NCBI RefSeq assembly: GCF_029227915.1
Contig: NC_079881.1
Coordinates: forward strand, 9,238,001 to 9,302,000
Source of the DNA: Hydractinia symbiolongicarpus
Lineage: Eukaryota; Cnidaria; Hydrozoa; Anthoathecata; Hydractiniidae
Reading direction: 5' to 3'
DNA length: 64,000 nucleotides
In this document: one piece after another, positions 1 to 64,000 of the stretch
Layout: each line of letters starts with the position of its first letter
How positions within the stretch are numbered: the first letter of the stretch is position 1
Position numbers and translations under genes: made by a program
The notes under the pieces: model-generated
What the model saw: only the letters and a program-made list of their open reading frames with translations
What the model was told of the DNA's origin: nothing
Database searches by the model: none

Positions 1-13
1 ATTTGGACTAAGA

Positions 14-205
14 AGATTTTACTAATTATGCATGATATCATGAGTATGCTCTGCAAGGGGGCTAATTTAACAGTTTTGACAAGCCATATAGAGTTAAAAA
101 TGTTTTCTGGCTGTTCACTTTGACACACAAATTTTAATATTTAGTTACCATAATTATGCTTAATGCATACTCATGATGTCATAATTCGCATAATTAGATT
201 TTTCA
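14..205. repeat. Small element with inverted ends (MITE-like)
   Basis: The segment near 22-49 (AATTATGCATGATATCATGA followed by GTATGC) is matched in inverted orientation by the segment near 165-197. The ends also share GATTTT(A)CTAATTATG in opposite orientation. No coding frame lies between. It looks like a short non-autonomous inverted-repeat element. I did not find a clear target duplication, so the limits are approximate. Confidence 0.4.
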
Positions 206-2217
206 AAATATCTTTCATACGAGCTCAAATTGATTTTTTGCGGGAGGTAACCTTTAAAAGAAGTTATTATACAGAACTGTTAAATTGTGTGAAGAATTAA
301 GTCATACAGATAACTGACGTCTTCTCTGGATATGTCTGTACATCCAAGTAGGTTCTAAATATAAAATATTTACAGTGAATAACCAATATTTGTAAGAAAT
401 GTAGTTAACAGTAATTTAGCAGCTTTAACAGTCATACTGTCTCAACACGCTAATATACAAAAAAAACCACAAAACTAAATAACTTCCTGCATGTTCAAGA
501 CAATTATCATAATTCCAACAATTGGACAATTATAATTCTGATATATATCACACCCAGATCTCGGTATAGGTTACAGGAAATAGCAAAAGACAGTTTCTTT
601 GATTTGTGGTTTCCTGTCGAGTGAGCCAGTGGCACAAGTTTTTTAAGAACTTATGTACAGGGGTACTTTGATTGCATTGCATTCATGTGCTGCACGCATT
701 GTACACATAAAATTTTGTACTTATACAGAAATACCCCTAGCAAATGTTTACAAAAAGAAAATAGCTTTGAGGCTGTTTGAGGGCTAAATTTAAGGCATAT
801 AAATTTATTTGTTTAATCGGAGGAAGTAAGAGTTATTATTGGCTGAAACTAATGTTTACAAATAAAAGGAAAACAACATTGTCAAATTAATTTTAATTCA
901 TTAATATTTCGGCAATTGGAGACAAGGAAGTTAAGACTGAGAGAGTCGCTAGTTCAGACACTCGGTTCTCGTGTTTGGGGTTCACAAGTTTAAACGTCCC
1001 CCACTTGTCTCCATCATGAAAAAAACAGAACACACGCACATGTTTATAAAATGATTAGGGTAAGTAAAAATACGCTGAATTTTTTTCTTAACACGATGCA
1101 GGTTATGCAAAGGTGCGGGTAAGTAAAACACACCGATTGGAATTTTATGCGGTTTATACAAAGGTGAGGCTCTATCTTATATCATCTGGTTTATAACTCC
1201 TAAAACAAGTTAAGCTGTGGGTTATACGATGTTCGAGTTATATACAGGAAAATACGGTAAATGAATTGAGAATGGAAGACTCATTCAAGTCATTACGGTA
1301 TTAGTAGAGCTTTTGTCGTCAGAAAAATGCACACCTTTTGTTGGCATCTTTTAACTTCTTTCAAAATGTTGAAAATTCTACAAATCGATTTGCAGAATTT
1401 TCTTGTTTAAAAATACCTGTGAAAATTTCACACCATATCTCGAAATTATTTTCAGAGCAATTCGAAATACTTTCACAGCTTTAGAAATGTTTCAAAATAT
1501 TTTGAAATATTTTTAAAATGTAAATTTCAGGGAGTTTCTAAATAACAATGTCAAGTGTATCTCGACCTTAACAACTCAAAACTCACAATACAATTTTATT
1601 TCATTAAAAGGAAATCATTCTGCAAAGTTTGGACATTTGATTAACCTGATTTCTGGAGTTTTTTTATTTTAGGCAATTTTTAGACAACTTTTATTTGGTT
1701 ATAAGAAACTTTAAATAGAATATTAAAATTCTTTTACAAACTAAATTAATTGAATTTTAAACAAAGTATTTTCGGCAAATTTCCAGGTTCCGATGCACAT
1801 AAAAAGTGTTGACATTCGCAAAAATATATTGCTGTTGTTTTGTTCCTTTTAAGCCATACTTAAGTGTACTAATTGATGTTATTTAGAAAAGCTAATCAAA
1901 AAAAATTTGCAGGGAGACCTAAAAATTCCAGATTATTTACGGTTAGGCCAAAATTTCTGTGCATGATCAAGATCATTCTTTTGAAGCCTGAAGATGAATA
2001 AAGATAAGATGAATTGATGAAAAATCAACAAAAGTGCAACATGCCACATGCACAAGTCTAACATGGCCACTTTGCTTAAAAAATAATCAGCAAAGTTTCT
2101 ATTATGTTGAGATTATCAAATCAAGAGAGTTGTACAGAAAGAAAGAACATAATCTAGACTATTTAAACCCTAAGTAAAAAAATGTATTAAATCTAAAAAC
2201 GAAAATTAAATTTCTAT
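206..2217. other. No supported gene; probable intron of the SUZ12-like gene
   Basis: AT-rich sequence without a convincing exon on either strand. Because a SUZ12-like first exon at 2224-2323 (-) ends in a good splice donor, this stretch is probably its first intron. I looked for the expected continuation of the conserved exon (a KPTQIYRFL-like sequence) and did not find it, so the next exon probably lies beyond the left edge. Confidence 0.4.
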
Positions 2218-2223
2218 ACTTAC

Positions 2224-2323
2224 TTTCAAATGTTTGCAAGAATAACTCATAGTCAGCTCTAAGTTGCTCGAATTTTAATTTTTTTGGAGTAGAACAGGGT
2301 GAATCAACTTTGTTGCCACTCAT
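2224..2323 (-). CDS. SUZ12: First coding exon of a SUZ12-like Polycomb protein (partial)
   Basis: On the minus strand an ATG at 2323 opens a 33-codon exon ending in TTTGAAA followed by a GTAAGT donor. The last part reads FEQLRADYELFLQTFE. This matches the conserved SUZ12 segment that is normally followed by KPTQIYRFLR, where the K would be the split codon (phase 1), as seen here. SUZ12 is a core PRC2 subunit that supports H3K27 methylation by EZH proteins in the nucleus. The N-terminal extension is short, with a CSTPKK stretch. Only one exon is visible, so the identification rests on about 16 residues. Confidence 0.6.
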
Positions 2324-3236
2324 TTCATACAATTATGCTGCACAATGTACTCTTCCGAACAGTGGAGTATTATTTAGTGACACTGAAATAACAATAAAGA
2401 ACTTGATTTTTAAAGGACAAGCATGAAAGAACATACACTCTGTTTACACTTGAGCACTTATATGAGTGAAATAATATTGATATTCAGATGAGAATTTAAT
2501 TGTAAAATATAAAATGTCCTACGGTTTAAAAAATCTTATCATCTTTTATGCCGGATACATCTTAATTTAATTAGTTGTTCTACGGGCCCGACCGACCCTA
2601 ATTTTCACGAAAACAAAAAAATATCAAGCAAGAAAGTTGAAAAAAACCAAACATTTTCTCATCCCATCTCGTAAAAATACAATGAGCATAGAAGATATCA
2701 ATGATGTTGTTTTTTGTTGGTTGAATATCCATCTACAATTATACTAAACAAGGTGAATCAATAACGTTACTTTAGGACCACTATTGATAAGGCCACTGGA
2801 AGTTGATTCTTTGTTCATGATAATTTGTTACGATAAAACTAAAATGCGCTGTGCGCTAATTTTGTAATCACAAAAATTGTGGTTAAACAGAAGTTTAAAT
2901 TTTTATGTGATTTATAACAAAAATTAGCTACTTTCGCTAAAATAGTTATAATACAAGTGAAAAACAAGACAGACTATTGTCGTAACACCCTCCATCGTTA
3001 TGATTAATAAACTGTAATACAGCAAGAGTTTAGTCGATACCATTTAGGAAAAATAATTAAAACAAGATAGAATACGCTTGTCGTAACACCCTCTGTTATG
3101 AATTTAAAAAATGATTTTAATGCTGCAAAAGACTTTAAATATTCTCAACTAAACAACCATAGTCTGAAAAAGAACTTGCACTTAAATTTAGATTTTCCTA
3201 TAAAACTGCACAAAAAACATTAAAAGAACACTAAAA
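2324..3236. other. Intergenic region upstream of the SUZ12-like exon; degenerate repeats
   Basis: No coding frame is supported. The phrase GTCGTAACACCCTC recurs near 2980, 3078 and (as GTTGTAACACCCTCC) 3570, with similar AT-rich flanks. This indicates a degenerate repeated unit across 2.9-3.6 kb. Confidence 0.3.
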
Positions 3237-3320
3237 CTGTTTGTTTTATTATTTTAAGTAGGAGAAGAATAACTTGCTGTTTGTTTTATTATTTTAAGTA
3301 GGAGAAGAATAACTTGCTGT
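3237..3320. repeat. Perfect 40-bp tandem duplication
   Basis: A 40-base unit beginning TTGTTTTATTATTTTAAGTA is present twice without a mismatch at 3241-3280 and 3281-3320. The preceding CTGT matches the unit end. The perfect identity points to a recent duplication or to an assembly or PCR artefact. Confidence 0.9.
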
Positions 3321-4479
3321 AAAAGTTTCAAAACAGCGCAAGTATAACTTCCTGTATATATTTCAAAACAATACAAGTATATTCTGTACAACTTTTAAAA
3401 CTGCACAAGAAAAATTCTTGCTGCATAACTTTTAAAAACAAGTTTTTGATCATGCAAGTAATTTTATCTTTTCACCTTGAGAACTAGTTATATATTTTTT
3501 AGTGGGACAAATTATTATTATTCGAAAATACATGCGAAAATATTATGCAAAAATACATAAAAAAATAGTTGTTGTAACACCCTCCTCTGTTGTTATTTTT
3601 TATTATTTTTTTTGTTGTTCCGACCATATATTCTCCATAAAATTATTTTTATTTTGCCCACCGACCGACCGTAAGTTACTATCGACGACTTCGCCTGTAA
3701 AGAACTAATTAAATTGAAATTGCCTGATATATTTTATTATAAATTCTCTTTTGATTCCTTTCTCAGGCTTTCTAATTTCAAATTGGCAATTTTTTGACAA
3801 TGCTAACCTTCATTATATTATTTCCCCTCAGCATTTACCCATTTTACGTTAGGAAAAAAATGACATGAACTTTTATTATACTTTTCTATGTTGCACACAG
3901 GCAAAGCCAGCTTGTTCACATTTAAACTACTTTAAATCTATTTAGAGTAAATAAGGAAAATGCTCAGCAGACACTTTATGATCTTTTTTAATTCTTGCAG
4001 GTAAGAAATAATTTCTATTGTTTTTTTTACCTAGATTGTCTATATAACGTTAGATTCAAGGCAATTCAATAAATTGCAAAGAAAAAATTTTGCTGACGTG
4101 AAGTTGTTTTTTTCCAACTCACCTTAGCATTAGCAATGTGCCGACGTGAATTAGAAAGGCTGTTCCACTATTATGCATATGGCATAATTTAGCAATGAGA
4201 ATTTTAAGAATAATAAATTGAAACACATACTACCTTTGGTCATGTACATTAGATAGCTATGTAGCTAAAGGGAAAAAAACTGCCTGTTAAGACAACCACT
4301 TTTCTTCATTTATTCCCACTAACCCCTGATTGCTTAACGATATTACACAGGGATATGCAGGTGATGAAACATCAAGTACTTCTTCACTTCCAGGTTAACT
4401 CGCTGACACAAGTTCTAGACAAATCTATTCATATCTATATCAACCATGTAAAAAAACACGCCAAACATTGTGAACTCGA

Positions 4480-4690
4480 ATAAAAATCAGCCACCTGAAG
4501 TTAGGGAAACATCAATACGAGATCGGATTATTATGGGCACCCAAAACAAAAAATCCACAAAAATGCCCTTGTAAAAAAACTGGACAAACAAGCCTGAAAC
4601 AGTCTTGATCATGAATGGTGTGCGGTCGCACATGTTCGCCTCGGCACACGCCACTCTGTACACACGCGAAACAGAACTGAGCTATTTTAG
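4480..4690 (+). pseudogene. Possible LTR-retroelement gag remnant
   Basis: The plus strand has a frame reading VRETSIRDRIIMGTQNKK, resembling the RDRI(V/I)xG segment common in Gypsy-type gag proteins. It continues with a stop about 30 residues in and then a helical-looking stretch. The match is short and the frame is broken. On the opposite strand the same bases give a cysteine-rich frame that superficially resembles a Nanos zinc finger; I treat that as a shadow. Low confidence. Confidence 0.3.
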
Positions 4691-4699
4691 AGTAATCCC

Positions 4700-7550
4700 A
4701 TACCCAAACTTTACCCAATACATAATTGTTCTTCCCTGTTAAAATGTATCTCTAAAATGTATTTCTATTAAAAACCCACCTTCATTAAAATTGCTGACGT
4801 GAGATACATTTCAAATGTTTTGCGTCTAATTTTTTTTTGCTTAGCAAAAAAATTCGTCATTAACCTTGTATTGACTCCTTAGACAATGACAAATGGAAAT
4901 GAAGTACAAGTCCTATTGACCTACCTTCCCAAAGGTGTACTTCTTAAGTTAATAGTTCTGTCCCAACTAGCTCTCTAAGTTTTAAGATAAATTGATTAGG
5001 AAGTAAGTTGTACACATGCTATTTACGAACTGAAAGTCAGGGCATCATTAAATTGAATATTGCAGTTGCCGGTGACATGCTTCCAAAATGCTTGTCACAG
5101 GCACAGTTCAATGCAAAGCAAAACTGTTAAGGAGACTCAATTGTTAGAGTCTCCGCAGAACATCTCTTCTCACAAAACCGAGCGCAGGGCTGACTTATTG
5201 CCTGCTGTGTCGTGTGGGAGACAGAACTTCTGGACTTCTTTTTAATACAATATACAATTTTTTGATTATTATTACTAACCATATTTGATTTCTCTTTCCC
5301 CTTTTAAAAATATTTTTTAAACTTTATTAAAAATGTTTTTTCTTTGGCATTATTACATCACAAGAACATTCGTCTGAAAGCTGTATTAATGTACAGGACA
5401 CCTAATCTCTCCCATGTTCTGGTTATATTTAACTTGCATGGGTGCGCACTCTTCTCGCAGTATTCTCTATGACGATGAAGGTCGGACTGACTTGTGGCAT
5501 GGTTCCAAATGGTCTTCCGTCTTTGGTTCGATTCATGAAGGAAAGGGGCGAACTTTAATGTTCTCTATACCTTACGTTCTTTATAATAACACCATTCATT
5601 TAAATTTCACAAAATTACGTCGGCAATTTTTTGCCAACTACTATGCTTCAAAAACTCTGCGCTGCCACTCTCCTGAATGTAATAATTGCACGCCAAAATC
5701 ATAAGGTAGGAGTGCAATACTGATGGCACATCTGTATTACTGTAGGCGTATGTACCACTGCACTTGGGTGCAAATATTCATGACCAAGACTGCTGAAAGA
5801 TAAAAGCCAGCAAAATAGCTGTACACCAAATCAGCACCCAAGTAGCCTCAAGCAACACCATCAACTAACTTCAAACCATAGCCCCTAGACATACAGTGCA
5901 GTCTGAATGTAAAAACTTCTGCAAATACGCAACTTGCATGAATAATTGCTTTCAAAATAGTTCTTTCAACTAAGTCAAGAGTCAATGAATTAGCTAGGAA
6001 ATGCAGGTTGGTTATGAAAAGGCTTGCTCGTGGATTAAAAGGACCAGGACTATTTAATAATTCTGAGATTTAAAAGCGTCGGACCAAGACGAAAATCTAT
6101 CAAGCGTTTTGTCCAAAAAAAAATTGAAACGTGCTACAGACATGTCTGACCTAACTGTAAATGTGGCGGAAATTTTATTTGATGAGTCTTTAAAAAATAC
6201 TTCGAGGGCTGCCATAGCAAAAAAAAGAATTTTATAGGTTGATTTTCAAAACGCAATACTTATTTTTTATTAATCGCACGTCAAAACGATTTAGGCGTGT
6301 GCCAAGCTGTGCGCATGCGATCGCACGCCTCTCCTGAAAAAGCCTGCACATGTGAATTTTTTCTTTTTCTAAAACATCATAGAGCAATGAGAAAGGCTTT
6401 CATGATTTTTAAACAATCTGCATGATCTCTTCGATATCTACAATGCAGTTTTTATAATTTTTAAACGATCTACAAAGATCTTTTCGTTATCAACAATCCC
6501 ATTTTGATTGTTTTAGAAATTGGCAATGTGTGATAAACATGTGTTATATTAGAACCGATTTTGAAACGATTTGAACTGAAATGAATTTGCAACAATTAAT
6601 TCAATTTTTTTGAAACAATTGTGAAACAAATGCAAACCTATGTGGAAACGATTACGAAGAAGTATAAGAGGAATATGAGAATAATTCTAGCGTCAAGTGT
6701 CAACATATTTCTTGATGCGTCCTTTGCTTACTCAAATCCAAGAGGTTGACATAACTTACGGGCAAGTGGGTTGGTGGAATACCATATTTCCGCCAGAGCA
6801 CAAACAAAGTAAAACATTTCTGATCCCAAACAACATTGGTACTTGCGCTAGATGCAAAAATTTGACCAATTATATAGATTGGGTAATCAATGGAAGCCTT
6901 TGTTTATAATTATTATTTTGAGGAAAGTTGAAAGTACTTGTGCTGAAAAACATAATTTTTCAGTTATTTAGGGGGAGTGACTTGTTCTGGAGTTCTGGGT
7001 GACTTGACCTCAACAAAACATTTAGTTAGCTCAAATCCTTGTTTTTATCATCAGTCAGGGATACTGAAGCTGAGGTTAGTCTCAGCTGTAGACGACGACG
7101 AATGGATACCATTTACCATTTATGCACTTGAAAGTAAAAACACCGTTAGACCCAGGGTGGCTTTTTTTACCACCAGAAAAATAAAAGGGTAAGGTGGGGG
7201 AATTTGAGAGAAACTTAATTTTAATAGCTTTGTAGAAAGCTTAATTACCTAGGCTATTCAACGTTGAGCTACTAAACGGACAAACATAAACGACAAGACC
7301 TTTTCGTTTTCTTCCACTCCACACTTTCACTTTGGCGGGAGAGATGTTATTATTATTTGGGTTGATCATTGTTAGCGACCATGCCCGATAGATTTGAGTT
7401 GCATTTTCTTTATGTGGCCAACTTAGCTTGAATAATAACGCGCGAATGTTTGAAATTGTTATGACAAAAACGAAAGTGAGCTGGCAGTACTCGTCTCGTC
7501 TCGTTCTGTGCTCATTTCATCAGCCAGAAAATAAAATAAAGAAAACGAAT
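4700..7550. other. Long stretch without a supported gene
   Basis: Several open frames of 60-96 codons occur, the longest at 5414-5704 (+). None has recognisable motifs or convincing splice sites. AT-rich sequence with short homopolymer runs, upstream of MEIOB. The block just before the MEIOB start (about 7200-7557) is the likely promoter and 5' UTR, but I see no clear promoter motif. Confidence 0.4.
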
Positions 7551-7557
7551 AAAAAAG

Positions 7558-10500
7558 ATGTACAGAAACAAACATAATAATTGTCCTGAAACAGTATACA
7601 GTGAATCACAAAATCGAACATTTATACGGGAACTTGAAGGAGGTGTTGTTAAGAATGTATGTTTTTCAATATCCTTTTTTGTTTTTGTATCTAGCTAGCT
7701 CGCGCAGCTTACCTACTTACCTAGCTTTGCTAACAAGTTTTCCGTTTAGCTGTCGAAGAAAAGTAAATACAAACTGTTTTTAATTATATACACCTTAATG
7801 TTTTAGGTAATCATTGGGTTGGTTATTGCAAAGTATGAATCTCGTTCATTTCCAGACAAGAAAAGTATTTTATGTTTATATTTTATACAATCTTTCTTAA
7901 AAGGGCCATTTCTATCAAACAGCTAATTGATAAGGTACAGATATGGAAACATTTTTGTAGAGACTATCTTTTAGAAATTTAGAAACTCAAGATTTTATGT
8001 TTTTTTTCTCTACAAGAGAAATTGTTTCGAACATTGGGAAATGTTTTGCTGTGGGTTAAGTAACTTTGCAACAAGGGTATAATTAATAAAAAGTCCAGTA
8101 GTAAGAAAACCCCCGAAGTACATCCCTGTTCTGCATAATATTTTTATGTGTATTAGTGGGGCTTTCTATGGAGCATGACAAAACCTAATGCACTTCCCTT
8201 GTGTTACCCTTGATCAATATGTATGGGTCAATGACCTATCTATATTGAAAAATTATTTTAAAGAATTTTAAAACGCTAATTAAAAAAATGTATAAAATCA
8301 GTGCTTTTAACAAACAGCTAAATAGATATTTGGACTTATTTTTGATGATGTCATTTATTTGTCTTTTCTGAAATGGTTGGGCTGATCCCGCGAAAGATAA
8401 TGTCAGTTATTTCCACCTGTTTACAAATTATTTAACCGTTTTGATTAACTGTGTGTGTGCACTGTGATAATTCACTGACTTTAATAATAACACTTTTAAA
8501 AATCATGCATATAATTGTTACTTCTAGACTATGGACAAATGCGTTATCAACTTGTTTTTGTGTTGCGAGACACAGCAGTTGACTTTATTAATGTAGTTTG
8601 CTGGGGTCAAGAAGAGTTTATCAACAATACAAGTCAGTTACTTAAGGTTGGAGATATAGGTAAAGTGTGTGACAATTTTTATCACAGATTTTGTTAAAAC
8701 ATAGTAAGATGTAATAGGTTAAGGCAGGCTGGGGGCGGCTGATTTTATAGATATTTTCAAGAAAACAAGAGAAACTAGTTTTCAATGAACTTGCCCATAA
8801 AGTTTTTTTTTTTTTAATGATTTGTTTTGACAAGTCTGTTGAGCATTAAATTTATTCTTTGTTATAAGTTGTTACAAGGATTTGCGTTAATTTCCTTTGT
8901 GTTTATTCTGTGATTGTTAATAATGTTGTGTCTCATTATTTTTCTGAAACAAGGTATATATTTAATATTTCAAAATTTCTTGTTGCATTTAAAACAACGT
9001 GAATAGTTTACTACATTAGCTGTGACACCTGTATAATCACAAAGACATTAATTGCATCTATTGCGTTTTGTGGATTTGGTTCATTTTGGTCCTTTGAGTT
9101 GAAAAATTAAATCTTTCCAAGCATGATTTTTACCATTCAATACTGTTGGCTGTTTTCTGTCTTTTTTGTGCCGTATTTTGTTGGTGAGGTTAAGTAACTT
9201 TAACCTCACCAACATAATATTTTATTATTATATTATTATTTTAAATGAATTTCCTCAAGGAAGTGTCATCAAAAATATATGCCAAATACAATAATAATAA
9301 GCAATAATAATTCTTTGAAAACTACATTTTAATCAAATACAAAATTGTAGATTGTAGAACTATAGATGACTAGGCCTTTATATTATTGTACACACTGCCA
9401 GACTAAATTTGGTTGTTACTTTAATTTTATGTTTTCTACATTTAGTTGAAATTGAAAATTGCATGATACAGACAAAACCTTCAAGTGATTATGAAGAAAA
9501 ATACAGACCAACAACAACAAGGTCAGTTCAATCTATTATATATAATAACTTAGTATTACCAGTGAACACAAAAAAATTTTACATGGCGTCTGCTGGAGGA
9601 GGGAATTCACATAACTTTAAACAAATCAGAAAAAATTGTTAAAATATCTTCAAAATAAGAAGAAAATCTTGTGCATGAACTAATTTGATCACTAACTTAT
9701 TATCGCAACACAGGAGTGAATAAGCGAATCTAATTTGTGAACAACATGGGAAAGAGAAGAAAAGGAAAGTGAAGAAGGGTGTAAAATTAGAAAAATGTCA
9801 GTGGAGAATTTTTGAAATCCCTAACATTCTAACAAACATCCTGTTATAGTTCCATAAGGAAGTAACACTAGGGGCATTTGAAAAGTACCTTCGTCCTAAG
9901 AGAGTTAAGAAGTAATGATCGCTAAGTCTTAAAAATCATGGGCGCATCTGCTTATCAAATTATTAGCATTCCTGGGACTAAATTTTTATTCTTTTTGTTA
10001 AGGTATTAGGTAGCAGTGTGAATAACAAAATAGTATTTTTATTGGTGGAGAAGAGGGACAGGATAAGTTTGAAGTACATACGAACAAGGGATATGACAAA
10101 AGCGAACTTAAGCAAGCAGGGAGAAGGGTCAAACATTATAAATAGTTTAGTGAACATACTTTTTGAATACCCTTCAATGTAGGAAGCATTTTAAGAGTTA
10201 ATACTGTGTACTTTTTTTAGTCCTTTTCAGATTAACGTTAGTGAAAGTCATTCAAAGATTAGTCAGTTTAGTGGAACCGATTTTACTGAGTTTAGTTCGA
10301 TTGCTTACATACCTATAAAAGAAAGCAATGATTATTATACATTGGGTGATATCATTGCTAATGGTCATAACTTGAATGGTGCAATATTAAACCTGCTAGC
10401 TGTAGTGAAAGATGTAAGTTTGGATTGTTGTGTAAATATATTGAAATAATTTCAATGTTTTTCTTAGTTAAGAATTTAGTAAAAAAGAATGATGTATACA

Positions 10501-13500
10501 AATTTTGGTGGAAATATAATTTGGCAGAATTGGCAGATAAAGAAAAAGGATCAAAATTGGCAGGATTATAATAAGGTGGAATACGAATAAATATACAAGT
10601 TTCATTGTAAATCAAGAAACAACGTTAGTTTTTTTTTTACAATGATAGGCACAAAATTTGAACACAATGTTACTAACAGATTTTTTCAAAATCTGCCAAT
10701 TTTGCCAAATTCCATTTCCACTAAAAATATCTTGCCTTAAGGTATGTTAGGACATTTTCTTTGACTCTGAAGTAAGCTATGGCAAAGTAATTTTTGCGTT
10801 ATGCCAGAAAGCGTCAATTTAGCACCCAAAGGTTTTCACTCTTGAATAAGCACTCAGTATAGAAATTCGAATTTGAATAAATATATGCTAATTTTAATAT
10901 TTACAAGAAGTAAATCTAAAGTCGCTATGTTTTGTTGTGAAAACAAACTTTTCAAGCAATTTTGTTTGAATTGAATGGTCCATTAATTTTACATTGCACT
11001 TATTGCCAATTAAATACATAAACTTTTTTTTGACTTTTTTTAGTTTTCGAAAAATGTGCGTCGGAAAATTTAAATGTCCAAATTTTTTTGTGTCCGAATT
11101 TTTTAATTACCCTTAAAATCCAAAATTTGCTTAATAGTGTGTTTTTGACTCGTTATTTTTAAGAAAAAACGTTATTATATATGAAACCAGTGCATGCTCA
11201 ATGCACTATTGGCTTCATAATAATTGGAGATATTCTCATATCGGAAGGAATTGATCACAAGCTCGAAACAAAAAACTTATTTTCAGGTTTAGACTAAGCA
11301 CCTTGTTTTCTGTTAGATATTTTATTTTAGAGGCATGATACAGGTAGATTCTTGATAAATATTTTTGATAATAATTTTTTTGTTTTGATTCTATTATAAA
11401 ATTAATTTTGTTGAAGAAATAAATTTGTTCGAAATCATTGAGATAGTGTCCGAAAATTGATGTCCGAATATTTTATGTCCAAGATTGTTAGAAGTCAAGT
11501 CACCCCTCAGTCCAGTTTCTGCGTAGTACTTACATCATGTATTGCAGTGAGTTATTAGAAGCCTTCTGTAAACATCACTTTCAAAGCATTACTCTTTCTG
11601 AACCACTCCTGTCAATCATCCTATAAAATTAGCCATTGTAATGAAAAATATTTTTATTCTTACAGTCTGGTATGACGAAGAACATAACAACTCGTACAGG
11701 GAGACAAATGAAAAGAAGGGAAGTGAAATTATTCGACGATACTTGTTTGTCCTTTCCCATGATCATGTGAGTTTAAAAAATTATCTTTTCTATAAACTTT
11801 TCGTAGATTATTGTTTGCGTGGATTAAAATTCGCGCATAATGAAAGCTTGCCTGATTTCGCGCATACATGATTTTACGGACATTACGCTGAGTTGTAATT
11901 TAAATGATAACCCCGAAAGTAAACAACTTCGAGATAAAGTTCCCTTAGAAAACTCCAGGAATTCACATTTTCGCGTTGAGACCATAAAGTCTCCCCGTCA
12001 GCGTGAAAAAGCCTTCCATGCTTTAAACTATTTTTCTACTTTCAGATGGGACGGTGAAATTGCAGATCAGGTGGACACGTGGACGCTGAAAGAGACTGGT
12101 ACCTATTTTACAATGTAACTGGTCTTAAGTAGTAGGCTTTCCTACATTTTAAATAAATAAACAAATAAAAGAAAGTATATTCTCCGATATAGAGTTTTTA
12201 TTTTAGTGTTTATATTTTAAAGCATGTTTTCTTTTCTAGTTTTATTTATATCAGATGTGAAAGTAAGCTTTGAAGAATTTCGACAAAAGATGGTAGCCAC
12301 ATGCATATCGAAAACAATCATCATTACTAATCCAGGTTATCTATAAACTTCTTATGACTTATCACATATAGGCTGTTATGCTGGCTTTCTCTGTGTATCA
12401 CTATCCTCTGTATGTAGGCTACAAACTCTTACTAAGTTAGTTTCTTTGTATATAGCGGTAGGCCACCCTCGTTGCAGGCAAACATCTTTGTATATTAGGC
12501 TACCTTTCCTGTATGTAAGCTCTCCTGTCCGCATGTAGGTTATATTCTCTGTAATGCAGACTCTTTCTTTCATATATAAGCTGCCGAAAGGCTTCACCTC
12601 TTACATTATAAGATAGAGCACTTTCGTTTTTTTTGCAACAAAAATCCTTTACGAATCCTATTTTTTTTGAAGATGTAGGAAGCTATTTAATATGCTGTAA
12701 AAAGTCTGGTAACGAAGTGCTCATTCTGGGCAATGTATTTGTTTAGATAGCGCTGAAGCGCATCATTTGTTCAACTACGCGCAAAGCGTAAGCACGTTCG
12801 AAGATGATTCGTTGGATGGAACGAACTTGGAAATCGATCGTATGTACTGCTTTTTTATTAAATTAATAAGAGTAACAATAATCCTTTTTTATAATTACTG
12901 TTATAGTAGAATTTCCCTACATCTCCTCTATTTCCTCCACCCCATCCCTTTTTTTACCTATATTGTGAAAGTACAACCCTTATGGTTTTACTTGTGTAAA
13001 TGTTTAAGCGCTAATCGTAGGCGCGTGGAAAAATTCACGGGTTCGCTCGTTGTTCATATTTCTATTATCTGCCGTTATTTACGCTACTGTGGTACCATTT
13101 TGCACAGAGACGCATTAATATGGAGATTTGTTCGCGGAATTAAACCTTGACAAAATTTACTAAATTATCCTCTAAATTAACAAAACAAATTTATGAGTAA
13201 GAAATGATTTTTACACCCCCTCCTCCCCCACTTATTCGTTTCTTTATTCAAAGAATAACTTCACCACTTTTTCGAAGCATCATATACATCAAAAAATTTA
13301 AATGACAATAACCGTCGTCTGCCTCGCTTTTATAGCCCTGCCTCGGACCCACGAAATGCGATATTTTAAGGACGGGCGAACCATTGTGATTGTGTTTTCA
13401 CGGATTTTATATCATTCGAAGACTGTTAGTCCCCTGCAAAGAAATTCGCTACTTTATGGTGGTTTACGACTAGTGATGAAAAAATTTTAATGTGGTTTTC

Positions 13501-16500
13501 GTGCAGTTCACTTGTTTTTTTTTGTGGGTTTTTTTGGCGACAAAGAAGCAATTACGTCTTTGTTTCAAAGGTTTGGTATATATATAAATCATTTTCTTAG
13601 CCCCTTAAACTTTCGTTAATGCTTCTTTATAAAAAACTTCGGTTAACACGAACCTCGAACATAAACATTCGTTAACTCGACCCATTTTTCATTGGTAACT
13701 GTTGCTTCACCTCTTGTAAAAATCGCTTAAATTGGAGCTGTTAATCTCATGTTAGACTAAATTCGACTTAATCGGTTGACTCGAACATTTGCGAAGTCGA
13801 AATATTTTCCAATCTTCTTTGTAGTTCGGACTGTCCAGGAGATAAATGTACTGCATACTTAAAATAATTGTTTATTTTGCCATTTCTTGTTTGTTTCTTT
13901 TTGTAGCTGCTACTATACAAGACGTGTACGATCTGAAACAAGTTGATGAAAAGTTATCTGATCCGTCTTCACTGCTCTCAACGCCATTTTATGGTGTCGT
14001 TTGTGCTTGCATCAGCAGTTTCGACATCGATTGTGAGGGCAAAGATAAATTCGTCGTCACTCGTTGGTAAGAAAAATTTTCTAAAACTTCTCAAAAACAT
14101 TTTGAAGTATGAAGAAATTTGATGCTGTTATTAACACTGTAATATCTTTATACAAAGCTGGTTGCTTCTTCTCCACGTTTTTTTTCTTATAAATCTTCTT
14201 CTTATGCGATGACCAACCTTTCCTCCACGCGTCAAAGAAATGTAACGAACCAATTAGATAATTTGACATACTTAGACTCGCTTAGACACTCACTTACATT
14301 TATAAGTGAAGGCAAAATAACTAGGTAACAGAGACAAACTTAAACCGAAGGTTGGCTATAGCTAAAATAAAAAGTCACAATAGATGCAATATCCCTGCAT
14401 TTTTTTGTTTTCCGTGCATAACTTCTGTGAAAGTAAGTTCGGCTTTGATTGTAATTTAAAAAAAAACACAAAGGTTTTTTGGTAAGAATAGCGTAAGGGA
14501 CCAAAATAGATCGAACGTTCCATAAAAAAAACTTGAAATTCCAGACAAGGGAATTAATGCTTTGAGGGTTATTTCTTTGTTTTACTGTGAACCACTTTCC
14601 CATTGTCTAAAACAATAACCGAGAAACGATATTTTCTAGCCGCCACATGTTTTGTCGTCCTTTTAAACGAGTGCATATCTACAGTACGTTCTTGTTTCTT
14701 TAAAACTTCTTTTGTTTTGAAATGTGACACGATCATCCAAATCATTCCAAAACATGAGCACGTGACAAATATAAAACCAGTTATCTAAAAGAAAAAATAA
14801 TCACGTGACATGAAATCAGCCAATAGAAAAAGGTGCTTAGCATGAGATGTCTTATTCGTATTTCACCCTATAATTATTTTGCATTTATTTTAATTTTCTA
14901 TCTTTAGCTTCTGTTAGTGTAAGATGACCAGGTCTGTTTAGCGGGCTGGACAAAAATTCAACAAGAATTTTAGTGTATTTTTCTGAGAAGTGGCTAGCAC
15001 GGCTTAATGGGATGAATGTTTTTCATTGTAACCGGCTGTTTCGATATGCAATGTTAATTTCCCGACTGCGCATGCGTTGGTGCGTAATCAAACGCAACAA
15101 AATACTTGAATAGAGAAGCAGTTCATCAGGACGGGAATTTGCACACAAAATATTCATCTTAACTAGCTGGCTAGTCGCGCTAAGCAGCCCAATCATACAA
15201 AAACAATTCTTAAAGGTGGGTTTCACTTAGATGTAATTGGTCTAACCTATCTTCTCTACTTTTTGTTATTCGATTTGAACACTTATTAAGTGAAAACCCG
15301 TCTTAAAGTCGCAATAATTTTCCCAACTTGTCAAGCTTTCTAATTTCTGGACGAGAATATTTTGCACAAAAAGACAGGTTAAATACTGCTCGTCCTCACC
15401 ATAAGTCTTTTCATGTACACCTGTTTATTTCTTGCGCGCTTTTCCGTAGAGGCATTATTTGGCTTTTCTTTAATAAAATGATCATAGGTGACCCTTCTTC
15501 GGTTGGTAATGTCCTTTTTCATGTTTTTACTTATCGTTGCTGGTAGTTCTTTTTTAAAAGTAGGACTATGGTTTATGCGTCTTAAAAATGTGTTATTTAA
15601 ACGTCGAAGGTGGAGAGCCATCGTTTTTTTGTTGTTCCGGGCGTCATTGTCCACCAAACGGGTTTGCGCCATAAATATCGGTAGAATCATGATCATATAC
15701 TGAGTCCACATATTCTTGCTGACATCCAGGCTAAAGTCTTAGCATGACTAGTCTGTATTATTGTCAATTAGTAATCTGAAATAAAAACGAAAATTTTATT
15801 TTCAGTATTTTTATTAGTAAATTCCGATAAGATTTTTTAGCAATCTCGCTTTTCATTAAAATCCCAAGAATGAAATTCTTTTATATTATTGAGTGCTAAT
15901 GTCAAACGGCCACGTACCAAAATGCATCCTTCTTACCCTGGTTAACTATTTATTGCCCGCGCTATAACAAAGTGAAATCTCAAAAAAAAAAAAATTTTTG
16001 AAGTCTTTAAAGATCAATTTTACTATATCCTACGCTCCAGATCAGCTGTTTAAAACGATATAAGTCGATATGGTCAATATATAATATTAACCGACAGAAT
16101 TGGTTAGAGTTTCTTTTGACATTTCGATACAAACAACCTAGTTCATAATTTCGAATTTATAAATGTTGCATTTGTGTTTATTCTGCTTTACAAAGCAATA
16201 CAAACTATAATCCAATTTACAGTGAGATAACAAAAAGACCATCTGTAGTTTACTACACCAAACAATTTTTGCAAAAAAAAACTTATTTAAGACTAAATGC
16301 ACTTTTTTTAAAAGAATAGTTTTTTGCTTTCAAAATGACTATTCCTAACTTTTTGCGGAAAAATCCACGGGCTCCCGTCCTTTCAATTTACCCGTGGTAA
16401 CAAAGTGGATAAAAATATATCGCATTTGATATTCGTGTTTCCGTAACATCATTTTCTAACTCAGCGGGGGGTCCGCGCAGAGACAGACAGACTGAATACG

Positions 16501-19077
16501 GCTATTATTATAGAGATAATTACTATACTTAAGATTTAAAATCTGAGAATGCACACTGGTGTAAAAATGACACCAAGGGTACTGTTGTTTATGCAGTCTA
16601 GACAAATAGACAAAAAGCTTGTGTAGAAAACAAATAATACAATTATTATTATCAGCTCAATATTTTGACAAAACTGAGCAAAAATATGCTTGTAAGCATT
16701 ACGCTCATATAACAACATACCCACACCCAGGGCGCATCACACACGTAATAACGCTAAAGGCGCAAAATATGTACACATCTAGGAACTAGCTTTATCTGAA
16801 ATTAAATACAATAACATTTAAAACTACAGTTAGCTCCCGGTAACTCAAACACCAGATAACTCGAACTTTCATTATCTTGAACCATGTTCTTTGGTCCCTT
16901 GAACTTTTGTTAATACTCCGGTTAACTCGAACCTCGGATAACTCGAACCTCGGATAACTCGTCTACTCTAAGACTAACTCTTCGGATAATTCGAACTTTT
17001 TACTCGAGAAAAGAAAGTTGAAGACTAGATAAATTTTGGGTTTTTTTAGGTTTCCTGATGTAATATAAATAGTAATGTTGTCTGTCAAAGAAATTACAGG
17101 TACTTACATGCCTTTTTTATCTCCAAGATTGCTATTTTGAAAAATCTCTTTAACTCAAGCTATAACCTTATTTTAGACTAAATTCGGCTTAGCAGGGGCT
17201 TCTTTTAACTCGAAAATTCGTTAATTCGAACTATTTTCCTCAACTCCTTGGAAGGTTCGAATTACCGGGAGATAACTGTATTTCCATTAACAATCCATGA
17301 AATAAAGCAACCAGTCTACCCTGTAAATCTTCCCTGTTTAAAGAAATGTAAAAATGTAAAAATATACATATATATATTTATTTGACTTCTGTCGTTGTTT
17401 TTACAAAGATTTGTTTATACCATCATACTTGTGTCCAGTCTCTTTGCGTCGGATAACACGCGACTTCTTAATAGAACACTAGGAACTAATAAATTTATAA
17501 ACATTTAAGAAAATTTCGAAATGAAAAGCAAATCTTTTCATAATATATTATTTATCACTATATTTATTTTTCTGTTTTATTTCCATATTATTTTCTCTGT
17601 ATTTATTTTAATAGAGGTTAGCATAGTTTAAATTTATAGGTCTTTTTAAAAGTCGCCGCATCTCCTCATTCCAATTACAGTAAAAACACATCAAATTTGC
17701 GGAAAATTGTATTGGGAATTCGGGGTTTTTTGAAGCCCTAATTGTTGTTTTTGATGGAAGCGAAGCGTTTCTACAAACCTCGATTCTGCACAATGTAAAC
17801 TGCCACCCACCTCCGACCCCTTACTCCTCCGCCTCGCCTCGCCCAACTTGATGATGATGATGATGATTTTAAATTTCTTTTCATTTCATATAAATTTTTA
17901 TTACTCTCCACTTTTTCAAGCTGAAAATTATTTTTGGAATTATCGTGAAAGTGAGATCCTATAAACGTTACAATTTATCTTGTTTTCAGCACATCTTGCA
18001 AGCGGCGCACTGACTTTAACAACAACCAGTGTAACGATGACGCCAACCTATGTACAAATAGTGAGTGCGTGGGTAAGCAAGCCAATTCTACATCCAGATC
18101 TTTTGAGATCCGTCTCTCGTTAAGCGACTGTACCCATGGTTTGGATGGATTTATAATGACGCGCGATGTGGCTCAAAAAGCACTCGGCTGTGACGTAGGT
18201 TAAATTTATTGTTCTTTGTAAACATTCAGTTTGTTTAACAATTTTAATCATCAAAGCCTATGGTGTAAATCTTGATTAAAGTGTTATGGGTAAGTGAGGC
18301 AACATATGGATTGCCTCGTTAATTTTAACCGTTATTTTTAAAAATTAATACTAATGATTTTTCTTTCGTGAATTTAATTTTTGTAAATATTTTACTTGCA
18401 GGTTGAAACCTTTGTTCAACTCACGGAAAAAGAGAAAACTGAATTAAAATGGAAATTTCTTCTGGAAAGATATCGATTTTGCTTCAAGGTTAGATTCCTT
18501 CCTATATTCATAAAAATCTAGCCACTTTTCTTTAGTAAAATATTAATAGTTAATTCTCCTTAATAGAATACTGCTAATTACTTCTCCTTAATAAAACAAC
18601 AGGTTAATTCTCCATAATAAAATATATGATTGACGAACTAAAAAACAGAAAAATACAGCTAAAAATGTTAGGAAAAAAATTCGGAGTATATTTGTTTTGG
18701 GCCAATACGGGGAAAAAGCAGATTTCAAGTGACAAATTTCTAAATGGGTAATAAGCTAACATAAGATCATGGCGCCCAACGTTCAAAATTAAAATTCAGT
18801 TAGTGATTTTTATTAACTAGGGTAGTTTTTAGTCAGAACGTTTCTTGCAAAATAAAGTGTTTAGTCACCCTCGCACTCTTGACTGTGAACAGATAACGAA
18901 CCTGAATAACACAATTTTAAATATTGAATATGAGACAGCTTTCGTGAAAGACCTGCATTAAACATTGAATTTTATTTGTAGGGTGTACCGGCGGGACAGA
19001 ACCGTAAGAATCCAAGCCTGTCTATTCTTTCAATGGACCAAATTAACGTGACCGAATTGTTACAGCATGAAAGATGA
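7558..19077 (+). CDS. MEIOB: MEIOB-like meiotic OB-fold protein, 13 coding exons, complete
   Basis: Exons: 7558-7656, 7807-7864, 8528-8659, 9446-9521, 10221-10413, 11666-11766, 12046-12098, 12240-12335, 12747-12839, 13907-14066, 17990-18194, 18402-18488, 18982-19077. All joins have GT/AG sites and matching phases, and the total is 1449 nt (482 aa), close to vertebrate MEIOB. Recognisable pieces: NVIIGLVIAKYESRSFPDKK, then RDTAVDFINVVCWG near residue 66 (first OB region), REVKLFDDT near 205, WTLKETVLFISDVKVSFEEF, and four cysteines C354, C357, C368, C375 that fit a zinc site in the third OB fold. It ends with an ELKWKFLLERY segment typical of the family. MEIOB works with SPATA22 and RPA on single-stranded DNA during meiotic recombination. 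Intron 10 (3.9 kb) holds transposon remnants. The start ATG is the first in frame before the conserved N-terminal segment. Confidence 0.9.
9180..9213. repeat. Perfect hairpin in MEIOB intron 3
   Basis: GTTGGTGAGGTTAA and its exact reverse complement TTAACCTCACCAAC are separated by six bases. AT-rich (TTA)-like sequence follows. It may be the joined ends of a decayed inverted-repeat element. Confidence 0.8.
13560..13836. repeat. Decayed relative of the CAGTTA... TIR element
   Basis: This block in MEIOB intron 9 shares the AACTCGAA/GTTAACTCG-rich interior and the AGACTAAATTCG(G/A)CTTA phrase with the better-preserved element at 16827-17278. It also shares a decayed 3' end (CAGGAGATAAATGTA). 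The 5' terminal repeat is not recognisable. Confidence 0.55.
16365..16530 (+). repeat. Single unit of the CCGTGG..CCACGG dispersed repeat family
   Basis: Contains AAAAATCCACGGGCTCCCGTCC, a ATTTACCCGT(G/C)G stretch, GTGGATAAAAATATATCGCA, GTGTTTCCGTAACATCATTT, CAGCGGGGGGTCCGCGCAGA, ACAGACAGAC and GGCTATTATTATAGAG in order. This order matches the tandem units at 56.05-56.86 kb almost exactly. It lies in MEIOB intron 10. Confidence 0.8.
16827..17278. mobile_element. Non-autonomous Tc1/mariner or pogo-like element with TIRs
   Basis: The left end CAGTTAGCTCCCGGTAACTC and the right end, read in reverse complement CAGTTATCTCCCGGTAATTC, form terminal inverted repeats. A TA dinucleotide flanks both sides (16825-16826 and 17279-17280), the target duplication typical of Tc1/mariner/pogo elements. 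The interior has repeated AACTCGAAC motifs and no transposase frame. About 450 bp, inside MEIOB intron 10. Confidence 0.75.
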
Positions 19078-19308
19078 AGAGGCAGTTTATTTGGATATTG
19101 AAGATTTCACGTTGTGTTTGTTGCAAAGTTATTAAATCTGGAAGTTTTGGGTTTCAAGTTTTTGTGCGCTCATGATGTAAAACAAAAATATTTACGAGAG
19201 CTTTTTTGGGGGTTTTAGCGCAAATTTGCGCGCTATGACACGTGAATATGCTTTACGCGTGTATAGTTAAGTACGATTCCGTGCGTGGTAATTTTGGGCA
19301 CAAATGAA

Positions 19309-19314
19309 AATAAA
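19309..19314 (+). terminator. Candidate polyadenylation signal of MEIOB
   Basis: AATAAA about 230 bases after the MEIOB stop codon, shortly before the TTA microsatellite. Plausible by position only. Confidence 0.35.
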
Positions 19315-19391
19315 ACGTATATTTTTGAATAATTTACATTTCAAAAATTGTTTTCGAAACTTTTTATTTCCGCAAACTTATTCACGCGTAA

Positions 19392-19437
19392 TAACTGCAC
19401 GAATTTTTGCATAAATTACAGAAATTACGACAATCTA

Positions 19438-19518
<81 letters not shown>

Positions 19519-19519
19519 A
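19392..19519. repeat. TAACTGCACGAATTTTTGCA sequence joined to (TTA)n
   Basis: A unique-looking sequence of about 45 bases (19392-19436) runs directly into about 27 copies of TTA. The same sequence, same orientation and also followed by TTA units, occurs at 23801-23870. The two copies bracket the anoctamin block as direct repeats. Confidence 0.9.
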
Positions 19520-21904
19520 AACATGTTTATTGTAAACAAATGTGTTGGCTTATAACGTAATAAATATATATTTATTTAACGTTCTAAAATTTCGTGGTTT
19601 TCGTTTACGCCCAATTTTATTTCATTTCAATGCGTTCAATGTCGTTGTGCCAATTTTTAAAGTCTTACCCTTTCGCACTCACTTTAAGCTCCCACACTCT
19701 TTCCCGTAAAAATAAATTTCCTTCCTACGCCACTGGTTTATAATTTGGTCTTTTTTTGATTTTGTGCTTTTTTCTGTATCTTTCTAATTCGAATATTATC
19801 AGAGGGAGAGTATAGTTAATGGGCAGTCACTCTTTATTGATCAAAATGAAAAAACATAAATCGTGTAAAAGCTGGGTGACATAAAATACAGTGAGTAAAA
19901 AAGTTTGATCGGCCAAAATTTGGTCACTTTTCAAGAAAGAAGCTTAAAGAGCAAATTAAAACCATTGTTGTCTATGTACAGGTTGCTGCAGTGTTCTTTG
20001 ATGGAATTTAAATTATAAAATCAGCCGTTCCCCTTTAACCTGGTCCCCAGGGTTTTTGCCGGCCGTCAAGTAAGCGTTAGCGGCCCTAGGTAGGGACGAG
20101 GATGGTTCCCCTTTGTCATTTTCGCTTAAATTATAACAACAGTGCATTATTTCTCGAATTGGACGATAATTTTAATTTCTTTGAACCTTGCTTAAAATTG
20201 ACCACACCCTTGACCACACCCTGACATTGCTTTCATCTTTCCCCGTAAATTACCAATTTGCACGGAGTTAGTATAATAAAGCTGAGTGCCGAGGGGCGAG
20301 AAAATGGTACAGTGATATTTACAAAAGCGATATTTACAAAAATTGGTCAAAGATTAGATCTGCTTGTGTGGCACTCAGGCCTGGATCCCTGTGTGTGTGA
20401 AGCACAGAGTGATTTTTGGACACATCCAGAACAATACAACGGAGGAGGGAGGGAGTGTTTAGACCGTTCAGTTCATGGGAACGATTTTGTCAAGCACTGG
20501 CTAAAAGAAGACAACGAAGTATTGTTGATATTCTCCCGTGAGTATTTTCTCTCATTTAAAATTTATTTCGTACAAAAATAGTCATTTATTTAATCTATCA
20601 CTAAGCACATGCTGGAAATGATAAAAGTTGCCCAGCAACAGCCGCTTCAATTTACTTTTGTGGTTAACTATTCCATTTTCTTCATAAATGTTTTACAACG
20701 TGACGAAGAAGCTATCAATATTGAAAAGGCTGAAATGACAACTGACAAACACAACTAAACTAATCTCATATTTATAACACTACAAAAACATACCCAACGA
20801 AGGAGGGCTTATTGCCAAACAAAAATAGAAGAATACACTATGTCACTGAAAAATACACTATGTCACTGAAGAATAAAAAAAATACCGAGTCTTACTCTCG
20901 AAACAAGGCGTGCGAAAATGTTAATCATATTCTCGATTTGCGGTGTATATAAAAAAGATGGACAACCTTGAATATCAGAGACAAACGAATATATTTGCAG
21001 GTTTACAGACACTGGAGACGAAGTTGACATAAAAGTAGTGATAAATAAATAAAGCAAATAAGAAAGGTGTAGCAAAACATTAAAAATGTGTAAAAAAAGT
21101 TCAGAGACAAAAATTAATTTATATACATTCTTAATTCACGAAAACACGTACAAATTTTTTAAAAGAAATAACTCAAAAAACATTAAATCGTGCCGCTAAA
21201 AACGCTCATTCTAAACTCCAACCGAGTCAACCGGTCCATCGTCCGGTTCACGATGCGTGTGAGTTTTCTCCACATCTGGTCTTGGCTTTCGCTTTCCAGA
21301 TTTCTCTTTGTGGTTTTTCTCTGCTTCTGATGCGATGAAATTTTCACGCTTCACTTTCAATTCCAAGGCTGCAAGAAAAAGTTACGGTGGACGTTTAAAA
21401 ATATGATTACAAGACAGAGCTAGCCCTGCAAGCGAAAAAGCTAAACGAGGTTCATACACATACCAGACATGTTAGCACAGCACACAGCTTTATTTGCGAC
21501 TGACAACAATACAGAATCAACATGGCGCATATCGTAAAAGTTTCCACAAACTTCATACCCAGTGTTTTACTGAAGGAAGTGGGCTATTCAATTTCCCAGG
21601 TTGATACTTGAACGTTTATTAGAATCTCCACAAGTTTTTCACTCAGCCGTTTATTCAAAGAGATTTTTCAAGCAGGCGTTTATTAAATTTCCTAGGCTTT
21701 TGTTCAGGCGTTTATTCTACGCACTGCTTATTTAGTCTGGGCGTTACATGACAACTAAAATATGCAGTTAAAATTACGTAAACACGATGCGAATAAAAAA
21801 ATCTCACTTTTCGGCACATCTGGAATGAGGTACGCCACAACAAACGTGACAGCCAACACGAAAGCCTGGAATGCTATGATAAAAGACAATCGCGCAGCAA
21901 GAAT
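19520..21904. repeat. Segmental duplication, copy 1 (partner at 61.6-64.0 kb)
   Basis: From just after the TTA tract this sequence matches 61622-64000 nearly base for base. I see only scattered substitutions and a few small indels, for example near 20320 and 20431. It includes the anoctamin 3' end and about 1.7 kb of downstream non-coding sequence. The match runs to the edge of the window, so the full size is unknown. Confidence 0.95.
20036..20110. repeat. Short inverted-repeat remnant in the duplicated block
   Basis: CCTGGTCCCCAGGG is followed by GCCGGCCGTCAAGTAAGCG, TTAGCGGCCC and TAGGGACGAGG. The ends are imperfect inverse copies. The GGGACGAGG phrase resembles ends of widespread cnidarian inverted-repeat elements as I remember them. 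The assignment is tentative. Confidence 0.35.
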
Positions 21905-23797
21905 GATCCAGTAGTCCTTGCTTCTCCTGTACGGAGAAGTATCTTCGCGAAACCCGGGGTATCTAAACAAAGTGAAGATATGGTTAAAGTTTAGCCTGTA
22001 CATATCTGGAACCATACTATGGTTAGTCTGCTTGACTGAATATTGTTTTCAACCGGAAGATTAAAAGGAACTGGCTGCTTTATAACGCTGTTACGTGCCG
22101 GTGAAGCCTCATCCAGTATCCAACATTGTTGCGCATGCTTTTCCCCATAGATGTTATAATTAAAATTACCTGCAATAGTCTTGTATTGCATAGCCATTTA
22201 AAGTAGCATTATCAGGGCGAGATGCGTTTTTAAAATCAGATACTTTGAAGTAAGACAAGGTGAAGTTAGTAAAGCCATGCAAATCGTTTGTTTCTGAGAA
22301 GTAGTATTTGTAAGCCAGCCGAGGTATCAATTCGGATGTGAATGCAAGTACGAATGCATTCACGATGGTGGAGAACTAAAAAAGAAAGAAGAAGAGTGTA
22401 CCAAGACAAAAAGAGGGAAGAGTGTAAAAATCTATTTTTAGAGAGAAAACGTTGCGCGGGAAGAAATTTTCGCGGTAATTTAACCTCATTTTCCGTAAGA
22501 GTTTCTTCCGTAAAACACACAAAATCAGCGAAACGAAAATTTGTTTTAAGTAAAATTCATAAATTTATGACGTAACAGCTAAAAGGAAGAAGGTTTTGAG
22601 GGACATATTTTTTTATTTTAAAGTTAACGTGAAAGTCAAAATATCTATTGCTTCAAAATGACAAGTTGGTGAATTTACATTAAATTAAAGATATTACTGC
22701 ATAGCTAGGAAAAATGTACCAGAATAAGAAATTTAGCGAAATTTTGAGTTCCTAATAAAAAATATAAAACACCTATGCGATTTCAATTTTTTGTAGAATT
22801 TTTAATTAAATAACGTTATACCATTCACGATTAAAAACAAGTCTTACTGTGGTCAGCGTTGCTAGGATACCGTACCAGGCACCGATATCTTCAGCACGTT
22901 CGGCAGCAGGCCTTCTAAAGTTGTGAATGAAGTTCACACCATCCAAACGAATTTCGACCAAATTGTTAGCCAGGGCGAAAAAGGGTGCGAGCGGAAACGC
23001 AGCCACAAACATCGTAACAAAACCGTATTGAAGAACTGAAAAAAAAATTATCAATGTTTCTTGACTTGAGGATGAGATGAAAGTCCTTTTAACTACTAAG
23101 TCGCAAAATATTGATAAATTAAAAAAACAAAATAACTGATAGATTAATAGAAATCATGCTACAAAAAAATTTTGAAGGTACAGAACTGACTGCAAAACTC
23201 CTTTGATGCTGACAAACATTCAGGCGGAACTTAAAAAGAATGTTTTCAATAAACAAAGACGTGTAGTTGTACAACAAAGTACGATCTAGTAAGAGTATAC
23301 ATTTTACAAGGAAATTTAAGAGAAATTATTCACTATACTAATTTCGTATAAAATTACCAGGCTTCATGCACATCGCAGTCTGACCACTTTACTAGACTTG
23401 CTCCAATTCCATAAGTTTTTAAATTATAAATAAATTAGCATTCAACTGTTTACTTGCAGCATTAAAAGTTAATATTTACACGTAATTTGTTTACCTATTT
23501 CAAGATACTGCCAGAACAGCGAGAATTTCGTTTGCATTTCACATTCGAAATCTGTCACCCACTGTGGTTCATCAGCAGCAGAGTAAGCTTGTGTCTTGCG
23601 GTTCTTCCAGTCTCGGAATTTGTTTTTCAAGTAACTGAAAAGGAAAGCAAATTAGCAATGCAGTTAAGACATAATATAATCTATCTCCATTTGAACGTTT
23701 TAAAACAGAAAATGCGTCACTGTTTAGAAACTTACGGGACGACAATTTCCATGATATTGCCGATGATTTGTTGGCCGACCATAATGATTATAATGAT
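21211..23797 (-). CDS. Anoctamin (TMEM16) C-terminal half, six exons; 5' end missing
   Basis: Exons on the minus strand: about 23797-23736, 23634-23495, 23035-22848, 22375-22170, 21962-21808, 21368-21211 (stop). All junctions are GT/AG and the phases agree. Order of signature pieces: VGQQIIGNIMEIVVP, VLQYGFVTMFVAAFPLAPFF, LANNLVEIRLDGVNF, RRPAAERAEDIGAWYGIL, NAFVLAFTSELIPRLAYKYY, then a membrane helix (SFIIAFQAFVLAVTFVVAYL) ending in IPDVPK. This is the classical anoctamin C-terminal half with the calcium-binding helices region; the tail is Lys/Glu/Asp-rich. Anoctamins are calcium-activated chloride channels or phospholipid scramblases. The subtype is not resolvable. The first visible exon is cut at about 23797, exactly where the repeat at 23801 starts, so the N-terminal half is absent here. 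It may be a truncated duplicate rather than a working gene. Confidence 0.9.
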
Positions 23798-23800
23798 TAT

Positions 23801-23870
23801 TAACTGCACGAATTTTTGCATAAATTACAGAAATTACGTCAATTTAATTATTATTATTATTATTATTATA
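23801..23870. repeat. Second copy of the TAACTGCACG... (TTA)n sequence
   Basis: Matches 19392-19440 (one or two substitutions), followed by a shorter TTA run. It abuts the broken 5' side of the anoctamin gene. Read on the minus strand, the junction offers a CAG followed by an open frame of isoleucine codons leading into the anoctamin exon, so an artificial splice acceptor is conceivable. Confidence 0.85.
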
Positions 23871-24950
23871 AAATGCACCATCGGGCTGTTTTGTTACAAA
23901 TCGTGCGATAATTAAATTTGTCGCTAGCTGCCTCACGCGTCGGTTTTTTTTGTCATTGTTTACTTTTTTTTGTAGTATTTTGTTCTTCTCAGTAATTTTA
24001 ATTGTATTTGTCATTTATTTTTCTCTCGAATTGGGGATTAGCTGAAAAATTCAAGAAAATTTCACCCAAAACATGCCACTTTTTTACATGACTATTTTTA
24101 CGTTTTGACAAAATTTTTGCTAAAAATCTTTTTGTATCATAACAGTAGTGTAAAAAACCTCCTTAGCTGTCACTTTTAAAGGTGTTTCCACCCAACCGGT
24201 GTCAAGAAATTTCCACTGTCACGTATTATTCTGAAATAATAATTAGTGGTTATCATAATTAGTGGTAATATTAGGTGGTAGTAGAACGCAACCGAAATTT
24301 AAGAATTCTCAAACTCAAAGCGTTTTTAATAGTGATTTAAGCTTTGTTGAAACAGCTGAGAGGTTAAATGGGAGGAATTACTATAGATATTATAAGATAG
24401 AGCAACCTAAAGCTATATGACATGTGATATGTCTATGAAGCTCAATAACCGATGAGATGAGCTGAAAAGGCGGTTCAGAAAGACATAATAGCGGTCGTTC
24501 CAATCTTTCTTAAGTAATCACTATTACTTATTGCAACTTCATGGTTAAATAAACTTCATTTCGGTAACTTAATGACGTTAGTATTAGCATAGACTCCCAA
24601 AATCTTTAAATTATGGAAATGTGTTTAACAAACCCTGTTTTGAGAGCATCAAAACAATGTATGTGTTTACTTTTGTACTTGTTTACGGATTCACAGGAAC
24701 GCATCCTGGGATAACACGAGACAAAATTAAAGATTTTTGATTGAAAAAGGGCTTAAAACTGTTTTATCAAAGTATTCGTGGATTGTAACGACAATATGGT
24801 AAAGTTATGGATTTGCTTACTAATAAAAAATTTCGACGTATTTACTTTGTCAGTACCTTTCTCGAATGAAACAGTATAACCGATCTCAACATTATTTTGT
24901 TTCAAAACGACAGTAGAAATGTACATCAGAAACGGAATAAATTTTATAGT
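23871..24950. other. No supported gene
   Basis: AT-rich intergenic sequence between the anoctamin block and a dead LINE. I found no exon or ordered repeat here. Confidence 0.4.
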
Positions 24951-26000
24951 CAGGCATGTCTTCAGGACAATTAAGGCAATCTACCAAGAAAATCAAAATC
25001 TTTTACTTCTTGTATCATTTGCAAGCCTCCGAATTCTTCTGAACATCTATTAAAAACTTTTTAACAACTATCTCACCTTAAATGATAATTGTTAAAAAGG
25101 AAGATATTGACGAAACCACGATGTTCGTGAATATATCACTGATTATCTACAAAATAGTGATCATCTAAGAATGAAAGACAATTTTGAAATCAAAGACTTT
25201 AAACAATTATTAAAATACGCGTTTATTCAACAACCAAAACACTGATTGATATTGTTTTAACCAACAATGTAACTAGCATCGGTAGTAACATAAATGCCAA
25301 TTGAAACTTTTTAATTCAACCTCGACGTTCACAACCTTGAATTATCTAAAAAATGTTTTAGCAGATGTGTTCAATCAACACGCTCTTTTTTCCTTTTTCC
25401 TTTAAAGAGATGTGTCAAGAAGAACACATGACCTTGCCTAGACAAAGATGTAAAACGAAAATGAAAACCCGAGATCAGCTCATGTACACGGACCGTAAAT
25501 CAAATAAACTGTCGGAACTGGATGCCTACACACGACAACAAAACTTTAATAGAAATGAGTTGAAAAGATCAGAAAGAAAACGCATATAACTTCGTTCATT
25601 TCTAGAAAACAGGGGATTTTTCGGACACAGCTCAGAACTAGCAATCAACCAACAACGTTTACTATTGACATCTCAGTGATACAGATTTCTGTAAATATTT
25701 TACAAAATTTTGGAGTTGATTGAAGCGTATATCATTCACCCTCACGAACTTACATAACGAAACAAAAAACACTGAAAATCTAGTCCACAGCGACAGACTT
25801 TATATTTTAGACAGTCGATAAGACTGGAGTGAAAAGTCATCGAAAGGAACTCAAACTTAAATGGGCTACAGGGTTAGACAACATTTCCAGGTGCTTTCTA
25901 AAGGTTGCTTTAGGCGTCATTGCGAAGCCATCAGTGTACGTCATAACGATATCACTGGTTTCAGACGATTTCTAATTAGCACGAATTTTTTCTGATACTA
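24950..26000 (+). mobile_element. Degraded non-LTR retrotransposon (LINE), endonuclease to RT start
   Basis: Broken plus-strand frames carry landmarks in the expected order: CKPPNSSEHLLKTF near 25020 (the endonuclease YRPP segment), LIDIVLTNN at 25251-25277 (the T-x-IDxIxTN motif), then a region of arginine/lysine-rich codons after 25365 (CKTKMKTRDQ) like the linker between endonuclease and reverse transcriptase, and ATGLDNISRCFLKVA near 25865 (RT motif 1, TGxDxI). Many stops and frameshifts separate them, so the element is dead. Family looks CR1/L2/RTE-like but is not resolved. Confidence 0.75.
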
Positions 26001-26166
26001 GAAATTATTAACTAAGGTATCCAGTTTAACCTTTTACCGTGGTCAAAAGGTAAGTTGCCTATCCGAAAAAATTTCCAAATTTTTTAACCCTTCCGATATT
26101 TGTTCCTACATGCAGCCGACAAGTTTTTTATTTCCATGGTTTTGTAATTTTGTGCTTTTTGATTCG

Positions 26167-26210
26167 TTAGTTTAAACAACAACCGCGACTGCGGTTGTTG
26201 TTTAAACTAA
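26167..26210. repeat. Perfect 20+20 bp palindrome with 4-base loop
   Basis: TTAGTTTAAACAACAACCGC at 26167-26186, loop GACT, then the exact reverse complement at 26191-26210. As RNA or single-stranded DNA it would form a very stable hairpin. Confidence 0.95.
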
Positions 26211-26318
26211 TGTCGCCCGAGTGTGCAGAAAATCTAGATTTTCGTGCAGAAAATCTAGATTTTGTGCAGAAAATCTAGATTTTCGTTCGCCCGAGTGTGC
26301 AGAAAATCTAGATTTAAT
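26211..26318. repeat. Tandem repeats of GTGCAGAAAATCTAGATTTT
   Basis: Four copies of a 20-26-base unit, each with the self-complementary core AAAATCTAGATTT(T). The first and last copies are preceded by CGCCCGAGT. The array lies directly against the 44-base palindrome. Confidence 0.9.
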
Positions 26319-27840
26319 TTTCGCTCTGTTTACAATATGTTACAATTAAAAATATCTGGAAATTAAAATACTCGGTGTCTTAGGTATATCACAGATGGCC
26401 TGCTCACAAATACACCCGACAAATATTTTTATCTGTAGCCATATGTAACTAAATCTGAGGCTTATTGTGAGGTGACTACAAAGTTTCTATCCATGTTTAT
26501 TTTGAAATTACGGATAAAAATGCATATAATTTTTTTCAAAATACAAGAATCTTATCTTCCATTTAAAAGGATCGCGTATTTCAGCCTTTAACTGTATTTA
26601 ACCATACTTTAATGCCATGAACTTAAATATTCTGCGTCAAGCCTGAGAAAACACATGCAATTTCTCCGAACTGGTTAAATCATTCGATCTTAAACCTAGG
26701 ACATGTTTTTCCCAAAAATTCCCAAAATTTTCCCAAAAATTCCCAAAATACGGCATGATTTAACTTTGCAAGGCCCTCAAGCTGGTGTGTAATACAAGGT
26801 GGGTATAAGGTCTGACATGTAGCAAAAACCTGTGCTTTTATTTGTAATGGACTTGTGAAAACATTATAAACACAGTGAAACACTATAGGCAATGACCAAC
26901 CTACCTATACTAAATCCTCAGCCTGGGCAGCCTTAATTCGCGTGGGTCACACTTGTCCACTTAAGGTTTTTCAGGTCGGAACATTATCAAGATTTTCAAA
27001 GGGAACCTAAAGAATTAACTGCTGCGTTAGTTTTACCTTAACATATTTTTATTAAAGCAGATAGCTATATGTTTATGATGTTTTCAACCAAAAAACATGT
27101 CTTCATAAAAGCATGCATTGTAGGACATTTTTGTCAGCATATCGTACATATTTCCCGCATTTTTATTTCATGCATCCATGTTCACTTGTTAGTATGATGG
27201 AATGCAATTTATTTGAACGGGTGTTATTACTACAATCATATGTGCGATTATAATGAGGTTTTCTATTTATCAACACCTTGTTTCTAAAAAAATACGGAAA
27301 TTCACAGGTTATACCGTCCTTTATATATTTCTTTTCAACTGTATACAGTATAACATTTTCTAGCGCATAAGTAATATACGGGTATTGGTATCATTATAGT
27401 GCATCGAAACTTTAAGCCACATCGAAATGTTTTACCCAGCCTTTAACGGCAAGTTGACTGACTGTTTAGTTGCAGGTAAATCGTTCACATATGTTGGTTA
27501 GACTTAAGGACAGATATTCTGCACATCCAGTGGGACGTCTGCAGGTGTAATGTCTTCCGGACTTCGAGCGTTGAGCACTTTAATTATGTTGCGCAACAAG
27601 GAAGAGCGCTGTAGTATTAGTGTATTTTACCTTGTAACATAAAATTAACGAAGCATAACTTTAACTAGTCATCAAGTTATGAAATTTAGCGCTATTACTT
27701 AAATAGAAAATTACATATGAATTTCGCGGTCATTTTGAAAGTTTACACCTCTAGATTGGCGGAAAATGTCCTTTCAGACGTCAACGATCTGATGGTTCAA
27801 TGTTATGTTCAATGTTCTATTTCTCTGACTCTCTTTTCTC
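26319..27840. other. No supported gene
   Basis: AT-rich sequence. A short run of ATTCCCAAAATTTTCCC repeats lies near 26708-26750. No exon recognised. Confidence 0.4.
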
Positions 27841-27886
27841 TCTTTTCTTTTTTTCTTTCTTTCTTTCTTTCTTTCTTTTTTTTTAG
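27836..27886. repeat. (TTTC)n simple repeat
   Basis: Pyrimidine-rich tract of TCTTTTC and TTTC units. Confidence 0.85.
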
Positions 27887-28636
27887 TAGGAAATTATTAA
27901 AGTCCAACCATGATACATAAAGTATTAAAATAAACCTAGTAGTTAAAAGAAAATTAAACCAAAATAAAAATACTATTGCCGACAAAATAAAAATACCATT
28001 CCCAAAATATCTTACACGTACAGTAAACGTTGTCTATATTGTATTCTCGAAATCTCAAAACAAGATAAGCATTTTATTTAAGTTAGTAGAACCACCTACG
28101 GATTAAAATCACGCTTGCATTAATTTGCACCTTCGCAGTAAAACATTTCATTGATTTAGCTTATAACAAATAAATAAATTGGGGAAAGAGAGGAATACTC
28201 TATTTTGTATTGAGTAACAAAAGTAAACTGGGTGGTACAGACACAGACTCTGCTAATGATATCGGTAAAAATATCAATTCGATAAATTTTTCCACTGTAG
28301 TTTTAATTAACGAAACAGGATATCATCTTTGGGAAATGCACCTTTCTCTAATTTCATGCATTTTTAAACCTGTTTAAACTTGTTTAAGGTACATTATGTA
28401 TATCATGTCCATAAACTTAAAAGAAAAGATAATTTTTAATAACTGTTTATAAAAGAGGACACATAATTAAACAAGCCGTTAAAACAAGTTAATTGTCTGC
28501 CGCGGAACAGCAGTATTAAAGTGGTCATTGTATACAAGATTAATAATGCCTGAAACGAGATTTGTATAAAGTTTGCAAATAGCTAACTGAAGTAGAACGA
28601 AATTTATTTTCAACTTCAACTTTTCTTTTCTTCCAG

Positions 28637-29065
28637 GTTCCTTTATAATGAGGTTTGCCGTTTACGTCATTACTAGATTTGAGTGTCATACGACTCTCCG
28701 TTATTCTCTTGTCAAATATACGAACATGAGCAGAAATAATACTTTCATAAAAAGATTACGTAATCACATGAAAACGAGACAAGGGGAGCAAAAACTTTGT
28801 TCTCGCGTAAGAAAACAATATTCAATAGGAAAGGCTCCGAAAAGCTCCAATGTAGCGTTTATCACCAAGAAAAGCATGTAAATTGTCCGTTGAACCTGAA
28901 AACAATGCTAGTAATATTTCTGAAATCGATTTTGACATTGTTAATACTAAGGACAATAATACAGGAGCAGAAGACCTTATTAAGAAGAAGGAAGAACTCG
29001 TTACCAAACGCCAACAGTATACTAACTACGTTATGCAGGCATGTCAAGTATTGAAATATTAACTG
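28637..29065 (+). pseudogene. Broken coding remnant of unknown family
   Basis: After a CTTTTCTTCCAG acceptor-like site at 28636 a frame of 77 codons runs to 28881. Its C-terminal half is Lys/Arg/Ser-rich (FIKRLRNHMKTRQGEQ). A second frame then continues with protein-like composition (acidic, then KKKEELVTKRQQYTNYVMQA, coiled-coil-like) and stops at about 29062. The change of frame near 28860-28880 suggests a frameshift in a former exon or an unrecognised small intron. I do not recognise the family. Confidence 0.35.
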
Positions 29066-29170
29066 CGTTGTTTGGTTTCATTGATCCCGGAATCGATGGT
29101 GAAAATATTATTTTACATAATAGTCGTAAAATCAAAGGGAATGATACAAGAGACAGAAAGCAATTTTTTT

Positions 29171-29219
29171 CAGGGCCTGTAGCGTTTCATTGTCATCTCA
29201 GAAAACGCTACAGGTCCTG
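29171..29219. repeat. Short foldback with CAGGGCCTGTAGCGTTT arms
   Basis: CAGGGCCTGTAGCGTTT at 29171-29187 and its near-perfect reverse complement at 29203-29219 are separated by 15 bases. The CAGGG...CCTG termini recall hAT element ends. It may be a nearly empty internal-deletion product. Confidence 0.7.
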
Positions 29220-29489
29220 GTATGGAGGTTGCGTTGTCGTGTGAATCTTTTTTATTACTTACTACTTAATTTAACTAAACCAAAACATAGATATTGAAAC
29301 TGTTATGCTGTTGGGAACCAACAATGCCCAAAACACTTTCACAGGATAGTGTATTTCCTGACCACGGCAACTCGCATTCATGTTTGTTTTTACAGCATTA
29401 TATATCATGTTCACGACCAATATCGTTTATCGTAAATAAAAGACAAAGTGTTGAAAGAACTATTAACATTATATATTATTCTAGTTTGT

Positions 29490-30722
29490 ATCACTGAGAC
29501 AAGTTTTCTGTAATAGGATTGATGGTGTTCCACCGGTCGGGATTGTAGCATTGATTGACAAAAATCGTTTAAGACAAGTAAATATGAGATAAAATGTTGA
29601 AAGAAGTAGTAGGATTGTATTAGTCGACTAGTTCATCAGAAACTGACTTTTCGTAACAGGATTGATGGTTTCAAACCGGGCGAGATTGTTACATGATTGA
29701 CCAAAATCACTTACGACAAGTATATACGAGATAAAATGATGAACAAAATAGCAGGATTATATTAGTCCATTAGTCTCTACTACTAAAACTGACTTTCCGT
29801 AATAGGATTGATGGCTTCACACCAGGTGGGGTTGTTACATGTTTGACCAAAATCACTTACGACAAGTATATACGAGATAAAATGATGAATAAAAATAGCA
29901 GGACTGTATTAGTCCATTAGTCTCTACTACTAAAACTGACTTTCCGTAATAGGATTGATGGCTTCACACCAGGTGGGGTTGTTACATGTTTGACAAAAAT
30001 CACTTACGACAAGTATATACGAGATAAAATGATGAATAAAAATAGCAGGACTGTATTAGTCCATTAGTCTCTACTTCTGAAACTGACCTTCCGTAATAGG
30101 ATTGATGGTTTCAAACCGGGCGGGGTTGTTACATGTATGACCAAAATCGCTTACGACAAGTAAATACGAGATAAAATGATGAATAAAAATAGCAGGACTG
30201 TATTGGTCCACTAGTCTGTACTACTGAAATTGACTTTTCGAAATAGGATTGGCGGTTATAAAGGGGGCGATATTGTAACATGTTTGACCAAAATCGTTTA
30301 CGACATGTAAATACGAGATAAAATGATGAAAAAAATAGTAGGATTGTATTAGTCTACCAGTCTCTACTACTGAAACTGACTTTCCGTAACAGAATTGATG
30401 GTTTCAAACCGGGCGGGATTGTAGCATGTTTGACCAAAATCACTTACGACAAGTAAATACGAGATAAAATGATGAAAGAAATAGCGGGATTGTATTAGTC
30501 GACCAGTCTGTGGTACTGAAACTGACTTCCCGTAACAGAATTGATGGTTTCAAACCGGGCGGGATTGTAGCATGTTTGACCAAAATCGTTTACGACAAGT
30601 AAATACGAGATAAAATGATGAAAAAATTAGTCCATTGGTCTCTACTACTGAAACTGACTTTTCGAAATAGGATTGACGGTTTTAAACGGGGCGGGATAAC
30701 ATTATATTAGTCGACTAGTTTG
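29490..30722. repeat. Satellite array, about 9 units of about 146 bp
   Basis: Units begin near 29518, 29661, 29806, 29953, 30100, 30246, 30392, 30538 and 30670, judged by the repeated GGATTGATGG(T/C)TT phrase. Each holds a CGGGCGGGATTGT core, CAAAATC, TACGACAAGTAAATACGAGA, AAAATGATGAA and TATTAGTC elements. Several neighbours are nearly identical; the outer ones are more diverged and the last is shorter. A related phrase in opposite orientation occurs near 42190. Confidence 0.92.
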
Positions 30723-32172
30723 CATTACAAGAATAGTTTCTTGTAGCAGGGCTCACAGTTTTGTATCAGTTGTACTAGTTTATTGTAGCAGGATTGATAG
30801 ATCGGATGCAGATGTTGCATAACCAAATTGCCTACACAAAGTACACATAAAACGTATTGATGACACAAAAGCAAAGAGTACATAGATTGTATGCCTCAAA
30901 CTAATTTCATGTAACGGATTCAATAATTTTAAATTTGGTTGCTTGTTACAAGTGACAAAATCTAAGCCCTACATACGCGACAAGAGTATTTTATTTTGAG
31001 GTTGAGAGTATTATATTCTGCTGTGAGTTTTTATTTGCAAGTTAGAAAAGACTGATAACTATTTGACCTGTGTTTTTAACATTAAACCAAAGCGAATTTG
31101 GTATCAGAACTCTTCCTATAGTAACAGGAGAGAGAGAAAGAGTATAAAAAATGCCACTACATCTTCCGTAGCAGATTTGGACAGTCTTCGTAAAATTACC
31201 TCGGGTTTATAAGCAGTCTCTTAGGCGGCGGCTTGTTACATGAGGCGGCTGTCCGCATACCACAAGTGCATGGCTAGCGATTATTAAATTAGCGTAAGTT
31301 TTGTTATCATGCAATTGCTTTATATGCGATTTTTATATTTCAACCTGTGGTGCAACTTTTTCCGATTCGGTTATCTGCGGACGTGTAAGTTTTTTCACAA
31401 CAGCTCAAGCGACGGCCTAAGAGACCACCAGTTTGCCTATGGTGAGCGCCAGACTTTTTAAATTTTCGATACTGTTAAGAATATCAACCGAAACGAACAA
31501 GGCCAAACCAATTTACTAATATCATAAACAAATACTTTTTGCTAAAATTTTATTCGTCGAAGAAAAGGCTTCTTGACCAATGACTTCACCTATGATACTT
31601 TCAGCAACAGCAATGTCGATATTTTCAGCAACCATTACTTTAATAAATAGTTTAATAGTTCAGGGATGCATGTCGGAAAAGTAGTAGACAAGTCCAATAA
31701 AGTGTAGGTAGTAGTTTACGTGTCCCTGATCCATATCTCAATTTATATTTACATTATACACAAAATTTTCCACTATATACAAACAAGAGATATTTCAGTC
31801 TACATTAAAGCTAATTTTTCTTTAAAAACGTGTGGTTAAAAGTACAATAATAATGCTATGAAGCATGCTCTGAAAACTTTAAATTGAATTCTAACTTTTA
31901 AACGAGTTCGTAAAACACGTGCTTATACAAATTACGAAAGTAGAGGGTGTAATAACAAGAAGATTCAAGTTTGCTAAAACAGAATCATACATAGGATGTA
32001 GTAGAGAAGACCAATGCCTTTACAGCTCATAAACAAAATATAAACTTTAGAAAGCAGTGCATCAAGCGTTATATACACAAAATGAAATTAAGCAAGAAAA
32101 CACATTTTGTCTAATCAAGGTTGTATTTAAAGAAAATGTTAGCTTAGCAAAACTTAGTTTCATTAATTAAAA
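30723..32172. other. Decayed satellite edge, then likely 3' flank of the DBF4-like gene
   Basis: To about 31000 the sequence keeps fragments of the satellite phrases. After that it is AT-rich with no supported exon up to the stop codon of the minus-strand gene at 32173. Confidence 0.4.
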
Positions 32173-35100
32173 CTAGTTGTCAAAAATTAACTCAGTATTA
32201 TAATCGTCGTCAAAGTTAGGAAAGTACAGTATCGTGCGTGTTAGCAGTGCTGCCTCTGGGATAACATGCAACATCAATTATAAGAACAATTAGTAAAGAA
32301 ACAAAAGCAGAACATTAACATGTTTAATAATTTTAACGAAGAGTTATTCGTTTTAATGACTGGCATAAGTTCATGGAACAGATGTGTTCATAGTTGTTTT
32401 CTTTCGTAGTGCAAACGAGTACGAATTTGTACAAAAGTATATTTTTTAGTATATCTTCCCCTTCCAACGCCTTAGTGACACCTTGTTTCGTTAAAGGACC
32501 ATTAGCAATAATATACGAGCACTTTTGACGTAGCAGTTGAACATCTTTATCGCAAAATAAACTTCTTCTCTTGCCCTAGTATAACAGAAAGAAATAAAAA
32601 TAAGTATTTTTAAATGATATTTCTTCAAAGAACATTCACGGCAATACATTATACACATTGTACCTCTGATAATCTTTGGAGAGCGTACCAAAAAATTAAA
32701 CCTACTACTTACTCTAAATAAAGATTTTTGCTGTGGCACACTACTTGCTGTACTTACAGTTTCCTGAAAAATGTGAAAATGTAATTTAGTTAATCTCAGG
32801 TTAAAGCTAATTCTCAAGTTTATTTGCCTTCCATGTGAATAGCACAATATGCAATGTATGAGCGGTGCTAAATGCGTTTTTTATACACCTCCCATAAGTT
32901 GTATTTACAGCTTACCAAAATATATTTTCTCAGTTACAAAATTTTCAGGATTAATCAGGAATCGCGATTAAATTCAGAAAAGATATGATTATTTAACGTC
33001 AAAGTAAGGAAACGAAACCTTAAAAAAACTAGCATCTTATAAAAAGAATCAAAAACTGCAGATTTAAACAGAAGCAGATCCGCTACTTACAGTAATTAAA
33101 GGTCGCTTAACAGGAGTATATCGCATGAAGCTACGGACTTTATACCTGGATTCAATATTACAGAAGAAACATCTAGGGAGAATTTTGTTTGGATCAAGAG
33201 ATTATAAGGGAAAGATTATTTTTATGCTGGCCAATGTCAGTGTTAATATGGTTGTTACAAATTCAGAGCCATGTTAATAAATACTACCAATTTTAAGTTA
33301 TATTTATCGATCACTTAATAATGAGAAAAATTCCATTGGGAAAAGTGTTGCTTGCAAGAAAAACCTCACCTTATAAAAACTAAAAATTTCACGTATAAAA
33401 GACTGTCCTTTTACTTGTGCGTGAAAAAGAATTCGTGTTGCGAACATATGCCATTTGTCCATGAACTACGTACTATCATGTCTAACAAAAATCGCTCATC
33501 GTACGTTTCTACCTAAAAACGCCTTGAGAATTCACGAGTGATGTTGGGATTAATTCACATCATCACTCGTAGATTTCCAATGCCAAATTCCAGGATGGAA
33601 AACATATTTGGCTTTTTTTGTTAAAGAATGAGAAAGGGTTCTGAGCTTGCGGGTAAACTTGAGGAAGCGTGACAAATAGACAAAGTTTGACATGACCAAC
33701 CTGGCCAATAAAATAATTAGCTAGTCGCCTAAAAGCTAACTGAAAAAATAGTTTCAAAGTTTAAATGTTCAGCTTCTTCTTTCATCAAACTATCAAAGTC
33801 GATATCCTTTCGTGCAATATCTACTAGGAATCATGGAAAGTTTTTCATACACTAATACAATTATTACAACAACAACACCACCAAACGTAGATTTCCTAAA
33901 TAAATTATTTACTAAGGAATCACCTTTACGTCTACATAACGTCTATAAAAGATAGGCGTAAATTCTGTAGGACAACTTTTCAAAATACTTGCTAAGGGAG
34001 GCCCTAAGGGGAAGCTTATAGCTACACTATCAATTTGTTTTTAAACTTTGTTAAAATGCTAGCAGGCTAAATTGGTCACAAGTCCTAGGTAAATTGTTTT
34101 GGCTACGAGGTAGTATTTTAGACACAAACGTGCGAGATCATAAAACATCATTGTTCCTCACTCAAATTTTCTGACATGCGTGACAAGCTTGTCTTTGTAA
34201 AGAGCCAAAAATATATAATAAAATATAATCTTTTTTCCAATAAGAAGAAATATGAATTACAATTAAAATGCTATGTTTTGTAAATAGAAAAACATTTATA
34301 GCATAACCTAACAATAAATTGAATGTTCTATAATACTTTTAATGAATTTCAAGCCATGAATTGATCAAGTCAATAACTTGTGTAAATTTATTTTCATCTT
34401 ATTGCGAATGTTTGATGCATGTTTGTTGCAAATGTTCAATAAATATCGTGGATGGAAGAACAGATAAATTTTGGCAGCTCTGAACCAGATGTTCCTATTC
34501 CATATATAGTGTTCTGACTCCCTACACTTTCGCTAGTGAATCATCTTTGCAATTAAGCCAGCACCTAAAATCGATGTAGATTATAATACGGATTATCAAT
34601 TTTTAACCGATAAGTGTATGTGGTCATTACATATTGTCATATAATACTACTACTTTGAGTTTTTAACACCTTTAAACTGTACTGAATAATAATAATAAGT
34701 TGTAATTCGTATTGCAACTACTGTTTAAACTGTGTAGCTGGTTTACTAACTAGGTAACTTAAAGACTAAAAATACTTACAATTAGATTTATCACTGTAGA
34801 CGCTTCTATTTAAAACCAGCTTACTCAAAAGTTAACGTCCTATTACTAACTAGCATCCTAGATTTTCTTTTTACTCAACTTGATATAAGTGAATTTGCAC
34901 ACGAATCTGAATGCTAGTCCAACGATGAGATCATCTTGTCGTTAGCAGATTAACTGGAGTTTGGACCAATCTTCTTTCATACACAGCACCAGAAATTTTT
35001 ATTAAAAACAGATAGGTACTTGACATGATGCTGATGCAAAAAGAGCGAATGTAACAAATCATAACTCTAATTGGGACATATCGCTTTTGCTTATGAACTA

Positions 35101-37754
35101 CGAAACGACGGATATCACTTAGAAATCAAAGTAAAAAAACTGACGCCCAAAAACTATGAAGCAAAAATATTAGCGTGAGATGAAAAAATATTAGCGTTTT
35201 TTCACATATATTCGGAAATGCACGCAAAAAATGATAGCTAATTATTTATTTGGAGAATGTCCTGAAGATTTATTTTTCTTTATCAAAACCTAATAGTTAA
35301 AATAAAAAGACTATTATATATTATGACTGAGAAAGAATAAAACGTATCTGCTTCTAATACTTTTCCTCGTAAGATTTGTTCTAAATTACTGACATTCACT
35401 TCTGTTAATGTGTCATACTATTATCACTTTGATGAACTAATACAACATACTAAATGTGTAGTTTCATGTAACTACTTATAACATACCTCTCTAAAATCAC
35501 ATTTCCTATTATTTCTAAGTACATACTTTTTAGCAGCTTTCTTCTTGCATGCTTCGACAAAGTCGCCACAACCAACTTCTTTAGCTATCAACTGGTCTAC
35601 TTTATCATAATTTTTTTTTTAGTAACGAAGCTTTTATGACGATCACTGTCGAGGGGCTATCAAAACAATAACAATAGCTAAACGAGTCTTTCTGTCAAAA
35701 AACTATCATTTTTATTTTTCCATCGATATAATTCTTGTATCCAAGAAACAGATTTGATCTACAAGGAAAAAAGGGGTCATAGCATACATATACATGTTGT
35801 AGTGATGTGTAACGTATCTTGCAACATTCACAAAAGCGATCATCGGCAACATCTTGAGGTCTAGGAAGAACATATTTATTACGTGAACATTAATAGAAAG
35901 GATCTTAAGAGACGTTGTTGGAGTTATGATAAAACGAATACTTTTGCGCTTTCTTTTACAAATGTGTAGATTATTAGATGACGCTCAAAAACCTTGAAAT
36001 CGTAAAAACATTTTAGGAAAATCCCCAGTTTCAGCTTGTCAAGATTCAATTTTTAAAGACCTTAATATTTAGATTTACAGTTACCAAAATCACCGTAATT
36101 TCAGAAGAACACAATCAAGTTTCTTTTTTTTCAGTAAAGTAGCTATACAGCATTCATGGATCTCTGGAGGCAAAATGTATTCAAAATACTGGAATTAATT
36201 ACTAACAAAGTTTTATCCCAAAATAACAAAAGAGGTCTTTTTTTCTTCAATAAAAATGTTATTTCAAATGTCGATAAAATATAGTAGTTATTTATAAAGA
36301 AAACAAAGAGGAATAAAAATTAAGAAAAAAAATAAGAAAATTTGAGCCTATATTCAGTCATTTTGCAAAGAAAATTGAGGCTCAGGTCAAAATACGGTTA
36401 TCTTTCAAAAAACAACGTGTAATGCAGGAATTGTAGAAAATACATCTAGGCATTTTCTACGTTGTTGATTTGTCATACCATAAAAAAAGTTTTTTGCCGC
36501 CCACTAGCTGCAAAGCACCAAGTAATGCTTTTCCAGAAACAGTTAAGAAGTTGTAGTTAGCATAAAATTAAAACACGAAGACTCTTACTTTAAAATAGTG
36601 ACCCTAGGAATAAAAAAGAGCATCATAGAGAATACTAATTTAGATGTGAACTGTTAAGATACCTTGTATCACACGAGTCATGTCTTGTGATTTCCTTGTC
36701 GATTTCAAACAGACAACCCTTTTCAAAGTGAAGATTAGGGATCTTCGTCTTATATATTAATGGCTTGAACAAACTAAAAACATAATAAAGAAACAGGTAT
36801 ATTAACAATACGTTAACGGTAACAATTCAAATTTAATCATGAGATTCAGGTTGTAATAAAGCCAAATCATTATTATTTTTATTTACTGAACACGTTAAAA
36901 CTACACAAGAAAGGAGAGAGCTACTTACTTTTCACGATCTCTGATAATCATGTAAGGCTGTTTTAATACTATAAAAATAATTGTGTCACAATATACGTTT
37001 ATTGATAAAAGGTTATACTTCTCATTGTAAGTGTGCTCACCTTCTACCTCAATTACAGTTTTTTGCCCTTCCTACAATGAAATCATTGATAAATTGAAAT
37101 AACAAGCAAAAGTTTTAGTTATTAATTAAGCAATCGTACAAAAATTCAATAAACAAGAATGCTAGTTTTATATATTAACATCTCAGGAAATATGCAACAT
37201 AAAAACAGCGCTTGCTACTAGTTTATTATTAGGAAATGAAATTCAGTGATGTAATACATACCTTCAGTTTCAGAATACTTGCATGGGAGATCTTTTTTAG
37301 CTAAGAATAGAAGATAAACATCATATATATATATGATTTTTTTTTTTATATAACTTGTAGTGGAAGAAAGAACAGAAGCAGAACCTTGAACACACTAATT
37401 TTTTTGAGCCTTGATAATATGCGAGTTTAACATGCAGTAGGCAAGAAAAAAATTGACTTTGTTTGTGCAAATATAGAAAACGTGAATTCACAATGAAGCT
37501 TCTTTTATATCACAGCTCAAGAATACAAACACTACATTTCTTATTTGTGATCACAATAATCCAAACAACTGCCTTGTGTGCAAGAATATTTGACATCAAT
37601 TAATAACTTGAATTGAAATTATAGAATCCTGGTGAGAATATTTGCTTCTCTGGATCTTTAAATTTTTTACTTTTTACTTTTGTACACTACAAGAAATAAT
37701 GATTTCTACCTGATTCTCTATATCTTTTAAATGTAATGGCACACACAAGTTCTT
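32173..37754 (-). CDS. DBF4-like gene (motifs M and C), many small exons
   Basis: Minus-strand exons with GT/AG sites and agreeing phases: 37754-37710, 37300-37262, 37071-37041, 36968-36929, 36773-36663, 35860-35794. Their product runs from KNLCVPLHLKDIENQ through VLKQPYMIIRDREKN and LFKPLIYKTK to a GCLFEIDKE stretch. This is DBF4 motif M, which binds CDC7. FCECCKIRYTSLQH follows, the start of the DBF4-type zinc finger (motif C). Further probable exons are 35758 onward (IKSVSWIQELYRWKNKND), about 35599-35487 (DQLIAKEVGCGDFVEACKKK, like the segment after the DBF4 finger), 33172-33091 (CFFCNIESRYKVRSFMRY), 32763-32713 and a last exon 32253-32173. The finger is faulty: the spacing to the first His is one short and the second His position is Trp. 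The joins around 35.6-35.7 kb and 33.2-35.5 kb are unresolved. DBF4 activates CDC7 to fire replication origins. Upstream, in phase, lies the SET segment entered separately. The gene may be decaying. Confidence 0.65.
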
Positions 37755-37825
37755 CTATAAGAAAAAAATGCAGTAAATATTTGGAAGCAAAATAACAGTA
37801 AAGTTCCTTAGAGTTAATAAATTAC

Positions 37826-38056
37826 CTGCTTTCTCAAAGACAACATGCATTTGTCACCATAATCGTATCTAAGCTCTTCATTAGTCTTTATGAGTTTTAG
37901 AGACTTTAAGCCTAGATACGGCACTTTGTCACGAACCAGTAACACCATTTTACAATTGGCACACCGGGATGGGCATGGTTCACGAATCTCGCCAAGCAGT
38001 TGGAATGTGTTGCATCAATGCTTAAATATAGTAGAAAAACTATTCAGATACTATTT
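37826..38056 (-). pseudogene. KMT5A-like SET domain C-terminal half with frameshift
   Basis: Minus strand, reading DATHSNCLARFVNHAHP, then after a shift of one base RCANCKMVLLVRDKVPYLGL and NEELRYDYGDK, ending at a GTAATT donor (37826) in phase with the next exon KNLCVPLHL. The order DAT..N..R..NH...CxNC..........NEEL.YDYGD is the core of the SET domain of KMT5A/SETD8-type H4K20 methyltransferases, including the NH pair and the catalytic-tyrosine motif YDYG. Residue by residue it aligns with the intact SET at 48.8-49.1 kb. Upstream of DAT the frame is quickly lost. The exon is a decayed paralogue unless the one-base shift is a sequencing error. Confidence 0.75.
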
Positions 38057-38430
38057 ACGGATTAGAAACAAAGTTTAAAATATCTTGAATTAGAGTTTTT
38101 GGGCAACATTTGTGTACCATTACCAAAAGCTGCAATATAATAATTTGTATACCTATATTTGTTATATAAATAACTACATAAAACGTTTCTATCTCTTATA
38201 ATAATACGAAGTGTATGTGACGGTCATAGTGGATATCGTCATTTTCCTTTGATGTCGCCGAAATTTTCTCTGATGTCGCCGAAAAAAGTATGTCTCGGAT
38301 GTTAAATTTTATCACATTATGGCGCGACGTCAATAACACTACTACTAACGTCAATATCCTATATTAAATTAATGAAGCCATTACAGTGCACTTAAATATT
38401 TGAGGCCAAATAACTTGGAAACGAGGTGGT
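38057..38430. other. No supported gene
   Basis: AT-rich. The N-terminal half of the SET domain that should precede the exon at 37826-38056 is not recognisable here. A short direct duplication (GATGTCGCCGAAA) lies near 38252-38284. Confidence 0.4.
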
Positions 38431-38890
38431 GTCAATGATTTTTCCCCGCGTGGGTAAATAGGGACCAGATAGGACCAATTTGGGTAATTTTTCCAAACCT
38501 GGGTCCCTGAATCCGTTTCGGAATGGACGGGTTGATAACGTCATCAAAAATCAATTAAACCCCCATATTTCCGTAACCGTTTGTCAAAAGTACATGATCC
38601 TATACATTTTCTTGATCAGCGTTTAAAGACCTATACGTTGAAGCCAACAGGTATACAAATTTCTAAAAATTAATTTTGTTTGTTTTCGCGGGTCTTTGCT
38701 GACGTCAGCATATTTTTTAAACCCTTATATATCATTAACCGTTCATCAAAATCACATGATCACATACATTCTCTTCATGAGCGTGTTGAGCTCTACACAA
38801 TAGAGACAACGGATAAAATGAATTTCGTCAATTTGTTTTTTCATATGCACTGCTGACATCAGCAAAAGGTCTAAAATAACTAATTTTTAC
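38430..38890. repeat. Two diverged units of about 175 bp containing GACGT(C/T)A
   Basis: The unit starting near 38538 (GACGTCATCAAAAATCAATT ... CCGTTTGTCAAAAGTACATG) is repeated near 38701 (GACGTCAGCATATTTTTTAA ... CCGTTCATCAAAATCACATG). Each is followed by a GATC.TATACATT-like phrase and GAGCGT/CAGCGT. A partial third unit begins near 38866. Upstream lies a GGGTAAATAGGGACCAGATA phrase that seems part of the same dispersed family. Confidence 0.6.
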
Positions 38891-39986
38891 ATTGTCCCTC
38901 CTGCCTAAGTGGATTTCTCCACAGGCCTTATCGACTAGTTTATTATATTGAAAATCACTTTCCCATTTCCCCATAAAAAATGAATTCACTCACTGGATAT
39001 TTTCTAGCAGCGTTCATGTCAACTTAGCAGTTTAGTTCAATATTGGTTCTTTATCTTTATAACTAAGAAAAAGTAATTCCTATGAATAAGGATAGACAAT
39101 AAGGCACCAAACATCAAACATGGCTAACCTTTATATATAAAATAGCAGTTGTCACAAAATATATACATAATAAAAAAATAAAAATGATGTTAAAAAACAT
39201 TAAATAAATTAGGCAATACAAGAGTTCACAGTTTTAACTAACTATTGTTTAAATAAATCTTTCTTTTGTTACAATGATCTTTTTTGAGAATTGAAAAATG
39301 GAAGTAAACTGTTATGAATTAAGAAAAGTTACAAATCATTCACATATGTTTTAAGTAGAGTTACTGGCAATAACTTACTAAATTTTCATGCCTTAAAACC
39401 ATTTTTTTTAGAAAATACAAAATATTCATAATGCCCATGGTCTTATTAAATTCACTCTGTTTACTTCCTTTTTTAATACAGAAAATAAGTGAACAACTTA
39501 AACTGTGAAAAGGTCAATAAAAGAGAATATAGCACATTGAAATTTTATGCGGGATAGAACTTTACACTAGAGGTTTTGGATATGTAATAGTTATAAACCA
39601 GAAATACGTGTTGACTTTTGCAATTTGATTTATATATATATGTAACATTATATTTTTTAATAAACTTATGAAGAGATTATGCATAATACGTTATTTCAAA
39701 CAACACAATTTTAGCTATTTGGTCAACTTTTAATGGGAGATCAAGTGCTTAAAGTACAGGTAAACCTAGAGTACAAGTCGGAACCCTTGTGTATTTTGTG
39801 TTGGACAACAATTTTTTTTGCTGGTTCAGTGAAAAACGATCTACAAAATTATGTTATTTTGTAGTTCTTCTAATTTCATTTTTTGAAAAATACTGTATTT
39901 ATATACCTTACGCAATTAAGAATCTTAAAAATGTGCAAATACACACAGAATTTCATAATTGCATATGACGTATGAATACAGGAAAA
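38891..39986. other. No supported gene
   Basis: Very AT-rich intergenic sequence without exons or ordered repeats that I can see. Confidence 0.4.
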
Positions 39987-40345
39987 TTAAAACTTGGGAT
40001 CAGTGAAAGATATATATATGTCCAAAATATGAAAAAGATAATCGTTTTTTAAGTTGAGTAGAAAATGTTTAAGCATTTTCGCATTGTCCCAATCATAACC
40101 AGCATTACAAGAACTAGAGTGAAATGAATCTCCTGATGCGCTCCACTTTTCTTTAATGTTGGTGTCTTTGTGTTGTTCAAAGCGGGTAGCGATTCCCAAC
40201 TTCGTCTCCCCAAAATATTTTTTGCCGCATTTGCATGGGATAATGTATACGCCGGGTTGACTTAGTGGTGGTAGTTGGCATTTGTTTTTCGATGTCAATA
40301 TTGTCTGAATTTTAGCAGAGCTTTTAAAGACAGTTTTATATCATT
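39987..40345 (-). pseudogene. GIY-YIG endonuclease remnant of a retroelement
   Basis: A minus-strand frame reads TSKNKCQLPPLS then PGVYIIPCKCGKKYFGET, followed by an R..EH pair (TRFEQHK) and a His-rich stretch. This is the GIY-YIG nuclease fold with the GVY and YFGET (YIG) motifs, the R and the E/H region, in the form found at the C-terminus of Penelope-like and related retroelements, where a C-x-C precedes the YIG strand. The frame continues upstream to about 40345 (TVFKSSAKIQTILTSKNK). No reverse transcriptase is visible nearby, so only the 3' end was left. Confidence 0.75.
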
Positions 40346-41740
40346 TAAAGAGTACATTACATATATAATATATAATTGCATCTACCACCGTATCCAGTAG
40401 CGCATATATACTCTCTATGGCAAATCAGCTGTTCATTTGTTCTTAAAGAAATATTAAAGAATATGCAAATAATAAAAAAAATTATAGACATTATCTTGTG
40501 TTCTTATGGTATCATTATATTATTGCCCTCCAAAAACCAAAGAATGGGTGCATAAAAATCCCTGTTTTATGAGCCATAAACAAATCAAACCATTGCATTT
40601 TTCATATAACTCTTCCGTGTATCAGCCAAGTAATAAAAAATAAATATAAAGATGTTTTTTGCATTCAAAAGCTTCTGTGTTTTAACATGATTTTTCACAC
40701 ACTGATGTCAACAAAAGTTATGACATTTTTACAGATAAAGAACGTCATTAATGTATATATAAAAAATATTGTATAATGCCTTTAAACAAACGACTTCACT
40801 GTGCAAGGTACAAATGGTATTCAAAGACCAGCTATGATGTATATAAGTTGTAATATAGAAATTCACAGCTTAATATATATAAATAAAGTTACAAATGTCC
40901 AGAAACAAATGTGTTCAATACCAGAAATGTTGATGCAGACAAACTTATGAAGTTGTCACAAGCAATAAAAGAACTATATAAATTAACACTTTTATATAAA
41001 AAGAATGAAAAGATAATAAATATTTAATATCCATGATTTGAAAAGCATTTATGCCTACCATAATTGTTTGGCTAGGAATGAAATGTCTTGTGTTGTACAT
41101 TTATGAAGCTATGCTATCTTATTTATATAAAAACATGAAATATTGCACATTGTTCCAGTATGCTAGCTAGACACTTCACAGAGAAGTGAACACAACACAA
41201 TATTTTCACAAATTAGTTTGGTGTTTTTGGAATAAATATTTGTATATTATATTTTTTCACGACGATAAAGTAAATGTGGTACAGGAACGACATTGTATTT
41301 CGGGTAAATGAATTAAAAGAAAAAAAAAATTATATTGTATCCAATATGTCCATATTTTAGTCAAAAAAAACTAGCTCTTATAGAATGCTATACAGCAGAT
41401 ACTTTTTCCAAGGTTACTTTTAACACACTCGATACATTTTTGGGAGGTCACATAACTCACATACTTTGTGCAGGAGACGCCGGTTCAATTTTGTAATGCG
41501 GCTATTATATATGCTGGTTATTGAAAGTTACCATAGCTCCCCCCCCATCCAGATGAACCTCCAAGGGAATGTGGATCATGGCTAATTACCCTAGTTACAT
41601 GTAACAAACTTTCAGACAAGTCATAAAAGCAGTAACATTTTTTAAACTTTTTTAACCCTAAGACTGATAAAGGCTTGGCGCCGCAATATATATGACCAGT
41701 CAGCCAAGGGAAATTGAACACTGCTCTGGTCTTCTGATGA
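40346..41740. other. No supported gene
   Basis: AT-rich intergenic sequence with no supported exon. Confidence 0.4.
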
Positions 41741-41749
41741 TTTTAAACA

Positions 41750-42000
41750 CTACAATTAGCTACAAGAACCTAGCTAGATAGCTTCTACAACTAACGAGCT
41801 AGCTATAGCTTTTGTAACTGGGTAAGTTAGCTAGCTATTTCACCTATTCCACAACGTTTTTTAATAATAGTAAAACAAACATAAAATACTTTCATTGAGA
41901 TAGCTAGCTAGCTAGCTATCTACACGAGTGTTGCTGCCAGCTAAATGAAAACTGGCGATATAAACCAAAGCAAAACACAGTTAGCTAGCCAGCATAAACT
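41750..42000. repeat. AGCT-rich simple repeat region
   Basis: Repeated AGCTAGCTAGC and TAGCTAGCTA stretches, best at 41761-41840 and 41902-41920. Confidence 0.6.
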
Positions 42001-42099
42001 TTGAACAACTTATTGTAGAGAGAGTTTTGTTTACAATACAGTACAGGCCTCAAACTTAACCAAAAAGATTTGCTAAACTACTGCCATCTTGAAATTATG

Positions 42100-42245
42100 C
42101 ACGGTAACAAAACAGCCGGAATGGTAGCAAAACCGCCCGATCTCCCGTAACAAAACAACCCGATGTGACAAAACAGCCCTATTTATGTAGCAATCCCGCC
42201 CGGATGTAACAAATCAGCCCTGCCGACATGTAACAAAACAGTCCA
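42100..42245. repeat. Degenerate GTAACAAAACAGCCC tandem repeat
   Basis: Seven or so units of about 17-25 bases such as GGTAACAAAACAGCC, GTAACAAAACAACCCGATG and GTAACAAAACAGTCC. One unit carries GTAGCAATCCCGCCCGG, the reverse complement form of the core of the 29.5-30.7 kb satellite. Confidence 0.75.
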
Positions 42246-42253
42246 TGAATATA

Positions 42254-42254
<1 letters not shown>

Positions 42255-42332
<78 letters not shown>
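42255..42332. repeat. (TTA)n microsatellite
   Basis: About 26 uninterrupted TTA units. Immediately to the right is GGATGTTCCTATTTGAAAAC and then AGGATAGCCTGACATCC. This adjacency is seen in mirror image at 61.4 kb. Confidence 0.95.
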
Positions 42333-43924
42333 GGATGTTCCTATTTGAAAACAGGATAGCCTGACATCCTATGTATAACGACAACCGGCATGCGTTGGAT
42401 CAATTATATTATTGTTGTTGCGCGAAATTTGTATTATTGGGATTAGATCCAAAAAAAAAAATATATTTTTTTATTCCACAAAATATTGATTTCCTTTAAC
42501 TTAAAAATAGTGATAATAATTGATTCAATAATTATTATTGGTAATACGTTGATTCAATTATTATTTCTAACCGTGGAAACAAATTGCCGTTTGACGATAT
42601 CGGATAGCCTGCCATCTCTAAATTTTTTCACATATGGCAAGATAAAATGTTTACTGTATTGGGTATCAGCAGTTTTGCGCCGGAATCGTGGAAAAGTTCT
42701 TCGCAAGTCAATAGACAGGGAAAGTCTTTGTTAGCCCCTTGATTATTGTTTTCTTGCGCTATAGGTCATAACTTGTAATATGAAACCTATGTTTTTATAA
42801 AATTACCGATCAATTTTATTTTGTGTATTTTTTAATGCAACGATGCGGTTCCTTTTTATTAGGACACCCCTGTGTAAAAACCCGCATGAATTTGCCCTTC
42901 ACATATATATCCCTGCATTTTATGCTTGCTTGTCCGCCTGTCATCGTGAACAAAGAAATTACTGATCGGATAGTCTAAAATAACGCAGTGGTGCAACCGT
43001 TTCTAACACAGATAGACAACGTATATTATTGTTATAGAGAGGATTTCGGTTTGGCGATTAATGATTTTCCATTTTACTAAGACCCAGTATAAACGACTTA
43101 TTTTCAAGTTAAGGAGAGAAAATGTTCCCAAGTACTACAGGAACGAGAAACCGTTCGGAATATGCTGTTCAATTATGAAAACTTCAATTGACACGATACT
43201 TATCCTATTTGGTATGGCAAGTCGCTGCGCCGGAATTATTTAAATCAGTAAAATGCTCGGATTAAGTGAAGTCGACTTAAAGTCTAGACCTTCTCTTGCA
43301 ACATGATAATGCAAATATGTTGAAGAACACAAAATAAGCAATTTAAAAACAGTACAACAAATTAAAAACATAATGTGTTTAAAAGTACACGTTTTTAATG
43401 AGAAACCAAGCACATTTTACTACTACATCTTATTCACTACCCTTATTAAAGCTTCCTTCGGAAGAAACCACTTAAGAATTGTTTGCACTAACATCATGAA
43501 ATAATTAAGTAAGTACTAGACTTTTTGCTTGATTTCTTATAAAAAAATAAGTAGCAAATCAAATATGTTACGTAATAAATGAACAAGGTGAAATATTACA
43601 ACAAAAGTAATCTTAACAATCGTAACAAAAGACTTTACGAACAAAACAACTAAACGATCAAATGTTTTTACTTCTGTTTCATCTTAATTGTGTTCTAAAT
43701 AAAAAGATAATATATAAAAATCATAACTGTTTTATGTTTTGTTAAACCTGTTCATGCCGGAGCTAAGGGGAAAGGGGGCGGAGTGGGGGCAAGATACTCT
43801 AACTACATAAAATGGCACCTAAGCTGCGCACGAAAATTCAACTACATACCCGAATAATACTAAGGAAGATAACACGCCCTAACACAGTGATTATCTGAAT
43901 ATAATCTCTATCATAATTAATACC
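42333..43924. other. Repeat fragments with the GGATAGCCTG(A/C)CATC core; no gene
   Basis: The core occurs at 42355-42370 and as CGGATAGCCTGCCATCTC near 42600. The remainder to 43924 is AT-rich without supported exons. The frames at 42486-42734 and 43061-43243 lie partly in this repeat and have no homology that I recognise. Confidence 0.4.
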
Positions 43925-44025
43925 CGTATACGTCTGTTTGTCACGTAAAATGATATGACGAATTGCGGTAAATAAAGGGCATGCGAACCCGTGGATTATT
44001 CCACGGGCCACCGATTAGTATTTTC
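43925..44025 (-). repeat. Single unit of the CCGTGG..CCACGG dispersed repeat family
   Basis: Read on the minus strand: CGGTGGCCCGTGGAATAATC, CACGGGTTCG, CCTTTATTTACCGCAATTCG, GTGACAAACAGACGTATACG. This follows the same order as the plus-strand unit at 54115-54240. Confidence 0.65.
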
Positions 44026-44254
44026 TAAATAACAATGGATCTTTAAAAACATACATCTTAACAAAATATGTAGACTGACTCCGGCATGCATAGGGTAAAA
44101 ATACACTGCTGCCTGAGGAGGAGAGGATGAAATTACGTTTTGGAGTAGAAAAAACCTGTACGAACATACTTTGGAGAACAAAAAAAATCATTTTGCTGGT
44201 CACAGCAGTGACGTAATTATTAGTTACATTTTTAGCGGAGGAGATTAGCATAAA

Positions 44255-46974
44255 CTATGGACTTCTTAGCTTTGCTGGATGTGAGCAAGCTGTTACTGTT
44301 TGTAGTTGCTAGAATTACATTTTCTTATCGATAATCGACATTCGTTGTTGGAATTTTATTTCACAGTTTTCACAAAAAGGTGAAGAGCTAAATTATATTA
44401 AAAGTGAAGGAGTTTTAGAACGATGTTAAAATAGCGAAAGGTATAACTAAAAATTGAAATTTTAGGGATATTCCTTTGAATCAATAAGATTGACGCAGTA
44501 TCTGCTAAATTTGATAAACTAATACTTAGCATTATCAAAAACAAACTATAAGCATAAATAAACTATAAAGCTATATGTATTACGAAACTCACCTTTTTTT
44601 CTTTGTAGATTTTTCTCTCGTAATTTATTCGAGTGCGCAACTGAACGAAGGTGTACTTCTCGAACAACCCACATGATTCTAGATGAGTCCTCACTCTGTT
44701 TTCATCTAAGCTTCCACCTTTAATTAGTTCTTTTCCATGCATTAAAATTAATTTTAAATCATGTTTCGGAAACAGTGATTTTCGCTTCATGACACACGGT
44801 GGTGTTTTTTTCGGTGATATATGACGCAACTTGTCATAAACCTGTCTAGGTGACGCAGTTAGAGTTGGTACAGCTGCGCATTTTTGTTTTACCTCCGAGA
44901 AACTCACATCATTATTGACAGGAAACACCTCTTTCAGCTCTTTAATCTCTTGTTCTGACCACACTTTTCTTTTGCTTTCTTGTCTAGCTGCTTCGTTTGA
45001 CTTGTCAGCTTGAAAAAGTTCTTTAACTGCTGTTGACCCAACCAAAGAAGACTTCTCCATATTTCTTAGGAAATAGTGTTCCTTTGCTGTCCTCATGCTG
45101 TGTGTCATCAACGTGGCGGCATCTTTTAAATTACAGCTTTCCGATTCTCTTAATGCTGTGCTAACAGACTTCCGAATTATATTTGCTGAAAGATTTTTTG
45201 GAGGACATTTATCATTAAAATTACCAACTCTGTCCCACTGAAGATGAAGACGTTTACTAATGTCCCCAGGTGACACTTTCTTTCCTGACCAACTTAAAAA
45301 TACATACTCGCATTTTGGTAAAGTTTGTGGTCTGGCAAATTTCACGTATGTTGTCAAGAAATCAAATTCTTCTTCATTAAGGATAATTTTAGCTGGGCCA
45401 TAGGTGTCAACTGTTTTATGGTCCCAAACATTCATTACAAATTTTCCGTCAAGCTTCGCTGCCCTATCATATTCATTCATTGTGAGGTTGGCCGTCACAC
45501 CAGATCTCTGTGCAATTGATAAATGAATCACAGCATATAAATAATCTCTTACGGCGCAATACTCCGTCTGAGTTAGATTATATCCTATGTCTTCCTTTAA
45601 AAGTTTTAGTATGGCTTCACCCTTTTTTGCTCCCTTGTTACTGTTAAGGTATCTTCCTACTTGCTCCTGATCAATGAGCATTTCTCGATCGTCTGTCATC
45701 CGCTTAAATTTTACCAATTTCTCTTGCACTTTAAAATTTTTTCTCCACTGCCGCAATTTTGAAATAAACGTTGTAATGTCTTGATGACTGCTGTTCATTA
45801 CTTCTTTTTCCTCAGCGATCAAAAATTCGCAAAAGTCTATTAGACTATATAAATACTTTTTGATACTGGTTGGTTTTTTTTCCGTTTCTTGACAGTGCTT
45901 TGTAATGTATTTATCCCGAAAATCATTACCTCCATTTCTGAAAACAACGCTTAGGTCATCCTTTACTTCCATAACACGAAATATACGTCGTAATTCACTC
46001 GCAGTCAGGTAAACTGCCCTACGTTTTCTCTGTCTATCAGGGCCGATCATATAACATATGAAGTCTGTAACCAAAGTTTCCACATTACTAGCAAGGTTAT
46101 ATATTACAGATTCGTTCTCTTCATCGACAGGCTCAAATTCACTTTCCTCACTTTCACTTTCCTCACCAAAAGAACTAGATTCGTTTCTGGTGTTGCATGC
46201 AGTGTTTTCAACAACCATTTTTGGTCTTAGTCGTAGATTATGAAATTCGCACGCATTGCCTTGGCGATCATTATTCACTGGAATCTGAACAGATTGCACG
46301 AAACTTTCCTCCACGTCATTTTCGTTCGCCTTTTGTTGTAACCGTTTAATAGGTGTAGTTGAAGTTGATACAGTGCTTTCCAATGTTCTATTTAAAAATA
46401 CTTTCGAGACAGCCTTTCTTGGAGATTCGGAAACATTGCCTTGTATAAAAGGGGCGTCCACCTTGGGTGCTTGTTTCAGCAAATGATAATATAAAGGACC
46501 TTTTGGGATATTGTGTTGTTTCATGAGGTGATCAGGTAGGTTTGTCCTCACCATCATGCAATTTTTAACAGGACACATTCTCTTGCGATGATAGTTTGGA
46601 GTTTTTTTATCAATTTTACTTAACTTTTCGTTGCCTGTTTTTGGTGTGCTACTAAAAAACTGACTGGAGGCTGCTGCAGCACTTTCCCAGCTCCACTTAT
46701 GCTTTTGCCTTAAATGTCTTGTGATGTAAGTCTGTTCAACATCACACACAGGGCATTTAAACTTTCGATTGGTCCTTTTCTTCACTACCTGTTTCATTTT
46801 GTTCTCTTTTTTTTCTTCTTTTGACCCAAGCAGCAGGTCAATATTGTCATGAGTATAAGATTTACTTGAATCGTCATAAACCTTGGTATTACAAAAAACC
46901 GATTTGAGAATTCTTCTTAGTGGTATCTTCATTAGAGTTTCCAGCCTGCAATTTTCCTTTCTTTGAATCAGTAA
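44255..46974 (-). CDS. C2H2 fingers + tyrosine recombinase domain + SANT-like segment
   Basis: One long minus-strand open frame (to an ATG at 47025) ends in a GTGAGT donor after KEKK (44593). A final in-phase exon at 44308-44255 adds 17 residues. Numbered from that ATG: two C2H2 fingers at 91-109 (CPVCDVEQTYITRHLRQKH) and 151-171 (CPVKNCMMVRTNLPDHLMKQ, then H), an acidic stretch at 288-304, then a tyrosine-recombinase (phage integrase-type) region at about 375-665. Its catalytic set is R507 (AQRSG), K537 (DHKT), R618 (NIIRKS), H642 (THSMRTA) and Y651 (EHYF), spaced as in the family; the usual His of HxxR is Asn615. A SANT/Myb-like segment follows at 688-735 (VWSEQEIKELKEVF). This type of recombinase occurs in Crypton-like transposons and in host genes made from them. 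An acceptor CAG before 46974 is in phase with the SET-DBF4 exon upstream, so it is probably the 3' part of that gene. Alternatively it is a separate gene starting at 47025. Confidence 0.8.
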
Positions 46975-46986
46975 CTGCAAAGTCGA

Positions 46987-47731
46987 CCTAGATAATGATG
47001 ACATTATTATTAAAAGACTTGTCAAGCACCCATACCAACGTCTTTAATAAGCGACTATAGGAAAGGCGCAATCTTCAATAAGCGTCATAATTCTCTGAGT
47101 ACACATTTTTTTCGCTCCTGACCATTATAATTCGATTAGATTGACTTACAAGTGAATTTTGGTTACCGTAATGCTTCGAATATATTGTCCTCTTTCCTCG
47201 AATAGACTTTCTCCTTTTCAGTCATTTTTCAAATAAACGCTCCCTCTACTAGACGCCCCTTCGAACAAGCCCCTCCCTCATAAGGGGGAGTTTATTCGAG
47301 GCGATAGTAAAAGTAAGTATATGAAAAAATCAATAACTGTTATCGTTTTGGTATTTTAATTGAAATGAAATTTTAATGGTTCTATTATAATATAAACACA
47401 TCGGTAAAATAAGGAAATTTCTATAAATAACGCAATCCAGCTGCTGCATCCCGCTTCAATATGGAACCAAAGCGTGTGAGAGAATGGAAAAATGATATTG
47501 AGCAAATTAACGCCCCCTGTTTTAAACGCCCCCCTTGAATAGACGCGCCCAAAAAATGTCAAAAAATTTCATAAAAAAATGCTGACATCAGCACAAATTT
47601 ATTGCTGCTGTTTTGTTTCTTTCATGCATACCAAAGAACGCGGAGGTAGTGACAAGGGAATAGGGTTGAACATGCTTGAAAAAAACACCACTTATAAACA
47701 AAATTATTTTTAGAAAAAAAAATGAGCATAC
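46987..47731 (-). other. Intron between the SET-DBF4 and recombinase parts, with repeat remnant
   Basis: Donor GTATGC at 47731, acceptors CTAG at 46987 and TTTGCAG at 46975. The intron contains AATAAACGCTCCCTCTACTA, GACGCCCC and CGCCCCCCTTGAATAGACGC phrases plus GGGGGAGTTTATTCGAGGCG. These are ends and body of a dispersed element seen only here in the window. Confidence 0.55.
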
Positions 47732-50700
47732 CTTTTCCCTCCATTCTCTGATTTTTGCGTGTAACAAAAACATTTTCTTTTGAGCGGTAACCATTCCCCT
47801 CTGCACATGGTCTTTAAAGGTGTCCCCATCCTTAAACGGGTTATCTTTTGATTCCAGGGACGTTAAAAATTCTTTAAAAAAGGTTTCTGTTTTGATTTTA
47901 CTCCAATGTGTAACAACTGAAAACAGCGTAATTACGGCATCGGGTAAAATAACTTTGATTATATAATCCCTGAGTCCTATTTTGTCACGAAGGCTATCTT
48001 TTACTCGTTCCTGTAGCAGTAAGAATGTTTCTTCTGGTAAGAGCTGAAGAAGTTCTGTCCCGTTCAAATTCCTTTTATTTTCGCCACCCTTTGCGAAAGC
48101 ATTATGGCGCCAGCAATCCCTTCTGCCACTCACGAGATCAGTAACATACTGATCATTTATTATTTCTTTGATTAACTTTTCAGAGAAATTGCTAATAGTC
48201 TCAACTAATACTTCCTCCGGATCTGTTTCAGTACAAGATGCTAGATCGAAATTTTTATTACATATTTCGATCGATTTATCCAATGTTGCAAAATTATTGT
48301 TGTTAGCCACGAATTGCTGATGAATTTTCGACGTTCTATGTTTCTCAAGACTGGTAAATGTTACAGCACACATTTCGCAAAATTTTTTTTTGGTCTCTTC
48401 TTCTTTCCTAAATGTTGAGATTGCTGCGGTTTGGTTCTGTTCTTCGTCAATTAATTGAACAACAAAATTATTGTACACTATTGGTCTAAAACGTTTATCT
48501 TTGTCTTCAATTTTACAAAAAGGTGGTTTCAACTCTTCGACTTTTACGATACTTGGGAGACTTTCGATAATTTTTCGTTTGCCGATCAAGCTTTTTGTAT
48601 TTTTTTTCTCCGGGGTTGGCGGAATTGAGTTATCTTCTGTCTTTTTAAATTCCCCTTTCGCAGACAAAATTTCTCCCAAAACATTGGACGCAGTAGCCGC
48701 TTTTTGTTTTTTTAATTTTTCTTGAACTTCTAAACTGAGCTTCAAAGGCTTCAAATATTTAGAACTTTTCCGCCATGGTAAATACTTTCCTTTATCACCG
48801 TAATCGTATCGAAGCTCTTCGTTTACGTCGATATCTTTACTTGCGACTAAGCATAGGTGTGGCATTTCACCATCATGCTTTATTACCATTCGGCAGTTCG
48901 AAAAACATTGCGGTGAGTCGTTGACGTATCTTGCCATGCAGTTAGATTTTGTTGCATCGACGCAAAGTTTTTTATTTTTGTCAGAGAAATAAAAAAGGTA
49001 TCTGGATGAAATATTTTCTCCGTACTCTTTTGCGAGATCATCTGCTTCCGTCGCACTAACTAAACTTCCTTTGTAGCTGAGTAAAGCATCTCCGTTTTTG
49101 AAGCACTTTGTTGCAAAGACACCATAGCCTGATAAAAAGAATTAGAAAAATTAAACAGCTTCTATACCAGATCAATAGATATAAACTTGCGTATCATAAT
49201 TCCTCTTTTAACGCGTTACATTATGAAAAACATTTTTAACACGACACTATAACCTAATTAGTAGGTATCCAATGAAATAATCTACGAGGTTGCCCGTCCT
49301 TTAATTGTTACGCTATTTCATGAGCCTGTAGCAATTTTTTTCTTGTGGCAATACAGACAGAAAAATGGCTATTAATAATATGAAGTAGTTGTTAGATTTT
49401 AAACGAATTCACAGGTACACCACTGCATAGATTTTTGCCATCATTCATATTTCCAACTTAGGTATTTTATGTTTTTTTGTCCCTACGCCAGGATGAAGTA
49501 TTTGAATTACTCTATTACGAGCCGCACGCAACCATTTCGAGTAAACAGACGACAGCTATTATTACAGAGACTATTCTGTAACGCGTAGAAAAATTCACGT
49601 GGTTGCCCGCCTTAATATAGCACAACTTTTTTCTTGCGGCCAGACACAGACAGATTACAACTATTCTTTATAATAATAGCTCTTATCCGTTTGTTTGTTT
49701 GTTTGTAATGGTTTTGACCACGCACAAAGTCTTGGAACTACAAAAATATATGTAATATACTTTTATCAGCCTTTTCGAGAATTTATTATTTCGCGCACAA
49801 TTTTGTAGATATTTGCTAAAAATATTAAACTTAATCGAGTGCCTGAGGGTGATCCGACACCAGTCGGTTAGGGCGCAATATTTTCCTCGATATCATTCCT
49901 ATTTTTTCGTATGGTGTGGGATTTTCGTGCCATTTTATCTATTGTTTTCGCGGTCAAAACAACGGTACTATTTGGATTAGAGAAGTCATTTTCACTCACT
50001 CAGCATGAATGTTTGAGATAAATATTTCCATCAGTTGCTACCTAGTGACAATTTCTCGTCGATGATGATTAGTTGTTATCGACGAAAGTAACACAGTTGG
50101 GCAGGTTCACGCGTGTCGGTTGCTATTGATTGACATATTAACTCATTCTATTTAAACAAAGGCGGTCGCATATAGTTACTAGTACCGTTTCACACCGTAT
50201 TAGTAACTATATTGATACTTTTATATTGATATTTAGCGCCATAATTGAGCCTTTTATTAGAGCGCGATTAAAAAATTTAAAAATTCATGCAAGTTTTTAA
50301 TAAGATATAGCGTTTATTTGGTGCATTGTTTGCTCGGCTAAAAAATCCCAAAAATTTTTTTAGGGCGAACAAGGACGTTATTCCGCAAAATCCTTAACGT
50401 GAATCCTTGGCGTGAATAAGAGATAAAAAAAATAAGGCTCAATTATAGAACTCCAGCGACGAAAGTCATTGTTATATCAAAACATTCGAAACAGATACAC
50501 GGGTCTTTTAAAGAATGGGCGTGGCATTCCACCGACTGGATGTTTTTAAACTTTTTTGGGTCGGCTACTAATTGTTACTAAGTTAAAGTATGTCCGAAGG
50601 TCATTTCCCCCTCCTTATCCTCTTCCCATCTCCTGCCTGACCTGAATAGTGTTAAAGAAAAAATCAAATATTAAGTACTCACCAATTACTGTGTCAATTT

Positions 50701-51193
50701 GATGCAAAGTAAATCCGTGGCCATCTTCAAGGGCTTCCTCCCAATCGCGTACCAAAAATCGATTATCCTGCATGAAACATGAATTATTATGTTTTTTACT
50801 TTTTCATATAAAGCCTAGAACATTTTCAACATACTTTCGGTATTTTATATTCCTTTTATTTTCAAGGTTACCTCTGTGTAATGTTACAGACTTTAAAAAC
50901 TGGATGATGACACAAAAGTTACTTAGATGTATGTAACTTTATTACCTTTTCCCAATTAGGAGGTTTTGAGGTAAACAACCAAAGATCATATTAAAATATC
51001 TCGTGTATCAATGTAATGTGCAGTAAAAGTATATAATAGTAACTTTTGGAGCAACATATATTGTGGGAGTGAAATTCCTGCACACGGGTGAGAACGCAGT
51101 GACTTTGGGTTGGTAATTATTTGCATAATTAGAATGTAAGATATTATAACTTACACGGTTTCTGAGTTCATATGCTTTCTTTTCAGTATCCAT
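47732..51193 (-). CDS. KMT5A-like SET domain fused to DBF4 motifs M and C
   Basis: Minus-strand exons: 51193-51155 (ATG, 13 codons), 50767-50683, 49128-47732; all GT/AG with agreeing phases (0, 1, 0). The product (507 residues to the last donor) has a KMT5A/SETD8-like SET domain at about 30-153: GHGFTL, GYGVFATKCFKNGDALLSYK, LCVDATKSNCMARYVNDS, NCRMVIKHDG, MPHLCLVASKDIDVNEELRY and DYGD. The YDYG motif is intact, but the conserved NH pair is Asn111-Asp112. At 239-260 LKPPFCKIEDKDKRFRPIVY matches DBF4 motif M (CDC7 binding). At 292-311 C-x2-C-x9-H-x5-H (FCEMCAVTFTSLEKH) is the DBF4-type zinc finger with the exact family spacing. KMT5A monomethylates H4K20, and DBF4 activates CDC7 at origins; the BRCT-like N-terminus of normal DBF4 is replaced by SET. 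The last donor leads in phase to the recombinase exon (46974), giving about 1318 aa in total. A minisatellite begins about 100 bases upstream of the ATG. Confidence 0.85.
49255..49700 (+). repeat. Two degenerate units of the CCGTGG..CCACGG dispersed repeat family
   Basis: Within the second intron of the SET-DBF4 gene. Unit 1 has GGTTGCCCGTCCTTTA, TTTCTTGTGGCAATACAGACAG and GGCTATTAATAATATG. Unit 2 has ACGACAGCTATTATTACAGA, AAAAATTCACGTGGTTGCCC and TTTTCTTGCGGCCAGACACA. Confidence 0.6.
49701..50682. other. Intron of the SET-DBF4 gene; nothing further recognised
   Basis: AT-rich intronic sequence between exons 2 and 3. No exon or ordered repeat supported. Confidence 0.45.
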
Positions 51194-51284
51194 TGTTTTC
51201 GTTCACAATGTCAAGGTGCTAAAAGAAGAAGATGCAGAGTAATTATTTGTGTTGACAGGCTAATCCGTTGAACTTTCCTTAGTA

Positions 51285-51965
51285 ATATATTCGGATAGCC
51301 TGAGATTTTTTCGCGGATTGTTGTTATATCTCGGCAAACTCGTACCCAGACTGATAAATTTTAATCTTAATAATAAAATCGGATACCCTAACATCTTCAC
51401 GCACATTGCTCTTCTGACTCGACCAGCTCGTACCCAGACTGATAAACTTTTAACTTCAATAATAAAATCGGATAGTCTGACATCTTTTTGCGCATTGTTC
51501 TTATATCTTCGCAAACTCGCACCCAGACTGATAAACTTTTAACCTCAATAATAAAATCGGATAGTCGGACATCTTCACGCACATTGTTCTTTTGACTCGA
51601 CAAACTCGTACCCAGACTGATAAACTTTTAATCTTAATAATAAAATCGGATAGCCTGACATCTTTTTGCGCATTGTTCTTATATCTCCGCAAACTCGTAC
51701 CCAGACTGATAAACTTTTAAACTTAATAATAAAATCGGATAGCCTGACATCTTTTTGCGCATTGTTCTTATATCTCCGCAAACTCGTACCCAGACTGATA
51801 AACTTTTAAACTTAATAATAAAATCGGATAGCCTGACATCTTTTTGCGCATTGTTCTTATATCTCCGCAAACTTGCACCCAGACTGATAAACTTTTACAC
51901 TTAATAATAAAATCGAATAGCCTGACATTTTTTGCCCTATTAATCTTATATCTCCACATCAGATT
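51285..51965. repeat. Minisatellite array, about 8 units of about 89 bp
   Basis: Each unit has the core CGGATAGCCTGACATCTTTT, then GCGCATTGTTCTTATAT or a variant, CTCCGCAAACTCGTACCCAG, ACTGATAAACTTTTAA and AATAATAAAAT. Cores fall near 51293, 51370, 51468, 51557, 51647, 51737, 51826 and 51914; the three central units are almost identical. The near multiple-of-three unit makes serial short open frames on the minus strand that are not genes. The array lies directly upstream of the SET-DBF4 gene. Confidence 0.95.
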
Positions 51966-52479
51966 CACTAAGATTAAAATTCGGGCAATGGCTTTAATGT
52001 CCCACTATAAAGTATAATTTATAATTCCCCCGTTAAAGGTTAAAAGCCTCACAGGCTTTCTGTGCTCTCAGGCTATGTATCTTACAAATAAATGCACACG
52101 TAGACACACAAAGACACAAAATACTTCTTACTCAAAAATACTGTGCTTCCACTTTATATACTTCTAAAACGTTGATGATGGTAATGTACTTTCAAAATAT
52201 TAATAATATTTAATTTTACGCCAATATCGTGATCACTGTTCGCCTTTTATAAACATCCCCCAATATCAATTACAATTTTTCACAATTTTGTTATATGATT
52301 TTTAAATACCTAATCAAAGTTAACGTTATGGATGATCTTATGACTCAGATGTTTTGCAGCTCTTTGTCCACCTTGATCTTTTCTTATGGTGGTGTTTTGA
52401 AAATTATAACTGCTTGAATAGCAACATTATTAGTCACCACATACAAAACAACGTATTGAAACTTATTTTGACCATTTAA
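51966..52479. other. No supported gene
   Basis: AT-rich spacer between a minisatellite and a LINE 3' end. Confidence 0.4.
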
Positions 52480-53212
52480 GTCGTTATTATATATATTATA
52501 TATGCACTGTGCAAACTCGGGCATTATCTTTCTCCATCCATGGTAGTGTCTCTATACTTCGCACTATTTTACTAACATATGTCTTACGCTTGTCAAGTCT
52601 CGGGTCAGAACTCATCCTATAAAACCCAACTAGTTTTAAATCTACAAAAAAGAGCTATGTGCAAAATAACCTTTTCGATTTAATTCTCATTCTGCTCCTC
52701 TGTTTCCGGATCTTAAAATTCTTTCTTTTTTTGATGATGTCAAGATGTCAACATTATTTTTTTTCATAAGTTAATCAATCACAAACTACCTTTTACTCTT
52801 CTAAATAATTTTATAATTACATTTAATGCTTGCAATCTTCCAAATAATCGTGCTAATCCGGGCTCAATACGTTTGCTTAGAGTGAGTACAGTCACATTTG
52901 GAAATAAGTATCAATCCATCGTCTCCTTTTTTAACAGTTTTTAGAAGGTAATATGTCTACGCTGTCGTTGGGTCATCTAAAGTATCTGGTCAAGTTTTAT
53001 TTTTTTTCATCATATAGTAGTTTTAACATTTAATCTTTTTATTGTTGCATATATCGATCGTTATTTATGAGTACATAAAGTTTGTAATTATAATATTTTT
53101 CAAAGTTGTAATTTGGTTTGGTGGTCATTCCTACATATTAGGTATTATCCCATCGGAATGGTCTCCGGTCTATTAGGACAAATAAATAAATGAATACTTA
53201 CTTACTTTCTTA
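52480..53212 (+). mobile_element. 3' end of a LINE reverse transcriptase, degraded
   Basis: Plus-strand frames read LNLQKRAMCKITFS near 52638, HSAPLFPDLKILSFFDD near 52688 and, in another frame, LGHLKYLVKFYFF near 52970. This order (RA(I/M)xxI, then (T/S)APLFxxLxILxxxD, then LKxxLK) is the C-terminal part of LINE-type reverse transcriptases. An AT-rich tail with CCCATCGGAATGGTCTCCGG and AAATAAATAAATGAATA follows, as in CR1/L2-like elements. Stops and frameshifts show it is dead and 5'-truncated. Confidence 0.75.
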
Positions 53213-53350
53213 CTTAATTCAGGATAGTCTGGTATTTACACTAAATTCCCTTTTAATCTTAATACTAAAATCGGATAGCCTGACATATTTTTTAATATTT
53301 CTCTTATAACTCAACAAACTCGGTACACAGACTTACAATGTTTTATTATT
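53213..53350. repeat. Isolated unit of the GGATAGCCTGACAT minisatellite family
   Basis: AGGATAGTCTGGTATTTACA and then CGGATAGCCTGACATATTTT, followed by ACTCAACAAACTCGGTACAC and AGACT, as in the arrays at 51.3 and 58.1 kb. Confidence 0.8.
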
Positions 53351-54114
53351 TCTAACAGATTTGTGTTTCCATTATCAAAAAGTGAAGAAGAGCCCTGGGG
53401 AGGAGGTTGACATTTTGTGTTGTGATTAGCAATATGATTTTACTAATTCTGCGTTAGCGCGGCGAGTTGCCGTAATTGATCACCGGGGTTAAAACAGAAA
53501 ATAAAGTATGATAATGCTACGGCTGCGAATTTCGCAAACTAGAGACTTTTGATTTCGATGATTGATTTTGTTTCATCTACAAATATTGAGAGAATATTAT
53601 AGTTGTTCATATCTAGGTCTCGATATTTTGTATAGCTATTTGTAAAGTATATATGTAAAAATACCCTGGCCAGAGTTAGCATTTTGTATGTTAAATTTTG
53701 ACTATTATTGGTCCTTAGTAGTGTAGTAAGTAGAACGTACTAGATAGTTGAATCCTTAAGTCAATAACATTTTTACCTTCACAAGACATTTCGTCATACT
53801 AAGAAGTCATGACTTACCCAACTATTACAAAACAACTTTATCAATGGCGTTATATTGTGTCAAATATATCTAGTTTGACGGTCTGTTTTCTATTCCCATC
53901 AAGAAGCTGAAGTACCTTTTTTTCGCAGATTACTTTTAGCACATTTTGGGAGCTTTTAATTCTGATACCTTTCAAAACTAAGATTGTGTTATTGTTGTGT
54001 ACTACTAATTCTATTTAAACCGGACCGTGATATGTAGAAATTTGTCGGATACTTCTTAACCAACATTTGACCTAAAATCACAACGACAACCTCAGTTTCT
54101 TTGATTTTTTTACT
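53351..54114. other. No supported gene
   Basis: AT-rich spacer, no exon recognised. Confidence 0.4.
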
Positions 54115-54240
54115 ATACTAGTCGGTAACCCGTGGGTAAATCCCCCAACTCATCCGTCTTTTATTTACCGCATTATATGTTTCGCTACTGCGGTTATCAT
54201 TTTGCGTGACAAACAGACGTATACAGCTATTATAAAGAAG
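54115..54240 (+). repeat. Single unit of the CCGTGG..CCACGG dispersed repeat family
   Basis: ACTAGTCGGTAACCCGTGGG, then TTTATTTACCGCATTATATG, GCGTGACAAACAGACGTATA and CAGCTATTATAAAGAA. Confidence 0.7.
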
Positions 54241-54360
54241 TAAGGGACCTTTAAACGCCGGGATCAGCCACAAGTAGCTGTGTGACCCATTGTGGAACGC
54301 CCAGTGGAGTACTTAATAAGACCCGTAGAGTTAAGCGCTTCAGTGTAGGAATGAAGTAAA
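54241..54360. other. GC-richer block of unknown nature
   Basis: About 110 bases (AACGCCGGGATCAGCCACAA ... GTACTTAATAAGACCCGTAG) are clearly richer in G and C than the surroundings. I compared it mentally with 5S rRNA and tRNA box A/B patterns and it fits neither. It could be a SINE fragment. Confidence 0.25.
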
Positions 54361-55050
54361 GCACACACAAAATTATGGTGTTTTATTTTCCCACAATTTT
54401 AGCTGAAATAAAAACACAGTTTACAACCCGTTGGTACACCGTCATGGAAAAAACAGTTGACCAACCTTTTATATTTTTCAAAATATACTCAAAGCTGAGC
54501 AGTTAGGTAAAAAAATGCCGCGCATAAAATTTACCGCAACTTCGGTTAAATAGAAACACAGGAAATAGCCTGTTGTTAACAATGGGATGAGCGCTTGGCA
54601 CAGGTATACTGTCTCGAACATGCTATATATGCAAAATATATACCGTTTTCCAAAAAATTATATCCTAACTTCGGTTTAAATAAAAACACAGGAAACATTC
54701 CGTCGTTACTCCGTCTAGCTAAAAAATCACTCTGCAATTTTTCTTTGTGGAATATGTTTTCATGACAGTTATAAAAGTTGTAGTTACCTAACTGCATTTA
54801 GCATCATAAAAATGATAAAAATTATTGATTAAGAAGTTTTTTGTAGTCAAACTGCAATTGGCTACTTTCACTTTTTAGCCAGAGGAAGCTGAAGAGCTAG
54901 CCACAATCCCAACATAAAAATAAATATTGTTATACCACATAAGATAAGAACTTTAAGAGAATAATAAGACTAGCTATAGCAGAATGTTACCTCGTTATCT
55001 ATGTTTGTAGCTAAAACCCTAATATTGTTATGTTTAAGATTTATAAATTG
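54361..55050. other. No supported gene; local duplicated phrase
   Basis: AACTTCGGTTAAATAGAAACACAGGAAA near 54538 recurs as AACTTCGGTTTAAATAAAAACACAGGAAA near 54667, so a diverged unit of about 130 bases is present twice. No exon is supported. Confidence 0.45.
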
Positions 55051-55518
55051 GAGTCTGCTAAATTTCGTGCCCTGCGTGTCTACGTACATACATGCTTTAC
55101 GAGCTTTTGCGGCTACATGGCTACGTGCCTCAGCTTTTCACGTGCCTACATGCCTTAATTTTTTTGTGATAATTTCTTTTGTTGGATACTCCCCGTTGTT
55201 GCTAAAGAATCCAGTAGTAAGCGTTGTTAGTATAGTCTGAATCAATGGAAAATCACGTGTTTTTTGTTGTTGTTGATACTTCAATGGGAACTTCACAATC
55301 TTTTTAAAAGCCTTGAACCACAAAATTTCATCTTTCGCAAAAATTATTTCCCTTAATTTCCCAATTATTTCGAATCGTGAAGGTTTATTAATGAAATACC
55401 AATTACCGCAGAAGCACTAGGGCACGCAAGTACATAAAGCACGTAGAGAAACTAAGGCGCGTAGGCACATAAAGCACGTAACCACGAGGGCACGTAAGGC
55501 ACGTACTTTAGCAGACTC
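55051..55518. mobile_element. Foldback element with long inverted arms
   Basis: Left end GAGTCTGCTAAATTTCGTGC and right end, in reverse complement, GAGTCTGCTAAAGTACGTGC. The arms extend about 100 bases each and are built of repeated GCACGTA/TACGTGC words (for example GGCTACGTGCCTCAGC on the left and AAGGCACGTACTTTAGC on the right). The middle is AT-rich and unrelated. No transposase frame. I did not find a convincing target duplication. Confidence 0.75.
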
Positions 55519-55654
55519 TATACATGGCTAGAGAACGTGATGATATACAATCGCGATCGATATCTCTAATACTTTTTTCCCCGTCCTTTTATTCATCGCA
55601 ATCTATTTTAAGGTTTTTTGGAAAGAAGTAAGTTTAGTAACAAGCACATACTAC

Positions 55655-55840
55655 TATCAAAATATCCTTTTTTTTTTTATTTTTTCTGTTCCTCGTTTTC
55701 GGCTAAACGAGTACTTTATCTCGAACTTTAGAAAGTCTTCGACGCTCGATAACTCGACTATCCTTAATCTTGAACTTTCGACGTCCTAAACTTTTTTATC
55801 AGTTCCCTGGGAGTTTGAGTCGACCGTATTTATTTTAACA
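55655..55840. repeat. Fragment related to the CAGTTA... TIR element family
   Basis: Repeated CTCGAACTTT, GATAACTCGACTATCCTTAA and CTTGAACTTTCG words and a CCCTGGGAGTTTGAGTCGAC end recall the interior and end of the element at 16827-17278, in decayed form. Confidence 0.4.
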
Positions 55841-56049
55841 CGTGGTATTAAGAAGAAAAAAAGTTTAAAAGGAGACCGACAAACCTGACAGCACCACTTT
55901 CAAACCAAAATGGCTTTCGTTACATGTTTTCGGTTTTTTTGGATTCTACCTTCTGTAAACAAAATTCGCAAAAATCGCGTTCCGCAAGAATTTTCCGAAA
56001 TAAAGCTGCGGCGCTTTTTTATTTCGAACAAAATACGGCTATTATTAAA

Positions 56050-56860
56050 GAGACTAGTCGTTAGCCCGTGGAAAAATCCACATGCTCGCCCATCCTTTAT
56101 ATTTACCAGTCGCAACAAATTGGATAAAAATATATCGCATTTGATATTCGTGTTTCCGTAGCACGATTTTCTAACTCAGCGGGGCGTTTGAGCATATACA
56201 GAAAAAATACGGCTATTATTAAAGAGACTAGTCGTTGCCCGTAGAAAAAACCACGGGTTCGCCCGTCATTTATATTTACCCGCCGCCAAAAGGTAGATGA
56301 AAATATATAGCATTTGATATTCGTGTTTCCGCAACATCATTTTCTAACTCAGCGGGGGGTCCGCGCAGAGACAGACAAACGACGGCTATTATTATAGAGA
56401 CTAGTCGTTAACCCGTGGAAAAATCAACGGGGTCGCCCGTTGCGTTCGCTCGTCCTTAAAATTTACCCGTCGCAACAAAGTGGATAAAAAAATATCACAT
56501 TTGATATTCGTGCGCATTTTAAAAATTTCGTGTTTCCGTTACGGGACGCCGCTTTCGCGGACACACAGACAGACGACGGCTATTGTTCAAGAGACTAGTT
56601 GTTAACCCGTGAAAAAATCCACGGGGTCGCACGTCCTTTAAACTTAACCGTCGCAACAAAGTGGATAATAATATATCGCATTTGATATTCGTGTTTTCGT
56701 AATACGTCTATCTAACTCAGCGGGGGTTCGTCGCAGAGACAGACAAAATACGGCTAGACTAGTCAGTAGTCGGTTCGGCCGTCCTCAAAATATATCGCAT
56801 TTGGTGTTTCTTACCACAACGTTTTCGTGTGGACAGACAGACCGTTATTAATATAGGGAG
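56050..56860 (+). repeat. Tandem array of the CCGTGG..CCACGG family, 4-5 units
   Basis: Units start at about 56050, 56222, 56396, 56588 and 56755 with AGAGACTAGTCGTTAACCCG. They contain the hairpin CCGTGGAAAAATCCACGG, CGCCCGTCCTT, AAAGTGGATAAAAATATATC, GCATTTGATATTCGTGTTTC, CTCAGCGGGGGGTCCGCGCA and GACAGACAAACGACGGCTAT. Unit length is about 170-190 bp. One unit has a small internal duplication of TTCGTG; the last unit is truncated. Confidence 0.9.
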
Positions 56861-58009
56861 CAAAGCCTTAGCCTGGTGAGCACAGCCTTTGATCTGAAAA
56901 GAAATAGTCACCATGAATTGAATTGTAGTCTCTAATAAAAGGCATTAAACATATTCGTGCCATGTCGGGAACACCATTTGACCTAAAAAGATGCTGACAA
57001 GCTTAGTTGATCTGAAAGTTTTTTAGTATTAAACACTGGCATTAAACAAATAGTTTTGTTACATTAGTTGTATATACCTACTATATCTTTGTTACTCGAT
57101 AAAAATCCTGTATTTTTTTCGAAAATTCTTATCATCTTTCCTTAATGTCTAAATTCTGAAACTTAGCTAAAATATAGCTAATACAAAAGTATTTTTCAAA
57201 CTGATTTCTTTCCTTTGGTCTAAAAGCATCTCATAACAACTTTAATAATTCTGTTTGTACTCAAATTATTCATTTTTGATATTTACGAAATAGAGCCCCG
57301 TAAGCTCAATCATTGCGTTATGAATCACCACGCTTTAACTGATGGAATTTTTTGTCTGTCTTTTATATACATGTTGACCGCTTCAGTTAAGTGCAAGGAA
57401 GTTATTTCATAGTAAAAGAAATTCCGCATTGCTACATCTAGTGTGCGTCAGCGAGTAACATAGTTTCATTTTTGTCAGGCAACCCAAAATTCTCTGTTTA
57501 CACGTCCTTGCCACGCCAAAAAATTGCATTACATTGCGTTGTAAAAACATAAATAAAAGTGCCTTTTTACTCAAGAAGTAAAAATTAACCAAATCAAATG
57601 CACAATATTTATTAAGACAAGTGAGAGTATGACAACAATTTTCCGAAATTTTAAAAACGTATAAACTGTCTAACTAACTAAAGTTTTAAACAAAAACCTT
57701 CAAATATAGCTACTGAAATTCACAAAAATAAAAAGCATTAAAACCGAGCTAGCTGAAAAATGTACTGTTTCTTAGACTGTTTTGGTTTCGCCATCATTTT
57801 TTTCACTCGCTAGAAATCGTAGTTTATTCTTGACGTCACGTGGTTTATGCTTACTGAACACGGCGTCCTTTTAAGAAAAATTTGGGTTAGGCAGAGAAAT
57901 CTTATAATTATTACAACCCTGGGTTTTGGGTTGTAAAACGGTCACGACCCTGATACAGACCTGTTCAGCTGGTCTGTACCAGAGTCATGCTCGTACCGAC
58001 GTCTGAATG
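56861..58009. other. No supported gene
   Basis: AT-rich spacer. No exon, no ordered repeat recognised. Confidence 0.4.
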
Positions 58010-58560
58010 TTAGAAAAAATACAGATGCCCTGCTTGATTTTTTCACAAACTCGTACCCAGACCAATATCATGTTAATCTTAGTAATAAAGTCGGATAGCC
58101 TAACATCTTTTCGTGCCCTGACATAAAGAATTCTATTTTAAATAACTCTTTTGGCGCATTGCTCTTATGACTCGACAAACTCGTACCCAGACCGATAAAA
58201 TTTTCAACTCAGTAATAAATTCGGATAGCCTGACATCTTATCGCATATTACTCTTATAACTCGACAAACTCGTACTCAGACCGACGACATTTTAATCCTA
58301 GTAATAAATACGGATAGCCTGACATTTTTTCGCACATTGCTTGTATATCTCAGTAAACTCGTACCCAAACTGAGAGAATTCTATTTTAAGTAATAAATTC
58401 GGATAGCCTGACATCTTTTCGCATATTAATCTTACAACTCGACAAACTTGTACCCAGACCGATAACATTTTCAACTCACTAATAAATTCGGATAGCCTGC
58501 TAAGTTTTTGCACATTGCTTTTATAACTCAGCAAAATCGTACCCTGACTGTTTTGCTAAT
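58010..58560. repeat. Second GGATAGCCTGACATC minisatellite array, about 5 units
   Basis: Cores CGGATAGCCT(G/A)ACATC near 58092, 58213, 58312, 58402 and 58488, each followed by CTTATAACTCGACAAACTCG and TACCCAGACCGATAACATTTT variants. It is the same family as 51285-51965 but more diverged, with one larger interval. Confidence 0.92.
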
Positions 58561-61240
58561 ATAATTAAAAACTAGTCCCAGGCTGACATTGCTTCAATTC
58601 CAATACTAATTTTAGATCTTCTTGTTTTTTAATGGTGTCGCAAGGCCTGTAAAATTTTGTGTATAGTCTGTATATTAGTAATTTTTTATTATACAGACGC
58701 TGCTTTTAACAAATAATAAAAGTTCTATCGGGAGTGTGGTATAAAGAAAATACATAATCATTCCTTTAAAGTGATAAAAGTTCAATAAACTATAAAATAC
58801 ATTGTAAGAGTTTTTTCTTTCTTCTCTTCTTCTTCTTTTGCAGATATGACTTTCTCGTAAAACAGCATTAAGTTTTTCTAAAATATAACATCATCTATCA
58901 AAATCGGGACAAAACTAAACACTATGCAGTGACGCAGTTTGTATGTTTCATGGTGTCATATAAAAAGAGTTTTACTAAATTAACATGTTATAATATATTT
59001 ATACGTTATACATACATTGGACCTATAAAATAGACTCCATTTCTATAAATACATAAATTACATTGGTATACTTGTGCTGTGATTAGAGAGCTTCAATTTA
59101 CACTAACGTGCAACCATTTACCTGGATGCATAAACATGTGCTAAAAAATCACATTGAAAGGTGATTATTGTTTTTAACTACTCCACAAAGCATTTTGTGT
59201 GCACTCTTACACAGGTGCAGTAAGTGAAAAAAAAGTTACTCCATACTTGAAATATCGATAATCCCCAGATTGCACATATTCTTGTCTTTTTTCATTTCAG
59301 TGCTTCCCATCAGGTAATATTATGAACTCTAAAGTGAAAGTGTTTAGAAATATAGGAGGTTTAAAAAATTTTTTAACCATGCTTTCACAGAAAATTGCCC
59401 ACAAAAAACGACTCTATTAAGGACACAATCAATCCAATTTAGCAATTTAATTTTCAAATTGTCAGTTTTCTTAATCATTGCTTAGTGTGATATATACAAC
59501 TACCTTTTTGCTAATTAGAAGAAAGCATGCATCCTATTTTTAGATAAATAGTGTTGATGAGAAAATTTGAAAAATTAGATAGATCGTGTAATACTCCCAA
59601 GTATTGTGAAGAAACACTGCTACACATGCAATAATAGGAAAGATACGCATAAAGAATTTCAGAAATTACTTATAAACACTTTTTGTTATAAATCATTTTT
59701 TAAGAATATATATATATAAGCATTTTATAAGTATTTGTAAGTTCTTGTTAGATTATCTAGGTAAAATGTTCCAGACAGTTGTCAAATATTTGGAATAATA
59801 TTTTTACAAGCACTACAAGAATATGTTAAAAAAATAATTCGAAATAAGAAAATTCTAGCAATTTTAATCATTATTTACTTTGATCTAAATTGCTAGAACT
59901 TTATTATTTTGCTGCTGCTGGTACAATTGTAAATACTATACAGACTCAAGCACCTAATGCTTTTAGAAGGACAACCTGCAATTAAAAATTAACATGGTTA
60001 AACACATGAACGTAATACTTCACAGAATTAGTCCAAAAAGACAAACAAAGAAAGTTAAACATGTTCTTAGATATTTCTTTCTCCTTTCACTTTTCCAAGT
60101 AAAAGGACAAAAAAATTTCAAACGTAAACAATTACTAATAAAACCTTAAAAAACACCCTGCTTTTCTACCAGTAGAAGAAATAGTACTAGCAAATCCTAT
60201 ATTATGCGTAATCAAAGCTTATCAAGGTCTAGAATTACTGGACAAACTTCCCATAATTTATAAACAGACACAAAATGATAATATTTTAACAATATCTACG
60301 AAGTTTCTGTTACTGTTTTACTGTCACAGTATACAAATTGTTTTGACAAAGTAAAACATTTTATCACTTAAATTACTACTGAGTTGAAACTTTTATCCTA
60401 AAGTAAAATAACTTAAGAATGTAGTAAAAAATTGACAAGAAGAATGCTCAAAAAAATTAAGAATATTTTGCCTATGCTCAGTTTAAATATATCTGGAACT
60501 TCATCGCAAACTGCGTTTTGACAAGCTTTCGAAAAATCTTATTATGACTAAATAATGAACAAATAAGTGTGATTTATTCAACAAAATGATGTGATCAATG
60601 ACTATCATGTGCCCACATGATAGTCAAAGCCCTGAATAACATATTATCGTAATTATATTTATTGTGGTTAGAATTTTCTAATTTTTCCAGATCACAGTCA
60701 TGAAAAAGAACAGCTAGCTAAAGCCACACAGCACACCTTTCGACTATATAGCTATTTAGATTGCTAACCTTGTTTAATAAAGTTAAATTTCTTTAAAGCA
60801 CAGAGCTGTGCTAGCTAGCTACAGACAGGAGGGTCATTAGCTATATATTGCTTTTTTAACACAAGTGTCAAGTTATCACAACACCAGGCACCTATGAAGT
60901 TACACACTCAAACTAACCATAGCAATAAGTCTTGTATTTATAACTTTAATATATATATTTAATAGTACCATAACAACAACTCAATATGTTTGTTTAGATA
61001 ATCACGTAATTAGGACTACAGCTAGCTAGCTACAGCTATTAGTTTAGAAAAACTTTAGTCTCCGCCTACTACAGTAAACCACTTCACAGTAACATATTAA
61101 AATTAACGATTACATTCTGTATAAACAAACAAAAAACACAACAGCTAGCTAATCATATAGGTTATGCTTAGCTTATTAAACAAGCATCCTCTTACAGAGA
61201 TGGTCTGCCAGACTGTCAACCATTATTAAACACAAGTGGA
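58561..61240. other. Long AT-rich stretch without a supported gene
   Basis: No exon recognised on either strand. It contains a perfect hairpin at 60599-60626 and several AGCTAGCTA words near 60710-61150. Confidence 0.4.
60599..60626. repeat. Perfect 13+13 bp hairpin, 2-base loop
   Basis: TGACTATCATGTG, CC, CACATGATAGTCA. Confidence 0.95.
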
Positions 61241-61258
61241 AATGTTAACGGCGGCCGA

Positions 61259-61410
61259 CAAGGATGGCAGGCTATCCTATGAAGATGGCAGGCTATCCTA
61301 TGAGGATGGCAGGCTATCCTATGAGATGGCAGGCTATCCTACGAGATGGCAGGCTATCCTATGAAGATGGCAGGCTATCCGAAAAAGATGTCAGGCTATC
61401 CTAAATCAAA
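61259..61410. repeat. Seven tandem units of AAGATGGCAGGCTATCCTATG
   Basis: Units of 20-22 bases, the last two ending GGCTATCCGAAA and GTCAGGCTATCCTA. The unit is the reverse complement of the GGATAGCCTG(A/C)CATC core found in the minisatellites at 42.4, 51.3, 53.2 and 58.1 kb. It is followed by ATTAGGAACATCC and the TTA microsatellite. Confidence 0.95.
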
Positions 61411-61420
61411 TTAGGAACAT

Positions 61421-61620
<200 letters not shown>

Positions 61621-64000
61621 TAAAACATGTTTATTGTAAACAAATGTGTTGGTTTATAACGTAATAAATATATATTTATTTAACGTTCTAAAATTTCGTG
61701 GTTTTCGTTTACGCCCAATTTTATTTCATTTCAATGCGTTCAATGTCGTTGTGCCAATTTTTAAAGTCTTACCCTTTCGCACTCACTTTAAGCTCCCACA
61801 CTCTTTCCCGTAAAAATAAATTTCCTTCCTACGCCACTGGTTTATAATTTGGTCCTCTTTTGATTTTGTGCTTTTTTCTGTATCTTTCTAATTCGAATAT
61901 TATCAGAGGGAGAGTATAGCTAATGGGCAGTCACTCTTTATTGATCAAAATGAAAAAACATAAATCGTGTAAAAGCTGGGTGACATAAAATACAGTGAGT
62001 AAAAAAGTTTGATCGGCCAAAATTTGGTCACTTTTCAAGAAAGAAGCTTAAAGAGCAAATTAAAACCATTGTTGTCTATGTACAGGTTGCTGCAGTGTTC
62101 TTTGATGGAATTTAAATTATAAAATCAGCCGTTCCCCTTTAACCTGGTCCCCAGGGTTTTTGCCGGCCATCAAGTAAGCGTTAGCGGCCCTAGGCAGGGA
62201 CGAGGATGGTTCCCCTATGTCATTTTCGCTTAAATCATAACAACAGTGCATTATTTCTCGAATTGGACGATAATTTTAATTTCTTTTAACCTTGCTTAAA
62301 ATTGACCACACCCTTGACCACACCCTGACACTGCTTTCATCTTTCCCCGTAAATTACCAATGTGCACGGAGTTAGTATAATAAAGCTGAGTGCCGAGGGA
62401 CGAGAAAATGGTACAACCAGTCAGTGATATTTACAAAAATTGGTCAAAGATTAGATCTGCTTGTGTGGCACTCAGGCCTGGATCCCTGTGTGTGTGAAGC
62501 ACAGAGTGATTTTTGGACACATCCAAACAATACAACGGAGGAGGGAGGGAGTGTTTAGACCGTTCAGTTCATGGGAACGATTTTGTCAAGCACTGGCTAA
62601 AAGAAGACAACGAAGTATTGTTGATATTCTCCCGTGAGTATTTTCTCTCATTTAAAATTTATTTCGTACAAAAATAGTCATTTATTTAATCTATCACTAA
62701 GCACATGCTGGAAATGATAAAAGTTGCCCAGCAACAGCCGCTTCAATTTACTTTTGTGGTTAACTATTCCATTTTCTTCATAAATGTTTTACAACGTGAC
62801 GAAGAAGCTATCAATATTGAAAAGGCTGAAATGACAACTGACAAACACAACTAAACTAATCTCATATTTATAACACTACAAAAACATACCCAACGAAGGA
62901 GGGCTTATTGCCAAACAAAAATAGAAGAATACACTATGTCACTGAAAAATACACTATGTCACTGAAGAATAAAAAAAATACCGAGTCTTACTCTCGAAAC
63001 AAGGCGTGCGAAAATGTTAATCATATTCTCGATTTGCGGTGTATATAAAAAAGATGGACAACCTTGAATATCAGAGACAAACGAATATATTTGCAGGTTT
63101 ACAGACACTGGAGACGAAGTTGACATAAAAGTAGTGATAAATAAATAAAGCAAATAAGAAAGGTGTAGCAAAACATTAAAAATGTGTAAAAAAAGTTCAG
63201 AGACAAAAATTAATTTATATACATTCTTAATTCACGAAAACACGTACAAATTTTTTAAAAGAAATAACTCAAAAAACATTAAATCGTGCCGCTAAAAACG
63301 CTCATTCTAAACTCCAACCGAGTCAACCGGTCCATCGTCCGGTTCACGATGCGTGTGAGTTTTCTCCACATCTGGTCTTGGCTTTCGCTTTCCAGATTTC
63401 TCTTTGTGGTTTTTCTCTGCTTCTGATGCGATGAAATTTTCACGCTTCACTTTCAATTCCAAGGCTGCAAGAAAAAGTTACGGTGGACGTTTAAAAATAT
63501 GATTACAAGACAGAGCTAGCCCTGCAAGCGAAAAAGCTAAACGAGGTTCATACACATACCAGACATGCTAGCACAGCACACAGCTTTATTTGCGACTGAC
63601 AACAATACAGAATCAACATGGCGCATATCGTAAAAGTTTTCACAAACTTCATACCCAGTGTTTTACTGAAGGAAGTGGGCTATTCAATTTCCCAGGTTGA
63701 TACTTGAACGTTTATTAGAATCTCCACAAGTTTTTCACTCAGCCGTTTATTCAAAGAGATTTTTCAAGCAGGCGTTTATTAAATTTCCTAGGCTTTTGTT
63801 CAGGCGTTTATTCTACGCACTGCTTATTTAGTCTGGGCGTTACATGACAACTAAAATATGCAGTTAAAATTACGTAAACACGATGCGAATAAAAAAATCT
63901 CACTTTTCGGCACATCTGGAATGAGGTACGCCACAACAAACGTGACAGCCAACACGAAAGCCTGGAATGCTATGATAAAAGACAATCGCGCAGCAAGAAT
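61621..64000. repeat. Segmental duplication, copy 2 (partner at 19.5-21.9 kb)
   Basis: Matches 19518-21904 with an offset falling from 42104 to 42096 through small indels. It continues past the right edge. Confidence 0.95.
63307..64000 (-). CDS. Anoctamin 3' end, second copy (partial, runs off the edge)
   Basis: The last exon is 63464-63307, with the same stop and the same acceptor as copy 1. The preceding exon has its donor at 63904 and continues beyond 64000. The parts seen encode the last membrane segment and the Lys/Glu-rich tail. No inactivating change is visible in these exons, so this may be the parental full-length gene, with copy 1 being the truncated duplicate. Confidence 0.85.

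Follow-up and report, generated by a model that had tools for sequence, protein, structure and literature searches.

The fusion gene predicted on the minus strand of the 64-kb window (the whole stretch of Hydractinia DNA analysed) is real, and it is part of a mobile element rather than a domesticated host gene. The element extends over 19,090 bp (42333..61422), as delimited by its collinearity with the C8 and C1 copies described below, and it is probably a 19-kb giant DNA transposon whose sole recognisable gene encodes a fusion recombinase, moving and replicating by the scheme proposed further on.

The gene model is built on two long minus-strand frames (47588–49141 and 44563–47043), to which two short 5' exons were added in phase; only four stop-to-stop frames of at least 130 aa are present in the 64-kb window. 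Exon 1 carries the ATG (51155..51193), the SET region begins in exon 2 (50683..50767), exon 3 (47732..49128) holds the SET domain, the DBF4 motifs M and C and a conserved helical part, and exon 4 (44593..46974) holds the C2H2 fingers, the tyrosine recombinase (YR) and a C-terminal extension. Joined through phase-matched splice sites, the four predicted minus-strand exons give a stop-free protein of 1301 aa with the order KMT5A-like SET, DBF4 motifs M and C, two C2H2 fingers, YR with R-K-R-H-Y and C-terminal extension. This confirms the fusion of exons with agreeing phases proposed in the preliminary description; its last exon and the SANT-like label given to the C-terminal segment were not confirmed. 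The acceptor of exon 4 is uncertain (46974, with 46881 or 46788 as alternatives), and an AlphaFold model of exon 3 was uninformative (pLDDT 33).

The SET domain match (48797..49128, minus strand) was recovered both by Pfam (E=3.5e-15) and by the SET search of the genome. KMT5A chains occupy the first 14 PDB rows for this part (E 9.1e-21 to 7.1e-19, the next row being at 2.9e-10), so that KMT5A is its closest relative among solved structures, as had been suggested. The likeness to KMT5A/SETD8, the H4K20 monomethyltransferase, lies in the SET sequence and includes the YDYGD motif. However, the domain is C-terminal in KMT5A and N-terminal in the fusion protein, where it is fused to the DBF4 part and the YR, and the NHS motif of KMT5A is replaced by NDS, which speaks against an active SET domain. 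The NDS form also occurs in a second family of the same genome (family 2, see below), and four mollusc and sea-cucumber proteins with the same kind of SET show VND at this motif. These proteins (P0005–P0008, from mussel, abalone and sea cucumber) also share the motif LPWRK. One of them, P0006 of Mytilus coruscus, shows weak similarity to Phage_integrase (E 0.042) N-terminal of the SET domain, and P0007 carries a zf-CXXC alongside it. On the basis of these two proteins the SET domain may have joined other mobile recombinases too, although the gene model of P0006 could be a merger. A third KMT5A-like SET was seen at L026 (280–600; 46% over 63 aa, motif CNDSP); within the 7.5 kb examined there, no YR was detected.

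Downstream of the SET domain, alignment with human DBF4 places motif M (PFCKIEDKDKRFRP; 48482..48523, minus strand), followed by the zinc-finger motif C (zf-DBF; 48266..48391, minus strand; Pfam E=5.3e-12). Motif M is weak when taken alone; the order M then C agrees with that of human DBF4, the activator of CDC7 kinase, and the presence of both motifs is thereby upheld. The PFCKIED stretch of motif M is invariant between the fusion protein and P0001, a relative from a read-assembly source. In contrast to DBF4, where motif N is a BRCT domain, no BRCT profile was listed at E<=1 in either long ORF, and the DBF4 part sits inside a recombinase protein.

Exon 4 contains two C2H2-like fingers (46513..46755, minus strand), whose ligands are seen in the alignment and bear out the earlier assignment, although Pfam gave nothing above the cut-off for them. 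The core-binding and catalytic parts of the YR follow (45031..46089, minus strand), as recognised by alignment and predicted fold. The catalytic R, K, R, H and Y are invariant in an alignment of five sequences; the box II His is absent, a point against a recombinase-driven transposon. A Foldseek search with the predicted fold of exon 4, a model of low overall confidence, returned YRs at all ranks from 1 to 21. Superposition of this model was poor over the whole length (rmsd 9–21 Å), the best domain-level fit being with XerD (2.8 Å over 123 residues). The catalytic residues and the Foldseek ranks agree on a tyrosine recombinase. Profile searches of the kind suggested in the preliminary description matched the SET and zf-DBF parts; the YR match was weak by profile and is supported by the fold search. 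No relatives of the YR were found in IMG/VR and GTDB contigs.

A closer inspection of the element revealed terminal inverted repeats of 36 bp, on the left at 42333..42368 (plus strand), with the same tip in 7/7 copies examined, and on the right at 61387..61422 (minus strand), present in the three long copies. These repeats are imperfect, the first 10 and last 16 nt matching the reverse complement of the right end; at one end (TTA)n is followed by GGATGTTCCTATTTGAAAACAGGATAGCCTGACATC, of which the other end has a near-inverted copy. The 64-kb window has 14 exact copies of GGATAGCCTGMCATC, every one of them within the element: seven are subterminal and inverted near the right end (61263..61401, minus strand), two lie on the plus strand at 42354 and 42602, and five are within 89-bp tandem arrays. 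One such array, which carries the GGATAGCCTGMCATC motif, is located at 51278..51955 and is longer in C1 and C8, and the second lies at 58147..58548. A 173-bp array is also present inside the element (56030–56756), and a 147-bp array of 7.7 copies occurs elsewhere in the window (29505–30630). Besides the fusion gene, 29 ORFs were scanned (24 of the 45 listed and 5 from 42.4–44.3 kb), and no other transposase, DDE domain or cargo gene family reached the cut-off among them, a scan that a multi-exon cargo gene could escape. Rfam gave no match within the window.

When the genome (480.9 Mb in 76 contigs) was searched for SET, at least 112 matches were obtained, 150 of the 232 candidates having been scored. 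Among the matches listed, a SET frame of 517–518 aa is seen in three, namely the window copy, C1 (30402401–30382282) and C8 (15959365–15978231), the latter two being collinear with the window copy at 97.6–99.6%. In all three long copies the shared 19 kb runs from one TTA run to another, and their 2-kb flanks show no mutual similarity at E<=1e-5. Four further copies (L020–L023) lack the stretch with the DBF4 motifs, have broken YR frames and keep the same left tip after TTA. Located at four different places, they share their deletions, are 96.7–99.0% alike and look like a non-autonomous subfamily; besides these, about ten other SET-search matches have the same frame lengths. The long copies are themselves not intact throughout: C8 lacks 46019–44170, that is, half of the YR, and a single-base difference from the window copy, within a stretch of T close to where exon 4 begins, is present in both C1 and C8. 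The joined frame is interrupted by this difference if 46974 is the acceptor and not otherwise; in that case the window copy alone, among the three, has an unbroken frame. Codon changes number 14 replacement and 5 silent between window and C1, and 7 and 5 between window and C8, and neither comparison shows purifying selection between copies. Window and C1 differ at 0.42–0.64% of sites in exons 3 and 4 and at 0.72–1.16% in the non-coding stretches compared. The picture is that of a recently active element, as opposed to one of selection acting on a gene family. Of the two readings first offered, a mobile element with captured replication-control domains is thus favoured by the inverted-repeat ends, the two copies about 98% alike with unrelated flanks, the TTA ends and the deleted subfamily, while a domesticated host factor at this locus is contradicted by the precise ends, the further copies and their unrelated flanks. 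Segmental duplication is likewise rejected on the unrelated flanks, except for the window copy and L023, whose left flanks align over 517 bp with 85% identity. L023 sits at the same TTA run of this flank as the window copy, and their element pieces are 89–97% alike. This is compatible either with separate insertions into a single family of repeats or with a duplication of older date that included the flank.

The window copy is bordered by (TTA)26 on the left (42255..42332) and by (TTA)65 on the right (61423..61617), the latter being the target microsatellite. Each of the ten element ends examined (seven left, three right) adjoins a TTA run, and runs of at least 5 units make up 249 of 74,500 bp in the non-element sequence examined. 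A 2.4-kb repeat at 61542–64000, starting in (TTA)n, recurs at 19438–21904 with 98.8% identity; this second copy has (TTA)26 and no element, and the run to the right of the window copy therefore probably predates the insertion. A shorter run, (TTA)7 at 23848–23868, has the same left flank as the run at 19439 and a different right flank, so that such runs mark places where several repeats meet.

Most likely, the YR excises the element and inserts it at TTA. In the scheme proposed here, the fingers and the C-terminal part would bind the copies of GGATAGCCTGMCATC situated towards each end, and the YR would then join the ends and excise a circle. The joint of this circle, predicted as GGAACATCC-(TTA)n-GGATGTTCC, would consist of a short spacer between two inverted arms, the layout typical of YR core sites; arms of 11–13 bp and a spacer of 6–8 bp are given for YR sites in the accessible part of PMC3212892. 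The circle would recombine with (TTA)n elsewhere, no further target sequence being needed, and a spacer identical to the target would explain the preference for TTA. The roles of the remaining domains are proposed with less certainty. The DBF4 part might recruit CDC7 kinase to the element and the SET part might act there on histone H4 or on some other substrate by modifying it, so that movement would be tied to S phase or replication would be started on the element; with such coupling, a conservative cut-and-join reaction could still gain copies. KMT5A and DBF4-CDC7 act in the licensing and firing of origins, and from this we infer that the recombinase brings both parts to the element and in this way couples its movement with replication; the gene may likewise aim methylation or CDC7 at DNA. 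A bolder version, which we put forward tentatively and consider possible rather than probable, is that the element carries its own replication kit. Its SET domain would license chromatin as KMT5A does at origins and its DBF4 part would bring CDC7, both tethered to the end repeats, so that the circle or the insert would be replicated on command and a conservative recombinase would become a copy-gaining one; such elements would then constitute much of the KMT5A-like genes that are on in hydrozoan and sea urchin embryos.

The SET-DBF4 and finger-YR parts might instead be two neighbouring genes, the YR gene beginning at or near 47025, an outcome that the preliminary description had named as its refutation. 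The uncertain acceptor of exon 4, the poorly conserved linker and three proteins, P0002, P0003 and P0004, whose ORFs comprise the finger-YR part and lack SET and DBF4, would suit such an arrangement. When a very large protein set was searched with the joined protein, 3 of the 7,989 candidates scored were matches. One of these, P0001, shows motif M, zf-DBF, finger, YR and C-terminal part within a single ORF of 1321 aa without a stop, which begins downstream of the SET position; its identity with the fusion protein is 32% in the DBF4 part and 46% in the YR part. The same order recurs in family 2 (L024 1–6800 and L025 1–6570, with L027 and L028; more than 13 kb shared), which has SET (41–49% identical in tblastn pieces), motif M, a zf-DBF-like stretch, one finger, YR (46–55%) and C-terminal part, and the splice sites of the window gene match in phase. 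Judged on these sequences, two separate genes are unlikely, and we give that reading very little weight. Since DBF4 and YR are together in P0001 and the order is kept in family 2, the fusion predates the family of the window element, and copies with the same order, for which the preliminary description had proposed a search, do exist in this genome. Both family 2 copies (L024 and L025) are degenerate: their frames are interrupted, and Pro stands in place of the first catalytic Arg. A 92-bp tandem array of 12.4 copies in family 2 closely resembles the 89-bp arrays of the window element. No ends of this family were found; a (TAA)n run lies inside the shared sequence, by a LINE-like fragment, and was rejected as an end on account of this internal position.

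The main rival to a recombinase-driven transposon is a passenger element moved in trans by a DDE transposase of PIF/Harbinger type, with a 3-bp TWA duplication, the SET-DBF4-YR gene being cargo. PIF/Harbinger elements have inverted repeats starting with GG and TTA at their ends, as does the window element, and TTA is present on both sides of the three long copies, though within (TTA)n runs, inside which a target duplication would not show. However, the 10/10 ends lie at TTA runs and not at single TTA triplets, and neither the DDE transposase nor the Myb partner of PIF/Harbinger was found in the window element, the recombinase being the only gene found and no DDE domain appearing in the 29 ORFs scanned; we regard movement in trans as rather unlikely. 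A further reading takes the copies as a host H4K20-methylation gene family that expanded by segmental duplication and domesticated a YR, in line with the published view of these genes. According to the available part of PMC10368294, Hydractinia has 65 annotated KMT5A-like genes, 22 of them active in early embryos and most with an N-terminal SET; sea urchin has 61, with C-terminal similarity as well (E<3e-43), and the genes are interpreted there as a methyltransferase expansion. Set against this, what the copies have in common is 19 kb with sharply defined ends, between unlike flanks, their non-coding sequence is as alike as their coding sequence within about 2-fold, and the long copies are deleted or broken (C8, and C1 if the acceptor is 46974), which makes a host family highly improbable. 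From architecture and host, part of the reported Hydractinia and sea urchin KMT5A-like genes may be such elements.

Among known systems, the transposon proposed here resembles Cryptons (CryptonA/I of animals, F and S) in being a DNA element with a YR as its only or main enzyme, and a circle intermediate has been proposed for them (PMC3212892, in the part available). The same portion of that source reports terminal repeats and a C-terminal domain as absent from animal Cryptons; the window element encodes a YR and departs from Cryptons in its 36-bp inverted repeats, its (TTA)n target, its 19-kb length and its SET, DBF4 and C2H2 parts. Fungal Starships are likewise large and YR-moved, sometimes with inverted repeats, and have site preferences (PMC12134995, accessible text), but they are found in fungal hosts and carry many cargo genes, whereas no further gene is recognised here in the 29 ORFs scanned. 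Neither DUF3504 (Crypton YR) nor DUF3435 (Starship captain) was listed at E<=1 for the fusion protein and P0001–P0003, YR profiles being insensitive. In a literature search that mostly did not extend to subscription papers, no printed eukaryotic transposon was found with a recombinase fused to a SET of histone-methyltransferase type and a CDC7-activator module.

With this element, animals gain a YR element that is large, ends in inverted repeats and has a target as simple as (TTA)n. It allows a direct test of whether a conservative recombinase gains copies by hijacking the licensing and firing of origins. For Hydractinia itself, the finding suggests that the reported burst of H4K20 methyltransferase genes in early embryos, which has parallels in sea urchin, is at least partly transposon expression, and this alters how the burst is to be interpreted.
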